DNA from: Oleiharenicola lentus
Lineage (GTDB): Bacteria > Verrucomicrobiota > Verrucomicrobiia > Opitutales > Opitutaceae
Assembly: GCF_004118375.1 (NCBI RefSeq)
Contig: NZ_SDHX01000002.1
Coordinates: 248,001 to 312,000, forward strand
Reading direction: 5' to 3'
Length of the DNA: 64,000 nucleotides
The notes beneath the pieces were generated by a model. The model was not told the origin of the DNA. It made no database searches and was given only the letters and a program-made list of their open reading frames with translations. The first letter of the stretch is position 1; each line of letters starts with the position of its first letter. The translations under genes and the position numbers were made by a program. Below, piece after piece: positions 1-64,000 of this stretch.

Positions 1-773
1 GCAGCGACGGTGGCGTCCTTCTGGCGGCGGGCCTGCATCTTCCGCACGAGCGGTTCGATCGTGTAATAGGGCACGCCGATCTGGATCTGCTCGGAGCAGT
101 CGCCGAAGCTGGCCTCGAGCGTCATGGCCAGCACGACGGCGTCGCGGGGCGAGGTCTGGAGGAAGCGGCCGCTGTTCTCGTGGCCGACGATGAGCGGGGT
201 GAGTTCCTGCTCGGCCTTCCACTGGTGGCACCACTCCTCAAGGATCATGAGCACGACATCGTCCATCAGGGCCACCTCGATCTCGGTGAGGTAGCGCTCG
301 GACTTCACCGAGTGGCCGCGGCCGCCCAGGAGACGGTCGGCGATGGTGAGGGCAAGGCGGGGATTGATGTCGATGATGCTGACACCCGTGAGCGGCTCGG
401 CCTTGAACAGGCAGATGTGCGTGGGGCTGGGCAGCGACTCGGTGAACTTGGCGTAATTGGCCGTGGTGAGCTTGGCCATCTTCAGGCCGAATTCCATGCG
501 CAGGAACAACGACAGGCGCGCGCTCAGGTAACGGATGAAGTCCTCGTGCACGAGGCGCAGGCGGCGCAGCTCGAACTCCGAGAGAAAGGCCGGGTTGCGG
601 AAGTCATAGGGCTCGACCTTGGGCGCGGGCGCGCCGGCCGCGGGGGGACGACCGTCCGCGCGGATGAGCATGCGCTTCGCCGGACCATCGGCGGCGACGC
701 CCTGCGAAAGCAGTTTGTCGATCTCGGACTGGTCGAGAAAGTCGCTCGCGGCCTTGTTTTTGTCGTCTGCCAT
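1..773 (-). CDS. fliM: Flagellar motor switch protein FliM (3' end cut by window edge)
   Basis: This is the first 257 codons of FliM, the C-ring protein that binds phosphorylated CheY and relays it to FliG. The reading frame is continuous from an ATG at 773 to the window edge. The N-terminus carries QSEIDKLLS at residues 15-23, the family's CheY-P docking motif. The middle domain is recognisable from LTGVSIIDINPRLALTIADR and the LLGGRG motif. FliM is usually about 330 residues, so roughly a quarter, including the FliN-like C-terminal domain, lies outside. It is the last visible gene of the flgB operon, starting 12 bases after the fliL stop. Confidence 0.95.
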   Translation of the reverse strand, partial: MADDKNKAASDFLDQSEIDKLLSQGVAADGPAKRMLIRADGRPPAAGAPAPKVEPYDFRNPAFLSEFELRRLRLVHEDFIRYLSARLSLFLRMEFGLKMAKLTTANYAKFTESLPSPTHICLFKAEPLTGVSIIDINPRLALTIADRLLGGRGHSVKSERYLTEIEVALMDDVVLMILEEWCHQWKAEQELTPLIVGHENSGRFLQTSPRDAVVLAMTLEASFGDCSEQIQIGVPYYTIEPLVRKMQARRQKDATVA

Positions 774-785
774 GGCGTGCCGGGC

Positions 786-1388
786 TTACTGGACCACGAA
801 GTCGGAAAAATAGATCTGCTCGGCGACGCGGGAGCCGAGCGCCTGGTTGTAGGCGGCCACAAGCTTCTCGCGCAGGATGTTCTTCGCGCCGGGCTCCTCG
901 AGGTCGGCGAGGCTGACCGAGGAAAGCACGCCGAGCGTGACATCGGTGAGCTTGGCCTTGTTCTCCTCGAAGGCGTCCTTGATCGTGTCGGGCTCGACGC
1001 CGGTGATGACGAAGCTGGTCTTGAGGTAGCGCGTGCCCATCGTGCCGGAAAGGTTCACGACGACGTTGGTGAACTCGTAGGTGTCGGTTCCGGCGGGCGC
1101 CTCCTTGCTGCCGTGGCCGCCGGAGGCTTTCTCCTTCTTGGCGGGCTTGGCCGGCTTGGCGGCGGGGGCCGGGTGCTCGCCGCTGTGAACGGCGGCGAGC
1201 CGGGCCTCGAGCTTGGGCAGCAGCACAAACTGGGCGACGGCCCAGCTGGCGGCGGGGGCCGCGATGACCGCGAGCGCCACCGGCAGCCAGGTCTTGATCG
1301 CGCCGCCCTTGGGGGCGGGCGCGGCCTCTTTCTCCGCGGCCGCCGGGGGCGTCGCGGGAGCTTCCTTGGCGTCTGCTTTGGCGGCCAT
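786..1388 (-). CDS. fliL: Flagellar basal-body-associated protein FliL
   Basis: The 200-residue protein matches the FliL plan. A short Ala/Pro/Lys-rich cytoplasmic tail is followed by one membrane segment at about residues 34-57, a Pro/Lys-rich linker and a periplasmic domain with YEFTNVVVNLSGT and TRYLKTSFVI. FliL rings the stator units and supports torque. It lies between flgE and fliM, the classical position. No missing residues are obvious; the linker (residues 70-100) is low in complexity and Ala/Pro/Lys-rich. Confidence 0.93.
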   Translation of the reverse strand: MAAKADAKEAPATPPAAAEKEAAPAPKGGAIKTWLPVALAVIAAPAASWAVAQFVLLPKLEARLAAVHSGEHPAPAAKPAKPAKKEKASGGHGSKEAPAGTDTYEFTNVVVNLSGTMGTRYLKTSFVITGVEPDTIKDAFEENKAKLTDVTLGVLSSVSLADLEEPGAKNILREKLVAAYNQALGSRVAEQIYFSDFVVQ

Positions 1389-1408
1389 GGCGCGAAATCA
1401 GTTCAGGG

Positions 1409-2188
1409 TTAGCTGCGCTTCAGGTTGACGATGTCCTCGAGCACGGAGTCGGAGACGGTCACAAGGCGGGAGGCCGCCTGGAAGCTGCGCTGGGTGGTGA
1501 TGAGCTCGGCGAACTGCTCGGTGAGGTCCACGTTGGACTGCTCGAGCGCGCCGGACTGGATCTTGGTGCCCGCGACGGGGGCGGCCGGGACCGGCAGCGT
1601 GGCCGACACGGAGCCGAAGTCGAAAAGGTTGTTGGCCTGCTTGAGCAGCTTGGACTCGTCGTCCACGGTGATGACGCCGATCTGCTGGGAGGTGTCGTCG
1701 GGCGTGCCGTCGTTGTAGAAAGCGGTGATCGTGCCGTCGAGGCCGATGCTGATGTTGCTCACGGCGCTGAAATTCGGGACGACAATGGGGGCGTTGGAGG
1801 CGCTGAGCACGGCCTTGCCCTGGGCGTTCACGAGGGCGCCGGTGCTGTCGAAGTGGAAGGCGCCGTCGCGCGTGGCGAAGTCGTTGGCGCCGTCCTGCAC
1901 GACGAAGTAGCCCTTGCCGGCGATGCCGAGGTCGGTGGCCTTGCCGGTGCTGGTGAGCGCGCCCTGCGAGTAGTGCGTGGCGATGTTGGCGAGCTGCACG
2001 CCGGAGCCGATCTGGGCGTTGCCGCTGGCGGTGCCGACCGTGTTGCTGAAGGTGTCCGAGAAGCTCGTGGACGAGCTCTTGTAGGCGGTCGTGTTGACGT
2101 TGGCGATGTTGCCGCCGATGACTTCAAGGCCCTTGCTGAAGGTGCGGAGAGCGCTGACGCCGGAGGTGAGGGTGCCGATGAGGGGCAT
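1409..2188 (-). CDS. flgE: Short flagellar hook protein FlgE
   Basis: The N-terminus (GVSALRTFSKGLEVIGGNIANVNTT) and C-terminus (SGALEQSNVDLTEQFAEL, then TTQRSFQAASR) are the D0/D1 signatures of flagellar rod-hook proteins. STGKATDLGIAGKGYFVV is typical of FlgE and FlgF/FlgG. Position directly after flgD and fliK argues for hook protein FlgE rather than a rod protein. At 259 residues it is far shorter than most FlgE (about 400 or more), so it keeps the polymerising core and little of the outer D2/D3 domains. FlgF/FlgG are the alternative, being close to this length; operon context favours FlgE. Confidence 0.82.
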   Translation of the reverse strand: MPLIGTLTSGVSALRTFSKGLEVIGGNIANVNTTAYKSSSTSFSDTFSNTVGTASGNAQIGSGVQLANIATHYSQGALTSTGKATDLGIAGKGYFVVQDGANDFATRDGAFHFDSTGALVNAQGKAVLSASNAPIVVPNFSAVSNISIGLDGTITAFYNDGTPDDTSQQIGVITVDDESKLLKQANNLFDFGSVSATLPVPAAPVAGTKIQSGALEQSNVDLTEQFAELITTQRSFQAASRLVTVSDSVLEDIVNLKRS

Positions 2189-2222
2189 GGTCGATTATGG
2201 GTTGGAGTTTGATTGGTGAGGA

Positions 2223-2693
2223 TCAGGCCGCCGGAGGAAGGTCGGCCGTGGTGGACGGGTAAACGGGAGGCGTGTATTCCACGCGCTGGACGCTGGAGAC
2301 CGGGTAACGGACGCCATCGATGACGAGCACCGGGCCGTCGGCCGTGCTCTCGACCGCCGAAACCTGGCCGGTGACCGGCAGGCCGTCGGCGTCCTCGACG
2401 GTGACGTTGCGGCCGAGCATGCCGCTGGCGGTGAGGGTCTGCTGGTCGGCGCGGAGGAGCGCCATCTCCTTCACCATCGAGCTGCTCTGGTCGAGGGCGG
2501 AGAACTGGGCCATCTGCGCGATGAAAGCGGTGTCTTCCATCGGCTTCATCGGGTCCTGGCTCTGGAACTGCACGGCGAGGAGCTTCATGAAGTCGTCGGA
2601 GCCGAGCGTCTTCTTGATCGAGCGCACGGTGTTTTCACCGTAGCCGAAGGTGGGGGTCTGGGCGGTGGAGGCGATGTTGGACACAGTGCTCAT
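2223..2693 (-). CDS. flgD: Hook assembly scaffold FlgD
   Basis: The 156-residue protein has the FlgD N-terminal core: GSDDFMKLLAVQFQSQDPMK, then MEDTAFIAQMAQFSALDQ, then MLGRNVTVED. FlgD caps the growing hook and is lost once the hook is finished. It is short: the FLIG-like/FN3 C-terminal region of enterobacterial FlgD (about 220-230 residues) is reduced to one small beta segment. It sits between fliK (8 bases upstream) and flgE, the functional neighbourhood of hook assembly. Confidence 0.93.
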   Translation of the reverse strand: MSTVSNIASTAQTPTFGYGENTVRSIKKTLGSDDFMKLLAVQFQSQDPMKPMEDTAFIAQMAQFSALDQSSSMVKEMALLRADQQTLTASGMLGRNVTVEDADGLPVTGQVSAVESTADGPVLVIDGVRYPVSSVQRVEYTPPVYPSTTADLPPAA

Positions 2694-2700
2694 GATGGGT

Positions 2701-4542
2701 TCAGGCGAGGGCGGAGAGGCGGAGCGAGGTGGGGAGCATCACCGGGGCGCGCGGGGCGGCCGGCTCGGGGATGAAGGAATCGTTGAGCAGCGCGCGGCGG
2801 GCGAAGGCCGTGGCGCCGGACCAGGCGTCGTGGCGGGCACTGGCGTGTTCCTGCGCCTGCTGCTGGGCCTGGCGCTGCGAAGACTGGTGCTGCGCGCCGG
2901 CGTCGGCGTTCTGGCCCGGGGTGGCCGGCGAAAACACCGGGTCGAGGAAGCGCTGCAGGTGCGCGGGCGAGGCTGCGGCGACCGCCTGCCATTCCGCCGC
3001 GATGGCTTCGCGGAGGGCGGGTGAATCGGTGCGAAAATCCGTGTGTACCTGTCCGTCGCGCATTTCGACGCGCACCGCGAGATCCTCGCCGCCGAACTTC
3101 AGGCGCAGCTGCACGCTGCCGGCCCGCTGCATGCTGGCGGTGAACTGGGCTTCGGCGAGGCTGGTGACCGTGGCCACGGCGCGCTCGGCGAAATTTTGTC
3201 CCGCAGGAGCAACCGGCTCGGCCGTGATTCGCTCGGCCACCGGATGGGCCACTAGGAAATCTGCCGGCACGGGCGAAACCGAGAAAGTCTCGGCGTGGCC
3301 GGGGCGGCGGATTTCTTCAGTCGGGACAGCAATCATGTTGGCGGCCGGTTTAGCAACGGCGATGCCAGCGATTTCAGAGTCCGTCCTATCTCCCTTGTCC
3401 CCAGTGAATAGAAAGTTTCTTTCCGCCGGCTTGGTGCGCATGCCCGGAGCGGTGGTTTCGACCGCCGCGAAAGCGGCAAATTTTTCCGGAAGCTTTTCGG
3501 CAGCGCGACCGGACTCGGCGGCGACGGGCAGTTGCACCTGCACGCGCACGACCGCCTGACCGGGAATTTCGAGCTCGGCCTGCACTTCGAGCGGGGTGGA
3601 TTCATCCGCCGGAAGCGAGCGGGCGGCCGGAACGGACTTCGGCGCGACGGGCAGTTCGATCCGGCACTCGATGGCGCCATCCGGCGCGAGCGTCAGGGTC
3701 GGTTGGATCGGGGCCGGAGTCAGGGCCGGGGTGGACAGCTCGGTCAGGAGCGGCTGCGCGCTCCCCTGCTCCACCCGAAGAATCCCGTCCGCGGTCGGCG
3801 TGACCGGAGCCGCAGGTTCGCTCGGACGCAAGAAAGGCACCTTGGCCTGCTCGGGCAGCGTGGTCGGAAAAGCGCGGCCCGTCGGCAACGTGAACTCCGG
3901 CACGGTGGTCAGGACCGGAGCCGGGACAGCTGCGATCGGCTCAGCCGGAGCCGGCAACGGTTGAGATTGATCGAGCGGAGCCGTCAGCCCGTCGGGCGAC
4001 GGCGCCATTTCGGGCGTGGCCGGGGCGGCGGGCTTTTGACTTTGCACCGGATGCGCCGGACGCGCGTCTCCTCGGACCCCATGGGCCGGTGCCGGCAATT
4101 CGGCGGGCACGGGCTTGCCGCTCGGCGGCGTGGCGACCGTGGCATCCCCGATGGTCGGCGTGGCATCACCGGTCGGCGTCGTGGCCGGGACGGTGACCAA
4201 GGGTTGGAGCGCTTGCACGACCACGGCCGCAAAGGCCGCGGCCGCTTCGAGTTCTTCGCGCGACGGCTCGGTGGCGGGCGACGGAAAGGATTCGGCCGGG
4301 GCGGTGACCACGGGCGCACCCACCGCGAGAACCGGCGGCAGCGTTCCTGCGCCCTTGGCGCCAAGCGTGAGGGAGCCGGGCGACGCGACGACCGCGGTCG
4401 GAGTGTCGGCCAGCAGGTCGGCGAACGCTTCCCCACAATTGGAAGCGGCGACCGCGGCGGTTTCAGAGGCAGAGAGGGACGGTTGCACGCCGCCGGCCGT
4501 GATGACGGCGGGAGCGAGGAAGTTGGGCAAGGTGGAGGTCAT
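2701..4542 (-). CDS. fliK: Hook-length control protein FliK
   Basis: This is a 613-residue, Pro/Ala-rich protein with a long low-complexity middle and a conserved C-terminal domain at roughly residues 460-550 (RAGSVQLRLKFGGEDLAVRV, then RTDSPALREAI). That domain is the Flg_hook substrate-switch domain that acts on FlhB. The start was placed at the ATG at 4542, with GGAAG about seven bases upstream; longer in-frame starts up to 4587 exist but have a weaker ribosome site. FliK is the ruler that ends hook growth. Its place between motE-like and flgD agrees. Confidence 0.88.
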   Translation of the reverse strand: MTSTLPNFLAPAVITAGGVQPSLSASETAAVAASNCGEAFADLLADTPTAVVASPGSLTLGAKGAGTLPPVLAVGAPVVTAPAESFPSPATEPSREELEAAAAFAAVVVQALQPLVTVPATTPTGDATPTIGDATVATPPSGKPVPAELPAPAHGVRGDARPAHPVQSQKPAAPATPEMAPSPDGLTAPLDQSQPLPAPAEPIAAVPAPVLTTVPEFTLPTGRAFPTTLPEQAKVPFLRPSEPAAPVTPTADGILRVEQGSAQPLLTELSTPALTPAPIQPTLTLAPDGAIECRIELPVAPKSVPAARSLPADESTPLEVQAELEIPGQAVVRVQVQLPVAAESGRAAEKLPEKFAAFAAVETTAPGMRTKPAERNFLFTGDKGDRTDSEIAGIAVAKPAANMIAVPTEEIRRPGHAETFSVSPVPADFLVAHPVAERITAEPVAPAGQNFAERAVATVTSLAEAQFTASMQRAGSVQLRLKFGGEDLAVRVEMRDGQVHTDFRTDSPALREAIAAEWQAVAAASPAHLQRFLDPVFSPATPGQNADAGAQHQSSQRQAQQQAQEHASARHDAWSGATAFARRALLNDSFIPEPAAPRAPVMLPTSLRLSALA

Positions 4543-4603
4543 GGGAACTTCCATCCTTGGGGCGCGGCGTTGTGCCAGCCATGGCACGCCGTGGGTTGAC
4601 TGA

Positions 4604-5212
4604 TCAGGAGGCGGACTTGGCGGCCTTCATGAGGCGGAGTTTTTCGGAGAGGGCGCCCGCGCGTTTGGCGAGCGTGCCCTCGGGCGAAGCGGTCTTGGCC
4701 ATCTCCTCGAAGATGGGGGCGACGGTCTCGGACTTCATGAGGGAAAGTATTTTCACGACGGTGGTGTCGTCCATTTCGCGCAGGATGGCGACGGCGCCCC
4801 GCGGGGTGAGCGTGGCGTAGGTCTGCGCGAGGGCGCGGAGGTTCTTGGACTCGTCGGCGGCGATCTCCACGACCTTGCGCCCGATCTCGGCGCGGAGCGC
4901 CTCGATTTCGGTCCGTACCTTGGCGAGTTCCTGCTGCTCGGCCGAGAGGCGGGCGGCGCGCTGGTTGAGCTGCTCGGCCTGCTGGCGCAGGCGCGCGCGC
5001 TCCTCCTTGAGTTCGGAGGCAAGACCGTCGATCTCAATGGTCCAGAAATCCCAGCCCTGGGCCTTGTTCTGCTCCATGGGCGAAGGCGGCACGGCCGCGA
5101 TCGCGGCGGCGACGATCAGCTCGGATGCGCGCCAGAACCAGCCGAGGCCCACGGCGGTGCCGAGCACGATGCCGAGGACGGAGGCGACAACGGGATGGGC
5201 GAGCTTCTTCAT
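4604..5212 (-). CDS. MotE-like flagellar protein (MgtE-N domain)
   Basis: The 202-residue protein has an N-terminal membrane segment (about residues 8-28), a heptad-rich coiled coil (about 65-115, many Glu/Arg/Gln/Leu) and a C-terminal MgtE-N/FliG-like helical domain containing YATLTPRGAVAILREMDD and ALSEKLRLMKAA. This matches MotE-type proteins, which act with the flagellar stator or with FliJ/FliK neighbours in other bacteria. It overlaps the fliJ stop by four bases, so it is translationally coupled. The biochemical role is inferred from family and position only. Confidence 0.8.
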   Translation of the reverse strand: MKKLAHPVVASVLGIVLGTAVGLGWFWRASELIVAAAIAAVPPSPMEQNKAQGWDFWTIEIDGLASELKEERARLRQQAEQLNQRAARLSAEQQELAKVRTEIEALRAEIGRKVVEIAADESKNLRALAQTYATLTPRGAVAILREMDDTTVVKILSLMKSETVAPIFEEMAKTASPEGTLAKRAGALSEKLRLMKAAKSAS

Positions 5213-5661
5213 GAAAGGGCGGGCTGGCGGAAGGCGCGGAAGCCGGCGAGCTCATCGAGCTCCTCCTGGCCCGCACGCAGGACGGCGAGACGGTGTTTCT
5301 CCCGGGCCTTTTCCTCGAGCTTGGTGACAATCTTGAGGCGGCGGTTGGCCTCGATGTATTCGGCACGGCGCTTGTTCATGTCCTCGCGGGCCTCGATGAC
5401 CTCGCGCTCGGCCTCCATGACCGACTGGCACTCGCCGCGATAGACGCGCAGCAGGGCGGCGGCCTCGGCGGCCAGGAACTGGCCCGAACGGCCGTGGAAC
5501 AGCACCTCGGCGAGCTCGGCGGCGCGCTTGCGCAGCGCGGCCAGCTTTTCCTCGCTCTGGACGTAACGGTGGACGGCGGCGGCAAAAACCTCGCGGGCGC
5601 GCTGCTCCTGATGGTTGCGGAGCACGCCCACGGGCTGGAGGGGGAAGCGGAACTTCTTCAT
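5209..5661 (-). CDS. fliJ: Flagellar export protein FliJ
   Basis: A 150-residue, almost entirely helical, charged protein beginning MKKFRFPLQPVGVLRNHQEQ, the typical FliJ opening, with a long two-helix coiled coil (about residues 15-140). FliJ is the central stalk-like subunit of the export ATPase, joining FliI to FlhA. Its start overlaps the fliI stop by four bases (ATGA), and its own stop overlaps the next gene in the same way. Length is close to the family norm (about 147). Confidence 0.92.
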   Translation of the reverse strand: MKKFRFPLQPVGVLRNHQEQRAREVFAAAVHRYVQSEEKLAALRKRAAELAEVLFHGRSGQFLAAEAAALLRVYRGECQSVMEAEREVIEAREDMNKRRAEYIEANRRLKIVTKLEEKAREKHRLAVLRAGQEELDELAGFRAFRQPALS

Positions 5662-6980
5662 GGCGCGACGATGGTTTTGATCCGGGCGAAGCAGTCCGCC
5701 CGGTTGGTGAACTCGTTCACGCCCTGCCGCAGGAACTGCCGGAGCGGATCCTGCAGGGCGATGGCGCGGTCGAGCTGGGGGCTGGCGCCCTTCTGATAGG
5801 CGCCGATGGACACGAGGTCCTCGTTCTTGCGGTAAAGCGCCAGGTGCTCGCGCGCCGCGGCGGCGTGGGCCACCTCGTCGGGCGAACAGATGTCGCGGGT
5901 GAGGCGGCTGACGCTTTCAAGGACGTCAATCGCCGGGTAATGGTTGAAGTGCGCCAGGTGGCGCGAAAGCACGATGTGGCCGTCGAGGATACCGCGCACG
6001 GCGTCGGCCACGGGCTCGTTCATGTCGTCGCCCTCGACCAGCACGGTGTAGAGGGCGGTGATGGAACCCTTTTCGCCGGCGCCGGTGCGCTCGAGCAGGC
6101 GCGGCAGCAGCGCGAACACGGAGGGCGTGTAGCCGCGCGTGGTGGGCGGTTCGCCGACGGCGAGGCCGATTTCGCGCTGGGCCATGGCGAAGCGCGTGAC
6201 CGAGTCCATCATCAGGAGCACGTTCTTGCCGGCGTCACGGTAGGACTCGGCAATCGAGGTGGCGGTGAAGGCGGCGCGCAGGCGGAGCGGCGCGGAGGTG
6301 TCGGAGGTCGCGACCACGACGACCGCGCGCTTGAGGCCTTCGGGGCCGAGGTCCTTCTCGAGGAATTCACGGACTTCGCGGCCACGCTCGCCCACGAGCG
6401 CGACGACCACGACGTCGGCGTTGCAGCCGCGGGCGATCATGCCGAGGAGCGTGGACTTGCCGACGCCGGAACCGGCGAACAGGCCGAGCCGCTGGCCGCG
6501 GCCGAGCGGAATGAAAGTGTCGATGGCGCGCACGCCGGTCGGGAGCGCGTCCTTGATGCGCTGGCGGCGCAGCGGGTGCGGCGGCTTGGTGTCGTGCTCG
6601 GAGCGGTCCACCGGCAGCAGGCCGAGATTGTCCATCGGGCGGCCGAGCGCGTCGAGCACGCGGCCGAGCAGTTCCGGACCGGGCTTGGGCAGCGGCGGCC
6701 GGTCGGCGGCGGCGACCTCGCAGCCCACGTGCAACCCGGCGGTGTCGCCGAGCGGCATGAGCAGGACGCGGTGTTCGCGGAAACCGACGACCTCGGCGCG
6801 GACCGAGTAGCCGGTGCGCGGCGACTTCACCACGCAGATTTCGCCGAGACCGACATTGGGGCCCTCGGAGTCGATAATGAGGCCCGCGATGCCCGTGACC
6901 GTGCCCACGCGCTGCACGGCCGGCGCATGCCGCACCTGGGAGCGGAGGACATCCACCATGGGAATGATCGTGGCGCTCAT
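5658..6980 (-). CDS. fliI: Flagellum-specific ATPase FliI
   Basis: This 440-residue ATPase resembles the F1 beta subunit. The Walker A motif GSGVGKST, the Walker B region VLLMMDSVTRFAMAQREIGL and GEPPTTRGYTPSVFALLPRL are all intact. It powers substrate unfolding and entry at the type III export gate. The start is the ATG at 6980, overlapping the fliH stop by four bases. A longer in-frame ORF reaching 7223 only adds an Arg/Pro-rich stretch that is a shadow of fliH and was rejected. Confidence 0.96.
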   Translation of the reverse strand: MSATIIPMVDVLRSQVRHAPAVQRVGTVTGIAGLIIDSEGPNVGLGEICVVKSPRTGYSVRAEVVGFREHRVLLMPLGDTAGLHVGCEVAAADRPPLPKPGPELLGRVLDALGRPMDNLGLLPVDRSEHDTKPPHPLRRQRIKDALPTGVRAIDTFIPLGRGQRLGLFAGSGVGKSTLLGMIARGCNADVVVVALVGERGREVREFLEKDLGPEGLKRAVVVVATSDTSAPLRLRAAFTATSIAESYRDAGKNVLLMMDSVTRFAMAQREIGLAVGEPPTTRGYTPSVFALLPRLLERTGAGEKGSITALYTVLVEGDDMNEPVADAVRGILDGHIVLSRHLAHFNHYPAIDVLESVSRLTRDICSPDEVAHAAAAREHLALYRKNEDLVSIGAYQKGASPQLDRAIALQDPLRQFLRQGVNEFTNRADCFARIKTIVAP

Positions 6981-7555
6981 TCTCCGGTGAGACCGTGGGT
7001 GAGCACGGCTAGCTTGGTTTGCTGGCGGGCATCGGTCAGGCCGAAACGGCTGCGCACCAGGCAATCGCCGGGCTGCAGGTTGGCGTCGGTCTTGACCTTG
7101 AGTCCCGGGTAGCGGTTGAGCCAGCCGGGGTTGACCTGCTCGAGCAGGGCGGCGTCGCGCGGGCAGAGCGAAAGCTCCAGACCTTCCCGCTCGGGAAACA
7201 GCTGCTGCAGGGCCTCGTGACAAAGTTTCTCGACGATCTCGGCGGAGGGTTCGAAACCGGCCAGCAGGCGGTGGGCGAGGTCCACGGCGAGCGCGGGCAG
7301 CGCCTCGCGAAGCTGCGCCAGCGTGGCGGCCTCGACGCCGGCAAGCTTGCCGAGCACACCCTCGCTGAGTTCCTGCATGTCCACGCGCATCTCGACGAGC
7401 TTCTGGTCCACGGCGGCACGGGTGGCATCGACGCCCTTGTGGTAGGCGGCCTCAACCTTGGCGGCAACCTCCGCCTCGGTGAATGCGCGGCCGGCGCCGG
7501 GCAGCACGGCGCCGATCAGCGGACGGTCAAAGGCGATGAGTTTGGCGAAGGGCAT
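6977..7555 (-). CDS. fliH: Flagellar assembly protein FliH
   Basis: A 192-residue protein between fliG and fliI with a helical middle (AKVEAAYHKGVDATRAAVDQ) and the C-terminal FliH/HrpE-like domain (LAVDLAHRLLAGFEPSAEIV, and VKTDANLQPGDCLVRS). FliH binds and restrains FliI and escorts it to the gate. The start is the ATG at 7555 (MPFAKLIAFDRPL); a longer ORF to 7699 adds sequence overlapping the small gene upstream. Identification rests on position plus the C-terminal pattern, as FliH is poorly conserved. Confidence 0.87.
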   Translation of the reverse strand: MPFAKLIAFDRPLIGAVLPGAGRAFTEAEVAAKVEAAYHKGVDATRAAVDQKLVEMRVDMQELSEGVLGKLAGVEAATLAQLREALPALAVDLAHRLLAGFEPSAEIVEKLCHEALQQLFPEREGLELSLCPRDAALLEQVNPGWLNRYPGLKVKTDANLQPGDCLVRSRFGLTDARQQTKLAVLTHGLTGE

Positions 7556-7563
7556 GGCGGGAT

Positions 7564-7773
7564 TCAGGCCGAAAGACGGAGGGGCGTCGCGGAGCGCGGA
7601 CGGCGGCGGTTGCGACGAAGGGCGAAAGCCGGGCCGGAGCGGAACGGCGCGAGCACATTGTCCTCGCCGAAGCTGCGCATGATGCCGCGCTGCACCCACT
7701 CGGGCGCGGCGGGGCGAACCTGGAACGGTTCGCGGATGGAGCTGAAACTCTGGGACTGGATGAAGTCGTGCAT
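7564..7773 (-). CDS. Small hypothetical protein between fliG and fliH
   Basis: A 69-codon frame opens with ATG at 7773, four bases after the fliG stop, and closes eight bases before the fliH start, so it fits the operon as a real gene. The product begins MHDFIQSQSFSSIREPFQV, has an acidic-aromatic middle (PEWVQRGIMRSFGEDNVLAP) and a very basic tail ([19 protein letters not shown]). No known family was recognised. It could be an assembly factor, or an N-terminal piece split from FliH, whose variable N-terminus is short here. Confidence 0.6.
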   Translation of the reverse strand: MHDFIQSQSFSSIREPFQVRPAAPEWVQRGIMRSFGEDNVLAPFRSGPAFALRRNRRRPRSATPLRLSA

Positions 7774-7777
7774 GGGG

Positions 7778-8797
7778 TCAGGCGATGACGGCGGCGGAGT
7801 CGGCGTCGATGGTGATCTGGCCCTCCTCCTCGAGGCGGCGGACGGCCTGGATGATGAGATCCTGCGCGGCCTCGACGTCCTTGAGGCGGACCGGCCCGAG
7901 CATCTCGATTTCCTCCTTGAGGCTCTCGGCGGCGCGCTTGGAGAGGCCGGCATAGACCTTGTTGCGCAAGGGCTCGCTGGCGGACTTGAGGGCGATGCCG
8001 AGGTTGCCGGAGTCGATCTCGCGCAGGACGCGCTGGAGGTCGGCGGACTGGAGGCGGTTGAGGTCCTCGAAGCTGAAGAGTTTCTTGCGGATGGCGGCGC
8101 TGAGGGAGGCGTTGCGCTCCTCCAGGCGGCCAAGCAGGGTCTTGCTGAGGTCCTTCTCCAGGCTGTTGAGCAGGCTGGCCACCGCGCGCACGCCGCCGCT
8201 GTGATGGAAGGCGGGGCGCTTCTTCGTGTCGAAGTGCTTGCCGAGACTGCGGGCGATTTTGTTCACCAGCTCGATGGAGGTGGACTCGATCGTGCCGAGC
8301 CGCTCGATGACTTCCTCGCGCAAATCGGGGCTGAGCAGCGGGAACACCTCGGCGGCCTTGGTGGGCTCGAGGTAGGAGAGAACGAACGAGATCGTCTGCG
8401 GCTGCTCGTTCTTGATGAGATTGAAAATCTGGCGCCCCTCCATGTCGCTGATGTCCTTGATGACCTCGATGGAGGTGCCGACGGCCGGGCCGACGCGGCC
8501 GACGATGGCCGAGGCGCGGTGGTCACCCTTGGCGAGTTCCAGGGTACGCTGGACAAAGCCGATGCCGCCGGTGGCCGCCTGCACACTGCTGGCGACGACG
8601 GAGGAAAACTCCTCCATGGCCTGCTTCACGACGTTGTCCGGGATCATCTCAAACGCGGCCATCTCACGGCTGAGATTCTCGATCTCGATGTCGTCAAACT
8701 GCTTCAGGATCTGCGCCGCCGTATCCGGACCGATGCTGATCAGGAAGACGGCCAGCTTCTGGTGGCGGTTGAGCTTGGAGAAATCGATGTCGGCCAT
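7778..8797 (-). CDS. fliG: Flagellar motor switch protein FliG
   Basis: The 339-residue FliG has all three domains: the N-terminal FliF-binding part (KLNRHQKLAVFLISIGPD), a middle domain with EQPQ at the place of the canonical EHPQ motif followed by TISFVLSYLEPTKAAEVFPL, and a C-terminal domain with the charged helix (KDVEAAQDLIIQAVRRLEEE) that faces the stator. It converts ion flow into rotation and switches direction through FliM. The gap to fliF is 44 bases. Confidence 0.97.
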   Translation of the reverse strand: MADIDFSKLNRHQKLAVFLISIGPDTAAQILKQFDDIEIENLSREMAAFEMIPDNVVKQAMEEFSSVVASSVQAATGGIGFVQRTLELAKGDHRASAIVGRVGPAVGTSIEVIKDISDMEGRQIFNLIKNEQPQTISFVLSYLEPTKAAEVFPLLSPDLREEVIERLGTIESTSIELVNKIARSLGKHFDTKKRPAFHHSGGVRAVASLLNSLEKDLSKTLLGRLEERNASLSAAIRKKLFSFEDLNRLQSADLQRVLREIDSGNLGIALKSASEPLRNKVYAGLSKRAAESLKEEIEMLGPVRLKDVEAAQDLIIQAVRRLEEEGQITIDADSAAVIA

Positions 8798-8841
8798 GGC
8801 GGGAGGGAGCTCAGGAGCGGGTTTTCAAGTGGGGGCCGGGC

Positions 8842-10467
8842 TCAGTTGTTCTTCGAGGCGGCGGGCGTGCCGACCCAGTCCCGCAGGGCGGTGCCAATGT
8901 TCACAGGCTTCTGTTTGATGAGCTCGTTGAGCATCTCGGGCGTGACGGCGGAGCCGTTCTGGAGGGAGCGGGCGGCCATCTCGGGCGGCATCTGGAGAAC
9001 CTCGACCGGAACCGGCTCGGGCTTCTGGCGCGAGAGCATGCGGAGGAAGATGAGGAGGACCAGGGCGGCGCCGCCCACGGCGGACCAGCGGCTGCCGGCC
9101 TCGATCCAGCCCTGCCACTTGTTCTCGGCGTGGATGGCCTGGAGCTGCTCGGAGACCGGTTCGGCGGCGAAGGGGACTTCGGTTAGGGTGACGATGGTGT
9201 CGAGCGGCTGACCGGGCTCGGGTTTGAGCCCGAGGGCGTTGACGACCACCGCGCGGAGCGTGGCGAGTTCCTCGGCGGTGCGCGGCTGCGGCACGGCCTG
9301 CGGCGCGGGGGCGCCCTCGGCGGGCGGCGTGGCGGCGGCGGGCGCGACCGGCTGACGCTGTGCCACGAGCACGGCGGCGGTCACGTTCTTGATCGTGCCC
9401 GGGTTGCGCGTGGTGTTGGTGAGCGTGCGGTTGATCTCGTAGGTGGTGGTGCGGTTCTTGCGGTTCTGCTCGCTGTTGGAAACCGGACGGTTGGCCGCGC
9501 CCTCGGTGGTGGCGGCCTTCTCGGGCACGTTGGCGCTCACGCCGACGGCGCCGCCGCCGCTGCGGGTCTCGCTGGAGGTGTTCACATCCTCGGTGGAGGT
9601 CTGCGAGCGCACGACCTGGCCCTCGGGATCATACACCTCTGCGGAGATGGTGGTGGCCTCGGTCTCGATGTCGGCGGAGACGCGGACGACGGCGTTGCCG
9701 GGGCCGATGACCTGCGCGAGCATGGTCTCGACCTTCTTGGAGAGGTAATCCTCAACCTGCTGCTTGTAGCGCATCTGCGAGGAGGCGGTGCCGAGCGTGG
9801 GGTCCTGCTTGAGATCCTCGGAGAGCACGCGGCCGCGGTTGTCCACGACGGCGACCTGGTCGGGTCCGAGCCCCTGCACGGCGTTGGCCACGAGGTGGCG
9901 GATGGCGTTGACCTGGTCCACCTCGAGACGGCCGCCGCCCATGTCCACGAAGACCGAGGCGGTGGGCTTGATGCCGTTGTCGGTAAGGAGCAGGCGGTTT
10001 TCCGGTTGCACAATCATGACGCGCGCGGCGCGAACGCCGGAGAGCTGGCTGATGGTGCGGGCGAGTTCGCCCTGGAGCGCGCGGAGGTAGTTGGTGCGCT
10101 GCACGAAATCGCTCAGACCGAACTGGCCCTTGTCGAAGATCTCAAAGCCCACGCCCTCGCCGCTCGGGAGACCCTTGGCCGCGAGGTCCATGCGGAGCTT
10201 GTGCACGCGTTCGGCCGGCACGGAGACCGTGCCGCCGCCGGCGGAAATCTGGTGCGGGATGTTCTGCGACTGCAGGTAGCTGATGACCGCGGACGAATCC
10301 TTGTCGCCGAGGCGGGCGTAAAGCAGCTGGTAGTCGGGCCGGCGCGACCAGAGGACCACGGCAATCATGCCGCCGATGACGGCCACGGCGGCGACGATCA
10401 GCGACACGCGCTGGTTCAGGCCGAGCTGGGACCAGAGATCGAGGAGGGATTGGGCGAATTTCTTCAT
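8842..10467 (-). CDS. fliF: Flagellar MS-ring protein FliF
   Basis: A 541-residue protein with an N-terminal membrane segment (about 19-40, SLIVAAVAVIGGMIAVVLW), the ring-building motifs (YQLLYARLGDKDSSAVISYL, then VGFEIFDKGQFGLSDFVQRT) and a second membrane segment near residues 465-485 (WSAVGGAALVLLIFLRML), with a cytoplasmic FliG-binding tail. It forms the MS ring on which the C-ring and export gate are built. No clear Shine-Dalgarno sequence precedes the ATG at 10467. The tail is short but keeps LNELIKQKPVNIGTALRDW. Confidence 0.96.
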   Translation of the reverse strand: MKKFAQSLLDLWSQLGLNQRVSLIVAAVAVIGGMIAVVLWSRRPDYQLLYARLGDKDSSAVISYLQSQNIPHQISAGGGTVSVPAERVHKLRMDLAAKGLPSGEGVGFEIFDKGQFGLSDFVQRTNYLRALQGELARTISQLSGVRAARVMIVQPENRLLLTDNGIKPTASVFVDMGGGRLEVDQVNAIRHLVANAVQGLGPDQVAVVDNRGRVLSEDLKQDPTLGTASSQMRYKQQVEDYLSKKVETMLAQVIGPGNAVVRVSADIETEATTISAEVYDPEGQVVRSQTSTEDVNTSSETRSGGGAVGVSANVPEKAATTEGAANRPVSNSEQNRKNRTTTYEINRTLTNTTRNPGTIKNVTAAVLVAQRQPVAPAAATPPAEGAPAPQAVPQPRTAEELATLRAVVVNALGLKPEPGQPLDTIVTLTEVPFAAEPVSEQLQAIHAENKWQGWIEAGSRWSAVGGAALVLLIFLRMLSRQKPEPVPVEVLQMPPEMAARSLQNGSAVTPEMLNELIKQKPVNIGTALRDWVGTPAASKNN

Positions 10468-10525
10468 GGGGCGTTGGCCGGAGGAGAAAGAGTAGGATTA
10501 AGGGAGGGAGAACGGCCGGGCAGGC

Positions 10526-10870
10526 TCACACCTGCATGCGCATCAGTTCCTGGTAGGATTCGACGAGCTTGTTGCGGACCTCGACCATCAGGCTGAAAGC
10601 CACCGAGGCCTCCTGCATGGCGATCACGCTCTGGTGCAATTGGTCGTTGTTGCCGAGCAACACCTGCTTGGTGAGATCGACGGACGTGGCCTGCTTTTCG
10701 GCGACGGTGGAGACAAGTCCCTCCAGCACCGAGCCGAAGTTTGCGGCGGGCTGGGCCAGACGCATGCCATCGGGCAACGGCGCGGCGATGACCGGCTTGT
10801 GCGCCGGGTCGAGGCCCTTGAGCGGGAGTGCGTTGATGGCCGCGGGGGAAATGGAGCCGATGACGGACAT
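10526..10870 (-). CDS. fliE: Flagellar hook-basal body protein FliE
   Basis: A 114-residue protein ending in the FliE signature (VIAMQEASVAFSLMVEVRNK, then YQELMRMQV). FliE joins the MS ring to the proximal rod and is the first rod protein exported. Length fits the family (about 105-115). It follows flgC by 21 bases, giving the standard flgB-flgC-fliE order. Confidence 0.95.
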   Translation of the reverse strand: MSVIGSISPAAINALPLKGLDPAHKPVIAAPLPDGMRLAQPAANFGSVLEGLVSTVAEKQATSVDLTKQVLLGNNDQLHQSVIAMQEASVAFSLMVEVRNKLVESYQELMRMQV

Positions 10871-10891
10871 GGGGAGAGGGGTGCAGCGGGC

Positions 10892-11305
10892 TTACTTGCC
10901 GATTTCCAAGGTCTTCATCGCGAGCGTGCGCGAGTTTTTCACGACGGAGAGATTCGCCTCGTAGGCGCGGGAGGCGGTGATCAGGTCCACCATCTCGAAG
11001 GCGAGGTTCACATTGGGCATCTGGACGGTGCCGTCGGGACCGGCGTCGGGATGCTGCGGGTTGTAAACCGCCTGGCCGGGCGCCTTGTCGGCGGAGATGC
11101 TTGAAACGGAGATGGTCTGGAGCGGGGAGCCGCCCGCGCGCTTCACGAGCTCGTTCTCGAAGGAGACGATCTTGCGCTTGTAGGGGCCGCCCTCGGGCGT
11201 GCGTGTGGTCTGGGCGTTGGCGATGTTCTGCGCGACGATGTCGAGGCGGATCTTCTGGGCGGTCAGCGCGCCGGAGGTGATATCTACGCCGGAGATGAGG
11301 TTCAT
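10892..11305 (-). CDS. flgC: Flagellar basal-body rod protein FlgC
   Basis: A 137-residue rod protein with an N-terminal rod motif (LDIVAQNIANAQTTRTPEGG), a middle PYKRKIVSFENEL, and a C-terminal VNLAFEMVDLITASRAYEAN segment, as in FlgC of many phyla. It packs with FlgB and FlgF in the proximal rod. The spacing to flgB is eight bases. Length matches the family (about 135). Confidence 0.96.
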   Translation of the reverse strand: MNLISGVDITSGALTAQKIRLDIVAQNIANAQTTRTPEGGPYKRKIVSFENELVKRAGGSPLQTISVSSISADKAPGQAVYNPQHPDAGPDGTVQMPNVNLAFEMVDLITASRAYEANLSVVKNSRTLAMKTLEIGK

Positions 11306-11313
11306 GGCGGGAA

Positions 11314-11700
11314 TCAGGCGACGCGGCCGGTGATGGCCATCTTGAGCTGCTTGATGTTGCCCGAGACGATCTCGGTCAGATATTCGTATTCGACGGCGTT
11401 CTTGTTCATCGCGAGGAGCTCCTTCTCGATCTCCACGGAGTTGCCGTCGGGCCGCACGGAACGGGCGAAAGGATCCTGCGCGAGCGTGGGCTTGAGCGTA
11501 TCCTTCACGGCCATCAGGTCACCGGCCCGGACGCGGGACTTGAGCTGCTCGGCGAAATCGGCCGACACCTCAAGGCGTCGATATCCCGGGGTCTCGGAGT
11601 TGGCGATGTTGGAGGCGATGGCCTCCTGGCGCAGCGCCGCCGCGTCGAGAAGCTTCCTAGCCACCTGATAGTTCTCGGACTGGAAGATGGGATCGATCAT
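11314..11700 (-). CDS. flgB: Flagellar basal-body rod protein FlgB
   Basis: A 128-residue rod protein: AAALRQEAIASNIANSETPG is the rod motif, followed by YRRLEVSADFAEQL and the C-terminal MNKNAVEYEYLTEIVSGNIK. It is the first gene of the basal-body operon. The start is the ATG at 11700 with AAGGA about nine bases upstream; the longer ORF to 11844 was rejected because it adds a Trp/Pro-rich non-family leader. No sigma-28-type motif was found upstream, as expected for an early or middle gene. Confidence 0.95.
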   Translation of the reverse strand: MIDPIFQSENYQVARKLLDAAALRQEAIASNIANSETPGYRRLEVSADFAEQLKSRVRAGDLMAVKDTLKPTLAQDPFARSVRPDGNSVEIEKELLAMNKNAVEYEYLTEIVSGNIKQLKMAITGRVA

Positions 11701-11924
11701 GCGCAGTCCTTTACCACGCCGCATGCCAGCAAGCGGATGCACCGCTGTAAGCACTGATGCCCAACGCGATAAAATTTTCTCCCGGAAGCCCGCCGGCCAG
11801 TCGCAAATCGCTGTCGGCCAGGAGGGCAAATTTTGCCGGACCAAATTCGACCCGCGCCGGCTAAATTAACCGAGGGTCCTTAATAGCCGGCCATTTGGGC
11901 CGATGGAGGGGGGACCCAAACCTT
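11701..11924. promoter_or_regulatory. Divergent intergenic region between flgB and cheR
   Basis: 224 bases separate two divergently read operons and must hold both promoters. The segment contains AT-richer patches (around 11768-11777 and 11828-11868) but no sigma-54 (GG-N10-GC with good flanks) or sigma-28 element that stands out. The cheR ribosome site GGAGGGGGG lies at about 11905-11913. Confidence 0.4.
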
Positions 11925-12749
11925 ATGAGGGAAAGTGAGTTCGAGTTCATCCGCAATCTGGTCTATCAACGCAGCCGCATCTGTCTCGACGCCGGCAAAC
12001 GCGAGATGGTCTCGGCGCGCCTGGGCAAACGCCTGCGCGCCACCAACCTCACCTCGGTGACGGACTACTGCCGCCTGCTGCAATCGCCGCAGGCCGGCGA
12101 GGAGCTGGCGCACCTGATCGACACGATCTCGACCAACCACACGTTCTTCTTCCGCGAGAACGCACACTTCGATTTCGTCCGCGACCGCATCGTGCCCGAG
12201 ATGCGCCAACGCCAGCGCACCGAGCGCTGGCCGCGTTTTCTCGCGTGGAGCGCCGCCTGTTCCTCCGGCGAAGAGCCCTACTCGCTCGCCATCACGCTCC
12301 AGGAGGCGCTCGGCACCGAATGGGACTGGCACATCCAGTGCACCGACATCTCGCACCGCATTCTCGACCAGGCCGGCAAGGCCATCTACCGCACCGACAT
12401 CATCGAGCGGATGCCGGCCGCCACGGTGAAGAAATATTTCCAGAAGGGCGTGGGCCCCCAGGAGGGCAACTACCGCGTGCGCGCCGAACTGCGCCAGCGC
12501 CTCTCTTTCCACCAGCTCAACCTGCTCGACCGCGAGTCCCCCCTGCCCGATCTCTTCCACGTCATCTTCTGCCGCAACGTCATGATCTACTTCGACCGGC
12601 AGACACAGGAGGAACTCGTGCGCCGGCTCGCCAAGAAGCTGATCCCCGGCGGCTACCTGCTCGTCGGTCACTCCGAGAGCCTCACCGGCATCAACCACTC
12701 GCTCGAACTCGTCCGTCCCGCCACCTACCGCCGGCCGCCGGCCTCCTGA
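11925..12749 (+). CDS. cheR: Chemotaxis protein methyltransferase CheR
   Basis: A 274-residue CheR: an N-terminal helical domain, then a SAM-binding fold with AWSAACSSGEEPYSLA (the CheR motif G/ACSxGEEPYS), WHIQCTDIS and FCRNVMIYFD, ending GYLLVGHSESL. It methylates glutamates on chemoreceptors to reset signalling. The ATG at 11925 was chosen; an in-frame TTG at 11895 would add ten residues upstream of the family start. cheB follows two bases later. Confidence 0.96.
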   Translation: MRESEFEFIRNLVYQRSRICLDAGKREMVSARLGKRLRATNLTSVTDYCRLLQSPQAGEELAHLIDTISTNHTFFFRENAHFDFVRDRIVPEMRQRQRTERWPRFLAWSAACSSGEEPYSLAITLQEALGTEWDWHIQCTDISHRILDQAGKAIYRTDIIERMPAATVKKYFQKGVGPQEGNYRVRAELRQRLSFHQLNLLDRESPLPDLFHVIFCRNVMIYFDRQTQEELVRRLAKKLIPGGYLLVGHSESLTGINHSLELVRPATYRRPPAS

Positions 12750-12751
12750 TC

Positions 12752-13846
12752 ATGTCCGTCGTCCGCAAAATCCGCGTCCTTATCGTCGATGATTCCGCCT
12801 TCGTGCGGAAGATCGCGGGCGACACGCTGGCCGCCGATCCGGCGATCGAGGTCGTCGGCACCGCCGGCGACCCCTACCAGGCGCGGGACCGCATCCGCGA
12901 GCTGCGGCCCGATGTGCTCACGCTCGACCTGGAAATGCCGCGCATGGACGGTCTCACCTTCCTGCGTCTGCTCATGGAGCATCGGCCGATGCCCGTCATC
13001 GTGCTCAGCTCCCTGACGCAGCGCGGGTCCGACTACGCGCTTGAGGCCCTGAAGCTCGGCGCCGTGGACGTGCTCGGCAAGCCGGCGGGTTCCAGCTCCT
13101 TTGGCACCCTCGGGCCGCGCCTCGTGGCGATGGTCAAGGCCGCGGCCACGGCGCGCGTGCGCCCGAACGCCGCGGTCGGCGCCGTGGTGAACCGCGCCCT
13201 GCCCGCGCCGCTGCGCACCGATCCGCGCGCGTTGATTCTGCTCGGCGCCTCCACCGGCGGCCCCGAGTCGCTGCGCGAGGTGCTCACCGCCCTGCCCGCC
13301 GGGCTGCCCGGCATCGCCATCGTGCAGCATATTCCTGCCGGCTTCTCCAGGGCCTACGCCGACCGCCTGAACGGGATCTGCGCCTTCCCCGTGCGCGAGG
13401 CCGTGGATGGCGAGCGGCTCGACCCCGGCATGGCGCTCATCGCTCCCGGCAATTTTCACATGATGCTCGGCTGGCACGTGGACCACTACCGCGTGCGCGT
13501 GACCGACGGTCCGCAGATCTGGCACCAGCGCCCCGCCGTGGACCTCCTCTTCAAGTCCGCCGCCGACTGCGGCGCCGCCCCGCACTCCGTCGCCGGCATC
13601 CTGACCGGCATGGGCAAGGACGGTGCGGAAGGCCTCTTGCGTCTGCGGGAGAAAGGTGCCACCACGTTCGCACAGGACGAGGCCAGCTGCGTCGTTTACG
13701 GCATGCCCAAGGCCGCTTGGGAAAACGGCGCCGCCCAGCGCCAGTTGCCCCTCGACCGCATCGCCGCCTACCTGACCTCGCGCCACCTCGCCCGGCTCTC
13801 CCACCCGCCCTTCCCCGTGCCGGCGACGACTCCCACGACCCCATGA
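12752..13846 (+). CDS. cheB: Chemotaxis response regulator/methylesterase CheB
   Basis: A 364-residue CheB with an N-terminal receiver domain (LIVDDSAFVRK, phospho-Asp in VLTLDLEMPRMDGL) and a C-terminal methylesterase with the catalytic triad visible: Ser in GASTGG, His in VQHIP, Asp in GMGKDGAEG. It removes methyl groups from receptors when phosphorylated by CheA. It starts two bases after cheR and its stop overlaps the next gene (ATGA). An in-frame extension to 12245 is a shadow of cheR. Confidence 0.96.
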   Translation: MSVVRKIRVLIVDDSAFVRKIAGDTLAADPAIEVVGTAGDPYQARDRIRELRPDVLTLDLEMPRMDGLTFLRLLMEHRPMPVIVLSSLTQRGSDYALEALKLGAVDVLGKPAGSSSFGTLGPRLVAMVKAAATARVRPNAAVGAVVNRALPAPLRTDPRALILLGASTGGPESLREVLTALPAGLPGIAIVQHIPAGFSRAYADRLNGICAFPVREAVDGERLDPGMALIAPGNFHMMLGWHVDHYRVRVTDGPQIWHQRPAVDLLFKSAADCGAAPHSVAGILTGMGKDGAEGLLRLREKGATTFAQDEASCVVYGMPKAAWENGAAQRQLPLDRIAAYLTSRHLARLSHPPFPVPATTPTTP

Positions 13847-15102
13847 CCGAACAATCCCACACCATCCTGATCGTGGACGACGAGCCCGTGGTGCTCGGCG
13901 CGCTCAAGGAGACGCTCGAGCGCGAGCGCTACCATGTGGTCGCCTGTTCCAGCCCGGTGAAGGCCCTCGCCATTCTCGCGGAGCGGCAGTTCGCCGTGAT
14001 CATTTCCGACCAGCGCATGCCCGAGATGCTCGGCCTCGATTTCCTCGTCGAGAGCCGCAAGACCCACCCGCACGCCTCGCGCATCCTCGTGACCGCGGTG
14101 CTCGCGCTGCCCACGATCGTCGAGGCCATCAACCGCGGCGAAATCTTCCGCTTCATCGCCAAGCCCTGGCTGCGCGAGGAGCTGCTGGCCACCGTGCGCA
14201 ACGCCATCCAGCGCCACGACCTGATCGTGCGCAACGAGGCCCTCCAGGCCCGCTCGCAGGAGCTGAACGCCCAGCTCACCCTCGCCAACGCCGCCCTGGA
14301 GCAGAAGCTCAAGGACCTCGAGACCGAGCGCACCAAGCTTGACGCCGCCAACCACGAGCTCTCCGCCCGCTACGACAGCTCGCTCGAGTTGTGCCGCCGC
14401 ATCCTCACCGCCTACGATCCCGTGCTCGGCGGCCAGGCCAAGACGCTCGTCGAGTTCGCCACGAAGATGGGTGAGAATGAACATTTCTCGGCCGAGGAAC
14501 GCCAGGCCCTCGTTTCCGCCGCCTGGATGTGCGACCTCGGCCTCATCGGCATCTCGCGCGAACTGCTGCGCACCTTCCGCCAGTCACCCGGCAGCCTCAC
14601 CGAGCGCGAGCGCGGTACGCTGCAGAACCACCCCGTTTACAGCCAGACGCTCGCCGCGCTGGTGGATCCGGCGCCCGCGATCGGCGCGATCATCCGCGGC
14701 CACCACGAGCGCTTCGATGGCACGGGGTATCCCGACGGTCTCGTCGGCAAGAACATCCCCTGGGCCGCGCGCTGCCTCGCGGTGGCCGTGGGCTACGTGG
14801 AATCGGGCCTGCCCAAGCAGGCCGCCATCGACCAGCTTCTCGCCAAGTCAGGCACGCACTACGACCCCGAGGCCGTGCGCCTCTTTCTCAAGGTTTCCAA
14901 CCTGGTGAACCTCCCCCGCAGCGTACGCGAGATCCTGCTCGACGAACTCGAGCCCGGCATGGTGCTGGCCACGGGCATCTACAGCCCGCACGGCCTGCTG
15001 CTGATTGGCGAAGGCCAGCTCCTCGGCCCCGCCACGATCAACAAGATCCGCGACCACAACCAGATCGCCCCCATCAGCCAGCGGCTGTTGGTGTATTCCT
15101 AA
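13843..15102 (+). CDS. Response regulator with partly degenerate HD-GYP domain
   Basis: The 419-residue protein has an N-terminal receiver domain (LIVDDEP, phospho-Asp at about residue 56 in IISDQRMPE, Lys in RFIAKPW), a coiled linker (about 130-180) and an HD-GYP-like domain. The late part, HHERFDGTGYPDGL, is intact. The HD motif reads SAAWMCDLGLIG where active enzymes have a His-Asp pair, and the earlier helix lacks the expected metal-binding His. Active members cleave cyclic di-GMP; loss of these ligands suggests a binding or output role instead. Coupled to cheB by a four-base overlap. Confidence 0.85.
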   Translation: MTEQSHTILIVDDEPVVLGALKETLERERYHVVACSSPVKALAILAERQFAVIISDQRMPEMLGLDFLVESRKTHPHASRILVTAVLALPTIVEAINRGEIFRFIAKPWLREELLATVRNAIQRHDLIVRNEALQARSQELNAQLTLANAALEQKLKDLETERTKLDAANHELSARYDSSLELCRRILTAYDPVLGGQAKTLVEFATKMGENEHFSAEERQALVSAAWMCDLGLIGISRELLRTFRQSPGSLTERERGTLQNHPVYSQTLAALVDPAPAIGAIIRGHHERFDGTGYPDGLVGKNIPWAARCLAVAVGYVESGLPKQAAIDQLLAKSGTHYDPEAVRLFLKVSNLVNLPRSVREILLDELEPGMVLATGIYSPHGLLLIGEGQLLGPATINKIRDHNQIAPISQRLLVYS

Positions 15103-15144
15103 GCCGCAGGCACTGAACGCTGAAGGCTGAGGGATTCCCGGCGA

Positions 15145-15166
15145 ATGGGGTCACGCGTGACCCCAT
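15145..15166. terminator. Perfect 22-base palindrome between convergent genes
   Basis: The sequence ATGGGGTCAC-GC-GTGACCCCAT is a perfect inverted repeat lying in the 81-base gap between the convergent HD-GYP regulator and PilZ gene. It can fold the same way on both strands, so it may stop transcription from both sides, although no T-run follows. It could also be a dispersed extragenic palindrome or a protein-binding site. Confidence 0.55.
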
Positions 15167-15183
15167 CAGGAGGAAGATCCGGC

Positions 15184-15909
15184 TTAGCTCACCAGCCGTA
15201 GGAGCCGGCGGATATCCGGTGCGAAGGTCTTGGGCAGGTTTGAAGCCGCGAGGGAAAATTCCCAGCGGGCCTCGGCCTCCTGCTCCTTGGTGAGGACCGA
15301 CGAACCACCGCCCGCCAGCGACCGGAAAGCCACCCGCGCCTTGTTGTCGAGCATGTCCGTGCCGGCACCCGACAAGGCCGCACCGAAGCGTGCCATCGCA
15401 AAATCGAAGGCAACCAAATTGCGCTCCGGCTTGTCGTCGCGCCACACCACCAGCTTCGTCTCGCCGGCGCCAAGGTATTCCTCCCGGTAGCGGCCCGCTT
15501 CGGCGCCCGTTTCCCCGGCCTTAAGCGTTGAACTCGCGACAATCGTCTTCAGGAACGGCTCGTAGATTTTGTCCGCCCCGGCGAAGGACAGGTCAAAGCG
15601 CACGCCGCAGACGGAGTAGCGCGCCGAGCAGACGTAGTGGGCCAGGATGCCCCGCAGCTCTGCTTTGCGTCCGGCGTGGGACAGCTTCAGCACGCAGCTG
15701 TCGCCCTTGTAGGCCACGGCCGCGAGGCTGATCTGGATGTGGGCGCCCGAGGTTGAGACATCCACGAGGGTACCCGGCCAGTCCTTGCTCGCCGTGCCCG
15801 CATCGGAGCTGCGCAGCAGGATCGCGGCCTTCAAGCGGCAATCGTCGCTCACCGCGTAGCGGGTGTGCTTGCGTTTGGAATCCCCAGACTTGGTGTCGGC
15901 TGAACTCAT
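15184..15909 (-). CDS. PilZ-domain protein
   Basis: A 241-residue protein with both PilZ cyclic-di-GMP contact motifs: an RxxxR-type segment near the start (KRKHTRYAV, about residues 12-20) and D/NxSxxG as LVDVSTSGAHI (about 48-58). The C-terminal 110 residues have no recognised family. The start is the ATG at 15909; the longer ORF to 16176 adds unrelated sequence. Position beside chemotaxis genes suggests a cyclic-di-GMP effector on motility or envelope functions, but this is inference. Confidence 0.82.
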   Translation of the reverse strand: MSSADTKSGDSKRKHTRYAVSDDCRLKAAILLRSSDAGTASKDWPGTLVDVSTSGAHIQISLAAVAYKGDSCVLKLSHAGRKAELRGILAHYVCSARYSVCGVRFDLSFAGADKIYEPFLKTIVASSTLKAGETGAEAGRYREEYLGAGETKLVVWRDDKPERNLVAFDFAMARFGAALSGAGTDMLDNKARVAFRSLAGGGSSVLTKEQEAEARWEFSLAASNLPKTFAPDIRRLLRLVS

Positions 15910-16063
15910 GGTTTGAGGGTTAACATGACACTTCCCCGGCAAAGCACAATGAAGAGCCCAAAGAAAGTCCGGTTGCTGATGACCCCGGCAACGGTTGCTT
16001 TTCAGTCCGACCACGGGCCTGAAGGAGTTTAGGTTTCCGCGGTGTTTCCCGGCATACACCCGC

Positions 16064-16501
16064 ATGAAATCCCTATCCTTCTCCTGCTTCCTCCTGGCCA
16101 GCACCTTGGCCGCATTCGCCAGCATCCCTGCGCTCCCCGTCGAAAAGTTGAAGCTCGGCGACTGGGAGGACGACATTGGCTACCGGCAAGCGGTGCGGGT
16201 GGGCAACACGGTCTTCATCTCCGGCACGGTGGGGACCGGGCCCATGCCCGTCGCGATGCGGGAGGCTTACGGTGTCCTCGAAACCACGCTCAAGCACTTT
16301 GGCCTCACCTTCGCCCACGTGGTCAAGGAGACCATCCATACCACCGACTTCGAGGCCTTGAAGGCGAACCTGGCCGTGCGGCGCGGCTTTTACGGCAAGG
16401 ATTTCCCCGCAGCCACCTGGGTGCAGGTTGGCCGGCTCTACGAACCCAATCACGTCATTGAGATCGAGCTCGTGGCCGTAATCCCCGAACCGGCCAAGTG
16501 A
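16064..16501 (+). CDS. RidA-family protein with signal peptide
   Basis: A 145-residue protein. Residues 1-20 form a hydrophobic signal-like segment (FSCFLLASTLAAFAS). The rest is a YjgF/RidA fold (VGNTVFISGTVGTGP, then KHFGLTFAHVVKETIHTTDF, ending VIEIELVAVIPEP). RidA enzymes hydrolyse reactive imines and enamines in the cytoplasm; an exported copy is unusual. The family Arg is present in QVGRLYEPNHV. The start at 16064 keeps the leader; the upstream extension to 15995 was rejected. No operon partner. Confidence 0.85.
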   Translation: MKSLSFSCFLLASTLAAFASIPALPVEKLKLGDWEDDIGYRQAVRVGNTVFISGTVGTGPMPVAMREAYGVLETTLKHFGLTFAHVVKETIHTTDFEALKANLAVRRGFYGKDFPAATWVQVGRLYEPNHVIEIELVAVIPEPAK

Positions 16502-16541
16502 GGCCGGGGACATGGTGCACCCCTCGCAGCACCCTCGACGA

Positions 16542-17396
16542 TCAATCCCGCGAAAGGGCCCAGGCCAAAAATCCCGGGAGCAGGTCCGCCCAAGCGGTTT
16601 CGTGGTGTTCGCCCCCTTCAACCAAGACGTAGTGGAGATTGCGCCCGCGTTCCGCCCCTTTGCTCTCCAATTCACCGACCAAGTCGGAAGTATCCTGCAC
16701 GGCATCGATCACGCCGTTGCCGTCACGATCGTCGGTTTCTTCCTTGGTCCCGACGGAGAACCACCAGCGCTGGTCCGCCGTGCGGGGCGCTGCGGCCCGC
16801 ACTTGGCGATGAGCCAGTCGCGATGACTGCCGCACGGCAGCCGAACCGTCTTCACCCCGCCACCAGAACGAACCAGAGAAGACTCCCGCAAAGCCAAAAA
16901 CTTCAGGATGCCGCCAGGCCAGATCGAAAGCCGCCAGGCCACCCAGCGATGAGCCCATGATACCTGTGCGCTTGGGGTCCGCCAAGATGCCATAACGAGC
17001 CCGCACTGCTGGCAGCACAGCCTTGGTCACGAATCTCTGGAAATCCACCGCCTGCCTTCCGCGGCCTGCATAATCCAGCACGCCGGCCAGGCCGTATTCC
17101 TCAACCCGATCCCGGCCTGACGGAATCGCGATAACCAGGGGCACCCGCCGGCCTTGCGCCTTGAGGTGGGCGAGCGCCGCTTCCAATCGCCAGGCTTCCA
17201 TATTTTGCCCGTCAAGGGCGACCAGCACCGGTGTCGAAGCCGTGACCTTGTCAGGCACATAAATCCTCACCTCCCGCGCCTCCACTCGTCCAAAATCCAG
17301 TCCGGACAGCAATTCGACCGCAGCCCCGACAGGGATCACCGCACCACCGGCCAAAAACATGCCCAGATACGCCAGGATGGTCTGCCATCTTTGCAT
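16542..17396 (-). CDS. Exported esterase (enterochelin-esterase-like alpha/beta hydrolase)
   Basis: A 284-residue protein with an N-terminal signal segment (about residues 6-25) and an alpha/beta-hydrolase fold of the putative-esterase family. The nucleophile elbow GIMGSSLGGLAAFDLAWRHP, VIAIPSGRDRVEEY and the C-terminal catalytic His in EGGEHHETAW are visible. Likely a periplasmic or secreted carboxylesterase; the substrate cannot be told from sequence. It is convergent with ridA, with a 40-base gap and no clear terminator. Confidence 0.82.
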   Translation of the reverse strand: MQRWQTILAYLGMFLAGGAVIPVGAAVELLSGLDFGRVEAREVRIYVPDKVTASTPVLVALDGQNMEAWRLEAALAHLKAQGRRVPLVIAIPSGRDRVEEYGLAGVLDYAGRGRQAVDFQRFVTKAVLPAVRARYGILADPKRTGIMGSSLGGLAAFDLAWRHPEVFGFAGVFSGSFWWRGEDGSAAVRQSSRLAHRQVRAAAPRTADQRWWFSVGTKEETDDRDGNGVIDAVQDTSDLVGELESKGAERGRNLHYVLVEGGEHHETAWADLLPGFLAWALSRD

Positions 17397-17606
17397 GAAA
17401 TCCGTTTTGCCGGACCCCGCCGTTGAAGCAAGCGTCGGAGCTTATCTGCCGACTGGGCGGCATTGTTGCTCCGCGCGGCAGTTTCTGCCGCGTCTAGGAT
17501 TCTATACGTGGCACAAGCGGAGGATTTCTCATCCAGTCAATCACTTCAGCAGGTGCGCCGTTAGGTGGCATGGCTGATGCAATTTCACTGGGCACCCCCT
17601 CGCCCC

Positions 17607-17861
17607 ATGAACTTTCCTGCCGACCCTGTAATCCGCCAGCAGCTTCCTGGCATCGCTCAGATCATCCGCGACGAAACCTGGCTCGAAGCCGAGCGCCGCG
17701 GCCACACCGTGCCATCCGACGACCCGGTGGTCCGTGCCAATGTCTGCGCCGTAATCCTGCGCATCGGGGCCCGGATGCGTGACGACGCCCTTCAGCAGAT
17801 CGCCGCCGAGCTGAGCAGCTGCACCCACGTCCGTCACCTGGCCTGGCATCGTGCGGCCTGA
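17607..17861 (+). CDS. Small hypothetical protein
   Basis: An 84-residue frame from an ATG at 17607 (MNFPADPVIRQQLPGIAQII). It is rich in charged helical sequence (DETWLEAERRGHTVP, then VCAVILRIGARMRDDALQQI) with no signal peptide or membrane segment. Composition looks coding rather than shadow, and it occupies an otherwise empty region between two divergently or convergently placed genes. No family was recognised. An in-frame start at 17565 would add 14 residues. Confidence 0.5.
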   Translation: MNFPADPVIRQQLPGIAQIIRDETWLEAERRGHTVPSDDPVVRANVCAVILRIGARMRDDALQQIAAELSSCTHVRHLAWHRAA

Positions 17862-17915
17862 GACCGGATCGGGGACCAAGAAATTAGCATCGCCGCGGAC
17901 CCGGCTGGCCGCCGT

Positions 17916-18455
17916 TCACGAGGGATTCGTCGCATCCACGCCGCGGGCGCGCCCGCCATCCTTGATCGGCTTCACGAACTGGTAGTCGATGTCCCAGGGA
18001 AAATAGATCCACTTGTTCTGTTTGAACTCCTTCACGCAGGTGTCCACGAAGGGCCGGCCCGCGGGTTTGGCGTAGAGCGTGGCAAAATGCGCCTTGGGCA
18101 GCAGCGCCCGCACATGCTGCGCGGTCCGTCCGGTATCCACGAGGTCGTCGATCAGAAGAAAGCCTGCGCCATCGCCGGGCACACCCTTGAGCAGGTGCAC
18201 GCCGCCCTGCTGCTGCGCCGGTCCGCCGCCCGCTGCGCCGTAGCTCGACACACAGATCGTGTCGATCAGCCGGATCTCCAGTTCGCGGGCGACCAGCGCC
18301 GCCGGCACAAGCCCGCCGCGCGTGATGGCAATGATGCCCTGCCAGGTGCCCATGTCGTGCAACAGTTGCGAGAGGTAGCGCGCATCCCGGTGCAACTCGG
18401 CCCAGGAAACGACGATTTCGTCGGAATAGCGTGAGATGTCGCCCATACCGCACAC
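17916..18455 (-). CDS. gpt: Xanthine/guanine phosphoribosyltransferase Gpt
   Basis: A 179-residue type I phosphoribosyltransferase closely following E. coli Gpt: WAELHRDARYLSQLL, WQGIIAITRGGLVPAALVAR, the PRPP-binding loop FLLIDDLVDTGRTA and KAHFATLYAKPAGRPFVDT all align by eye. It salvages xanthine and guanine to XMP and GMP. It has an inserted Gly/Gln-rich loop (GAAGGGPAQQQGG) where E. coli is shorter, and about 25 extra residues at the ends. The start could be the ATG at 18455 or 18446. Confidence 0.92.
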   Translation of the reverse strand: MCGMGDISRYSDEIVVSWAELHRDARYLSQLLHDMGTWQGIIAITRGGLVPAALVARELEIRLIDTICVSSYGAAGGGPAQQQGGVHLLKGVPGDGAGFLLIDDLVDTGRTAQHVRALLPKAHFATLYAKPAGRPFVDTCVKEFKQNKWIYFPWDIDYQFVKPIKDGGRARGVDATNPS

Positions 18456-18552
18456 TGCCGCGTCCGCCGTCGGCCGCCAAATCCAAAACCTGCGCAGGCC
18501 TTGCTTGCGGCGGGGCCGGCCTTGCGTTTAGTTGCCACGCAATTCTACCCCC

Positions 18553-19386
18553 ATGCAATCATCCCGGTTCCTGCTCGCCCTCCTGACTTGCCTGCTCGCC
18601 GCGCTGCCGGCGCTCCACTCCGCCGAGGAGCGGGTGAAACTCGGCCTCCAGACGTGGACCTGCAACCGCATGACCTTCGACCAGGTTGTGGAGTTCGCCG
18701 TCAAACACGGCATCAAGCACCTCCAGTTCTTCAGCGGCCAGTTTGATCCTGCCGCGCCCAAGGAGGAAACCCTGCGCAAGAAGGCCATTCTCGATGCCCA
18801 CGGCCTCATCTGCTACACATTCGGCGTCAGCAAGACCTCGCTCGACCCGGCGCAAAACCGCCAGCTCTTCGAGTTCGCCAAGCTCATCGGCGCCAAGTTC
18901 ATCGTCGTGGAGCCGCGCGACCTGGCCGAGTGGGACAACCTGGAGGCGCTGGTAAAGGAATACGACATCAAGCTCGCCATCCACAACCACGGCAAGGGCA
19001 CGGTTTATGGCGACCCCGCGACCGTGCAGGCCATCCTGGCCAAGCGCGACCAGCGCATCGGCGTGTGTCTCGACGTGGGTTGGGTGACAGCGGCCGGCTT
19101 CGACGCCGCGAAGGTGTTCCGCGACTACGGCGACCGCGTCTTCGACCTCCACTTCAAGGACAAGAAGGTTGAGCCCGCCGCCGACGGGAAGGACGTGATC
19201 CTCGATGTGCCCGTTGGCACCGGCGCCGCGAACTACGCCGGCCTTTTCGCCGAGATCAAGCGCAGCGGCTGGTCCGGCGTGCTGGCCATCGAGACCGACA
19301 ACCGCTCCTTCCAGAACGACCCCAACCAGCTCGTCGAGGAAGGAAAGAAGTTCTTCTCCGCCCACTTCGGCGCCACCGCCAGGTAA
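18553..19386 (+). CDS. Exported sugar-phosphate isomerase/epimerase-like TIM-barrel protein
   Basis: A 277-residue protein with a signal peptide (about residues 1-22, RFLLALLTCLLAALPALHS) and an AP-endonuclease-2/xylose-isomerase-like barrel. The likely metal ligands appear in order: VVEPRD, AIHNHGKG, CLDVGWV, DLHFKD and AIETDN. Proteins of this kind act as sugar epimerases or isomerases, many exported in Verrucomicrobia and Planctomycetes; the substrate is unknown. The ATG at 18553 was preferred to a TTG at 18532. Confidence 0.82.
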   Translation: MQSSRFLLALLTCLLAALPALHSAEERVKLGLQTWTCNRMTFDQVVEFAVKHGIKHLQFFSGQFDPAAPKEETLRKKAILDAHGLICYTFGVSKTSLDPAQNRQLFEFAKLIGAKFIVVEPRDLAEWDNLEALVKEYDIKLAIHNHGKGTVYGDPATVQAILAKRDQRIGVCLDVGWVTAAGFDAAKVFRDYGDRVFDLHFKDKKVEPAADGKDVILDVPVGTGAANYAGLFAEIKRSGWSGVLAIETDNRSFQNDPNQLVEEGKKFFSAHFGATAR

Positions 19387-19472
19387 GAGCTAGCCGGAAT
19401 CCGCATCTGCGCAGCAAACTCTAGCGGCGGTCTCCAAAGCCCCTACGCGCCTTCAACCTGCAGCAAATGAAA

Positions 19473-19495
19473 CAGCCCGCGGGATACGCGGGCTG
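19473..19495 (-). terminator. Terminator of the porin-chemoreceptor operon
   Basis: A nine-base-pair stem (CAGCCCGCG / CGCGGGCTG) with a five-base loop lies 39 bases beyond the chemoreceptor stop; on the minus strand it is followed by TTTC. It also lies after the plus-strand TIM-barrel gene and may serve both directions. Confidence 0.65.
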
Positions 19496-19533
19496 GTGGC
19501 GGGATCAGCGCACTCCGGTCGCAACGGCGGGGC

Positions 19534-21132
19534 TCAGGACTTGGGATCGGTCCAAAAGTCCTCGCCCGCTCCGGCGGTCACGGCATGAGCCGCGGCCTTG
19601 GCCGCCGGCTTGCGCGAGGACAGAACCGGCGCCGCGGGAGCAATAGCTGCGGGAGCGGGTGCTTTGGAACGCGCGCCGACCAGCTGGCGGAGCTCGTCCA
19701 CGAGGCTCTGCAGGTGGGTGGCCTGGCTGGAAAGCTCCTGGGCGGCAGCCGCAGATTCCTCGGCGCTGGCGGCGTTGGCCTGCGTGATTTTGTCCATGCG
19801 GGAAACGGCCTCGTTGACCTGGACGATGCCGGTGGACTGTTCGGCAGAGGAACCGGCGATCTCGACAACCAGCTCGTCCATGCGGCGGACCTGGCCAACG
19901 ATTCGGCCGAGCATCTCGGACACCTCGGTGCTGACCCGGACACCTTCCTCGCTCTTTTGGAGCGCCGCCTCGATCTTGCCGGCCGTTTCCTTGGCGGCGG
20001 TGGCGGAACGCTGGGCGAGCGCGCGCACCTCGTCGGCAACAACGGCGAAACCGGCGCCGGCCTCGCCTGCGCGGGCCGCCTCGACGGCGGCGTTGAGGGC
20101 GAGGATGTTGGTCTGGAAGGCAATCTCGTCGATCGTCTTGATGATGTTGGCGATCTCGCTGGAGGAGGTCTTGATGCCGGCCATGGCCTCGGTCATGCGC
20201 TGCATGCCGGCCGCGCCGGCGTCCACGGCGATGCGAGCCTCGGAGGCGACCTGCTTGGCCTGCTGGGCGGAGTCGGCGTTGCGCTTGGTCATGCTCGACA
20301 TCTCCTCGAGCGAAGCGCTGGTCTCCTCCAGCGCGGCGGCCTGCTCGCTGGAACCATCGGCGAGACGGGTGCTCGTGGCGTTGAAGCCGCGGGCCTTGAC
20401 ATTGATGTCGCCGGCCTCGTCACCGAGCGCGCCGGAGAGCTGGCCGAAGCGGCGGCTCACGCGGAAGTTCAGGAACTGCACAGCGCCGACGGCCACGATG
20501 GCGAGGCCACCGATAATCGAACCGAGCACCAGGGTGATGCGAAGGTTGTGGTCGAGCACCTCGCGGGTCTCCTGCCCGTTGCGGCTGGAGAGGGCGAAGA
20601 CATGGCCCTGGAGAGAGCTGAGCGCAGCCTCCACTGCGCCGTAGTCGCGGGCGACGTCGCCGTCGAGAATCTGCATGGCGCGCTCGAAGTCGCTCGCCTT
20701 GAGCGCTTCCTGAAGCCTTCCGATGGAGGCGTCGTATTTGGCCAGTGCGGCCGAGACCTTCTCCTGGGCGGCCCGGGCATCGGCGGTTTCAATCAGGCGG
20801 CCGAGCGTGCCCATGTGCTCGCCGACGGCGCGGCGGAGCGTGGCGGCCTCGGTGAGCTTGCGGGCTTGGGTTTCTTCGTCGCGTCCGGTGACATATTCGA
20901 GGTTGGCCAGGTTGTATTTCAGCACCGCCTCCTGCAGCCGGGCCAGCGATTGCAGGCCGGGCAGCAGGCGCTCACTGAGCTCCGCGGTGCGGGCAGAGCC
21001 CGACTGCGAGAAGCGGTAGCTGGTCACCCCGAGCACCACGATGAGGGCCGCCAGGAAGGCGAAGCCGAGCGTGATGCCGAGGAACGAGCGCCGCAGGTTG
21101 AGGACGGTGGAGCGGGAGGCGGGCGAGGACAT
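19534..21132 (-). CDS. Methyl-accepting chemotaxis protein
   Basis: A 532-residue chemoreceptor. There are two membrane segments (about 18-43 and 205-228) around a roughly 160-residue helical periplasmic domain resembling four-helix-bundle sensors. The cytoplasmic signalling domain carries the hairpin tip [21 protein letters not shown] and [17 protein letters not shown]. An alanine/proline tail ends in EDFWTDPKS, not the classical CheR-tether pentapeptide. It is last in an operon behind a porin and a PstS-like binding protein, which suggests the sensed ligand passes through those proteins. Confidence 0.95.
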
Positions 21133-21179
21133 GGGAACGGAGGTGAAGGAACGGAGACCGGGCGAAAACAGACGGGCGA

Positions 21180-21608
21180 TCAGGAGGCGGGCGTAAGCGT
21201 GGCGACCGAGGTGTCGGCCGCGGCGGCATCGACGAAGCCGATGGCGCCGGGCGTCTCGGCCACGAACTTGCGGAGGTCCTCCGCGCTGTCGAAGGCCTTG
21301 GGGGCGGTGCCGCCACCGGTCATGGCGAGGCGACGCCAGTGATTGTTGAAGGCGCTGGCGTTCATCGCGACGGAGCCCTGGAGGAACTCGTCGGCAACGG
21401 GACCGGTCTTGAGCACGGCGAGCACGACGCGGCCGGCGCCGTCCCAGGCGACTTTCTTGCCGAGGAACACGGCCTTGACGGTGGCGCCGTCGATTTTCTC
21501 GGCGGCGACGTTTTTGTTGCCGATGAGCACGGGCGCGGCCGAGGCCGCGGTAGCGGCCAGCGCGAAGCCGGCCAGGGCGACAAGGAGGCGGAGAGAGTTG
21601 GATTTCAT
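21180..21608 (-). CDS. Small PstS-like periplasmic binding protein
   Basis: A 142-residue exported protein (signal peptide about 1-24, ending SAAP) with the PBP-like fold of short phosphate-ABC-transporter-like proteins: [39 protein letters not shown], and [17 protein letters not shown]. Full PstS proteins are about 330 residues, so this is a single small domain. No ABC transporter genes are present, so transport is unlikely. It sits between a porin and a chemoreceptor and may present a ligand to the receptor. Confidence 0.75.
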
Positions 21609-21628
21609 GGCGGTAGGTTCCGAGGAAC

Positions 21629-22840
21629 TCAGAAGCTGAAGGTGGTCTTGGCGGCGAAGAAGGAGGAGGTGTCCTTCATGACGGGATTGGGCGTGCGGGC
21701 CGTGTTGAAGACGTTGTAGCTGCCGTCGATGTAGTGACCCTCGAGCTTGACGGTGACGTGCTCGTTGACGTCACAGCGGACGCTGAGCGCGTAGTCGTGC
21801 AGCTCCTTGTCGGCGCGCCGGTCGTTGGAAGAGGGAAAACGGTTGGTCGCGACGGAGTAGTAGGCACCGGCCTCGAAACGGCCGGCGAAGCGGCGGGCGG
21901 CGGAGACATACCAGTTGTTGATACCGTAGTTGCCGCGATTGTTGACGACGATCGGGGCGGCGTTGAGCAGGGTCGTGCCGTCGGTCTGCTGGAACTCGGC
22001 GGCGAAGGTCCAGTCGTTGCGCACGTATTCGAGGCCGACGGTGGAGTAGTTCATCTCGGGGAGCGACAGATTGAGCGTGAGCGGAAACGGGACGGCGCCG
22101 AACTGGCCGGTGCTGTCGAGTTCGGTCATGCGCGACCAGGAGAGGTGCGCCTTGAGGCCGCTGACCGGAGTGTTCCAGTCGAGCGAGAATCCACCGACGG
22201 CATCCAGCTGGAGGGTCTGCACGCCCGCGGCGTTGAACACGCCGGCGCTGTTGAAGTAGTCGGCCACGCCCTGGTCGATGCCCATCGGGATGTCGCCGTA
22301 GAAGGCTTTGTAGTCGAGCGAACCGGCGCGCCCGAGCGAGAGGGAGCCGTAAAGCATGCCGCCGTCGAAGGACGAGTTGTAGTCGCGCATGATCGGGTTG
22401 TAAACCGACATGGGCAGGAACACGAAGGGGCGGACGACGTCGAGGTCGAGAGCCTCGCCATAAAGGCCCTTGGGATACTTGATGCGGCCGGCGCGGATGC
22501 CGAATTCGGGGCGGAAGTTGTAGTCGGCCACCGCCCAGTCGAGCATGACCTTGTCGTTACCGTAATTGCCGAGACGCTGGGCGAAGCCCTGGGCGCCGAG
22601 GCGCAGATGCGAGCCCACGGTGGTGGAGACATTGACCGCCATCTCGCGGAAGTCGAAGGTGCCGTCCTTGGCCTCGAACGGGTAGTTGTTACCGGAGCTT
22701 TGGAGCCAGCCCTGGCTGAAGAAGCCGCCGATCTGGACATTGTCCTTGGCGCCCACAGTGAGGGCAGCGGCGGAGCGAGTTGCGGTCATGCCGGCGAAAA
22801 GGGTCGCCAGGCACACGAGGAGGATGGTCTTGGATTTCAT
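21629..22840 (-). CDS. Outer-membrane porin-like beta-barrel protein
   Basis: A 403-residue protein with a signal peptide (about 1-25) and alternating hydrophobic/polar beta-strand pattern ending in Phe (KTTFSF), the usual outer-membrane insertion signal. Visible motifs include [20 protein letters not shown] and [20 protein letters not shown], typical of trimeric-porin-like proteins. It opens an operon with a PstS-like protein and a chemoreceptor. A sigma-28-like promoter and a structured leader with a terminator hairpin lie upstream. Confidence 0.85.
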
Positions 22841-22890
22841 GTTCTGCTTTGGGAAGTTTCTCGTTCGATCTTCAGTCCGCTTCGGGCAGC

Positions 22891-22935
22891 AAAAAAGGCA
22901 CAGCCGACAACCCAGGTGGGGTTGCTTGCCGTGCC
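22891..22935 (-). terminator. Intrinsic terminator inside the porin leader (possible attenuator)
   Basis: On the minus strand GGCACGGC pairs with GCTGTGCC (22935-22928 with 22904-22897), with an inner CAACCC/GGGTTG stem, and is followed directly by six T residues (22896-22891). It lies about 50 bases before the porin ATG and downstream of the candidate promoter at 23010-23037, so it would cut the mRNA short unless prevented. Two more stems precede it (22976-22992, and ACAGG/CCTGT around 22946-22964). Confidence 0.7.
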
Positions 22936-23009
22936 TCCGACTTACAGGCCTGGATATCCTGTCCGTGAAAGCTACCCGCGGGCGGCCCGCGGATCTCGTT
23001 GTCCCCTGA

Positions 23010-23037
23010 CTATCGGGCAGACCGCCTGATTTCTTTA
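23010..23037 (-). promoter_or_regulatory. Sigma-28-like promoter of porin-chemoreceptor operon
   Basis: TAAA (23037-23034), 16-base spacer, then CCCGATAG (23017-23010), six of eight matches to the FliA -10 box GCCGATAA. Transcription would begin near 23003, giving a leader of about 160 bases before the porin ATG. Confidence 0.45.
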
Positions 23038-23182
23038 GGAAAATCCTTACGACCGGTATTCAAGGCCATGAATCCCAGCCGACCGATCATAGTGCCACCG
23101 CCCGCAAACGCCGCTTGGCTTCACGGCGGCCGGGCGCATTTCTAAACTAACCGGGCTGCCGCGGCAAATGATTCGGTGCGCC

Positions 23183-23238
23183 AAAAAAGGAAAGCCCGCC
23201 ATGCATGGCGGGCCTTCCTCACACACACCGAACCTATA
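23183..23238 (-). ncRNA. Candidate short RNA with own sigma-28-like promoter and terminator
   Basis: A transcript started about seven bases after the -10 box at 23245-23252 would meet a very strong terminator within 60 bases. The stem is a perfect 20-base palindrome (23194-23213) extended by GGAA/TTCC and followed on the minus strand by six T residues (23188-23183). No reading frame longer than a few codons fits before the stop signal. The RNA is inferred only from promoter plus terminator. Confidence 0.45.
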
Positions 23239-23244
23239 CCCGTG

Positions 23245-23271
23245 CTATCGGCTTGAACGGCTTCGGCTTTA
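23245..23271 (-). promoter_or_regulatory. Near-perfect sigma-28-like promoter without a gene
   Basis: TAAAGCCG, 11-base spacer, GCCGATAG (seven of eight in the -10 box, exact TAAA, exact N15 spacing). It points away from cheD toward an intrinsic terminator only about 30-60 bases downstream and toward the porin operon beyond it. Confidence 0.6.
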
Positions 23272-23415
23272 GCGGGAACCGGAAGTTAAACCGGCGGCGG
23301 AAACCTGCACCCTGAGGCAACCTGCCCCCGGCTAACCCCGGGTTGAATTTTACCAATGGGCCGGCCGGTTTGCTGTTTCCAGTCACAAAACATCCACACT
23401 CCGCATGCGTTGCCC

Positions 23416-23442
23416 TAAAGTTCGGCGCCGGCGCGACGACTG
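23416..23442 (+). promoter_or_regulatory. Weak sigma-28-like promoter of cheD
   Basis: TAAAGTTC (seven of eight to the -35 consensus), 11-base spacer, GACGACTG (four of eight in the -10). The leader to the cheD ATG would be about 86 bases. The -10 match is poor, so this is tentative. Confidence 0.3.
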
Positions 23443-23534
23443 AGGGAGTGCCGGCGCAAGCGCCGCATTTCGATGTCTCCCCCACTCCAATCCCCTGCCA
23501 AGGCCAGCGCGCAGGACGCGCGGGCGTGCCAACC

Positions 23535-24065
23535 ATGAGCGGCGCCCCGACCATTTCCTCCCTTTCCTCCCTGTTCGCGCAACGCGTTGTCGTCGGCGTG
23601 GGTGACATGGCCGTCTCGAACAACACCGGCACGATGCTCAGCACCTATGCGCTGGGCTCCTGCATCGGGGTGATTGCCTACGATCCCGGAGCCAAATGCG
23701 GTGGTATCCTGCACCTGATGCTGCCGGAAGCCTCCGTTTCACCGCAGAAGGCCCAGACCCAGCCCGCGATGTTTGCCGACACCGGCCTGCCGCTGTTTTT
23801 CAAGGGCCTGGTCGGCCTCAAGGCCGAGCGGGCCCGCCTGAAGCTGTTTGTGGCCGGAGGGGCCAGCGTGCTCTCGGGCCAGGACCCTTTCAAGATCGGC
23901 GAACGCAACACCCGGGCCACCTTGGATTTCATCAACCAAAACCGCCTGAACGTGATCAAGACCGAGACGGGCGGCTCGGTGAACCGCACCGTCCACCTCG
24001 AGCTGAACACGGGCAACGTGAACCTGATCAGCCCCCTCGGAAAGCTGAACATCAGCCTGGCCTGA
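23535..24065 (+). CDS. cheD: Chemoreceptor glutamine deamidase CheD
   Basis: A 176-residue CheD. The catalytic Cys and His are in TYALGSCIGVIAYDP and GGILHLMLP; the C-terminal FINQNRLNVIKTETGGSVNR, then the NVNLISPLGKL end, also fit. It deamidates receptor glutamines and in some bacteria assists a CheC/CheX phosphatase; a cheX lies 9 kb away. The start at 23535 (MSGAPTISS) was chosen over an in-frame start at 23343 that adds a 64-residue non-family leader. Ribosome site is weak. Confidence 0.93.
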   Translation: MSGAPTISSLSSLFAQRVVVGVGDMAVSNNTGTMLSTYALGSCIGVIAYDPGAKCGGILHLMLPEASVSPQKAQTQPAMFADTGLPLFFKGLVGLKAERARLKLFVAGGASVLSGQDPFKIGERNTRATLDFINQNRLNVIKTETGGSVNRTVHLELNTGNVNLISPLGKLNISLA

Positions 24066-24083
24066 GGCCGGGGAAGCGAATCG

Positions 24084-24109
24084 CACCGGGGCGGGGACGC
24101 CCCGGCTCC
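24084..24109. repeat. REP-like repeat, left copy
   Basis: A 26-base GC-rich palindromic unit (core GGGGCGGGGACGCCCC) that recurs with 24 of 26 identical bases at 24693-24718. The two copies bracket the decayed REP-type transposase. A second small hairpin (CGCTCCG-TCG-CGGAGCG, about 24129-24145) lies just inside. Confidence 0.65.
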
Positions 24110-24205
24110 CAAAACACACAGGCCAGGTTGGATGCGCTCCGTCGCGGAGCGTGGAGCCGGCCCGCCCTCGGGGCGGTTAGGGTCATCGTTGCCGCTCCTA
24201 TAAGC

Positions 24206-24688
24206 GAACTTCAGTGTGGCATCGTGCAACCGCATCGCCACCTAGCCCATGTGCTGCCGTTTGTTCGTCATCTGCTGTTTTTTCTCACTGTGGTGGCGAA
24301 CCAGCGGCAGAGCGTGCTCACGGCCGAACCGGTCTTGGCCGCCCTGACCGAGATCTGGCGCCGATCCGCGGAAATCGACGGCTGGATGGTCGGCGACTAT
24401 CTGCTGATGTCTGACCATGTGCACCTCTTCGCCAAGGGTGCCCACGACGCCAATCCTCTAGCCACCTGGATCGGAGCTTGGAAATCACTCAGCTCTCGAC
24501 GGCTGAAACCGGTGCTCCGCCTCACCGGCGCACTGTGACAGGCAGACTATTTCGACCGCTATCTGCGCTCGCAGGACAACTATCGCGAGAAGTGGGATTA
24601 CGTCGCGCTAAATCCGGTGCGAAAGGAATTGTGCAAGCAGCCTGAGGATTGGCCCTGGAAAGGACGTTTGCACGAAATCGACCGCTGA
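24206..24688 (+). pseudogene. Decayed REP-associated tyrosine transposase (RAYT, IS200/Y1 family)
   Basis: One frame encodes a RAYT-like protein: FFLTVVANQRQSVL, the HUH motif in YLLMSDHVHLFAKG, then DYFDRYLRSQDNYREKWDYV and NPVRKELCKQPEDWPWKG with the catalytic Tyr region. It is interrupted by a TGA at 24536-24538 exactly where relatives have Trp (GAL-stop-QADYFDR), so a single TGG-to-TGA change explains it. No Met start is in frame upstream, so the 5' end is also doubtful. RAYTs mobilise REP palindromes; matching repeats flank this one. Confidence 0.8.
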
Positions 24689-24692
24689 ATTC

Positions 24693-24718
24693 CACCGGGG
24701 CGGGGGCGCCCCGCCTCC
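24693..24718. repeat. REP-like repeat, right copy
   Basis: Second copy of the 26-base repeat (core GGGGCGGGGGCGCCCC), differing at two positions from the left copy and starting five bases after the transposase remnant's final stop. Direct orientation. Confidence 0.65.
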
Positions 24719-24760
24719 AGTAAATGCACAAACCCGGGTGGTCGCTGCCCACCCTACCCC

Positions 24761-25639
24761 TTACAGCGAAATCGAGCCTTCGTGGAGGCGTTCGCCGAGA
24801 CGGGCCGAGGCCTTTTCCAGCACGATCGGCATGGTGGCTTCGAGCATCTCGGGGGTGAAGCCCCACTCCTTGAGGAACGCACCATGGATCACGCCCATGA
24901 ACCCCTCCTCCATCACGCCCGGTCCCATCGACGTGGCCAGATATTTGGCGGCGTGCAGGTGGGCCAGCAACGGGAGTGCCGCGACCGGCGCGCTGGCCGG
25001 GGCGAACTGATGCTCCACCGCGAGGACAAAGAGCGACGGAAAATTCCAGGCATTGAGCAACCGGATGCTCGCATCGGCGTGGTGGTAACCGAGCACCGTG
25101 CGCTCGGCCTGCTCCCAGGTGCAGCGGGTCTGCTCGGCGCAGACACGCACCGCGGGATAAAAGTCGGCACAGCTGTGCGCCAGCGCGAGCTTGCCCACGT
25201 CGCTGACGAGACCGGACGTGTAGGCGAGTTGGGGATCGAGGCGCTCGGTGGTGGCGGCGAGCATCTCCGCCGCGATGGCGGTGATGAGCGCATGGCGGCT
25301 GAAATCACCGGGCGACCAGCGCAGACCCTTGCCTGCGCCCGACTCCCAGCGGCCCACCAGCGCGAGAGCGGCCAGGCGGTAGATTTCCTTGGCGCCGAGA
25401 CGGAACACCGCCTCCTCCACCGTGGTGACCTTGCCCCCACCCATGGCGGCCGAGTTGGCCAGACGCAGGGTCGAGGCGGCCAACGACGCGTCGAGCGAGA
25501 TCAGGCGCTCAATGTCGGCCGAGGAGCTGTCGTCGCTCTGCAGCGCCAGCGCGAGCTTGGGCAGCAACGAGGGCGCGCAGGGCAGCTTCAGGGCGGCGTC
25601 ACAAACCTTGTCGAGAGTCGGAGGCAGGTTGGCGGGCAT
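24761..25639 (-). CDS. HDOD-domain signalling protein
   Basis: A 292-residue HDOD protein (a catalytically reduced HD relative). LPCAPSLLPKLALALQSDDS, LDASLAASTLRLANSAAMGG, TTVEEAVFRLGAKEIYRLAA and TSGLVSDVGKLALAHSCADF are the family landmarks. HDOD proteins tie cyclic-di-GMP, stress and motility signals to kinases; no enzyme activity is expected. It is coupled to cheA, starting 13 bases after the cheA stop. The ATG at 25639 was preferred over one at 25696 that lies inside cheA. Confidence 0.88.
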   Translation of the reverse strand: MPANLPPTLDKVCDAALKLPCAPSLLPKLALALQSDDSSSADIERLISLDASLAASTLRLANSAAMGGGKVTTVEEAVFRLGAKEIYRLAALALVGRWESGAGKGLRWSPGDFSRHALITAIAAEMLAATTERLDPQLAYTSGLVSDVGKLALAHSCADFYPAVRVCAEQTRCTWEQAERTVLGYHHADASIRLLNAWNFPSLFVLAVEHQFAPASAPVAALPLLAHLHAAKYLATSMGPGVMEEGFMGVIHGAFLKEWGFTPEMLEATMPIVLEKASARLGERLHEGSISL

Positions 25640-25652
25640 CGGGATTTGCCGC

Positions 25653-27863
25653 TCAGGCGGCTTGGAGGATAGAGGCAGGATCGAGGATGAGGGCAATGTT
25701 GCCGTCGCCGAGGATGGCGCCGCCCGCGACCCCCGGCAGGCCCTGCATGAAGGCGCCGAGGTTCTTGATCACAACCTCCTGCTTGCTGATCATCTCGTCC
25801 ACCAGCAGGGCGGAGGTGCGCCCGGAGTGCTCGATGATGACGACGATGCCCTCCCAGGGATTCTCGGCGTCGGCGGGGATGTTGAAGCGGCGGTGCAGGC
25901 GGTGCAGCGGCAGGATCCGGCCGCGCAGATCCATGACTTCGCCGGTGCCATGCACGGTGGAGATCGTCTCCTGGGCCGGACGCAGCGCCATCTGCACCGA
26001 CGTGGTCGGCAGGATGAAACGGTCCTGGCCAACGCGCACCACGAGGCCATCAATGATGGCCATGGTGAGCGGAAGCTTGATCTTGAAGACGGAGCCCTTG
26101 CCCACCTCGGACGCGATCTCGATCTTGCCGCGAAGCTTCTCGATGTTCCGCTTCACGACGTCCATGCCGACGCCACGGCCGGAAACGGCGGTGACTTTCT
26201 CGGCGGTGGAGAACCCGGGGGCAAAGATGAGGGCGAAGATTTCCTCGCGGCTGAGCGAGGCGTTGGGGGCGATGACGCCCTTCTCGACGGCCTTCTTGTA
26301 GATCTTGTCGGGATTGATGCCGCGACCGTCGTCGCGCAGCTCGATGACGATGTTGCTGCCCTGGTGGTAGGCACTGAGATGAACGCTGCCGTTCTCGGGC
26401 TTGCCGGCGGCCACGCGCTCCTCGGCGGGCTCGAGGCCGTGGTCCATGGCGTTGCGCACCATGTGGACGAGCGGATCGGCGATTTCCTCGACGACGGTGC
26501 GGTCGAGCTCGGTGTCGTCACCGGAAGTGGAGAACACGACCTTCTTGACGCAGCTGCGGGCGAGGTCACGCGCGAGCCGCTCCATCTTCTGGAACGTGGG
26601 CTTGATGGGAATCATGCGCAACGCCATGGCGGTGTGCTGCAGCTCCTTGGTGATGCGGGAGAGCTGGGCCACGTTGCGATGGAGCGGGGAACCGTCCATG
26701 CTGAGCGAGCGGGTGGACTCCATGATCTGGCTCTGCACGATCACGAGTTCGCCCACGACATCCATGAGGGAGTCGAGCTTCTCGGTGTTGACGCGCACGG
26801 TCTGGCCGGTCGAGACGGACTTCTCGGCGTTGCCGTTCTTGGGTGCGGCGGAAGCCGCCGGGGCCGCAGTCGCGGTGACCGGGGCCGCCGAAACGGTGGA
26901 AACGGGCGCAGCCTCAGGAACCGGCGCAGCCTCGGGGACGGCCGGGGCGGGTGACGGGAAAGGAATCGGGGCTTCGGCGGGCGTCTCGGGGGCGGCCGCA
27001 GCCACCGGGGCGGCAACCGGCGCCGGAGCCGGCGCCTCGGCCACCGGGGCGGAACCCGTCGGCACGGCTAGCCGTTTGACAGACTGGATGAGATGGCTGA
27101 CCGGAATCATCTCGGTCGGGAGCTGCCCCTTCTCGAGGGCAACGCCGACCTGCTGCGTGAGCGCCTGCAGCGCATCACGGCTGCGCAGGATCTCGGTGAT
27201 GATGACGGAAGAAAGCCTGAGTTTGTTGTTCCGGGCCAGGTCGAGCAGCGACTCGACCTCGTGGGCGAGCGTGTGCATGGGCACGAGGCCGAGGAAGCCG
27301 GCGTTGCCCTTGATGGTGTGGAACGAGCGGAAGATGGAATTGAGCGCCTCGGGATTGTCGGGTTCCTGGTCGAGGGAAAGGAGGGCCGCCTCGATCTGCT
27401 GGAGGTGGTCCACGACCTCCGCGTGGAACTCGTGCAGCAGCTCGCGATTCTCCTCGATGTCGAAAGTCATGAGCACGTCGCTCTTTTCCTTCGCGGTGGT
27501 CGCGGCCGGAGCCGGGCCGGAGGCAGCGGCGGCCGGAGCGGCACCCGGCAGAACGGGCACCGGGGCATCGTTGCGGACGGCCTCGATGGCGGGGCCGAGC
27601 CACTCAACGGTGGAACGCAGCTGGCGCAGCAGCGCCTCGGTGAACGGCTGGGCGGTGTCGAGGCTCTTGTCGAGCGCGGCCAGCAGGCTGGCGAGCGGCG
27701 CGTGCAGGGCGGGAACGCCCTGGCACAGTTCGCAGAGTTCGCCAGCAAGGCTGTAGGCCGGCACGAGGCCGTCGTCGCGGCCGACGGTGGCGAGCATCGA
27801 CTCGGAGGCCAGGCGGTTGACGGCGTTTTCCAGCGCCGCGTATTTTTCGGGAGACTTTGGCAT
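25653..27863 (-). CDS. cheA: Chemotaxis histidine kinase CheA
   Basis: A 736-residue CheA. An unusual N-terminal helical stretch of about 120 residues precedes the Hpt domain (phospho-His about residue 182 in SIFRSFHTIKGNAGFLG). A Pro/Ala-rich linker replaces most of P2. Dimerisation (VVGELVIVQSQIMESTRSL), ATPase (HMVRNAMDHGLEPAEE, RDDGRGI, GRGVGMDVVKRN) and CheW-like C-terminal domains follow. The ATG at 27863 was chosen: the alternative at 27893 overlaps the -10 box of the probable promoter and could not be in that transcript. Confidence 0.95.
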   Translation of the reverse strand: MPKSPEKYAALENAVNRLASESMLATVGRDDGLVPAYSLAGELCELCQGVPALHAPLASLLAALDKSLDTAQPFTEALLRQLRSTVEWLGPAIEAVRNDAPVPVLPGAAPAAAASGPAPAATTAKEKSDVLMTFDIEENRELLHEFHAEVVDHLQQIEAALLSLDQEPDNPEALNSIFRSFHTIKGNAGFLGLVPMHTLAHEVESLLDLARNNKLRLSSVIITEILRSRDALQALTQQVGVALEKGQLPTEMIPVSHLIQSVKRLAVPTGSAPVAEAPAPAPVAAPVAAAAPETPAEAPIPFPSPAPAVPEAAPVPEAAPVSTVSAAPVTATAAPAASAAPKNGNAEKSVSTGQTVRVNTEKLDSLMDVVGELVIVQSQIMESTRSLSMDGSPLHRNVAQLSRITKELQHTAMALRMIPIKPTFQKMERLARDLARSCVKKVVFSTSGDDTELDRTVVEEIADPLVHMVRNAMDHGLEPAEERVAAGKPENGSVHLSAYHQGSNIVIELRDDGRGINPDKIYKKAVEKGVIAPNASLSREEIFALIFAPGFSTAEKVTAVSGRGVGMDVVKRNIEKLRGKIEIASEVGKGSVFKIKLPLTMAIIDGLVVRVGQDRFILPTTSVQMALRPAQETISTVHGTGEVMDLRGRILPLHRLHRRFNIPADAENPWEGIVVIIEHSGRTSALLVDEMISKQEVVIKNLGAFMQGLPGVAGGAILGDGNIALILDPASILQAA

Positions 27864-27891
27864 TGAACCGAGGGGTGTGTTTAGGCCCTGC

Positions 27892-27918
27892 ATATCGGCG
27901 GTTCAGGCGGCGGGCTTA
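27892..27918 (-). promoter_or_regulatory. Sigma-28-like promoter of cheA
   Basis: TAAG (27918-27915), exact 15-base spacer, GCCGATAT (27899-27892; seven of eight). The -10 box runs into the ATG at 27893, which rules that ATG out as the start for this transcript and supports the start at 27863. Confidence 0.6.
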
Positions 27919-27951
27919 AGGTAAATTCCGGTCTTTCGGGCCAAATTCCGC

Positions 27952-27978
27952 TCAATTGGATCCAAGGAGCGCCGATAT
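27952..27978 (+). promoter_or_regulatory. Sigma-28-like promoter of cheW
   Basis: TCAATTGG, 11-base spacer, GCCGATAT (seven of eight). Transcription would start near 27985, 30 bases before the cheW ATG. It is back to back with the cheA promoter 34 bases away. Confidence 0.6.
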
Positions 27979-28014
27979 TCCTGCATGCGGGCCGATTGCC
28001 CGTCATCCCATTCA

Positions 28015-28518
28015 ATGAGCACTACGACCGCCCCTGTTTCCACCGCCGTGCGTCTCGCCGGCAAATATCTCACCGTCGGACTGGCCAACGAGGCTTACGG
28101 CATAGCCGTCCTCAAGGTCCGTGAAATCATCCGCATGCTGAAGATCACCCCGGTCCCGCAGCTGCCGCCCTACGTCAAGGGCGTCATCAACCTGCGCGGC
28201 CGCGTGATCCCGGTGGTGGACCTGCGCGTGAAGTTCGGCCTCGAGGCCGGCTTCACCGAGCGCACCTGCATCGTCGTGGTGCAGGTCCGCCCCGCCAGCG
28301 GCCAGCACGTCCAGATGGGCCTGATCGTGGACTGCGTCGAGGAGGTCGTGACCCTCACCGACCAGGAGATCGAGCCCACGCCGGAATTCGGCTGCGTGAT
28401 CGACACTTCCTACCTGCTCGGCCTCGCGAAGGTGAAGGGCCAGGTCAAGACCCTGCTCGACATCGACCGGGTGGTTGCACCCGACGCGGTCCAGCAGATC
28501 GCCCAAGCCGCGAGCTGA
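28015..28518 (+). CDS. cheW: Chemotaxis coupling protein CheW
   Basis: A 167-residue CheW: KYLTVGLANEAYGIAVLKVR, ITPVPQLPPYVKGVINLRGR, VIPVVDLRVKFGL and GLIVDCVEEVVTL are the SH3-like coupling domain landmarks. It links receptors to CheA in the signalling array. It is divergent from cheA with a 151-base intergenic region holding two promoters. The ATG at 28015 was preferred to one at 27985 at the predicted transcription start. Confidence 0.96.
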   Translation: MSTTTAPVSTAVRLAGKYLTVGLANEAYGIAVLKVREIIRMLKITPVPQLPPYVKGVINLRGRVIPVVDLRVKFGLEAGFTERTCIVVVQVRPASGQHVQMGLIVDCVEEVVTLTDQEIEPTPEFGCVIDTSYLLGLAKVKGQVKTLLDIDRVVAPDAVQQIAQAAS

Positions 28519-28553
28519 GTTTACCCGCCTCTTCCGGCGACCGGCCCTGAGCG

Positions 28554-28589
28554 ACGACGCGCCTCCGCGTCGCGCCGGGGCTTTGTTTT
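28554..28589 (+). terminator. Terminator after cheW
   Basis: GACGCG (28556-28561) pairs with CGCGTC (28566-28571) around a CCTC loop, extended by flanking GC bases, with a T-rich stretch (CTTTGTTTT) at 28581-28589 just before the next gene. Confidence 0.55.
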
Positions 28590-28597
28590 AGCGCCCC

Positions 28598-31102
28598 ATG
28601 AATCAACCCGCCGACCCCAGCCGAACGCACTCCCAGCCGGGGGTGACCGGCCAGCATCGGCGCGACGAGGCGCTGATCCTCGCGCTCGATGCCACGCTGA
28701 CCTGCATCTGGGACTATGATCTGACAACCGGCCAGGTGACCCTCGACGCCAACTGGTCGCGGATGCGCGGCGGGCCCGCCAATTCCACGGTAACCGGCAT
28801 AAAAGACCTGATCGCCAAGCTGCACCCGGAGGACCGGCACCGGGCCTGGCGAGCCACCCTGAACTGCGTGACCGGCCGCGCCCCGGAATACAGCCAGGAA
28901 TACCGCGTGCTGGACCAGCAGGGGCAGTGGATGTGGGTGCACAGCCGTGGCCGCGCGACCAACCGCGACGCCGGCGGCCGCGCCACGCGGATGATCGGCA
29001 CCAACATCGACATCACGCAGCGCAAGACCACCGAACTCGCCGCCTCCCGCCAGGTGCAGTTTCTTAACGCACTAAACCAGACCACCGTTGCGCTGCTGCA
29101 ACGCCGGGCGAAGGCCGAGATCCTTGAGGCTCTCGCCGGGCGCGCCGCCCAACTCTTGATCGTGACCCAGGTGGAGGTCGCCCTGATCGAGGGCGACGAA
29201 CTTGTGACCCAAGCCTACGGCGGAGATGTCCGCACCAAGGGCGGTGCCCGGGCCGGCCGGCGCGAAGCCATGCTCTCCTGGCGGGCCATCGACTCCCACG
29301 AATCCGTCATTGTGGAAGACTACGGCTCGGTGGCCGAGGGCTCGGCCATCTACCGTGCGGCCGGCTTCCAAGCCGTTGCCATCTATCCGATCCTACACGG
29401 GACGCGTTGCCTCGGCGTACTGGCCTGCATGCGGGACCAAGCCGGTCACACCTTCAACGAGGAGGAGCGTGAAAAGGGCCGCTTGCTGGCCCAACTCGCG
29501 GCGCTGGTGATCCATAACGCCGACATCTATGAGGACTCCCTGCGGGTCGCCGAAAACCGCATGCGCGATGTGCGCGAAAGCGAGGCCCGCTTCCGCACGG
29601 TTTTCAATGAAAGCCCGATTCCCATCATCCTGATGTCGGCCGCCGGCGGAGAAATACGCGAGGTGAACAAGGCCGCCTCGGTGACCTTCGGCTATGCAAG
29701 GGAAGAAGTCCTCGGGCGGACGACGATGGAACTCGGCATCTGGGCCGATCCCCAGGAAAGGCCCAGAATTGTGGAGCGGCTGCAAAAAGAGGGCTCGGTC
29801 CACGGGCATCACACCCAGATGCGCGCGAAGGACGGCCGCCCGCTCCAGGTGATTTACAACGCCAACGTCGTGTCACTCGGCGGTGACCCCTACCTGCTCA
29901 GTTTCGTCATCGACATCTCCGCGCAGAAGGAGGCCGAGTCGGCGTTGCGCCAGAGCGAGGCCAAACTCCGGCAGGCGCAGAAACTGGAATCTCTCGGCAC
30001 GCTGGCCGGCGGCATCGCCCATGACTTCAACAACATCCTTACAGGAATCCTTGGCTTCGCCCACCTCTGTCAGGCCGACCTGGCCCCGGACCATCCCGCC
30101 GCCCATTGGGTTGACGGCATCCTGAAATCCGGTGAACGCGCCAAGGGCCTGGTGCAGCAGATTCTCACCTTCAGCCGCAAGACCGAGAGCATGCGCGGGC
30201 CGGTGCGCCTGCAACTGGTCACGCAGGAATCGGTGGCCCTGCTCCGCTCCACGCTGCCCGCAATGGTGCGGTTGGAATGCGAAATTGACCCGGCCTGCCC
30301 GCCGGTCCTGGCCGATCCCACCGAAATCCACCAGGTCATTCTGAACCTCTGCACCAATGCCTGGCATGCGCTGCCGGAGACCGGCGGATGCATCGAGGTC
30401 CGGCTGCTGAGCTGCGACGTGGACACACGCTTTGCCCAGGAACATGGACCGCTCCAACCCGGCCCGCATGTGCGGCTCAGCGTGCGCGACAACGGCAAGG
30501 GCATGAGCGCGGCCACCATCGAGCGCATTTTCGAACCCTTCTTCACCACCAAGGAGGCCGGCAAGGGCACCGGACTCGGCCTCGCCGTCGTCCACAGCAT
30601 CGTGCAGAGCCACGAGGGCGCCATTCATCTGCAAAGCACCCCGGGCCAAGGCACTACCTTCGACCTCTACTTCCCCGCCCTGCCGACCCCGACCAGTCCC
30701 GAGGAATCCGCCACCACCCCGGCCGAACTCCCCCGCGGACAGGGTCAGTCGGTCCTCGTCGTGGATGACGAGCCGATGAGCGGCACCGTGATCAGTCGCC
30801 TGGCGGAAAAATTCGGCTACCGGGTCACCTACTGCAGCGATCCGCTGCAGGCGATCGCCCTGTTTTACGCCAATGATTTTGACCTGCTCGTGACCGATCT
30901 CGCGATGCCCGGTCTGCCCGGTGACGAGCTCGCCCGGCAGGTGATCGCCCGCAAACCCGGCATGCCCGTGCTGCTGTTGTCCGGATTCATCGAACCCGCC
31001 AAGCTGGACCAGCTCCGCCAGATCGGCGTGCGGGAAATCCTGAACAAGCCGCCGTCGGCCGAGGATCTGATCAGCGCCATGGACCGCTGCCTGCAGCCGT
31101 AA
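28598..31102 (+). CDS. Hybrid sensor histidine kinase (PAS-GAF-PAS-kinase-receiver)
   Basis: An 834-residue soluble hybrid kinase. Order: PAS (about 25-145, LHPEDRHRAWRATLN and WMWVHSRGRA), GAF (about 150-315), PAS (about 325-450, NESPIPIILMSAAG), HisKA H-box GGIAHDFNNILTGILGFAHL, ATPase (LNLCTNAWHAL, RDNGKGM, GTGLGLAV) and a C-terminal receiver (VLVVDDEPMS, phospho-Asp in VTDLAMPG). No membrane segment is seen, so it senses a cytoplasmic cue. The output partner is not evident; nearby CheX and regulators are candidates. Confidence 0.93.
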   Translation: MNQPADPSRTHSQPGVTGQHRRDEALILALDATLTCIWDYDLTTGQVTLDANWSRMRGGPANSTVTGIKDLIAKLHPEDRHRAWRATLNCVTGRAPEYSQEYRVLDQQGQWMWVHSRGRATNRDAGGRATRMIGTNIDITQRKTTELAASRQVQFLNALNQTTVALLQRRAKAEILEALAGRAAQLLIVTQVEVALIEGDELVTQAYGGDVRTKGGARAGRREAMLSWRAIDSHESVIVEDYGSVAEGSAIYRAAGFQAVAIYPILHGTRCLGVLACMRDQAGHTFNEEEREKGRLLAQLAALVIHNADIYEDSLRVAENRMRDVRESEARFRTVFNESPIPIILMSAAGGEIREVNKAASVTFGYAREEVLGRTTMELGIWADPQERPRIVERLQKEGSVHGHHTQMRAKDGRPLQVIYNANVVSLGGDPYLLSFVIDISAQKEAESALRQSEAKLRQAQKLESLGTLAGGIAHDFNNILTGILGFAHLCQADLAPDHPAAHWVDGILKSGERAKGLVQQILTFSRKTESMRGPVRLQLVTQESVALLRSTLPAMVRLECEIDPACPPVLADPTEIHQVILNLCTNAWHALPETGGCIEVRLLSCDVDTRFAQEHGPLQPGPHVRLSVRDNGKGMSAATIERIFEPFFTTKEAGKGTGLGLAVVHSIVQSHEGAIHLQSTPGQGTTFDLYFPALPTPTSPEESATTPAELPRGQGQSVLVVDDEPMSGTVISRLAEKFGYRVTYCSDPLQAIALFYANDFDLLVTDLAMPGLPGDELARQVIARKPGMPVLLLSGFIEPAKLDQLRQIGVREILNKPPSAEDLISAMDRCLQP

Positions 31103-31190
31103 GCTCAGACGGCGCGTAGAGAGGTGAAGCATACGCCCCGCAGGGCGCTGCGCCTTCATGCCCCTGAGGGTCTGGGGCGCGAATGGGACC

Positions 31191-31223
31191 AAAAACAAAA
31201 CGGCGCCCGGTGAGGGGCGCCGT
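31191..31223 (-). terminator. Terminator of the cheX operon
   Basis: ACGGCGCCC pairs with GGGCGCCGT around a short loop (31200-31223); on the minus strand it is followed by TTTTGTTTTT, a strong intrinsic terminator 27 bases beyond the regulator stop. Confidence 0.8.
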
Positions 31224-31249
31224 GAAGATTTTGACTGCGGATGGCGACC

Positions 31250-32410
31250 TCAGGCGGTTGCCAAGGCCGGCGCGGCGGGGGCCGCCTTGCCGAAGCTGGC
31301 GCGCGCCTCGTCCATCGTCTCGAAGAAGCTCCAGGTGCGGGTTTCCTCGAAGCCCTTGCACTCGCTGACGAGCTGGGCATTGCCGACGAGCACGTAGTTC
31401 ACGCTGGCGTCGCGGCAGAGCTGCATGGCCTGGACGAGCTGCTTGATGACGCCCATGTGCAGGGTCTTGAGCGCCGAGACGTTGATGATGGCACGGTTGT
31501 GGCCGGCATCCACCGCCTCGGTAAGCTTGGGCTTGAGATAGGTGGAGATCTCCGCGAGCACAGCCTGGGTGCAGTTCTCGGGCATCTTGAAGACAAAGAA
31601 ACCTTCCTCGATGCCGAAATAGCGGGTGGACGTGTCGAGGTTCATCGCCTTGGCGATGCGGGACTCGAGGTCGGAGCAGTCGATCGGCTTCGTGATGACG
31701 GTGGTGAAACCGACGGTCTGCGCCTGCTGCAGGGTGCCGGTCTCGGTTTTGACGACCAGACCGAAGACGGGCGTGTATTTCGTCTTCACATTGGTGCGGA
31801 GCAGACGGAAGAGCGCGAACGCGGACTCCTCGGGCAGCGAAAGGCTGACGATGACCAGATCCGGCGGGGTCTTGGAGCAGTAGTCGATGGCCTCGCCCTG
31901 GGTGGCGGCGCCGACAATCTTCCACGGCGTGTGCTTCAGGCCCTCCTGGATCTGCTGGATGATGGCGGGCTTGTCCTCGACGACGAGGATGGTGGCGGGA
32001 TCGGTGAGGGAGCGGGCCTTGGCCGGACCGTCCACGAGCGGCTTGAGGTCGATGATGCGACCGGCCTTTTCGACGAGGACGTCCTCCTCGAAGGGCTTCA
32101 CGATGTAGTCGCGCACACCGATCTTGGCGATCTTGAGCACGTGGTCACGGCCACCCTCGGCGGTGAGCATCATCACGGGGATGCCCTTGAGTTGGGGATC
32201 GGACTTGAGCTTGGTGAGCATCTCGACGCCGTCCATGACGGGCATGGTCACATCGAGAAGGATAAGGTCGGGCATGGACTTGGCTGCGAGGGCCAGGCCT
32301 TCCACACCGTTGGCGGCCTCAAGAATCTCGCAATCGTAGCTCTTGAAGGTTTTCCGCACGATGATGCGGACGGTCTTGGAATCGTCGACGGTCAGGATCT
32401 TGTTGCGCAT
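31250..32410 (-). CDS. Double-receiver STAS-like signalling protein
   Basis: A 386-residue protein in three parts. The first is a canonical receiver (ILTVDDSKTVRIIVRKTFKS, phospho-Asp in LILLDVTMPVMDG, Lys in YIVKPFEED). The second receiver-like domain (ILVVEDKPAII) has Ser where the phospho-Asp should be (PDLVIVSLSLPEES), so it cannot be phosphorylated normally. The third (about 275-375) looks like a STAS/anti-sigma-antagonist-like fold (HNRAIINVSALKTLHMGVIK). It lies 24 bases downstream of cheX and may be a CheY-like substrate of that phosphatase. Confidence 0.8.
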   Translation of the reverse strand: MRNKILTVDDSKTVRIIVRKTFKSYDCEILEAANGVEGLALAAKSMPDLILLDVTMPVMDGVEMLTKLKSDPQLKGIPVMMLTAEGGRDHVLKIAKIGVRDYIVKPFEEDVLVEKAGRIIDLKPLVDGPAKARSLTDPATILVVEDKPAIIQQIQEGLKHTPWKIVGAATQGEAIDYCSKTPPDLVIVSLSLPEESAFALFRLLRTNVKTKYTPVFGLVVKTETGTLQQAQTVGFTTVITKPIDCSDLESRIAKAMNLDTSTRYFGIEEGFFVFKMPENCTQAVLAEISTYLKPKLTEAVDAGHNRAIINVSALKTLHMGVIKQLVQAMQLCRDASVNYVLVGNAQLVSECKGFEETRTWSFFETMDEARASFGKAAPAAPALATA

Positions 32411-32434
32411 GGGATGAGACAGGGGTTGGAAATT

Positions 32435-32974
32435 TTATTCGCCGACCTTGAGGATGATGTCGGCCACGAGCCGCTCGCCCTGGGTGTCGAAGGAGTAGAT
32501 GAAACGGATGGAGTCGCTGATGGGCTCGATGGAAAAATTGCTGCCGCGGAGGATGGAGGGGATGGTGAGCTTGCAGGGGTAGCCCTGGTCGCAGAGCCCG
32601 TTCTTGAAGCTGCCGACGGTCATGTTGGTGATCTCGCCGATGGCGTCGTTGATGACCTCGTCGCCGGCCTCGGTGACCTCGTCGGCGGACATGCCCAGCA
32701 GGTGGCCGGTGCAGTCCTTGGCGAAGTTCGCGTCGAAGTAGAGGTAGATGAGACCGTTGATTTCGCCGAGAAAGCCTACGGTTCCGACGACCTGCGCCTT
32801 CTGGGCGAGGTTTTCATCGCGCAGCGCCGGCGGGCAGGCATCGGGGCCACCCGACACACACATCTGGTCGAGTTTGGCGGTGCGTTGCAGCATCGTCTTG
32901 AAGACGTCGCAGACCGCACGGGTGATGTTGTCACGGATCAGGGTTTCGGAAATTTCTTGGGTGTCGGCGGGCAT
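32435..32974 (-). CDS. cheX: CheX-type chemotaxis phosphatase
   Basis: A 179-residue protein of the CheC/CheX/FliY family. The phosphatase helix is visible as VINDAIGEITNMTVGSFKNG, with the conserved Glu and Asn of CheX. GTVGFLGEINGLIYLYFDAN forms the sheet part. CheX removes phosphate from CheY. It sits upstream of the double-receiver protein, a natural substrate, and has its own sigma-28-like promoter. Confidence 0.85.
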   Translation of the reverse strand: MPADTQEISETLIRDNITRAVCDVFKTMLQRTAKLDQMCVSGGPDACPPALRDENLAQKAQVVGTVGFLGEINGLIYLYFDANFAKDCTGHLLGMSADEVTEAGDEVINDAIGEITNMTVGSFKNGLCDQGYPCKLTIPSILRGSNFSIEPISDSIRFIYSFDTQGERLVADIILKVGE

Positions 32975-33006
32975 GGGAGGGCGAGATGAAAAATTCGCTC
33001 CTCAGC

Positions 33007-33033
33007 ATATCGGACCGTCCCAGCGGGACTTTA
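33007..33033 (-). promoter_or_regulatory. Sigma-28-like promoter of cheX operon
   Basis: TAAAGTCC, 11-base spacer, TCCGATAT. The -10 matches six of eight, the -35 six of eight, with exact spacing, and it lies 33 bases before the cheX ATG. Confidence 0.6.
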
Positions 33034-33074
33034 GGAACTATCCCAAACCTTTTTCACCGGTCCATCAGGGACCC

Positions 33075-34538
33075 TTATTCATCCTCGGCGCCGGCGCCCA
33101 CGAGATCGGGATCACCTTCGGCGCGATACTCCTGCAATTTGTTGCGCAGCGTGCGGATGCTGATGCCCAGCAGGTCGGCGGCCTTGGTTCGGTTGCCGCC
33201 GGTCTGCTGGAGGGCTGCTTTGATGGCCTGCTTCTCCATTTCGGCGATGGGCCGGACCACGACCTGTCCATTGTCAGCATTTCCATTGGTCGCGCCGGCC
33301 GATTCCGCCATGACAGGCTCAGGCTGCTCGAAATCAAAGGGGGCGGCCGTCAGCAGCGATTCACCGGCGCCAATCTGGCCCGACGGCAGACCCAGGGCCG
33401 CCGACGACACCGGGCGGTTGGGCTCGGTGAGAATGACGGCGCGCTCGATGGTATTCTGGAGCTCGCGCACGTTGCCCGGCCAGCGGTAGGCCAGCATGGC
33501 GGCCTCGGCCGAGGAGGAAAAGCCGGTGACCTTGGTGCCGAAGCGGCGGCTGCAACGCGCGAGGAAGTGCTGCGCGAGCATCATGATGTCCTCGGGGCGT
33601 TCGCGCAGGGGCGGCACATGGACCGGAAAGACGTTGAGCCGGTAATAGAGATCCTGCCGGAACGAGCCCTTTTCGATGTAGGCGAGCATGTCGCGATTGG
33701 ACGTCGCGATGATGCGCACGTTGACCTTGATGGTGCGGGTGCCGCCCACGCGCTCGAATTCGCGCTCCTGGAGCACGCGCAGGAGCTTGGCCTGGAGCGA
33801 ACCGGGGATTTCGCTGACCTCGTCGAGGAGGAGGGTGCCCTGGTTGGCCAGCTCGAAGCGGCCCGCGCGGCGGTCGGTGGCGCCGGTGAAGGCGCCTTTC
33901 TCGTGACCGAAAAACTCGCTCTCGATCAGGTTCTCGGAGATCGCGGCGCAATTGACCTTGATGAAGGGCTGCTGCCGGCGGGGGCTGCGGCGGTAGAGCT
34001 CGCGGGCGACCATCTCCTTGCCGGTGCCGTTTTCGCCGGTGATGAGCACCGTGGCGTCGGTCGGCGCCACCCGCTCGATGAGCTGGCGCAGGCGCGACAT
34101 GACGGGGCTTTTGCCGACCAACAGGGCATCCTCCTGATCATCACTGAGAAGCTGGTTGACCTGCTCCAACTGACGGAAGGACTGGCCGCGCTTGATGAGG
34201 ATGTCGATCTGCGAGGGCCGGAACGGCTTCACCAGATAGTCGAAGGCGCCGGCGCGCATGCAGGCCACGGCGGACTCAATGGTGCCATAACCCGTAACCA
34301 TCACCACCAGCGGGTGTTCAGGCAACGTGGCCAGGCGTTCGAGAAAATTATGCCCATCACCATCCGGCAGACGGATATCAAGCATCACGAGGTCGAACGA
34401 TTCCTTCAACGTAGCCGCCTCGGCCTGGGCCAGACTTTCGGCCAAGGTAACGGTGAATTTACGGCGGGTGAAGATCTCCTGAAGGAGGCTGCGCACCACG
34501 GGCTCGTCTTCCACGATGAGGACTTTCTCTAATGGCAT
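33075..34538 (-). CDS. Sigma-54-dependent response regulator (NtrC/FlgR-type)
   Basis: A 487-residue regulator: receiver ([18 protein letters not shown], phospho-Asp in [13 protein letters not shown]), AAA+ sigma-54 activation domain (GENGTGKE Walker [16 protein letters not shown] containing the GAFTGA loop, [10 protein letters not shown]) and a Fis-type helix-turn-helix ([20 protein letters not shown]). It would activate RpoN promoters, in flagellate bacteria often middle flagellar genes. The start at 34538 was chosen; a longer frame to 34817 adds an Arg-rich shadow. No cognate kinase is adjacent. Confidence 0.93.
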
Positions 34539-34623
34539 GAGGTTCGGCGTCGGGGACTTGCTAGAGTTAGTCACCAGTCCGGATGGTTCAATGACTATTC
34601 TCCCGGATTTCGGAATATTTTGC

Positions 34624-34650
34624 TCAAGTTCTGCCGACGCATGCCGATGC
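34624..34650 (+). promoter_or_regulatory. Sigma-28-like promoter of the hypothetical gene at 34688
   Basis: TCAAGTTC, 11-base spacer, GCCGATGC (six of eight in each box, exact spacing), 38 bases before the ATG. Confidence 0.55.
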
Positions 34651-34687
34651 CTGCGGGTGCCGGGAGCATTCACCCCCCGGCCAAAAC

Positions 34688-35092
34688 GTGAACATCCAGA
34701 GCCGCATGCTTTCCTTCCTCGCCGACTTCGAACGCGCCTTGCTCGCCGACGATCCCTCGCCCGATGAAGGCACCTGGCAACCCAGCCGCAGCGTGAACTA
34801 CCACACCGGGCTGGCACGGTTGCAGCTGGTCGTGTGCATGCCCGACAAGTCGCTCAAACCGCGCGGGGCCGTGCTGCTGCAGAGCTACAACCTGGCCGAC
34901 GGCACCGCCTGCATCAAGGCCCACCTGACCTGGGCCGGCTCCGACGCCACCCTGATCCAAGCAGTATTCTCCAAGCCGGGATGCGATTGGAAAAGCGAGG
35001 CCCGCCGCATGGCCGCCCAGTGGATGGCCGGAGCGCCCGCGGCCCCGGTGGTGGCAGGCGAAGCGCCGTTGCTGGCCGAGGCCGCAGTCTGA
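34688..35092 (+). CDS. Uncharacterised protein in the presumed late flagellar regulon
   Basis: A 134-residue protein (MNIQSRMLSFLADFERALLA) with no signal peptide or membrane segment. It has an amphipathic start, a mixed alpha/beta middle (YHTGLARLQLVVCMPDKSL, GAVLLQSYNLADGTACIKAH) and an Ala/Pro tail. No family was recognised. A sigma-28-like promoter precedes it and flagellar genes lie on both sides, so a filament, chaperone or motility role is plausible but unproved. It converges with the flgN-like gene. Confidence 0.65.
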   Translation: MNIQSRMLSFLADFERALLADDPSPDEGTWQPSRSVNYHTGLARLQLVVCMPDKSLKPRGAVLLQSYNLADGTACIKAHLTWAGSDATLIQAVFSKPGCDWKSEARRMAAQWMAGAPAAPVVAGEAPLLAEAAV

Positions 35093-35230
35093 GAATTTTT
35101 CGCCGGTGAACCGGTGAAAGAATCGGATCCGCGTGGGAAGTCCCCTCACCCATCCTGTTCGATTTTGGCTTCGGGCCGATGCCGCACGGAACGCGGAAGA
35201 CCCCGGCAGGACTTGGGCAACCTTCCCGCC

Positions 35231-35596
35231 TCAGGCGGCGGTATTCAGCCGGGATTCCGTCACTGGTTGCGGACGGATATAAGCCGGCACAACGCGGCGG
35301 AGACGACGGCGAGCCTCGGTGACCCGGTCCAACTCGGCCTGGAGCCGAGTAAGCTGGGTCTCGAGGAAATGATGGTTCTGACTCCAGCGGTCCAAGAGCG
35401 CCTGCACGCGGGGTTGGAGCCCGGCCACGAAAGGATCGTCGGCCAGCGTGCAAAGCAAGTCCACCAAGGGCGCCGAGCGTTCCCGCACGGCGACGGCCTC
35501 GACGAAATCCATCGTTCGAATAAGGGTGATTTCCTCCTGCACGAGCTCATCGAGCGCGACAAGCAGGCGGTTGGCCTTCTGGAAGGAGGATTCCAT
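35231..35596 (-). CDS. FlgN-like flagellar chaperone
   Basis: A 121-residue, almost wholly helical protein (ANRLLVALDELVQEEITLIR, then SQNHHFLETQLTRLQAELDR) with heptad character, nine bases after fliS. FlgN chaperones the hook-filament junction proteins; FliT-type chaperones look similar. Sequence alone does not separate them, so the call rests on the flgM-fliS context and helical pattern. Confidence 0.6.
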   Translation of the reverse strand: MESSFQKANRLLVALDELVQEEITLIRTMDFVEAVAVRERSAPLVDLLCTLADDPFVAGLQPRVQALLDRWSQNHHFLETQLTRLQAELDRVTEARRRLRRVVPAYIRPQPVTESRLNTAA

Positions 35597-35605
35597 GGGT
35601 CGGGC

Positions 35606-36034
35606 TCAGGCCACGTGGTGCAGGGCGGCCTGCGGGGCGGTGCCTTCCTGCTGGCGGAGCATTTCCGACCAGGCATTGCGGACCTCACCAAGGAGGCGCT
35701 CGACCTCGGCGATCGGGGCCGACTCCTTCTTGAGATTGGCCTCCAGCAGGCGGCGGTCGTAATAATCGTAGAGCCGATACATGGTGCGGGCGAATTCGCC
35801 GCCGGCCTCCAGGTTGAGGGTGCCTTGCAGCTCGGCGATGATCTTCTGGGCCTTCACCAGCTGGGAGTGGACCACTTCCAGCTTGCGCGGGTCGGTGACC
35901 GACTCGTCGCAAGCCTTACGCGCGATGGCCAGGGAGTTCAGCGCGGCATCGAAAAGCAGCAGCACCAACTGACCGGGACTCGCGGTGAGAATCGAATTGG
36001 CGCGGTAGGTCCGCGCGTAATTCTGGGCATACAT
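35606..36034 (-). CDS. fliS: Flagellin export chaperone FliS
   Basis: A 142-residue FliS: YRANSILTASPGQLVLLLFD is the signature start, then LVKAQKIIAELQGTLNLEAG and FARTMYRLYDYYDRRLLEAN. FliS binds the flagellin C-terminus and prevents premature polymerisation. It is 14 bases after the flgM-like gene and nine before the flgN-like gene. The C-terminus has a non-conserved tail of about 15 residues. Confidence 0.95.
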   Translation of the reverse strand: MYAQNYARTYRANSILTASPGQLVLLLFDAALNSLAIARKACDESVTDPRKLEVVHSQLVKAQKIIAELQGTLNLEAGGEFARTMYRLYDYYDRRLLEANLKKESAPIAEVERLLGEVRNAWSEMLRQQEGTAPQAALHHVA

Positions 36035-36048
36035 GGCCTGGGGGAGGC

Positions 36049-36330
36049 TCAGTCGGCTTGTTCGCTCAGGTCGGGCGAACGCAGGATCGCCTCACCTACC
36101 TTGCGGAGAATCTCCGGGGAGGGATAGGAGGGATCGGCGGCGAGTTCGCGGCCGCGGGCCACCACTTCGGGGCGGACCGCCGGCTGTTGAGCGAGCGCGC
36201 CCTTGAGGGCGGCGGTATGCTCGGGGGAGAATCGGTCTGCACCCGGGCCGGCGGGAGCCGGCGATTTGGCATGGAGCACCGGCGCCTCGGGGCGCAGGAC
36301 TCGATCGGAGGAGGACGTAGAATTAATCAT
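36049..36330 (-). CDS. flgM: Anti-sigma-28 factor FlgM
   Basis: A 93-residue basic/acidic small protein with a disordered N-terminal half (Pro/Ala/Ser-rich) and a FlgM-like C-terminal helix region (VRPEVVARGRELAADPSYPS, then ILRKVGEAILRSPD). FlgM holds FliA inactive until it is exported through the finished hook. The operon order flgM-fliS-flgN-like and a sigma-28-like promoter at 36403-36429 support the call. Identity is by pattern and context as the family is short. Confidence 0.75.
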   Translation of the reverse strand: MINSTSSSDRVLRPEAPVLHAKSPAPAGPGADRFSPEHTAALKGALAQQPAVRPEVVARGRELAADPSYPSPEILRKVGEAILRSPDLSEQAD

Positions 36331-36402
36331 GGGCTTTCGTTGTGATGAACACGGTCAGCCTCTGACTGTTGTTACAGGGAACGCCGTTGAGTGACAGGGT
36401 TA

Positions 36403-36429
36403 ACATCGTCATGCAGGCTACTGACTTTA
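36403..36429 (-). promoter_or_regulatory. Sigma-28-like promoter of flgM operon
   Basis: TAAAGTCA, 11-base spacer, GACGATGT (five of eight in the -10, exact TAAAGT). Start near 36396, 66 bases before the flgM ATG; autogenous control of FlgM by its own sigma factor is common. Confidence 0.5.
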
Positions 36430-36478
36430 GGGGAATCGCGTAAACACGGTGTAATGCTTTTACAGATGCCAGAGGGAC

Positions 36479-37150
36479 TTAGCGCGGGGGCAGGGTCCGG
36501 AACATCAGGTCCGCGGCCACGGCGCCAAAACGCGAAGGGCTTTGCAGGGCCGTGGGCAGCGGGTTGGAAGGGGCAGAGCGGTCACCGGTACGATAATATT
36601 GCTGCGCGCTGAAACGCATTTTGGGGTCATCAGCCGAGAAGATCTCGTCAAAGGCCCATAGGAGCTGCACATCGCGCACCCGGGCGAGCTTGCTCCGAAA
36701 ACCGAGCGTGAGCGGACGATAGGCTTGGAAAACGGTGACGTCGGTGAAGAGGACCGAGTCCACCGCATACCGGTTCGCGATGGCTTCCAGAAAACCGTGC
36801 GGGAGTGCAGAGACGGAGGAAAAATCATCGGCGCCAAACAAGCGCTGACATTCCGCCCGGGAGAGCACCACCACTTCAAAACGGGTTTGTGCCTGCAAGG
36901 CCTTCAACAGGACGGCATCGAGCGAGGTGGCCGTCTCGACGGACATTACCGCGTCTCCATGGATCGGCAGCAGGGCCACCCGCTGCACATCGTCGGGCAG
37001 GCGGGTTTCGCCCCGGTAATTGGCCGGAACGTAGGGAGTGGTCTGGCCAATTCCGGCGTCCTCCAGCACCGCCGGCACCGTATGGCAGCCGGCCAGGAAG
37101 ACACCGAGCCACAGACCGGACACGACGTGATAAATAGGGCGGAGTTTCAT
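36479..37150 (-). CDS. Outer-membrane lipoprotein downstream of fliD
   Basis: A 223-residue lipoprotein: the signal segment ends in the lipobox LAGC (Cys about residue 22). The mature protein has LPDDVQRVALLPIHGDAVMS, FEVVVLSRAECQRLFGADDF and VFQAYRPLTLGFRSKLARVR, reminiscent of CsgG/GNA1162-like envelope lipoproteins. Its stop lies about 150 bases before flgM, and its start shares a TGATG junction with fliD, so it is co-expressed with the filament cap. Role is unknown; an outer-membrane ring accessory is possible. Confidence 0.75.
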   Translation of the reverse strand: MKLRPIYHVVSGLWLGVFLAGCHTVPAVLEDAGIGQTTPYVPANYRGETRLPDDVQRVALLPIHGDAVMSVETATSLDAVLLKALQAQTRFEVVVLSRAECQRLFGADDFSSVSALPHGFLEAIANRYAVDSVLFTDVTVFQAYRPLTLGFRSKLARVRDVQLLWAFDEIFSADDPKMRFSAQQYYRTGDRSAPSNPLPTALQSPSRFGAVAADLMFRTLPPR

Positions 37151-38871
37151 CAGGCGGAGGTGGACGACGCGCCGAAAGCCCGGGCCAGCGCCGCGCTCTG
37201 CTGTTGGATCTGCGACTGGGCGGTTTCCATCGCGATAAAGCTGGAGGTCAGCACTTCGCGCTGCTGAACCAGCCGGCGCTCAAGGTCGGCGATCTGCCGG
37301 TCAAGGTCGCTGTTGGAGTCACCCAGGCGGTCTTGCACGCCTTCCCCGGATTCGATGAGCGCCTCGAGCCGCGTGTCGAACTTGGCCGCGAAACCGGTGG
37401 TCGCGGCGGTGAAAAACTCCTCCACGTCGGAAGAGCTGTTGGCCAGCGCCGCGTCGAGCTTCTCCGAATCCTTGACCGCCATGATGCCCTCGCGGTTCAG
37501 ATCGATGCCTAGGTCATCAAGGCGGTCGATCGTGCCCGTGAGCCCGCTGATCGCCCCGAAGGCGAGCGTGCGCAGCTCGCGGCTCCAGTTCTGCACGTCG
37601 CGGTTGCTGGCGAGCACGGCGGCGGAGACGCTGTCCTTGCCGGAGGTGACCTTGGTCTTCTCGTCGATGAAGGTGATGACGGCGTTGTAGGCGGTGAGGA
37701 ACTCGTCGATCTTGCCCCGCATCTTCTCGGTGTCGGCCGCGACGGTGATGGTCTGCGCGGTCTCGGAGTCCACCGTGACGGAGAGCCCGGTGATGCCGTG
37801 GGCCGTGGCGTCGAGCGTGTTGCTGGTGCTGATGAGCGTAGGGCCGCCGTCCACGGAGAACTCGGCGTTCTCGCCCCGCACCGAGGTGTGGCCGCTGGTA
37901 AGCCCCAGGGCGCCCAGAAGGCCGCCGGCGGACTCGCTGATCGAGATGCCGAGATCGCCCGTGGCGTTGTTGGCGAGGGAAACGCGGTCGTTCACCGCAT
38001 CGTAGCTGGCGGTGACGCCCGCACCGGAGGCGTTGATGCGCTTCATCAACGTGCTGAGACTGTCGTTGTTGACGTTGTAGTCGATCGTGACGCCGTTGAT
38101 GACGAAGCTGCCCGCGCCGGTGCCGTCCACGGCGGTGACGGCGGTCTTGAGGCCGGCGTTCGCGAGGGTGTTGCCCGTGCGGGTCGAGCCCAGGCTGCCG
38201 TAGCTGGTCACCGTGCCGGTGGTGTTGTTGGCCAGCTTGAGGACCTGGAGAAAGTTGCTGGTGTCGTTCGAGGCGCCGAGGACGATCTCGGCATCGGAGG
38301 CACTGTCGAGGGTGATCCGGTCGGTCACCGCATCGTAGGTGGCGGTCACGTCACCGCCCGTGGCGGTGCTGATTGCGTCGAAAACACTCTGGAGGGAATC
38401 GGTGGTCGCCACCGTGACCTTCGCGCCGTTCACGGTGAAGGCGCCCGCCGTAACGGTCCCGGCCGTGCGCATGGTGGCGAGAGTGACCCCGGAAACGTCG
38501 CTGGTCGTCGCGATGCCCTGGGTGATGTCGGCCGCGCCGTCGCGCCGGGCGCGGGTGGCCAGTTGGGAAACCGAAATCGCGTAGGTGCCGGCGGTGGCCC
38601 CGGCCGAGGGCGAGAGCTTCCAAGTCGAGGCCGTGGTGGCAGAAGTGGCAGTGCGGCCGGAGAAAAGCGTCTGGTCCTTCAGGGTGCCGGCAGCAGACTG
38701 CAGCGAGGACAGCTTCGTGCCGAGGTCGCGCAAAGCGTTTGACCGCTGCGTGTTGGTGAGCTGCTCCCGCTCCATGCGGCTGATGGGTGCGCGCTCGATC
38801 TCCATCAACTGGTCAACGAGCGTTTTCCAGTCGAGACCGGAGGCGAGTCCTGAGAGTTGTAAGCCGGCCAT
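37150..38871 (-). CDS. fliD: Filament cap protein FliD
   Basis: A 573-residue FliD: N-terminal LSGLASGLDWKTLVDQLMEI is the signature, followed by the FliD_N and long beta-rich middle, then a C-terminal coiled region (RLVQQREVLTSSFIAMETAQ, then QIQQQSAALARAFG). It caps the growing filament. The ATG at 38871 was chosen; a GTG at 38898 would be an alternative. A near-perfect sigma-28-like promoter lies at 38911-38937. No clear Shine-Dalgarno is visible. Confidence 0.93.
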   Translation of the reverse strand: MAGLQLSGLASGLDWKTLVDQLMEIERAPISRMEREQLTNTQRSNALRDLGTKLSSLQSAAGTLKDQTLFSGRTATSATTASTWKLSPSAGATAGTYAISVSQLATRARRDGAADITQGIATTSDVSGVTLATMRTAGTVTAGAFTVNGAKVTVATTDSLQSVFDAISTATGGDVTATYDAVTDRITLDSASDAEIVLGASNDTSNFLQVLKLANNTTGTVTSYGSLGSTRTGNTLANAGLKTAVTAVDGTGAGSFVINGVTIDYNVNNDSLSTLMKRINASGAGVTASYDAVNDRVSLANNATGDLGISISESAGGLLGALGLTSGHTSVRGENAEFSVDGGPTLISTSNTLDATAHGITGLSVTVDSETAQTITVAADTEKMRGKIDEFLTAYNAVITFIDEKTKVTSGKDSVSAAVLASNRDVQNWSRELRTLAFGAISGLTGTIDRLDDLGIDLNREGIMAVKDSEKLDAALANSSSDVEEFFTAATTGFAAKFDTRLEALIESGEGVQDRLGDSNSDLDRQIADLERRLVQQREVLTSSFIAMETAQSQIQQQSAALARAFGASSTSA

Positions 38872-38910
38872 GGTGGGTGTGGGAGGTAGTGGGGACACTG
38901 CCCCACACCT

Positions 38911-38937
38911 TCATCGGCCGTGCAGGGGGAAAGTTTA
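38911..38937 (-). promoter_or_regulatory. Near-perfect sigma-28-like promoter of fliD
   Basis: TAAACTTT, 11-base spacer, GCCGATGA (seven of eight in each box), 40 bases before the ATG. Best match in the window to the FliA consensus of E. coli. It lies in the 321-base gap (38872-39192) between fliD and flagellin 1, whose remaining part shows no gene. Confidence 0.75.
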
Positions 38938-39061
38938 GCCGGCGAAAGATTTTTTTGCGGGGTTTCCGCGGGGGCCCGCCCCACCCTTTTCCCGAGTGAA
39001 AGGCGGGGTTGAGTCGCCCAAGCGAAACCCAGCCCGAAAAAATAATTCCGTGCCAAGTTTC

Positions 39062-39089
39062 TAAATATTTTCCGGAACCGCGCCGTTAT
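39062..39089 (+). promoter_or_regulatory. Sigma-28-like promoter of flagellin 1
   Basis: TAAA, 16-base spacer, GCCGTTAT (six of eight). One base longer than the ideal spacer, as at the porin promoter. About 100 bases before the flagellin ATG, divergent from the fliD promoter. Confidence 0.5.
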
Positions 39090-39192
39090 CTGGCGTGCCG
39101 CGAATCAGAACCAAGGCCGGACCGCTCAGGAGCCGCTACTCAAGAGCCGAATGCGACACGGACGTCGCAAATCAAAAATCAAGGAAGATACC

Positions 39193-40005
39193 ATGTCAGT
39201 CGTCATCAACACCAACTTCGCCGCGACCGTCGCGTCGAACAACCTCGCCTCCTCGAACGCCATGCTGCAGCGCAGCATGAACCGCCTGTCGAGCGGCTCG
39301 AAAATCGTGAACCCCGCCGACGATGCCGGTGGCCTCGCCGTGTCCATGAAGCTGTCCGCCGCCGCCAAGCGTTCCGGCGCCGCCGCGACCAATATCAGCA
39401 ACTCCGTGTCGTTCCTGCAGTCGCAGGACGGCGTGCTGAAGGTCACCGGCAAGGTGCTCGAGCGCATGGGCGAACTGCTCACGCTCTACAGCGACCCCAC
39501 CAAGAACAGCGACGACCTCGCCAACTACGACTCCGAGTTCATCGCCCTCCAGGAGGAGCTCGAGTCCCTCACCGACGAGACTTTCAACAGCGTGGCCCTC
39601 TTCGGCACCAGCGGTCTCTCCGTCCCGGTTTCCGAGGACGGCACTTCGACCGTGGACATCGCGGACAAGGACCTCGCGTCCACCTCCGGTGGCGTGGGCA
39701 ACCTGATCGACAGCGGCGTCGCCTCGCTGGCCGACATCACCCTCACCGACATCACTTCCGCCCTGCAGGCGGTCGCGACCTATCGCGCCGAGAACGGCGC
39801 CGAGCAGAGCCGCCTGGGCTTCGCCGCCGAGGTCCTCACGGTCAACAAGGCCAACCTCGAGGCCGCCAACTCCCGCATCATCGACGTCGATGTCGCCTCG
39901 GAGAGCACGCAGCTCGCCCGCTGGAACGTCCTCGTCCAGTCCGGCACGGCGATGCTCGCCCAGGCCAACCAGAGCGCGCAGACCGCGCTCCGCCTCCTCC
40001 AGTAA
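39193..40005 (+). CDS. Flagellin 1 (short)
   Basis: A 270-residue flagellin. The conserved N-terminal (MSVVINTNFAATVASNNLAS, then NRLSSGSKIVNPADDAGG) and C-terminal (SRLGFAAEVLTVNKANLEAA, then DVASESTQLARWNVLVQSG, MLAQANQSAQTALRLL) D0/D1 helices are complete. The middle variable domain is minimal. Preceded by a good ribosome site (AAGGAAG) and its own leader. Ser/Thr-rich central segments (STVDIADKDLASTSGGVGN) are possible glycosylation sites. Confidence 0.96.
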   Translation: MSVVINTNFAATVASNNLASSNAMLQRSMNRLSSGSKIVNPADDAGGLAVSMKLSAAAKRSGAAATNISNSVSFLQSQDGVLKVTGKVLERMGELLTLYSDPTKNSDDLANYDSEFIALQEELESLTDETFNSVALFGTSGLSVPVSEDGTSTVDIADKDLASTSGGVGNLIDSGVASLADITLTDITSALQAVATYRAENGAEQSRLGFAAEVLTVNKANLEAANSRIIDVDVASESTQLARWNVLVQSGTAMLAQANQSAQTALRLLQ

Positions 40006-40218
40006 GGAGTTCCACGCTAGTCCGCGCGGGGCCGGAGTGATTGCCGGTCCCGCCGCGTAAGAAAAGTGCGGTTGTCTGTATGTTCCTTTCCCCTTTGCGG
40101 CGCGTTTTGTCGCGCGCCGTCACCCTTTGAGGCATTCGCCTCGAACGGCCCGACCTGGCGCCGCTAAAGCCGGGTCCGTGGCGACGACGGAAGGTCGCAC
40201 AAATCAAGGATAGATACC

Positions 40219-41031
40219 ATGTCAGTCGTGATTAATACCAACTACGCGGCCACGGTTGCTGCTAACAACCTGTCCGCTTCGAACGCGAACCTGCAGAAGA
40301 GCCTCAACCGGCTCTCGAGCGGTTCGAAGATTGTGAATCCCTCCGATGACGCGGGTGGCCTCGCTGTCTCGATGAAGCTGTCTGCCGCGGCCAAGCGCTC
40401 CGGCGCCGCCGCCAGCAACATCGGCAACTCGGTCTCCTTCCTGCAGTCGCAGGACGGTGTGCTCAAGGTTACCGGCAAGGTCCTCGACCGCATGAGCGAG
40501 TTGAAGACCCTCTACAGCGATCCGACCAAGAACAGCGACGATCTCGCGAACTATGATTCCGAGTTCACCGCTCTTCAGGACGAGCTCGAGTCGCTGACCG
40601 GCGAGACGTTCAACAGCGTCGCGCTGTTCGGTTCCGGTGACCTCACGGTCAACGTGTCCGAGGATGGCGGCCAGTCCGTCACCATCGCCGGCCGCGACCT
40701 CTCCAGCTCGTCTGGAGGCGTCGGCGCCCTGACCGACTCGGGCGTCGCTTCGCTCGCCGACATCGCCCTGAGCGACATCACCGATGCGATCCAGAGCGTC
40801 GCGACGTTCCGCGCCGAAAACGGCGCCGAGCAGAGCCGCCTGGGCTTCGCCTCCGAGGTCCTCTCGATCAACAAGGCCAACCTCGAGGCCGCCAACTCCC
40901 GCATCACCGATGTGGACGTGGCGTCCGAGAGCACCCAGCTCGCCCGCTGGAACATCCTGGTTCAGTCCGGCACCGCCATGCTGGCCCAGGCCAACCAGAG
41001 CGCGCAGGTCGCCCTCCGCCTCATCGGCTAA
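40219..41031 (+). CDS. Flagellin 2 (short)
   Basis: A second 270-residue flagellin, very similar to flagellin 1 in length, ends and middle (NRLSSGSKIVNPSDDAGG, LGFASEVLSINKANLEAANS, DVASESTQLARWNILVQSG). Differences concentrate in the central loop (GGQSVTIAGRDLSSSSGGVG). The AAGGATAG ribosome site lies close before the ATG. No sigma-28-like promoter precedes it, so it may be read through from flagellin 1 or have another promoter. The 213-base gap holds only imperfect hairpins. Confidence 0.95.
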   Translation: MSVVINTNYAATVAANNLSASNANLQKSLNRLSSGSKIVNPSDDAGGLAVSMKLSAAAKRSGAAASNIGNSVSFLQSQDGVLKVTGKVLDRMSELKTLYSDPTKNSDDLANYDSEFTALQDELESLTGETFNSVALFGSGDLTVNVSEDGGQSVTIAGRDLSSSSGGVGALTDSGVASLADIALSDITDAIQSVATFRAENGAEQSRLGFASEVLSINKANLEAANSRITDVDVASESTQLARWNILVQSGTAMLAQANQSAQVALRLIG

Positions 41032-41165
41032 ACGGTCTCCAGTCAGTGGTTGTTCTGATTCGCCCAACCACGCCGGCCGCCCGCAAGGGCGGCCGGTCCT
41101 GGGCGAACAGAGCGCCGCCGGCGGAAGACCACGGCACCCAGTACGGGGCTTATCTCTATCCGTCT

Positions 41166-41199
41166 AAAAACCTCCGGGGCTTATGCCCGGAGGTTTTTT
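41166..41199 (+). terminator. Strong terminator after flagellin 2
   Basis: AACCTCCGGGC/GCCCGGAGGTT stem with a short loop, preceded by A-run and followed by TTTTTT, so it works in both directions. A GC hairpin (41072-41096) lies nearer the gene. Confidence 0.9.
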
Positions 41200-41294
41200 G
41201 CGTGCCTAGGTCCATGGGCCCGAGGGGGCGCATAGGCCTCATGGGGCCTATGGATATTCACACACACCAAGCGCGGACACCACCCGCGCGGGCA

Positions 41295-42338
41295 CTACGC
41301 CGCGGCCAAAGCCTCGGCCACCACCGCGCCGACGGTCTCGTGCGCGTTGAAATGATCGTAGATCTTCCGGCGCTCTACGTTGCCCAGGGCCAGCCCGCGC
41401 TCGCAGGCCGCAGCCAGCGACTCGAGGTCGCCATGCTCGTAACGCACGATGAGCCCGGCCGCGTGGAGTTCCTCCAGCCGGCCGCCGGGCTTGGAATTCT
41501 CGCTCACCGGCACCATTCCCAGGCAGCCGGACCAGAAAGGCCGGTCGGTGTGACTGGCGCGCATGGCCGGCGTGGTAAACTTCCGTCCCTCCGGGCACAG
41601 GCCCACCTTGTAGCGGTTCAACTCGCGGCGGGCGTCCACCGGGGTGCTGTGGTCGTGGCTCGCCACCAGGCGGTCCTTGAACTTCCGGCGCAGGAATTCC
41701 AGCTGACGCTGCCGGTGCGGGGTCAGGCCCATCTGCGAGCCGAGGAAATAAATCTTCTCCTCCGGCGCCTCGTTGAAGACGGCCTCGCCCGGCGCGAAGT
41801 TCGCCACCCAGCTCCGGTGGGACGCCACGCAGCCGGGTTTCAGAAGGGCCCGGCCCGTCTCGGCCAACGGCGATTCATCGTGGATCAGCACGTCGAGATG
41901 GGGGGCGATGTCTTTGAAGCACGACATGAACCGGCTGGCCTCGTCGAAGGCGTAGAAGCAGTGACGCACGCCCATCTTCGCCAGCAGCCCGAAAACCCTG
42001 CCCGCGATGTCGCCGAGCGCCTGCGGCTGGTGCGCCATCGTGATGAGCCAGCGTTCCTCACCCGGCTCGCGCGGCACCTTGGCCAGGTCCAGCACGCCGG
42101 GCTTGCCGACCACCCAGGCCGGCAGAAATTCCATCTGCGGATGACTCATCGTCGCAAAACAACGCGCGTTGGCCGCATACCAGTCGCAGTCGAGACGCGC
42201 TTTGCGCAGCAGTTCGCCGTCCTGCGGATTCGCGACCAGCGGACGAAGGTCGAGCGAACCGATCCGGGCAACGTAATCCGCCGCCGCCTCGAGCCCGCCA
42301 GCCCAGGTGTTGAAATAACAAGGTCGGATGCGGCGCAT
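41295..42338 (-). CDS. Putative glycosyltransferase (CgeB-like)
   Basis: A 347-residue soluble protein resembling CgeB/GT4-like glycosyltransferases. It has PEEKIYFLGSQMGLTPHRQR, a nucleotide-sugar C-terminal half (VGLCPEGRKFTTPAMRASHT, RPFWSGCLGMVPVSE, IVRYEHGDLESLAAACERG). It lies directly beside the flagellins and before a giant glycosyltransferase, suggesting flagellin or surface glycan decoration. The ATG at 42338 was chosen; longer frames up to 42719 are Arg-rich shadows of the upstream gene. A hairpin (41231-41252) lies beyond its stop. Confidence 0.65.
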   Translation of the reverse strand: MRRIRPCYFNTWAGGLEAAADYVARIGSLDLRPLVANPQDGELLRKARLDCDWYAANARCFATMSHPQMEFLPAWVVGKPGVLDLAKVPREPGEERWLITMAHQPQALGDIAGRVFGLLAKMGVRHCFYAFDEASRFMSCFKDIAPHLDVLIHDESPLAETGRALLKPGCVASHRSWVANFAPGEAVFNEAPEEKIYFLGSQMGLTPHRQRQLEFLRRKFKDRLVASHDHSTPVDARRELNRYKVGLCPEGRKFTTPAMRASHTDRPFWSGCLGMVPVSENSKPGGRLEELHAAGLIVRYEHGDLESLAAACERGLALGNVERRKIYDHFNAHETVGAVVAEALAAA

Positions 42339-42354
42339 CACACGTGGCTCCGGT

Positions 42355-45300
42355 TCAGGCAACCGAGGCGCATGACGCGACCGCCGTGTCGGCCGTCGCG
42401 ACGCCAGGCGCGGTTTCCACCCCGTGCGCAAGGGCAAGCAGTTCGTCGAAAATCCGCTCCAACCGGTCAACCGATGCCTCCGTGGTGAACTCAAACGCCC
42501 GCGCCTGTCCGGCCAGCGCAATCTGCTCGGCCGCGCGCTGGTTGCGGTGCGCGGAAAGCAGCTTCTCCGCCAGGTCACGCGCGTCGCCGCCCTTGAAGAG
42601 GAGTCCCGTCTTCCCGTTCTCGATGATCTCGCTCGCGCCCCCGCTGCCACTGGAGACGACCAGCAGACCGGCCGCCATCGCCTCGATCTGCGTCTTGCCG
42701 AACGGTTCCTCAAAAACACTCGGGAAAACCAGCACGTTGCTGCGCGCGAACAGCCCGGCCAGCTCCCGTTTGCCCATGAAACCGGGAAAATGCAGCTGAT
42801 TCAAAAACCCGTATTGCTTGGCGATGGCCCGCAGGCTCTCAAGGTATTCGGGGCGCGTGGTGTCACCGGCCAGCGTGCACTCGAAGTCCACACCCACTCG
42901 CTTCAGATAAGCGAGCGCGGTGACCAGGACATGCGCGCCCTTGTAGGGCATGAGCAGACCGGCATAGGCGATCCGAAGTCGCTCACGCTGCGGGCTCCAG
43001 GCACGAAAATACTCCGTCAGCGGCGAACCGGGGGGCACCACTGCATAGCGGGAGATCGGATAGTTCTTCGCCCGAAGACCGCGATTCACCCACTCGCTGC
43101 AGCCGGCCAGACAGAAGAGCGGCCCCCGCGGCGCCTGCGCGGGATCGTAACCGGGAAAGGCGTTGCCCAGGCGGTGCAGCACCGGAATGCCATGGTCAAG
43201 CGCCGGCTGGATGAAGAAATGGCCCACCAGATCGAGATTGCCCGCCATGATGGCCATCGGCTTGAACAACTCGATTTCACGCAGGATCGTCTGGTGGTTG
43301 TCGCGCAGGATGGCTTTGCGGCGCTCGGCATCCGGCTCCACGACCACAGAGCCGTCTTTCCAGTCACCGACGAGTTTCAGCGTGCGGCGGACTTGTTGCT
43401 CGAATTCCGCGTGCTCGGCCGTGGGCTTGCGCGTGAGGTGCGGCATGTCCGCCGTCAGCACACGCACCGTGTGGCCGCGCGCGGTCAGCTCGCGGGAAAA
43501 TTCCCAGACGGTGCGTCCGTATCCGCCCATCTCCTGCGGCGGGAGCAGATTTGTTACCACCAGGATGCGCTGCGGTGCCGGATGCTTGAACTGCGGCAAC
43601 CAGCCCGCGCGCCGACGGTAAGTCTGGACCTGCGGCTGGCTCAATGCCCCGTGCGCCTCAAGCTGCTCGAGGGCCGTCTTGGTCTGTTCAGTGCCTCCAC
43701 ACAGCCGGTGGGCCTCCGCGACCGCCAGGTAGGCACCGGCGAACTCGCCGGCATCGATCAATTCCGCGGCATGCTCGACGTAGGCGTTCAGATTGTTGCG
43801 ATCCTCGGCGATGGCTTCGCGCGGTTTGCGCACCGGGGCCGCATCCTGCGCCAAGGTGCTGAACTCCCGCGCCGATCGGCCCGCGGCGGCGGCCTGCATG
43901 ACCGACCGCAACCGGGTCAGCGAGACCTCCCGCGAATACTCCGCGACCACACGCTCTCGGAAGCTGGCGCCAAGCCGCGCCGCGAGACCGGCATCTCGGG
44001 CGAGCCGGAGCATGGCCTCCGCCATCGCCCCGACATCCTTTTCCGCGACCAGGAAGCCATCCACGCCGTCACGGACTGCGTCGGGAATGCCCGCGTGCCG
44101 CGTAGCGACGACCGGCAGACCGTGTGCACCCGCCTCGAGGACCGCCAGCGGCAGTCCCTCGCTGTCGCCGTTGGCGGCGACGATGCTGTGCTGAACAAAA
44201 ATCCGGCTCGACGCCATCCGGCGGGAGACCTCCTCGCGCGACTGCACACCGGCAAAAGTCACCGCGGCAACGAGCCCGTTTTCTTCCGCCCATTTCCGGC
44301 AGGCGGGCAGCAGCGGGCCGTCGCCAATCATCACCAACCGCGCCTCGGGCACGGATCGGTGGACGGCGGCAAAGGCCTGCAACGTGAGGTGCGGCGCCTT
44401 CTTTTCCACAAACCGGCCGACCGCGACAAAATGCGGCGGCGCCTTGGCGGGCTCGGCCAGCGCCGGGAGATCAACGGCCACGCCGTAGGGCGCGAGGTGG
44501 GTCCGGTCCGGATCGGCTCCGAGCTGAAGCAGCTGCGCATGCATCGCGCGCGACACCGCGAGCACGCTCGCGGCCGAGCCGAAGAACTTCCGGTAGCGCG
44601 GCAGCCAGCGTTCGAGCAGTTCGCGACCGAAGGCATCGACGCCGTGGAAATGCACCACAAATGGCAGGCTGGCCTGTTCGCACGCCTCATGCACAAACGC
44701 GCCCATCAGCCCCGTCTCCACGAGCACCGAGCGCGCGCCGGATTGTGCCAGGAACGCCGCCAGTCCGGCCGAATACTCGGCCCACAGTTCGGCGGTGACC
44801 GTCCCCTTGGCCGCCAGCGCCGCCTGGATTTTCTGCTCCGTGCCCGCCGGCAGCACGGACTGCCCGCCGCGCCGGAAGCGCGGGAACGGAAAGCCGTAGA
44901 GCAGCGTCAGATTAGAGCTGAGATGGTTGACGTGGTCCTCGACGAAGGTCTCGGAGTAATTGAATTCGTGGGAGCGCACCAGCACCACGGGCAGGTCGCC
45001 CCGCGCATCCTCGCGCGCGGCCGGACTCGCGGGCTTCGCGGCCGTTGCGCTGGCCGCCGGAAGAATGATGCGCTCAAGCACGTCTTTCATTTCATCCGGC
45101 GTGAGCCGATGCCGCGCGCCGATCAGCCATCCGCCTTTTTCCGGATCGGCGACAGCCTGCGAGGGCGGCACGAGGAACGTGCGAAGAAATTCCTGTTTTT
45201 GCGCCTCCACCTCCGAGGAAAACACTTTTCGCAGTGATTCGGGATCCTTGCGCCAAGCTTGGTCGAGGCGCAGGAAGGTTTCTGGCGGTATCGCAGGACA

Positions 45301-45999
45301 AGTGCCATGAATTGAAACCTTCGCGCCCGCCGCCAAAGCGTAGGCAACGTGGCTACCCCAGCCGTTCGTCGTCACAGTCTCAAAGCGACCGAGCAGCGCC
45401 TTCATCCGATGCAGCGCGAAACGGTCGAGTGTGTTCGCTCCGACCACGATTTCGAATCCGAGCGCCTTGAATTCGTCGACCCAAAGCCCGTTGCGGAGGC
45501 AGTTCGGGTGGAGACACACAACGACCCGCGAGAAGTCGCGCGCGGCTTCCTTAATTTCGTCCGCATAGCGGCGAAACGGCTGTCGATCGGGAAAGCGGGC
45601 ACCGTTGAGCGTGTGCGTGGGCATCACGAGCAGACTGCGCGACAGGCGCGGAACAGCGGGTGCCTCGGGCGCATAGAGAATAGGCGATCCTATCGCACGC
45701 GCCACAATCCCGTGCCGCGACAGGTAATCGGCCTCCTCCTGCCTTGTGACAAACGCTGGCCATTCACCGATACGCGGTGAGTTGGAGAGAACCAGCCCGG
45801 GCGTGACCGCCTCCCAGGGTGCCAAACATCCATGCGTCCAAATCCCCCGAATCGTATAACGCTCGGGCAGCGCAATGCCCGCATACTCGGCCGCTGCCAA
45901 AGCCGCACCGTAGTGGTCCAACCAACCGTCGTCATGTGCGCCGAATTTGCGGAACGCAGTGGGTTCGGGAAGGCCGAGGGATAATTCGAGAGGCGTCAT
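42355..45999 (-). CDS. Giant multi-domain glycosyltransferase
   Basis: A 1214-residue protein with three parts. Residues 1-330 form an uncertain GT-like domain (FETVTTNGWGSHVAYALAAG). About 385-750 is a GT4-type domain (HFVAVGRFVEKKAPHLTLQA, EGLPLAVLEAGAHGLPVVAT). After a TPR-like helical linker (about 760-810), about 815-1190 is a second GT4 domain (PQRERLRIAYAGLLMPYKGA, VFEEPFGKTQIEAMAAGLLV). Two transfer sites suggest successive sugar additions to one acceptor. Its stop is 16 bases from the start of the CgeB-like gene, so one operon. The start at 45999 was chosen over 46152. Confidence 0.75.
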   Translation of the reverse strand: MTPLELSLGLPEPTAFRKFGAHDDGWLDHYGAALAAAEYAGIALPERYTIRGIWTHGCLAPWEAVTPGLVLSNSPRIGEWPAFVTRQEEADYLSRHGIVARAIGSPILYAPEAPAVPRLSRSLLVMPTHTLNGARFPDRQPFRRYADEIKEAARDFSRVVVCLHPNCLRNGLWVDEFKALGFEIVVGANTLDRFALHRMKALLGRFETVTTNGWGSHVAYALAAGAKVSIHGTCPAIPPETFLRLDQAWRKDPESLRKVFSSEVEAQKQEFLRTFLVPPSQAVADPEKGGWLIGARHRLTPDEMKDVLERIILPAASATAAKPASPAAREDARGDLPVVLVRSHEFNYSETFVEDHVNHLSSNLTLLYGFPFPRFRRGGQSVLPAGTEQKIQAALAAKGTVTAELWAEYSAGLAAFLAQSGARSVLVETGLMGAFVHEACEQASLPFVVHFHGVDAFGRELLERWLPRYRKFFGSAASVLAVSRAMHAQLLQLGADPDRTHLAPYGVAVDLPALAEPAKAPPHFVAVGRFVEKKAPHLTLQAFAAVHRSVPEARLVMIGDGPLLPACRKWAEENGLVAAVTFAGVQSREEVSRRMASSRIFVQHSIVAANGDSEGLPLAVLEAGAHGLPVVATRHAGIPDAVRDGVDGFLVAEKDVGAMAEAMLRLARDAGLAARLGASFRERVVAEYSREVSLTRLRSVMQAAAAGRSAREFSTLAQDAAPVRKPREAIAEDRNNLNAYVEHAAELIDAGEFAGAYLAVAEAHRLCGGTEQTKTALEQLEAHGALSQPQVQTYRRRAGWLPQFKHPAPQRILVVTNLLPPQEMGGYGRTVWEFSRELTARGHTVRVLTADMPHLTRKPTAEHAEFEQQVRRTLKLVGDWKDGSVVVEPDAERRKAILRDNHQTILREIELFKPMAIMAGNLDLVGHFFIQPALDHGIPVLHRLGNAFPGYDPAQAPRGPLFCLAGCSEWVNRGLRAKNYPISRYAVVPPGSPLTEYFRAWSPQRERLRIAYAGLLMPYKGAHVLVTALAYLKRVGVDFECTLAGDTTRPEYLESLRAIAKQYGFLNQLHFPGFMGKRELAGLFARSNVLVFPSVFEEPFGKTQIEAMAAGLLVVSSGSGGASEIIENGKTGLLFKGGDARDLAEKLLSAHRNQRAAEQIALAGQARAFEFTTEASVDRLERIFDELLALAHGVETAPGVATADTAVASCASVA

Positions 46000-46466
46000 G
46001 GATTCGTGCGTGAGAATTGGGGCGACTTGGAAGCGCGATTCAGGCAAATGCAATATTTGGTCCAGTTCGCTCGAATGACACCTTTCATTCTGATCAATAG
46101 AAAGTTGCGGCTTTATTAATCTGCACGGTGCGACCGCAGCGATGCACCCCACTTGGGCGAAGGCAATAAATGCCCCGGAGCGCCCGACATTCCGCGCCTA
46201 TCCGGTAAAGTTTGCCGGCCAACGCATCAGCGCCGCAACCTCGCAACGACGCACGCTGCACCGGGCGGATAAATCGTCCGCAATCCCGCCAAGGACAAGA
46301 TCTTGAGGGGCGTAGTTTCTCGACGGCACCCGCTGTGCTGGAATCGCACATTCCCATGACCTCCGGTTCGACTTCCCCGTTCCGCCCTCCAGTCTCGCGT
46401 TCAAATCGCCTGCGCGCGACGGCCGCGCGAACATGATCCAGAGTTCTGATTCCTCAAATACGCCCC
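46000..46466. other. Gene-free region between glycosyltransferase and methyltransferase
   Basis: 467 bases between divergent genes. The open frames here are short shadows and show no protein family. The part nearest the glycosyltransferase (about 46070-46130) is AT-richer and could hold a promoter. A perfect TAAAGTTT at 46206-46213 lacks a matching -10 box. Nothing else was recognised. Confidence 0.5.
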
Positions 46467-47651
46467 ATGAGTGCAACGCCCAGTCCCGCTTCCTTTCAAT
46501 CAGTTTCGCACTGTCGCGTTTGTTGCTCTACGCGCGTGCTGCCCACGGGGGTAACAAAGAAGTTCCACCTCTCGAACTTGGACCAGACCGTCGAACTAGG
46601 CTACGCTGTCTGCCAAGATTGCCAGTTTCTGTTTCAGTCCGAATACGTGGGTGATGACTTTTTAAACGAGTATTATCGACGTAGCCCGATGCTCCGGCGC
46701 AAGGAGCCCACGCGGTTCGAGCGCGATCAGAACATCCGCCAATCGGCATTTCTCTCCCGACAGGTCCCGCTCACTGGCCGGAAAGTGCTGGAGATCGGGG
46801 CGCACGCCGGTGCCTTCCTCGTCCACCTGCACCAGGCGCATGGGGCCCAGGCTTATTACGACGAATTGAGCGAGGAAGCCCGCACGGTGCTCGCCGCCCA
46901 ACCGGGCCTGCAGGACCTGCGGGCGCAGCCGAAGGGATTCACCGTGGATGTCATCGTGCTTCGCCACATCCTCGAGCACATCTTCGATCTCGACGGCTTT
47001 CTCGGCTACGTTCGCCGCCTGCTCTCCCCGGGCGGGCAGGTGTTCATTGAGACACCCGACTGGAGCCATCTCGATGTGCGCACCGACCCGCTGATCTTCG
47101 AGCACCTCAACCAGTTCTCGACGCACAATCTCGTGCTCCTCCTCCGTCGCACAGGCTGGAACTGCACCGGACTGGAAAAGAGCATCGAGGCTGACGATCC
47201 CGCCACACCCAACCGGGTGCAGCGCCTGATCGTCGAGCCGACCGCCCTGCCCGCCCCCGGCGATCCGGCCATCGCCGGCTCGGTGGGCGATTTTCTCGGT
47301 GACTACCGCCGACGCCTTTTCGGCCGGCTCGAGGCGCTGATCGCCGGCTGGGGCCCGCAAAGGCGCATCGCCTTTTACCCGGCCAGCCATCTCAGTTTTT
47401 CTGCGCTGCTCGAGGCTGATCTCCGGCAGGCGAACCTCATCGGTCTCTACGACATTGACCCCAAGAAACACGGCCGGGCCGTGCAGGGTGTGACAATCCA
47501 CCCGGCCGAGGCGCTGCGCGAGCATCAGCCCGACGTGATTGTCATCTTCACCATGGCCTACGAGCGCGAGATCCGCGAATCCTTCGCCCGGATGGGGCTG
47601 ACGGCCGAGATCATCTCGGCCACCGCGCTGGTGCGCACGGAAGCGTCCTAG
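46467..47651 (+). CDS. Zinc-binding sugar C-methyltransferase-like protein
   Basis: A 394-residue SAM methyltransferase with an N-terminal zinc-like cluster (CRVCC, then CQDCQF), the SAM motif KVLEIGAHAGAFLVHLH, LRHILEHIFDLDGFLGYVRR and a C-terminal domain (IAFYPASHLSFSALLEADLR). This three-part layout matches NDP-sugar C-methyltransferases of the TylCIII/NovU type. It starts the plus-strand sugar region and probably methylates a hexose. Sequence cannot give the carbon. Confidence 0.78.
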   Translation: MSATPSPASFQSVSHCRVCCSTRVLPTGVTKKFHLSNLDQTVELGYAVCQDCQFLFQSEYVGDDFLNEYYRRSPMLRRKEPTRFERDQNIRQSAFLSRQVPLTGRKVLEIGAHAGAFLVHLHQAHGAQAYYDELSEEARTVLAAQPGLQDLRAQPKGFTVDVIVLRHILEHIFDLDGFLGYVRRLLSPGGQVFIETPDWSHLDVRTDPLIFEHLNQFSTHNLVLLLRRTGWNCTGLEKSIEADDPATPNRVQRLIVEPTALPAPGDPAIAGSVGDFLGDYRRRLFGRLEALIAGWGPQRRIAFYPASHLSFSALLEADLRQANLIGLYDIDPKKHGRAVQGVTIHPAEALREHQPDVIVIFTMAYEREIRESFARMGLTAEIISATALVRTEAS

Positions 47652-47868
47652 CTCCTGGTGCGGCTGCATCTATTCGGCAGATTTTGCCGACTTAGAAAGG
47701 CGACGAGGGCTATTTTTCTCCCAACCAACTGCCATTCAGCGGCCTGAGAGGTCCAAGGACATGGTGGCACAAGCCTTGCAATCTGCAGGCGTGCCCAAGT
47801 TCCCAATCGCATCACCAGCTTCGCCAAGCTGCCCGCCACGCCATGGCCTGAGGGCGGAGCCAGCTGGA

Positions 47869-48855
47869 ATGCTGACAGGCAACAGTCCATCTCCCTGGCG
47901 CACGCTGATCGTCGGTCTCGGCCGGATCGGCCAAGGCTACGATTACGACCTTCCGGCGAGCGAACACGTCTTCACCCACGCCCGCGCCTTCAGCCAGGAT
48001 TCGCAATTCCGGCTGGTCGGCGGGGTGGATCCTGATGCCGGAGCGCGCCAGCGTTTCACGACCCGCTACGGTGCTCCGGCCTACGCCAGTGTCGCCGAAG
48101 CCGCCGTCAGTTCACCCGATCTGGTCGTCGTGGCCACGCCGACGGAGCACCACCTTTCCACGGTCGAAACCGTGCTGGATCACTGCCGACCCGTCGCCCT
48201 CGTATGCGAGAAGCCGCTCGCCTACACTCTCGAGGAAGCGACACGCCTGCTGGAGCTGTGCCGCGCCCACGCCTGCGCGGTGCATGTGAACTACATGCGG
48301 CGTACCGACCCGACCACCGCCGAGCTGCGCGCCCGCCTGCGCAACGGCCGCATCGCCTCCCCGCTCAAGGGCGTCGTCTGGTATTCCAAGGGGCTCTACA
48401 ACAGCGCCTCCCATTTCGTGAACCTGCTCGAAGACCTGCTCGGAGCCGAACCCGAACTCCAGCAATGCACGGAGGGTCGAATCACCCCGACCGGTGATCC
48501 CGAGCCCGACTTCACGCTGCGTTTTGCCCACGGCACCGTTTCCTTCCACGCGCTCCGCGCCGAGGACTATTTCCACAACAGCATGGAGTGGTTCGCACCG
48601 AACGGTCGCCTTCGCTACGAACGGGCGGGTGCCAACGCCGAGTGGTTCGCCACCGCACCGGAGCAGCCCGGCGGTCTCGCGGTCGCCGCCGAGCGTCTGC
48701 CCGGGGACTTCGCCCACATCCAGGCGCATTTCACCCGGGCCCTCGCGCTCGCCCTGGCCGGCCGGCCGTCGCCGGTCTGCTCCGGCGACCAAGCCCTCGC
48801 CACCCTGCGCCTGCTGGCGCAACTCCAACCCTTTCCCAACCCCGTCTGCACATGA
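47869..48855 (+). CDS. Gfo/Idh/MocA-family sugar dehydrogenase
   Basis: A 328-residue NAD(P)-dependent dehydrogenase: Rossmann motif LIVGLGRIGQGYDYD, VVVATPTEHHLSTVETVL, the family motif CEKPLAYTLEEATRLLELCR and VHVNYMRRTDPTTAELRARL. Similar to WbpB/WlbA enzymes that oxidise C3 of UDP-acetamido sugars. The ATG at 47869 was preferred to one at 47761. It overlaps the next gene by four bases (ATGA). Followed by an aminotransferase and acetyltransferase, the expected partners. Confidence 0.82.
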   Translation: MLTGNSPSPWRTLIVGLGRIGQGYDYDLPASEHVFTHARAFSQDSQFRLVGGVDPDAGARQRFTTRYGAPAYASVAEAAVSSPDLVVVATPTEHHLSTVETVLDHCRPVALVCEKPLAYTLEEATRLLELCRAHACAVHVNYMRRTDPTTAELRARLRNGRIASPLKGVVWYSKGLYNSASHFVNLLEDLLGAEPELQQCTEGRITPTGDPEPDFTLRFAHGTVSFHALRAEDYFHNSMEWFAPNGRLRYERAGANAEWFATAPEQPGGLAVAAERLPGDFAHIQAHFTRALALALAGRPSPVCSGDQALATLRLLAQLQPFPNPVCT

Positions 48856-49478
48856 CCATCACGACCCCGCAAGAGGCCTTCTGGGCCGGCCAGTTCGGCA
48901 ACGACTACGTCGAGCGCAATCAGGATCCCCGCTGGATTGACTGGAACACCGCCTATTACACCAAGCTCCTCGCGAAGATGGCCCCGCCGGCCAGCATCCT
49001 GGAACTCGGTTGCAATCGCGGCCTCAACCTCCACGCGCTCAAGCGACTCTATCCGGCCACGGCTTTTTCCGCCGTGGAGATCAACGCCCAGGCCGCCGCC
49101 CATGTGCGCCGCGATCTGCCGCATGTGGATCTGCATCACACCTCCATTCTCGAGTTCCAACCCGCCCGGCAGTGGGACCTCGTGTTCACCAACGGCGTGC
49201 TCATCCACCTCGCGCCCGAGGCGCTGCCGAAGGTCTATGCGCTGATGGCCCGCGCCTCCGCGCGCTACGTGATGATCTCCGAGTATTACAACCCGACCCC
49301 GGTCGAGGTCACCTACCGGGGCCACGAGGGCCGGCTCTTCAAGCGCGACTTCGCCGGGGAGTTCCTAGACGCGCACCCGGATTTCAAGCTGGTTGACTAC
49401 GGTTTCGTCTATCACCGCGACCCCACGATGCATCCGGACGACATGACCTGGTTCCTGATGGAAAAGAAAGCGTCCTGA
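48852..49478 (+). CDS. Pseudaminic-acid-cluster methyltransferase
   Basis: A 208-residue class I methyltransferase: EAFWAGQFGNDYVERNQDPR, SILELGCNRGLNLHALKRLY, FTNGVLIHLAPEALPKVY, and a C-terminal YVMISEYYNPTPVEVTYRGH. This pattern is that of methylases found in pseudaminic- and legionaminic-acid clusters. Substrate unknown. Translationally coupled to the dehydrogenase and ending two bases before the aminotransferase. Confidence 0.8.
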   Translation: MTITTPQEAFWAGQFGNDYVERNQDPRWIDWNTAYYTKLLAKMAPPASILELGCNRGLNLHALKRLYPATAFSAVEINAQAAAHVRRDLPHVDLHHTSILEFQPARQWDLVFTNGVLIHLAPEALPKVYALMARASARYVMISEYYNPTPVEVTYRGHEGRLFKRDFAGEFLDAHPDFKLVDYGFVYHRDPTMHPDDMTWFLMEKKAS

Positions 49479-49480
49479 CC

Positions 49481-50770
49481 ATGAGCACCGCCCTCGCCTC
49501 CCCGCTCGCCGTCCACGGCGGCCCGAAGACCATCACGCGGCCCTTTGCGCGTTACAATCCCCTCGGTGCCGAGGAAGTCGCTGCCGCCAAGGCCGTCGTC
49601 GAGAGCGGCATCCTCTCGCAGTACTACGGCCGCTGGTGCGCCGATTTCTACGGCGGCCCCAAGGTGCGCGATTTCGAGCAGGCCTGCGCCGCGAAGTTCG
49701 GCGTGAAGCGTGCCGTCACCGTCAACTCCTGGACCTCGGGCCTCGTCGCCGCCGTCGGCGCAATCGGCATCGAGCCGGGTGACGAGGTCATCACGAGCCC
49801 GTGGACGATGTGCGCGACAGCCACCGCCATCCTGCATTGGAACGCCATCCCGGTCTTCGCCGACATCGAGCCCGACACCTTCTGCCTCGATCCGCGCTCG
49901 GTCGAGGCGAACATCACGCCGCACACGCGTGCCATTCTTTCCGTGGATATCGCCGGCCAGTCGGCCGACATGGACGCGCTACGGGCCATCGCGAAGAAGC
50001 ACAACCTGAAGCTCATCTCCGACTGCGCGCAGGCGCCCGGTGCGCTCTACAAGGGGAAATTCGCCGGCACCCTCGCCGACGTCGGCGGCTACAGCCTCAA
50101 TTACCACAAGCACATCCACACCGGCGAAGGCGGCATCCTCGTGACCAACGACGACGAGATTGCCGAACGGATGTGCCTCATCCGCAACCACGCCGAAGCC
50201 GTCGTGGGCGACAAGGGCGTGACCGACCTTAGCAACATGATCGGCCACAATTTCCGTCTCGGCGAAATCGAGTGCGCCATTGGCATCGAGCAGCTCAAGA
50301 AGCTCGACCGGCAGATCGCCAGCCGTCAGCGCGCCACCGCCCGGCTCACTGCAGGTCTGTCCACCTTGCCCGGCCTGCAGACTCCCGTCACTCGAGCCGG
50401 CTGCACGCACGTCTATTACATGTATCAGATGATCCTCGATCTGCCGCAGCTGGGCGTTAGCCGGCAGAAGCTCTTCGAGGCCCTGAAGGCCGAGGGTATC
50501 GAGGGACTCGGCACCGCCTTCGCCAACATCCACCGCCTGCCGGTCTTCCAGCGCAAGGTGGCCTACGGCCGCGGCGGCTTCCCGTGGACCTCCGACATCT
50601 GCAAGCGCGACGTAAGCTACGCCAAGGGCATCTGCCCGGTGGCCGAGCGCCTACAGGACGAGACCTACCTCGGCTTCCAGGCCTGCATGCACACGCTTAC
50701 CGACGGCGAGGTGGACCTCATGATCGCCGCCTTCCACAAGGTGTGGGACAACCTCGACGCGCTGCGCTGA
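49481..50770 (+). CDS. DegT/DnrJ/EryC1-family sugar aminotransferase
   Basis: A 429-residue PLP enzyme: VNSWTSGLVAAVGAIGIEPG, PVFADIEPDTFCLDPRSVEA, ISDCAQAPGALYKGKFAGTL and YSLNYHKHIHTGEGGILVTN, in which the Lys of HKHIHTGEGG is the Schiff-base residue. It transfers an amino group onto a keto sugar, probably the 3-keto product of the preceding dehydrogenase (WbpE-like). Fits the amidinated-sugar scheme of this operon. Confidence 0.88.
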   Translation: MSTALASPLAVHGGPKTITRPFARYNPLGAEEVAAAKAVVESGILSQYYGRWCADFYGGPKVRDFEQACAAKFGVKRAVTVNSWTSGLVAAVGAIGIEPGDEVITSPWTMCATATAILHWNAIPVFADIEPDTFCLDPRSVEANITPHTRAILSVDIAGQSADMDALRAIAKKHNLKLISDCAQAPGALYKGKFAGTLADVGGYSLNYHKHIHTGEGGILVTNDDEIAERMCLIRNHAEAVVGDKGVTDLSNMIGHNFRLGEIECAIGIEQLKKLDRQIASRQRATARLTAGLSTLPGLQTPVTRAGCTHVYYMYQMILDLPQLGVSRQKLFEALKAEGIEGLGTAFANIHRLPVFQRKVAYGRGGFPWTSDICKRDVSYAKGICPVAERLQDETYLGFQACMHTLTDGEVDLMIAAFHKVWDNLDALR

Positions 50771-50775
50771 TCGCG

Positions 50776-51309
50776 ATGCCCGCCGCCCTCGACACGCTCT
50801 GCGGACACCAGGTTGAGCTCCGTCCCTTCACGAAGGCGGACATCACCCCGGCTTATCTCAGCTGGCTGAGTGATCCCGAGGTCGTGCGTTTCAGCAACCA
50901 GCGCTTCCGCACGCACACGGCGGAAAGCTGCGCGGCCTATCTGGCGTCGTTCCACGGCACTCCCAATCTCTTTTTCTCCATCCTCCGGCAAGGTGACGGG
51001 CGGCCCGTCGGCACCATGACCGCATATGTCTCCGCCCCGCACGGCACGGCGGACCTAGGCATCCTTATCGGCGACCGCGGCTGCTGGGGCCAGGGTATCG
51101 GGCTCGATGCCTGGCAGACATTGATGACCCATCTTTTTCAACATTCCCGCCTGCGCAAGATCACCGCCGGCACGCTCCGGCCGAACATCGGCATGGTGCG
51201 GATCATGGAACGCGCCGGTATGCGCCTTGAGGGCGTGCGCGAGCGTCAGGAAATCGTCGACGGCGTCCCGGTGGACGCGTTGCTCTATGCCCGCTTCCGC
51301 CCTGTGTAA
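50776..51309 (+). CDS. GNAT-family acetyltransferase (RimJ/RimL or PseH-like)
   Basis: A 177-residue GNAT: VELRPFTKADITPAYLSWLS, FFSILRQGDGRPVGTMTAYV, the acetyl-CoA loop DRGCWGQGIGLDAWQTLMTH and LRKITAGTLRPNIGMVRIME. It would acylate the amine made by the aminotransferase. It may act as PseH for the other operon, as no other PseH candidate is seen. The start is the ATG at 50776, five bases after the aminotransferase stop. Confidence 0.8.
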   Translation: MPAALDTLCGHQVELRPFTKADITPAYLSWLSDPEVVRFSNQRFRTHTAESCAAYLASFHGTPNLFFSILRQGDGRPVGTMTAYVSAPHGTADLGILIGDRGCWGQGIGLDAWQTLMTHLFQHSRLRKITAGTLRPNIGMVRIMERAGMRLEGVRERQEIVDGVPVDALLYARFRPV

Positions 51310-52225
51310 CCTGCGAGTGCCGCTCGCCGTCGTCGCGCATGATGCCGGCGCCGCCAACCTGATCCTCGGCTGGATCCGGGAGCTGCCGCCCACGCACTTG
51401 CGGTTGTGCGCGAGCGGACCGGCCAAGAGACTGTTCAGCTCCGCCTTTCCCGACCTCGCCTTGTTGCCGATCGCCACCGTGCTCAACGGCGCGGCGATGC
51501 TGCTCAGCGGCACGAGCGGGCCGCGAAGCGACCTCGAACATGAGGCCAGGAAACTGGCCCGTGCGCGCGGCCTGCCCTCGGTCGGCGTCATCGACCATTG
51601 GGTGAACTACGCCCCGCGCTTCACCCGCGCCGGTGAAACCGTCTTGCCCGACGAGCTGTGGGTCGCCGATGCGCATGCCGCCGCGCTCGCCCGCAGGACC
51701 TTTCCCGGCTACCCGGTGTTCGAACAGCCCAACCGCTACCTGGAAAACCTGGCCGAGACGGCGCGAGCCGCCAGCCAGCCGCACCCGGGCCGCACCCATG
51801 TGGTCTATGCCCTCGAACCGCTGCACTCCGACTGGGGACAAGGTGGTGTCGCGGGTGAATTCCAGGCCCTGGATTACTTTCTCGAACACGCCCCGCTTCT
51901 CGGCCTGCCCGCCGACAGCTTGATCCGCCTTCGTCCCCACCCCTCCGAACCGCGGGAAAAATACTCCGGCTGGCTCGCAGCCCGGAACGATCCCCGTTTC
52001 TCGCTCGATGAGGGCGGCACTCTGGCCGAAGCCATCGGCTGGGCCGACTGGGTCGTCGGTGGCGAAAGCTACGCCCTGGTTGCCGGGCTCGCCGCCGGTC
52101 GTCACGTGGTCTCGACCTTGCCGCCTTGGGCCCCGGCCTGCCGTTTGCCTCATCCCGAGATCAGACACCTGCGGGAAATCTCCGCGGAAGCTGCGCTTGC
52201 CGCGCCAACCCTCGTCGCCGGATGA
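51287..52225 (+). CDS. Uncharacterised protein of the amidinated-sugar operon
   Basis: A protein of about 312 residues with no recognised family. It begins MPASALCNLRVPLAVVAHDA, and contains LPSVGVIDHWVNYAPRFTRA, RPHPSEPREKYSGWLAARN and ADWVVGGESYALVAGLAAGR, which look like a GT-B or epimerase-like nucleotide-sugar fold. It overlaps the GNAT gene by 23 bases (an internal GTG at 51317 would remove the overlap) and the next gene by four. Confidence 0.7.
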   Translation: MPASALCNLRVPLAVVAHDAGAANLILGWIRELPPTHLRLCASGPAKRLFSSAFPDLALLPIATVLNGAAMLLSGTSGPRSDLEHEARKLARARGLPSVGVIDHWVNYAPRFTRAGETVLPDELWVADAHAAALARRTFPGYPVFEQPNRYLENLAETARAASQPHPGRTHVVYALEPLHSDWGQGGVAGEFQALDYFLEHAPLLGLPADSLIRLRPHPSEPREKYSGWLAARNDPRFSLDEGGTLAEAIGWADWVVGGESYALVAGLAAGRHVVSTLPPWAPACRLPHPEIRHLREISAEAALAAPTLVAG

Positions 52226-53352
52226 AATACTGCACGCACTGCCTGCAACCGAACACCCGGCCGAACAGCTATTTCACGCCGGAGGGGCTCTGCCCGGCCT
52301 GCAACTATCACCGCGAGCTGCAGCAGGTGGACTGGCAGGAGCGCTATGAAATCCTCGAGGAGGTCCTGAAAAATTACCCGCGCCGCAAGGGCCAGGGCTT
52401 CGACTGCATCATCGGCGTGAGCGGCGGCAAGGACAGCACGCGCCAGGCGCTCTGGGCGCGTGACAAGCTCGGTCTGCGACCGCTGCTCGTCTCCCTCTGC
52501 TACCCGCCCGAGCAGCTGACCGAGCGCGGCGCCGAGAACATTTCCAACCTGATCGAGCTCGGCTTCGACATGGTGACCACCAGCCTCGCTCCGCAGACCT
52601 GGCGCCGGATGCTGCGCGAAGGTTTCTTCCGTTTCACCAACTGGGCCCGCGCCAGCGAGCAGGCGTTGATCAGCTCGGTGCCCCAGCTCGCGCTGCGCTA
52701 CCGCATCCCGCTGATCCTCTGGGGCGAAAATCCCGGCCTGCAGCTTGGCGACATGAAAACGCTCGGCCGCACCGGCTACGACGGCAACAACCTGCGTTAT
52801 ATGAACACGGTCGCCGGCGGCGGGCTCGACTGGATGCTCGCGGCCGGCTTCAAGCGCGAGGAGCTGCACCGCTACCTTTATCCGCACGCCGAGCAGTTCG
52901 ACGCCGCCGGGATCCAGATCGTCTATCTCGGCTGGTTCTGGAAGGACTGGTCGCTGATCAACAACGCCCTCTACTCCTGCCCCAACGGCCTGGAGATCCG
53001 CAGCGACTCGGTGGAGAACACCGGCGACCTGCGCGGTGTCGCCTCGCTTGACGAGGACTGGGTGACGCTCAACCAGATGATCAAGTACTACAAATTCGGC
53101 TTCGGCCGCGTGACCGACTACGCCAACGAGGAGATCCGCCTCGGCCGCATGTCCCGCCAGCGCGGCATCGAATTGGTGGAGCAATACGACGACGCCTGCA
53201 GCCCGGCCTACATCGAGAGCTTCTGCCGCTACATCGAGATCAGCGTCGCGGATTTCTGGAAGCAGGTGCATGCCTCGGTGAACCGAGAACTTTTCACGAT
53301 CGAACCCGACGGCCGCATCCGCCGCCGTTTCCAAGTGGGGGTGGGCCTGTGA
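52222..53352 (+). CDS. N-acetyl-sugar amidotransferase (WbpG/PseA-like)
   Basis: A 376-residue PP-loop ATPase with an N-terminal zinc-type cluster (YCTHC, CPAC), the intact ATP motif GVSGGKDSTRQAL, and LRYRIPLILWGENPGLQLGD and ADYANEEIRLGR-like C-terminal region. WbpG/PseA enzymes turn an acetamido group into acetamidino using ammonia supplied by HisH/HisF-type partners, encoded next. The ATG at 52222 overlaps the upstream stop. Confidence 0.85.
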   Translation: MKYCTHCLQPNTRPNSYFTPEGLCPACNYHRELQQVDWQERYEILEEVLKNYPRRKGQGFDCIIGVSGGKDSTRQALWARDKLGLRPLLVSLCYPPEQLTERGAENISNLIELGFDMVTTSLAPQTWRRMLREGFFRFTNWARASEQALISSVPQLALRYRIPLILWGENPGLQLGDMKTLGRTGYDGNNLRYMNTVAGGGLDWMLAAGFKREELHRYLYPHAEQFDAAGIQIVYLGWFWKDWSLINNALYSCPNGLEIRSDSVENTGDLRGVASLDEDWVTLNQMIKYYKFGFGRVTDYANEEIRLGRMSRQRGIELVEQYDDACSPAYIESFCRYIEISVADFWKQVHASVNRELFTIEPDGRIRRRFQVGVGL

Positions 53353-53960
53353 GCCGTCGCGGCATCGGCATCGTGGACTACGGCGTGGGCAACCACACCT
53401 CCGTGTGGCGCACGCTCTACACGCTCGGCTACCGCTGCAAGGTCACCAGCCGGCCGGAGGAACTCGACGCCATGGATCTGCTCGTCCTGCCCGGTGTGGG
53501 CGCCTTCCCCGCCGCCATGCAGGCCATCCATGCCCGCGGCCTCGCCACCTACCTTCGCGCCGCTGCCGCCGCGGACCGTCCGCTGCTCGGCATCTGCCTC
53601 GGCATGCAGATGCTCGCCGACTCCTCCACCGAATACGGCGAGACCGCCGGCCTCGGCCTCATTCCCGGCCGCGTGGACGCCATCGGGGCCGGTCTCTGGC
53701 ACATCGGCTGGAACGCCATCGAGGCCGACCCGGCCGACCCGTTGCTCGGGCGCAGCGCGAACGAATCGTTTTACTTCAACCATTCCTACGCGGTGGACTG
53801 CACGCCCGAGTTCGCCGTCGCACACGCTTCACTCAGCCGCCGTTTTCCGGTCGTCACCCGCCGCGGGCGCGTGGTCGGAGTCCAGTTCCACCCGGAGAAG
53901 AGCCAGCACGCCGGCCGGCAGCTGCTGACCGACATCATCGGAGGCCTGCTCCATGCTTAA
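53349..53960 (+). CDS. hisH: HisH2-type glutaminase subunit
   Basis: A 203-residue HisH: IGIVDYGVGNHTSVWRTLYT, LLVLPGVGAFPAAMQAIHAR, catalytic Cys in PLLGICLGMQML, and catalytic His/Glu in VQFHPEKS. It frees ammonia from glutamine. Start is GTG at 53349 in a GTGA overlap. Paired with an altered HisF and a WbpG-like gene rather than with histidine genes, so it serves sugar amidation (HisH2), not histidine synthesis. Confidence 0.86.
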   Translation: MSRRGIGIVDYGVGNHTSVWRTLYTLGYRCKVTSRPEELDAMDLLVLPGVGAFPAAMQAIHARGLATYLRAAAAADRPLLGICLGMQMLADSSTEYGETAGLGLIPGRVDAIGAGLWHIGWNAIEADPADPLLGRSANESFYFNHSYAVDCTPEFAVAHASLSRRFPVVTRRGRVVGVQFHPEKSQHAGRQLLTDIIGGLLHA

Positions 53961-54741
53961 CCAACGACTTATCGGCGTCGTCACCGTGAAGGACGGCTGG
54001 GCCGTCCAGTCCTTCCGCTACGGCCGCTGGCTGCCGATGGGCAAGCCGGAGTGCGTCGTCGAAAACCTTGATCGCTGGGGTGCCGACGAGATTCTCATCC
54101 TCTGCATCGACCGGAGCCGTCGCCAACTCGGTCCCGACTTCGCCACATTGGAACGCCTCAAGCGCCTCAACCTCGCCACGCCACTGATCTACGGTGGCGG
54201 AATCCGCTCGGCGGAGGACGGCGTCGCCGTCGTCCACCTTGGCGCCGACCGCGTCTGTGTGGATGCGCTGCTGCGCGACGACCTCTCCGCCGTTCACAAG
54301 CTTTCCCGGCAACTGGGCGCCCAGGCGGTCGTGGCCGCCCTGCCGCTCAGCGTGGCCAACGGCGCGCTGGCCTGGCGTGACTACCGCCGCGCCACGGACA
54401 CACCGCTCGACCCCGCCGTGCTCGCCGCCCTGAACGACGGCACCATTTCCGAGGCCCTCCTCATCGACTGGCCGCACGAGGGTTCGCCCCGGGCCTTCGA
54501 CCCGGAGATTGTCCGGCTATTCCCGGCCCGCAACCGCCAGTTGATCGCCTTCGGCGGGTTGAGTGAATCCGACCAGCTTGCCAGCCTCTTCGGGTTGCCG
54601 ACGGTTACCGCAGCTGGCGTCGGCAATTTTCTGAGCTATCGCGAGCACGCCATCCAAGCCCTCAAGGCCGGCCTGACCGGCCTGCCCATGCGCCCCGCCG
54701 CCTACCCGACATCCGAGCGCAGCTGTCCCGAACCCGCCTGA
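53953..54741 (+). CDS. hisF: HisF2-type subunit without cyclase aspartates
   Basis: A 262-residue HisF-like barrel beginning MLNQRLIGVVTVKDGWAVQ. Compared with Thermotoga HisF, Asp11 is Thr (VVTVKDG) and the Asp130 position is Pro (VVAALPLSVANG), so both catalytic acids of the cyclase are lost. The DEILILCIDRSRRQ, LIYGGGIRSAEDGVAVVHLG and IAFGGLSESD parts keep the barrel. It would act as the ammonia tunnel between HisH and WbpG. It overlaps hisH by eight bases. Confidence 0.85.
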   Translation: MLNQRLIGVVTVKDGWAVQSFRYGRWLPMGKPECVVENLDRWGADEILILCIDRSRRQLGPDFATLERLKRLNLATPLIYGGGIRSAEDGVAVVHLGADRVCVDALLRDDLSAVHKLSRQLGAQAVVAALPLSVANGALAWRDYRRATDTPLDPAVLAALNDGTISEALLIDWPHEGSPRAFDPEIVRLFPARNRQLIAFGGLSESDQLASLFGLPTVTAAGVGNFLSYREHAIQALKAGLTGLPMRPAAYPTSERSCPEPA

Positions 54742-54743
54742 CC

Positions 54744-55994
54744 ATGTCCGCCGACCTTCATTTCTGCCGCCGCTGCCTCTACGGCACCAGCCACCCTCTC
54801 GGACTCGTGCTCGACGAGGAGGGCATCTGCTCGGGCTGCCGCATCCACGAGGAAAAGGACCGCCTCGACTGGGACGAACGCTGGCGGAGGCTCGAGCGCA
54901 TCGTCCAACCGCACCGCAGCGTCTCGGGTCGTGAATACGACTGCATCGTGCCGGTCACCGGCGCCCAGGATTCCTACTACATTGTCCATCTCGTCAAGGA
55001 GCGCCTCGGCCTCAATCCGCTCCTCGTCACTTACAACAAGTATTTCAACACGCCGCTCGGCATCAAGAACCTCGCCAACCTGCGCATCCGCTACAACTGC
55101 GACATCCTCTTCCAGAACGTGAACCCGGTTTCGGTGAAGAAGATCACGCGGACGACGCTGCGCGAGTTCGGCAGCATGTATTGGCCCTGCTTGGCCGGGC
55201 AGACCGTGTTCCCCGTGCAGGTCGCCGTGCGCCACCGCATCCCGCTCATCATCTGGGGCGCCCACCAGGGTCTCGAGCAGACGGGCATGTTCTCCCATGA
55301 ACACGAGGTGGAGATGACCCGTCGTTACCGCAAGGACCACGACCTCATGGGCCACGAGGCCGACGACCTGCTGCTGGTCTATGACACCCTGAAGGAGGAG
55401 GACATTTGGCAATACCGCTACCCGGGCGACGATGACCTCAACTCCGTCGGCGTGACCGGCATCTATCTCGGCAACTACGTTCGTTGGGATCCCAAGGCGC
55501 AGCACGAGCTGATGATGAAGCGGCATGACTTCCGCACTGCGCCCTTCGCGCGCACCTTCGACTGCTACGACTACACGGACTGTTTCAACTACATGGACGT
55601 TCACGACGTCCTGAAACTCTACAAGCAGGGCTACTCGCGCGTCACCGACCACGCCTCCCGCGAGATCCGCCACGGCCGCCTCACCCGCGAGCAGGGCCTG
55701 GCCCTTGTGCGCGCCCACGAGCAAGTCTCGCCGAAATACCTCGACCTGTTCTGCTCGTGGCTCGGCATCACGCCGCGCTCGCTGCAGTTCATGCTGGACC
55801 AGCACCGCAACCCGCGGTTCTGGACCGAACTCACGCCGGGGCGCTGGGCCTTCAACGGCTGGAGTGTTCATTCCGGCTCCCATGAATCGGCGCCGGTGGA
55901 AGTGAATCTCTCCAAGGCGCGATTCACGCCGACCGACACGCTCGAATACGATCGCGACGCGGCCTACATCACCCTCGGCAAGGGTCACCCTTGA
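54744..55994 (+). CDS. Second amidotransferase-like protein with altered PP-loop
   Basis: A 416-residue paralogue of the WbpG-like protein: zinc-type cluster (FCRRC, CSGC), LNPLLVTYNKYFNTPLGIKN, MYWPCLAGQTVFPVQVAVRH and a C-terminal VTDHASREIRHGRLTREQGL. The ATP loop is changed to PVTGAQDSYYIVH where SGGKDS is normal. It may bind a different nucleotide, be inactive, or pair with the intact copy. Two bases after hisF and convergent with the IMPase gene, with only 12 bases between. Confidence 0.78.
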   Translation: MSADLHFCRRCLYGTSHPLGLVLDEEGICSGCRIHEEKDRLDWDERWRRLERIVQPHRSVSGREYDCIVPVTGAQDSYYIVHLVKERLGLNPLLVTYNKYFNTPLGIKNLANLRIRYNCDILFQNVNPVSVKKITRTTLREFGSMYWPCLAGQTVFPVQVAVRHRIPLIIWGAHQGLEQTGMFSHEHEVEMTRRYRKDHDLMGHEADDLLLVYDTLKEEDIWQYRYPGDDDLNSVGVTGIYLGNYVRWDPKAQHELMMKRHDFRTAPFARTFDCYDYTDCFNYMDVHDVLKLYKQGYSRVTDHASREIRHGRLTREQGLALVRAHEQVSPKYLDLFCSWLGITPRSLQFMLDQHRNPRFWTELTPGRWAFNGWSVHSGSHESAPVEVNLSKARFTPTDTLEYDRDAAYITLGKGHP

Positions 55995-56006
55995 GCCGAG
56001 TCCGGT

Positions 56007-56792
56007 TCAGGGACAGGCCCTGAGCACGTCGGCCGCCCGCGCACACAATCCGGCGTCCCGGGCCACGATCACGCCAGGCTTCTCCATGGGACCGTCGAAA
56101 CCGAAGGGTTGGCCATCCGGCAACGCGAGTAAACCGCCCGTCTCCGCCAGCAGCACCGCCGCGGGAGCCATGTCCCAGTCGCGCACGGTCACGCGCTTCA
56201 CAAAGAGGTCCGCGGTGCCGTCGGCGACCAGCGCAGCCTTCAGCCCGAGACTGCCGCTCTCGCGGTAACCGGTCGCCGGCAAGGCACGAACCAGCTCGGC
56301 CGCGATGCCGTGCGGCTTGGGCGTGTTGTCCACGACAATGCAGCGGTCGCGCGGCAGCAGGCCCGGCAAGCGCCGGCCGTTGCGCCAGGCCCCCTCGCCG
56401 GCTCGGGCCGTCCAGGTCTGATTCGTTGCCGGACAGTGAATGATGCCGGCTTGCGGCACCTGGTCGGCGATGAACGCGGTCTGCGTCACGAAACCCGGAA
56501 AGCCATCATACCAGCTGGCCGTGCCGTCGATCGGGTCGATCAGCCAATAGGCGGCGGGGCGCGTGCTGCCGTGTTCGGTATCCTCCTCCGACCAGATGGG
56601 CACGCCCGGGAAAAGCACCGCCAGCCGCTCCTTGATGAAGGCATCCGCCCGGCGGTCGGCCTCCGTCTTGAAATCCTGGCGCGAATGCAAGGCGCGGGCC
56701 GTGTCATCCGTGCGCCAGCGGAGCAGCTCGCGACCGAGCGCTTCCAGCACGGGGACGACGGCGGCCGTGACGTTGGGCATGGTCGTGATCAT
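56007..56792 (-). CDS. Inositol-monophosphatase-family phosphatase
   Basis: A 261-residue IMPase-family enzyme: FKTEADRRADAFIKERL, SEEDTEHGS, the metal motif YWLIDPIDGTASWYDGFP and VRDWDMAPAAVLLAETGG. It removes phosphate from a sugar or inositol phosphate; histidinol-phosphate and PAP phosphatases are other members. Last gene of the minus-strand sugar operon, overlapping the epimerase by four bases. A TCAGGG/CCCTGA hairpin lies at its end (56007-56023). Confidence 0.82.
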   Translation of the reverse strand: MITTMPNVTAAVVPVLEALGRELLRWRTDDTARALHSRQDFKTEADRRADAFIKERLAVLFPGVPIWSEEDTEHGSTRPAAYWLIDPIDGTASWYDGFPGFVTQTAFIADQVPQAGIIHCPATNQTWTARAGEGAWRNGRRLPGLLPRDRCIVVDNTPKPHGIAAELVRALPATGYRESGSLGLKAALVADGTADLFVKRVTVRDWDMAPAAVLLAETGGLLALPDGQPFGFDGPMEKPGVIVARDAGLCARAADVLRACP

Positions 56793-57745
56793 GTGGCCGC
56801 CAGCGCGTCCAACAAGGCCAGTTCTCTGGCGCGCAATCCGTCAGTCTCCGGACGCGGTGGCCGCCCGGCGCAGACGGCCGCCAGCCATTCTCGCAAGTCA
56901 TGCGGTCGGTGACCGGACAGGGCAAAGAGGTTTGCCCGGCCGGGCGTGACCGCGTGCTCACGCCAAAGCGGTTCCTGATCGAGGTAAGTCGGCAGTTCAG
57001 CTTGCAGCCAGTCAGCTTCAGCAGAGCGGCTGCGCAAAGTCACATCCTCGGCATCGGCCAGCGCAGCCAGCACGGCATCCACCGTCTGGCCGGAATCCGG
57101 CAGTCCATCGAGAATGGGCGCGCTCCAAAGCCGAACACGTAACAAGGCCCCGGCGATCGCATCGGCCACATCCTCGCACCAGACAAGATTGGCCGCATTG
57201 GTCCCGCCGTTCACGAGCAGCACCGGGCCGCCATCAACGAGACGGCGCCGGTAGAAATCGAGCCGGCCGGTGTGGTCGTCCGCCCCGCCCATGATGGGCA
57301 AACGGAGCACAGCCGCGGCCCGTCCACGGTCCCGCGCCGTGAGCACGGCGCATTCCGCCCGCGCCTTGCCGGAGAGGTAGCGTTGCGTGACCTGCGGCAG
57401 GCTCGAGGGCGCCTCACCGCACACGGGCGCATCCACCGCTAGCCCGGTGTTGAATTTGGTCAGCCAGGTGCTGCTTATCAGCACATAGGCGGCATCCGGA
57501 CAGGCACCCAGCGCCGCGCTCACGGCCGGTTCGTCGTAAGCAGTAAAATCTAGGATCAAGTCGAAGCCGCTCGCTGCGGGCAACCCGGCCAGCACCTGCT
57601 GCCGTTCACCCGCCAGCACCCGGACTCCCGGGGGCGCAGCCTCCGGTCGGCGCGAACTGACCGTGACGGCATGTCCGTCCCGCAACAGTCTTGCCGCGAC
57701 CGCGCGACCGGCAAAGCGGGTGCCTCCGAGGAGCAGGATTTTCAT
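56789..57745 (-). CDS. NAD(P)-dependent sugar epimerase/reductase-like protein
   Basis: A 318-residue short-chain-type Rossmann protein: ILLLGGTRFAGRAVAARLLR, LILDFTAYDEPAVSAAL, YVLISSTWLTKF and RYLSGKARAE. The classical YxxxK appears as Y..GKA. It belongs to the extended NAD epimerase/NmrA group; product unknown. It starts one base after the preceding stop. The ATG at 57745 was chosen over one at 57808 inside the upstream gene. Confidence 0.75.
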   Translation of the reverse strand: MKILLLGGTRFAGRAVAARLLRDGHAVTVSSRRPEAAPPGVRVLAGERQQVLAGLPAASGFDLILDFTAYDEPAVSAALGACPDAAYVLISSTWLTKFNTGLAVDAPVCGEAPSSLPQVTQRYLSGKARAECAVLTARDRGRAAAVLRLPIMGGADDHTGRLDFYRRRLVDGGPVLLVNGGTNAANLVWCEDVADAIAGALLRVRLWSAPILDGLPDSGQTVDAVLAALADAEDVTLRSRSAEADWLQAELPTYLDQEPLWREHAVTPGRANLFALSGHRPHDLREWLAAVCAGRPPRPETDGLRARELALLDALAAT

Positions 57746-57746
57746 T

Positions 57747-59792
57747 TCAGGCGGCCGCGGCGGCGGCCAGACGATCCCACTGCAGGATCTCCTCGGCCGC
57801 AACGGCACGGGTCAGCACGCGACCAAGCACATGGTCGAGTTCGCCCGGCGGAATGCCCGAGGCGGGACGCGCGAGATAGACGTCATCGGCCGTGAGGCGA
57901 TGACCCGCCGGCAGATCGCGGCGGATGATGATGCTCTTGAGGTATTCGCTCCGGTTGCGCAGCTCGCGCGCGGTGGGTGGCACAAACTCCGCCGGCACCT
58001 TGGGTCGGCCGAGCGGGGTGGCCCGCAACGTGGCGATGTATTCCGCAAACTCCTCCGGTTGCATCGCAAAGGGATGATCAGGACCGCTCTGGCGACGATC
58101 GAGCGTGATATGCTTCTCGAACAACACGGCACCGGCCGCGCGAGCAGCGAGGGCCGCCTCCACGCCCATGGCGTGATCCGAGAAGCCGAAGATCGCCCCA
58201 TGCCGCTTGGCGAGGAACGGCAGGTTGCCGAGACGCAGCTCCTCCGGCTTGGGCGGGTAAACCGCGCAACAGTGGAAGAAGGCCGCACCCGGCCCGTGCG
58301 ACGCGAGGGTTTTCACCGTCGCGTCGATGTCCGGGAGCTGTGCCATGCCGAACGACACGAGGATCGGGGCCGGCAAACGGTTCACCAGGCTGCGCAGGAA
58401 AGGCAGGTTATTGTGATCCATCGAGGCGATTTTCACCACGTCGAGCCCGACCTGTTCCGCCCACCGGAGGCCGTGCGGGCCGTGGATCGTGGCGGAGAAA
58501 TCCATGCCCAGTTCGTGACAATAGTCCCGGAGTTCGGGAAACCACTCTTTCGGCGTCTGCAGATGCCGGCCAAACATCTCGCGCGCGGAGATGTCACCAT
58601 AGAGCTTGTCGAGGCCGTAGGCGCTGGCGCGCACGCCGGCACTCACGATCTCTTCCGGTTCGTAGATCTGGAACTTGGCGCAATCGCAGCCGGCGGCCGC
58701 GATCTCGCGCAGCATGGTGCGGGCGGTGGCGAGGTCCCGGTTGTGGTTGGTGCCGACCTCGGCCATGATGTAGGGCCGCAGGGCGGGGCCGATCTTGGGC
58801 TGGCCGCGAACAGAAAGCGCGGTGGATTCGTGGGTGCTCAGGGTGGGCATGGGGGCGGATGGTTGAAACTCGTTGTGCCAGTGACGGATCAGACGCAGGC
58901 CGGGGGCAAACGCCGCCATGGCCGTCGTGACGGTCTCGTCGGCGTAGAGCGCGAACGGGTCAACGCCTGCCGCGATGGCCAGACAAAAGGTCGTAGAAAC
59001 CCGCGGGTTGACCTCAAAAGGCAGCACCTCACCGGCGGCTGTGACCATGCACTGGATGTTATAGGGACCCGTCGGACGGAAAGCGGCCTGGAAACGCGCC
59101 GCATAGGCGGTGATCGCCGGATTGGCCTCGGTCGCCGCGCGGATCGTGATGCCGCGTTTGGAATCCACGCGGACCGGCACGACTGCCCGCAGTTGCGCGT
59201 GCCGGTCGGCGAGCACGAAGACTGTGTATTCTTGCCCGGCGATGCATTCCTGCGCCACGACCTGGGTCGGCTCGGTGCCCTGGAGGATCAAGTAGGCCGG
59301 GATCTGCGCGGGTTGTTCAAGGCGCATGACGCCGCGCGAGCCACGACCGGACCGAGGCTTGAGAATCAGCGGAAACCGCCAATCCGCCGCCTCGTCGGCG
59401 AGGCCCGTGCGCGGAACGGCAAGACCGTGCGCTTGGAGCGCCCGGGCGAAGGCCAGCTTGTCCAGCATCGTGGCCACAAATTCACCGGACCCAAGCAGCA
59501 CTTCCGGCAGCGTGCCCTGTTGCCTCGCCGCGGCCAGCAGGGGCAGTTCCTCATCCACACAGGGCACGATGAGGTCGATGCGGCGCTCGCGACAGATCCG
59601 GGCCAAGCAGGAGACGAAATCTGGACTGCCGGCCGAGGGAATCACCACACACCGGTCGGCAGGAATCGCCGGGTCGATCACGCCGGCCTGGGCATCGGCA
59701 AAATGCAACTCGTAGCGAGTGTGTAACAATCGCCAGAGCGCCTCGTTGCCCGCGCCGCCGCCGCCGGTGATGAGAATGCGCCGGGGCTTCAT
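57747..59792 (-). CDS. ATP-grasp - NeuB (sialic/pseudaminic acid synthase) fusion
   Basis: A 681-residue fusion. Residues 1-325 are an ATP-grasp ligase (PLILKPRSGRGSRGV at 141-155, FEVNPRVSTTF at 259-269). From about 339 comes a NeuB-type synthase (YIMAEVGTNHNRDLATARTM, CAKFQIYEPEE, FEKHITLDRRQSGPDHPFA) with a C-terminal SAF domain (about 615-675). NeuB/PseI condense a six-carbon sugar with PEP. The fused ligase could add an acyl or amino-acid group to the product. NeuB and ATP-grasp proteins are usually separate. Confidence 0.88.
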   Translation of the reverse strand: MKPRRILITGGGGAGNEALWRLLHTRYELHFADAQAGVIDPAIPADRCVVIPSAGSPDFVSCLARICRERRIDLIVPCVDEELPLLAAARQQGTLPEVLLGSGEFVATMLDKLAFARALQAHGLAVPRTGLADEAADWRFPLILKPRSGRGSRGVMRLEQPAQIPAYLILQGTEPTQVVAQECIAGQEYTVFVLADRHAQLRAVVPVRVDSKRGITIRAATEANPAITAYAARFQAAFRPTGPYNIQCMVTAAGEVLPFEVNPRVSTTFCLAIAAGVDPFALYADETVTTAMAAFAPGLRLIRHWHNEFQPSAPMPTLSTHESTALSVRGQPKIGPALRPYIMAEVGTNHNRDLATARTMLREIAAAGCDCAKFQIYEPEEIVSAGVRASAYGLDKLYGDISAREMFGRHLQTPKEWFPELRDYCHELGMDFSATIHGPHGLRWAEQVGLDVVKIASMDHNNLPFLRSLVNRLPAPILVSFGMAQLPDIDATVKTLASHGPGAAFFHCCAVYPPKPEELRLGNLPFLAKRHGAIFGFSDHAMGVEAALAARAAGAVLFEKHITLDRRQSGPDHPFAMQPEEFAEYIATLRATPLGRPKVPAEFVPPTARELRNRSEYLKSIIIRRDLPAGHRLTADDVYLARPASGIPPGELDHVLGRVLTRAVAAEEILQWDRLAAAAAA

Positions 59793-61765
59793 GACGCGGT
59801 GATGGCCAGCCGGTAGCGGCGGCCCTGATGTTCGAAAAACGCGGGGTAACGCTCATTGTCCGCCACGCGCAGCTGATTGAACTGTTCAGCCAGCGTCCGG
59901 GCCGGCTCCAACCGGCTGTCTTCGGGCCGACGGCGCGCGTAAAAGCTTTCCTCACCCGACTGCGCCCGGGCCTGCGCCACGCATTGGGGATATTCCTGCA
60001 CGAAGCGGCGGCACAAAGTGAGTGTCGCGGCCGCCTGCCGGGCGCGCAGCTCGCTCACAAGTTCGTCTCCTTTCAGGTGGATGATTTCCTCGGCGTAGAT
60101 CAGGCCGCTGTCCACGCGCTCGGCCGCCTCGATCAGGGTCACGGGGATTTCCGTGCGGCCTTCCAGGACCTGCCAGGTAAGCGGCGACCAGCCTTTGCCG
60201 TGCGGCAGAGCGCTCTCATGCACCACGAGGTTGTGGCGGTAACGGGCGCGAATCGCGGCCGGCACCAGCTGTCCGCAACCCAGGTAAAAACAATAGTCCC
60301 CACCCCGGAGTTCACCGGGAGCATGCACCCACTCGACCGTGTGCCCGTCCCGCATCCAACCGAGCACGAGGTCGGCCAGCGATTCGTTCAACCAGCTCGA
60401 GGCGTCCGACAGGATCGCCAGCCGCTGGCCGGCCCGCACCGCGTTTCCGGCTGCTCGCAAAGGAGGCAGAACCCGCGAGTGTCCGTCTGCCATGGGCATG
60501 GCGGCGCGCAGAAGGACCAAAGCGCTGGCTAGAACCCTGGATGTGGCCACCTTCGCAAAACCAGACTCCAACTCTTGGGTGACCAAAGCTAAACTGTCTT
60601 CCTGCGGAGTGAACTCCAGACGCGCCACCGGCAACCCGGTGGCATGAACCAAAAAGCACCGGCCGGATTCGCCCTGAATGGTGTAATTTTCCACGGGTGT
60701 CGGCTGAAGCTGTTCGGCGACGCGCAGCACCCCCAGCCCATCGACCAGATTTCGGCCGGAGACGCTCAATCGCCGGCGCTTTTCCGGCGAACTGAGCAGG
60801 CCCTGCAGCTCATCGCTGAGATTCGCCTCGGTGAAATCAGCCAGCGGACCGAGATAAATCACGCTGCCATCCGCGGCGAGGCTCCGGCAGGCTGTGAGTT
60901 GATTCTCGGAAACGCCAACCAAGAGCGAGGGCACGCCCAGGCAAAGGCGCTCCCAGGTCGCGCCACCGCCAGCACCGATCGCCACATCGGCCTGTAGCAG
61001 CAAATCGGCGAGATGAGGCCGGGTGGAGAGAATCCGGGTGCGTCCGCGGCTGGCCGCCAGAACCTCGAGTGAGGCACGATGCGGGTAGTTCGGTCCGACG
61101 ACTACATCCACGGCCAGTCCCGCAAACGGACTCTCCGAGAGCACACGCAAAGTCCGGCCGGAAAGATTCTCGGCATCCACACCGCCGAAGAAAACGAGAA
61201 CGCGAGTCACTTCTTCGGCTGCATCCGTTGTCTTCAGCGCACGCGCGACAGCATACTCCGGCCGCAGCAGCGCATACCTTGGACCGAGTAGCACCTGACA
61301 GCCGGCGGGTACCGAACCGTGGGTTGCGCCCTGATTCTGGTTGAGGAGAAAGTCGCAGTCGTGCGCGCGGGCGGGCAGGTCGTCGATGGCCAGAATTCGG
61401 CCGCAGTGCGGGCGCAGCGCCCTTTCCCACGACGCATCCAATCCGTAGTGGTCCACCACCAACCAGTCGGGCCGTAGGCCAGCCAGGGCGGCAATGGTCT
61501 CCCGGGCATCCTGGTCAACCGGCACTCCCCGCCACACGGAATAGACATCGTCCGCGGACGCGACGATGTCACTGCCAGGAGCAGGCAGCAGCGTGGCCGG
61601 CATCAATTCCTCCGCGAGCCGCGCGGCCAGATGGCCGTCGTGGCTGCGGGTGATGAAGCGAACTTCCGCCCCACGCCGACGCAACTCGTGCGCCAGAGTA
61701 AGGCACCGCACCACATGGCCGGTGCCGATCAACCGGGAGGAATCGCAGCGGAAAACAATTTTCAT
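59789..61765 (-). CDS. PseG hydrolase - formyltransferase fusion
   Basis: A 658-residue fusion. Residues 1-345 match PseG: the catalytic His17 in IGTGHVVRCLTLA, DWLVVDHYGLDASWERA, VFFGGVDAENLSGRTL, GGGATWERLCLGVPSLLV. Residues about 490-600 are a methionyl-tRNA-formyltransferase-like domain, with N512, H516 (HNLVVHESALPHGKGWSPL) and D552 (RVDSGLIY) at the catalytic positions, and a C-terminal tail. The linker (about 355-425) weakly recalls a worn acetyltransferase. It should add a formyl group where PseH would acetylate, then release UDP. Confidence 0.85.
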   Translation of the reverse strand: MKIVFRCDSSRLIGTGHVVRCLTLAHELRRRGAEVRFITRSHDGHLAARLAEELMPATLLPAPGSDIVASADDVYSVWRGVPVDQDARETIAALAGLRPDWLVVDHYGLDASWERALRPHCGRILAIDDLPARAHDCDFLLNQNQGATHGSVPAGCQVLLGPRYALLRPEYAVARALKTTDAAEEVTRVLVFFGGVDAENLSGRTLRVLSESPFAGLAVDVVVGPNYPHRASLEVLAASRGRTRILSTRPHLADLLLQADVAIGAGGGATWERLCLGVPSLLVGVSENQLTACRSLAADGSVIYLGPLADFTEANLSDELQGLLSSPEKRRRLSVSGRNLVDGLGVLRVAEQLQPTPVENYTIQGESGRCFLVHATGLPVARLEFTPQEDSLALVTQELESGFAKVATSRVLASALVLLRAAMPMADGHSRVLPPLRAAGNAVRAGQRLAILSDASSWLNESLADLVLGWMRDGHTVEWVHAPGELRGGDYCFYLGCGQLVPAAIRARYRHNLVVHESALPHGKGWSPLTWQVLEGRTEIPVTLIEAAERVDSGLIYAEEIIHLKGDELVSELRARQAAATLTLCRRFVQEYPQCVAQARAQSGEESFYARRRPEDSRLEPARTLAEQFNQLRVADNERYPAFFEHQGRRYRLAITAS

Positions 61766-62436
61766 GACACCCTCCGGCCCAGAATGAAGGCCTCCGCGGC
61801 TTCGGCGCCGATGGTCGCGCCACGCCACCGCGCCAGATGCTCCACGCCCTGCCGCGAACGCGGATGCGGCCAGGGTCGCATTTCCACCGAGTAGGCATCG
61901 ATCGCGCGCAACTTGCGTTCAAGTTGAAGTCCGATGTCCACAAACCAATTGGGCGCGAAAACCGGCGCCGAACCGGGCGGCTGCCACTCCGTGCTGGAAG
62001 CAACCTCGAAGAAAAGCAGGGTGCGCACCGGCTGTCCCGCCTGCGGTCGCGTGGCGGCGATCACGGCTTCATGCAGGCGGCGGTGGTCGATGTTCACGTC
62101 ACCGGCGTGATGCGTGTAGAGCGTATCGGGCCGGTGGGCGGCGATCTGGGCCTCGGCCAGTTTCACGATGTCGAGCAACGGAACCGTATCCAGACGGTTG
62201 TCCGGAAGGTCTCCGAAAGAAACCGACGTGACGCCCAGTTCCGCCAGCGCACGTCGTGAGGCCTCCCGGCGCATGGTCAAGGCCGCGTGATCCACCAGGT
62301 CCCGAGAGTTGACCCCATCGGCCAGGAAGGCCACGTGGATGGCCGCGCCCTCGTCGGCATGGCGGGCCAGCGCGCCGCCGCACCCGAGGACCTCGTCGTC
62401 GGGATGGGCGGCCAGCACTAGAATACGGGACTTCAA
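61762..62436 (-). CDS. PIG-L/LmbE-family deacetylase
   Basis: A 224-residue PIG-L domain protein: the zinc motif AAHPDDEVLGCGGALARHAD, DGVNSRDLVDHAALTMRREA, and the second zinc His in TYTHHAGDVNIDHRRLHEA-like sequence (THHAGDVNIDHRRLHEAVI). These enzymes remove N-acetyl groups from sugars. In a pseudaminic operon with a formyltransferase, it may free an amine for re-acylation. Overlaps both neighbours by four bases. Confidence 0.87.
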   Translation of the reverse strand: MKSRILVLAAHPDDEVLGCGGALARHADEGAAIHVAFLADGVNSRDLVDHAALTMRREASRRALAELGVTSVSFGDLPDNRLDTVPLLDIVKLAEAQIAAHRPDTLYTHHAGDVNIDHRRLHEAVIAATRPQAGQPVRTLLFFEVASSTEWQPPGSAPVFAPNWFVDIGLQLERKLRAIDAYSVEMRPWPHPRSRQGVEHLARWRGATIGAEAAEAFILGRRVS

Positions 62437-63131
62437 GCGACTTGACGGGATACGCTGTCGAACATCAGCTCCGCACGAGTCCAGTCATCCAGGTTGTCGA
62501 TGTCCTGCACGCGCCAGCGCGGGATGATGACCGGGTGGGAATGACGTTCAAAGAAGCGCTTGCCCTCCAGCCAGGCGTCGGGACGCCCCCAGTAGAACTG
62601 GCCGGCATCGTGCAGCGCCTTGGGCAGATCCTGCGAACGGGCGGTGAACTTGTCGGGGAAAAACATCTCCACCCCACCCTCGGGATGCGGCTGGAACGAG
62701 CGGAAGATCGGGGCGGCGAATTCGGTGGCCGTAAACGCGTAGGCCCAGGGTCCGGAGGCCAAGGCCTCGCAGCCGCGGCGGAGATCGGAAATGTGAACAA
62801 ACGGCGCCGTGGCATAGATGCAGCAGACCGCATCGTAGGCACCGTGGCGTTCCTGCATCCAGCGGGTCGCATGAGCGATCACCTCGATGGTGCCGGCGTG
62901 GTCGTTGGAAAGCTCCGCCGGCCGCATGAATGGCGTCTCCGCGCCATGCGCACGGGCGATGGCGGCGATTTCCTGATCGTCGGTGGAGACAATCACATCG
63001 GTGAAAAGCCCGCTGGCGCGTGCCGCCACAATCGAGTGGGCGATCATCGGCTTGCCGGCGAACAGGCGGATGTTTTTCCGCGGGATGCGCTTCGATCCGC
63101 CTCGGGCGGGAATGACACAAAGGTTTTTCAT
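62433..63131 (-). CDS. pseF: Pseudaminic acid cytidylyltransferase PseF (NeuA-type)
   Basis: A 232-residue CMP-sugar synthetase: LCVIPARGGSKRIPRKNIRL, KPMIAHSIVAARASGLFTDV, VSTDDQEIAAIARAHGAE and AVCCIYATAPFVHISDLRRG. It activates the nine-carbon sugar with CTP for transfer. The ATG at 63131 overlaps the pseC stop by four bases; a longer frame to 63290 lies in pseC. Length is normal. Confidence 0.9.
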   Translation of the reverse strand: MKNLCVIPARGGSKRIPRKNIRLFAGKPMIAHSIVAARASGLFTDVIVSTDDQEIAAIARAHGAETPFMRPAELSNDHAGTIEVIAHATRWMQERHGAYDAVCCIYATAPFVHISDLRRGCEALASGPWAYAFTATEFAAPIFRSFQPHPEGGVEMFFPDKFTARSQDLPKALHDAGQFYWGRPDAWLEGKRFFERHSHPVIIPRWRVQDIDNLDDWTRAELMFDSVSRQVA

Positions 63132-64000
63132 CGGCTGGGAATCGGTGACAGGGACAGGACAGTATCGATGACAAGGGCCACGTCGGCATCGGTCATCGCG
63201 GGGAAAAGCGGAAGGCTGAGCGCACGTTGGTAATACGCTTCGGCCGCGGGGCACTTGCCCGGACCGTAGCCGAAGGTGCGCCGATACCACGGCTGGAGAT
63301 GCACGGGAATGTAGTGGACCTGCGTGCCAACTCCGGCCTCGCGGAGTGCGGACATGACTTGGGACCGGGAGCGTCCCAACGCGGCAAAATCGATCTGCAC
63401 CGTATAGAGATGCCAGGAAGTCGTGGCGGCATCAGCGGCCGTGCGCAGGCCGGGCGTTCGCAGCCAATCGGTGCCGGCGAAGGCGGCGTTGTAGGCCGCG
63501 ACGATCTCGCGGCGGCGCGTCAGCACGGCTTCGAGGCGATCAAGTTGCGAGAGTCCGAGCGCACACTGGAGGTCGGTGAGCCGGTAGTTGAAGCCCAGCT
63601 CCTGCATCTCATAGAGCCAGGGACCGGGTTCCGTGGTAAATTCGGTGAAGTTGTCGGCGACCCGCTCAATGCCATGTGAACGCAGACGGCGGGCCTGCTC
63701 AGCCCAGTCGGCCCGGTCGGTCACGAGCATGCCGCCCTCGCCCGTCGTCAGTGTCTTGACGGGGTGGAAACTGAAAACCGCGAGATCGGCCCAGGGATTG
63801 CCGCCTACATTCCAGACGCGCCCTTCGGCATGAAAACTCCCACCCACCGCGTGGCAGGCATCCTCAATCACAATGGCGCCGCGTGCGCGCGCGATGCGAG
63901 AGACTTCCGGCAGGTTGGCGGTCTGACCGGCAAAATCCACGGCTACGACCGCGCGGGTGTCGTCGAGCCAGTTTTTTTCCAGCGCGTGCGGATTTATCGT
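63128..64000 (-). CDS. pseC: UDP-4-amino-4,6-dideoxy-N-acetyl-altrosamine aminotransferase PseC (5' end outside)
   Basis: The last 290 residues of a DegT-type PLP enzyme; the reading frame runs off the window edge, so the start is missing. VVAVDFAGQTANLPEVSRIA, VIEDACHAVGGSFHAEGRVW, and FSFHPVKTLTTGEGGMLVTD with the PLP Lys are visible, as is the C-terminal VGTQVHYIPVHLQPWYRRTF. PseC aminates the 4-keto product of PseB, which probably lies just outside. Confidence 0.9.
   Translation of the reverse strand, partial: TINPHALEKNWLDDTRAVVAVDFAGQTANLPEVSRIARARGAIVIEDACHAVGGSFHAEGRVWNVGGNPWADLAVFSFHPVKTLTTGEGGMLVTDRADWAEQARRLRSHGIERVADNFTEFTTEPGPWLYEMQELGFNYRLTDLQCALGLSQLDRLEAVLTRRREIVAAYNAAFAGTDWLRTPGLRTAADAATTSWHLYTVQIDFAALGRSRSQVMSALREAGVGTQVHYIPVHLQPWYRRTFGYGPGKCPAAEAYYQRALSLPLFPAMTDADVALVIDTVLSLSPIPSR

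What the first reader, a model, noticed from the sequence alone, without database searches (positions are those of the whole stretch)
59789..61765. PseG fused to a formyltransferase: possible N-formyl-pseudaminic acid route
The hydrolase domain that follows acylation in the pseudaminic pathway is fused to a formyltransferase-like domain with its N-H-D catalytic residues in place (N512, H516, D552). In the standard route, PseH acetylates the 4-amine made by PseC and PseG then removes UDP. Here the fusion could do both, giving a 7-N-formyl product. No dedicated PseH is seen in this operon, and the linker weakly recalls a worn acetyltransferase. N-formylated pseudaminic acids are known in some Pseudomonas glycans.
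Basis: partly seen in the sequence, partly recalled or inferred. Interest (0 to 1): 0.85.

Follow-up and report, generated by a model that had tools for sequence, protein, structure and literature searches.

The report
Sugar hydrolase fused to a formyltransferase
A bacterial enzyme for making a flagellum-type sugar keeps its hydrolase half, seems to have let an old acetyl-adding part wear down, and carries a formyl-adding half, so the sugar is probably formylated instead of acetylated; this still needs a bench test.

Summary
The fusion is real: one 658-codon ORF at 59789-61765 (-), PseG (residues 1-355) plus a formyltransferase (FT, 448-658). No acetyltransferase lies in the operon, and two PseH profiles found nothing convincing in the genome. 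In 13 of 51 relative clusters the FT is the only acyl-transferring domain I detected. So the FT most likely formylates the PseC product and PseG then removes UDP, giving a 7-N-formyl pseudaminic acid. One detail is wrong: N512 is not the canonical catalytic Asn. That place (His minus 2) holds V514, and none of 72 rows has Asn there; His516 and Asp552 are invariant. The chemistry therefore needs a test. A PIG-L deacetylase and an ATP-grasp domain in the operon may change the N5 group of the end product. Replacement of PseH by a formyltransferase is already known as PseJ (role recalled; PDB names seen); this FT clade is nearer in sequence to 1ZGH and ArnA than to PseJ. New variant of a known kind.

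The parts
59789..61765 (-). fused PseG - eroded GNAT - formyltransferase gene, 658 aa (P0001)
   Evidence: 4-base overlaps with the neighbouring genes
60701..61765 (-). PseG domain, residues 1-355; His17 (codon 61715-61717) aligned with His17 of C. jejuni PseG 3HBM
60500..60685 (-). eroded GNAT (PseH) remnant, residues 361-422: four strands and one helix, no acetyl-CoA loop motif at the expected place
59792..60424 (-). formyltransferase domain, residues 448-658; V514 (60224-60226) at the canonical Asn place, H516 (60218-60220), D552 (60110-60112), N512 (60230-60232)
   Evidence: PF00551 over cut-off; profile of 72 rows against PDB best 1ZGH 2.4e-19; column counts
57747..59792 (-). ATP-grasp domain fused to NeuB/PseI-type synthase (NeuB + SAF)
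   Evidence: PF02655, PF15632, PF03102, PF08666; TIGR03569 and TIGR03586 both below their cut-offs
61762..62436 (-). PIG-L family deacetylase (start codon not certain)
   Evidence: PF02585 8.5e-25
62433..63131 (-). PseF cytidylyltransferase
   Evidence: TIGR03584 308.8 bits, cut-off 205.7
63128..64000 (-). PseC-type aminotransferase, cut by the window end; whole in L002 2129-3313, with a PseB-type dehydratase next to it at about 3336-4433
   Evidence: TIGR03588 is the best NCBIfam match of the cut fragment, below cut-off; PF02719 for the PseB-type protein
56789..57745 (-). NAD-dependent epimerase-like protein
   Evidence: PF01370
56007..56792 (-). inositol monophosphatase/CysQ-like phosphatase
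   Evidence: PF00459 1.4e-40

Best explanation
A bifunctional enzyme of the pseudaminic acid route. [quoted passage not shown] The N-terminal PseG domain then cleaves off UDP, and the PseI-type domain and PseF carry the 4-formamido sugar on to CMP-Pse with formyl at N7. The acetyltransferase PseH that once sat between the two domains has decayed because the FT took over its step. In this operon the N5 acetyl group is probably removed later by the PIG-L protein and replaced by an acyl or aminoacyl group ligated by the ATP-grasp domain. Shown: architecture, both outer domains under strong constraint, a linker that drifts and resembles a GNAT, no recognisable PseH. Inferred: donor, substrate, position of the formyl group, and the later N5 exchange.
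For: Domains. Same fusion elsewhere: 23 fused ORFs among 80 loci, in 7 phyla by record title, several being MAGs. GNAT decay: linkers of L050, L078, L079, L083, L085 score above all of 2000 shuffles each against a PseH profile; a three-row profile own+L049+L050 beats 300 of 300 column shuffles; a linker-only model built from three rows, none of them a PseH, finds acetyl-/acyltransferases at Foldseek ranks 1-14. Acetyl-CoA loop motif present in 8 of 10 PseG-GNAT proteins without FT in the same ORF, in 5 of 10 PseG-GNAT-FT proteins, and in none of the 5 eroded linkers at the right place. Constraint, own against L049: PseG 80% and FT 83% identical, linker 40%; NG86 dN/dS 0.13, 0.11, 0.31. Single-acylator clusters: 13 of 51 loci with both flanks have no PIG-L, PseH-type GNAT, GNAT2-type protein, second FT or ATP-grasp domain detected; PseG was detected in 9 of the 13. 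Seven small unassigned ORFs from 4 of the 13 hold no acetyltransferase or FT domain. Own genome: no PseH over cut-off (best 28.4 bits against 93.1); best match to the fused-PseH profile 15.8 bits, on the other contig.
Against: The canonical Asn is missing in the whole clade (0 of 72). Five PseG-GNAT-FT proteins keep an apparently working GNAT motif next to the FT, so the FT does not always mean loss of acetylation. The own linker alone is weak: 29 of 2000 shuffles score as high, own+L049 5 of 300, and the three-row hhalign probability is only 9.8%. PIG-L in the operon allows the FT to act at the other nitrogen. One of 30 FT genomes has a PseH over cut-off (G390, genome of L059, a PseG-FT fusion without GNAT), and Bacillota genomes with single-acylator clusters have sub-threshold PseH-like GNATs elsewhere (54 to 80 bits). 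TIGR03585 recognises GNATs fused to PseG poorly (37.2 bits in L064's genome), so its silence proves little. A GNAT lies at about 50776-51309 on the other strand. No activity or glycan data.
Confidence: 0.68

Rival explanations
1. The FT formylates the other nitrogen: PIG-L removes the 2-N-acetyl group (N5 of the nonulosonate) and the FT refills it with formyl; the 4-amine is acylated by something else.
For: PIG-L is in the own operon. Of 51 loci with flanks, 32 of 35 with PIG-L have a second acylating domain, 1 of 16 without. In some relatives PseH and FT stand together.
Against: 13 of 51 clusters have the FT without PIG-L and without another acyl transferase detected, where only the 4-amine should be free. 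In the own operon the second acylator is the ATP-grasp domain, and no acetyltransferase is left for the 4-amine.
Confidence: 0.16
2. The FT domain is catalytically weak, dead or scaffolding, and the 4-amine is acetylated by an unlinked acetyltransferase such as the GNAT at about 50776-51309.
For: Canonical Asn absent. A GNAT lies nearby.
Against: FT under strong purifying selection, dN/dS 0.11 own against L049; His and Asp invariant in 72 of 72. The nearby GNAT travels with its own block (DegT, WbpG, HisH, HisF) and also occurs where PseG-PseH keeps its motif, e.g. L058.
Confidence: 0.11
3. The FT uses another donor or adds another small group, the missing Asn marking a change of chemistry.
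For: V, I or A at the canonical Asn position in 72 of 72, and V in 1ZGH; N or T (70 of 72) four before the His instead.
Against: The rest of the loop (H-x-S-x-L/V-P-x-G-x-G, D-x-G) is that of formyltransferases. Nothing found points to another donor.
Confidence: 0.05

Closest known systems
PseJ formyltransferase (PDB 6CI2, 6CI4, 6CI5, 6EDK; Anoxybacillus, organism and role recalled)
   Same: A formyltransferase in place of PseH in a pseudaminic acid pathway (role recalled from a 2018 paper that the library does not hold).
   Different: Stand-alone (recalled); the FT profile here matches it at 35.6 bits against 73.0 for 1ZGH and 65.5 for ArnA, so it is not the nearest relative; no PseG fusion of it known to me.
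PseG-PseH fusion (hydrolase/acetyltransferase; here L042, L043, L044, L041)
   Same: Same PseG domain followed by the acyltransferase of the preceding step.
   Different: There the GNAT has its motif; here it is worn down and a formyltransferase follows.
PDB 1ZGH, deposited as methionyl-tRNA formyltransferase
   Same: Nearest solved relative of the FT domain (2.4e-19); has V, not Asn, two before the His in the printed alignment.
   Different: Not fused; I know of no test of its function (recalled).
ArnA formyltransferase domain
   Same: UDP-4-amino sugar N-formyltransferase, 4.5e-17.
   Different: Asn at the canonical place; acts on UDP-4-amino-4-deoxy-L-arabinose; fused to a dehydrogenase, not to PseG (functions recalled).

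Membership tests
PseG hydrolase (TIGR03590) | NCBIfam equivalog score over cut-off | tested here: met
   274.1 bits against 153.55
PseG hydrolase (TIGR03590) | His17, catalytic in C. jejuni PseG (role recalled) | tested here: met
   GTGH in the own protein, aligned with GFGH of 3HBM; H in 23 of 24 fused rows, own included, 1 gap
Folate-dependent formyltransferase (PF00551) | Pfam gathering score | tested here: met
   32.5 bits against 26.1
Folate-dependent formyltransferase (PF00551) | Asn of the N-x-H motif | tested here: not met
   V514; V 67, I 4, A 1 of 72 rows
Folate-dependent formyltransferase (PF00551) | catalytic His and Asp | tested here: met
   H516 and D552 in 72 of 72
PseJ | closest in sequence to PseJ among solved formyltransferases | tested here: not met
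   1ZGH and ArnA score higher than 6CI2/6CI4 with the FT profile
PseJ | formylates the PseC product | not testable with these tools
   needs an assay
PseH acetyltransferase | acetyl-CoA loop motif R/Q-x-x-G-x-G/A in the middle domain | tested here: not met
   absent after the fourth strand; the only regex match, residues 437-442, lies in the low-confidence tail
PseH acetyltransferase | separate PseH gene in the own genome | tested here: inconclusive
   none over cut-off with TIGR03585 (best 28.4 bits), nothing convincing with the fused-PseH profile (15.8 bits, E 0.026); TIGR03585 is insensitive to fused GNATs

The most novel reading that the evidence does not exclude
A clade of formyltransferases without the classical catalytic Asn, separate from PseJ, has repeatedly displaced the acetyltransferase inside PseG-PseH-FT proteins, leaving fossils of the GNAT in some of them. 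Across phyla a PIG-L deacetylase then allows a second acylator (a second FT, an ATP-grasp ligase or PseH) to rewrite the N5 group, so that gene content predicts the two N-acyl groups of the sugar.
Probability: 0.4. Interest if true: 0.7.

Novelty: new variant of a known kind. Interest (0 to 1): 0.5.

Why it matters
It would give a genetic marker for N-formylated pseudaminic acids in many bacteria, show a step-by-step replacement of one acyl transferase by another within a single protein, and offer a formyltransferase clade in which the accepted role of the catalytic Asn can be tested directly. Nonulosonic acids decorate flagella and cell surfaces, so reading their N-acyl groups from genomes is useful.

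Tried and rejected
Linker against Pfam: no match. Own linker alone against the PseH profile: not convincing (29 of 2000 shuffles as high; L049 72 of 2000); own+L049: 5 of 300. Only with L050 as a third row (score 19.9 against a control maximum of 12.8, hhalign probability 9.8%), and with the structure search, does it stand. VIA search of the full model: the PseG domain filled the 50 rows, so FT and linker were not tested by it. The linker-only model has pLDDT 55.3; of 1073 Foldseek matches none reaches E 0.001 and the best is 0.018: the agreement of the top rows is the evidence, not the E-value. The full-length model was built with PseG-GNAT-FT rows in its alignment, which may favour a GNAT-like linker.

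Acetyl-CoA motif counts: six of the ten PseG-GNAT proteins without FT in the ORF were fetched through an FT gene that lies beside them, so they are no FT-free control; L065 and L077 lack the motif.

PIG-L against second acylator: tree-aware pairs are only 5 on supported branches (9 on all), 3.5 on average the same way, 0 opposite, 1.5 without difference, median p 0.125: not significant once kinship is counted. The Fisher value of 1e-7 for PIG-L against FT-B/ATP-grasp/second FT (27 of 35 against 0 of 16) ignores kinship. Exceptions: L069, L099, L111 have PIG-L without a second acylator (L099 showed an ATP-grasp match at a laxer threshold); L076 has GNAT and FT without PIG-L.

The 13 single-acylator clusters: no PseG was detected in L103, L109, L110, L124; L083 keeps a GNAT remnant (30.1 bits). 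The Pfam scan of 76 unassigned ORFs from 21 loci (8 of the 13) listed only the 25 commonest of 80 families. A scan of 29 of the small ones listed 22 families, none an acetyltransferase, one Formyl_trans_N match whose ORF the table does not name. I then scanned 10 ORFs one by one, 7 of them from L081, L102, L107, L108: no acetyltransferase, no FT. Unassigned ORFs of L083, L103, L109, L110, L124 were not scanned. The fused-PseH and FT profiles found nothing in the 76.

Rows dropped: L083 and L085 were left out of the PseH profile and then scored with it; L106 has no complete FT motif; 51 of the 80 loci passed the flank and PseC/PseI filter; L080 (unclear border) and L104 are not in the 72-row FT alignment; L055, L086, L124 appear to be the same contigs as G330, G292, G253 (same lengths). 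PseH was sought in 30 of the 80 loci's genomes. Plasmid search for the FT: 1 of 72,556 records. Papers: six library searches; I judged them by listings and opened passages of eight papers; none of what I saw describes this fusion, and most subscription journals are not held.

Full report
What is there. The gene at 59789-61765 (-) is a single frame of 658 codons. It overlaps both neighbours by four bases, which supports the ATG at 61765. PseG covers residues 1-294 in the TIGR03590 match, 274.1 bits against a cut-off of 153.55; the model aligns with C. jejuni PseG up to residue 313 and with MurG-like proteins to 355. The C-terminal part matches Formyl_trans_N above Pfam's cut-off. A profile of 72 rows finds 1ZGH (2.4e-19), ArnA (4.5e-17) and, lower, PseJ (6.6e-8) among solved structures. 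The AlphaFold2 model has mean pLDDT 90.8.

Surroundings. Reading along the minus strand the operon is PseB-PseC-PseF-PIG-L-[PseG-GNAT remnant-FT]-[ATP-grasp-PseI]-epimerase-phosphatase. The PseB-type gene lies just outside the window in L002. Flagellin genes lie in the same window (about 39.2-41.0 kb), and a TPR protein with a GT41 domain lies upstream in L002. A flagellin glycosylation island is therefore likely (inference). None of the five other genomes of the genus that were drawn has a match to the fusion protein at 1e-20, which suggests recent gain or repeated loss.

Catalytic residues. In the HMMER alignment to ArnA the Asn stands two before the His; here this is V514. Among 72 rows it is V 67, I 4, A 1; His516 and Asp552 are invariant; N512 is N 61, T 9, C 1, S 1. 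1ZGH has V at the canonical place too. The missing Asn is thus a property of the clade, not damage in this gene.

The linker. Between PseG and FT lie about 90 residues. Two phylum relatives with the same fusion, G330 and G292, have almost nothing there. In the 80 loci of the genome-contig scan (298 relatives confirmed, best 80 kept) 23 ORFs fuse PseG and FT. Ten of them hold a GNAT detectable by a PseH profile between the two; four more (L049, L050, L078, L079), like the own protein, have a shortened or degraded stretch; eight have none (L055, L059, L062, L073, L086, L087, L104, L108); L080 is unclear. Against a PseH profile of 18 rows, L050, L078, L079, L083 and L085 score above all of 2000 shuffles each; own and L049 are reached by 29 and 72 of 2000. 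A profile of own+L049+L050 scores 19.9 against a maximum of 12.8 in 300 column shuffles, with an hhalign probability of only 9.8%; own+L049 alone is reached by 5 of 300. The full model shows strands 361-367, 370-375, 378-388, 391-398 and a helix 409-422. A linker-only model from three rows repeats this order at low confidence (pLDDT 55.3), and Foldseek ranks 1-14 in the PDB are all acetyl- or acyltransferases (best E 0.018, none under 0.001). The order fits a GNAT that lost its first two helices and its C-terminal half (inference).

Constraint. Between own and L049, PseG is 80%, FT 83% and the linker 40% identical, each aligned without gaps; NG86 dN/dS is 0.129, 0.109 and 0.310. Against L050 it is 0.328, 0.244 and 0.851 (dS is near saturation). 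Both outer domains are kept by selection; the linker drifts.

Does the FT replace PseH? Of 51 loci with at least 5 kb on both sides of the FT and with PseC and PseI, 16 have no PIG-L gene, and in 13 of these no PseH-type GNAT, GNAT2-type protein, second FT or ATP-grasp domain was detected. PseG was detected in 9 of the 13; one of these, L083, keeps a GNAT remnant in its linker. Small unassigned ORFs of four of the 13 hold no acetyltransferase; five of the 13 were not scanned this way at all. In the own genome, TIGR03585 finds nothing over cut-off and the fused-PseH profile nothing convincing. Of 30 genomes with the FT, 16 have a TIGR03585 match at 1e-6 and one is over cut-off (G390, genome of L059); Cohnella and Paenibacillus genomes with single-acylator clusters reach 54 to 80 bits, under the cut-off of 93.1, so an unlinked PseH is not excluded there; L081's genome has no match. 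The acetyl-CoA loop motif is kept in 8 of 10 PseG-GNAT proteins without FT in the ORF and 5 of 10 with FT. In the FT tree, decayed GNATs fall in separate places: own+L049+L050 (95/95), L078 beside L076 (85/81), L079 beside L072/L065 (88/83), L083/L085 beside L070 (100/99 for the three). The five eroded rows need 3 changes on the best tree, 2 forced by supported branches. Decay after gain of the FT thus seems to have happened more than once.

PIG-L and the second acylator. 32 of 35 loci with PIG-L carry a second acylating domain, 1 of 16 without. The tree-aware test has too few pairs (5, p 0.125). In the own operon the second acylator would be the ATP-grasp domain on PseI. I read this as removal of the N5 acetyl and its replacement, which is a hypothesis.

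Literature. The six-step PseB-C-H-G-I-F route is in PMC7910423 (passages). Geobacillus islands with Pse genes but no PseH, some with formyltransferases, are in PMC5109656 (passages); the passages I saw do not connect the two. Halorubrum has 5-N-formyl-legionaminic acid with a candidate formyltransferase gene (PMC6137143, passages). Pse with 7-formamido in Pseudoalteromonas distincta is known to me from a reference title. A passage in PMC4875605 says that formyl and amino substitutions were observed on sugars of P. aeruginosa flagellin glycan. PMC13317340 and PMC7371886 have no occurrence of 'formyl' in the text searched. PseJ: PDB names seen, function recalled.

Verdict. The formyl route is the best reading, at 0.68. 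As a kind it is a variant of the known replacement of PseH by a formyltransferase; the fusion, the GNAT fossil and the clade without Asn are what I did not find described in the library searched.

Noticed in passing
window 57747-59792, 56007-57745: ATP-grasp domain fused to PseI, followed by an epimerase-like protein and a CysQ/IMPase-like phosphatase; ATP-grasp with IMPase and/or epimerase genes recurs beside the FT in L055, L060, L061, L078, L086, L116. Possibly a module that adds an acyl or aminoacyl group at N5.
   Followed up: partly
L050, L053, L058 and others: A second formyltransferase type (H-x-T-D-x-P-x-G-R-G-G-S-P motif, like 1ZGH) occurs only in clusters with PIG-L among 51 loci: 23 of 35 with, 0 of 16 without (kinship not counted). 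1ZGH may be a sugar formyltransferase rather than a methionyl-tRNA one.
   Followed up: partly
window 49481-55994 (+): Block DegT aminotransferase - GNAT (about 50776-51309) - surface polysaccharide protein - WbpG - HisH - HisF - WbpG, conserved in L036 and, with other order or gaps, L057, L058, L078, L079, L087; looks like a second amidino-type sugar pathway.
   Followed up: no
L041:8935-11040 (-): A PIG-L protein fused to an FT of the same clade as the window's, beside WbpG/HisH/HisF genes and a PseG-PseH fusion.
   Followed up: no
L002:6428-8551 (-) and 4487-5116 (-): TPR protein with GT41 domain and a further GT41 piece upstream of PseB; candidate glycosyltransferase for flagellin.
   Followed up: no
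window 39151-41031 (+): Two flagellin genes in tandem; two more matches at G000:C2 228-230 kb.
   Followed up: no
L076, L112: PseG-GNAT-FT proteins that keep the GNAT motif: both acyl transferases seem kept; what each does there is unexplained.
   Followed up: no
genome of L059 (G390:C41:45353-45817): A PseH over the TIGR03585 cut-off (116.2 bits) in a genome whose PseG-FT fusion lacks a GNAT; its neighbourhood was not looked at.
   Followed up: no
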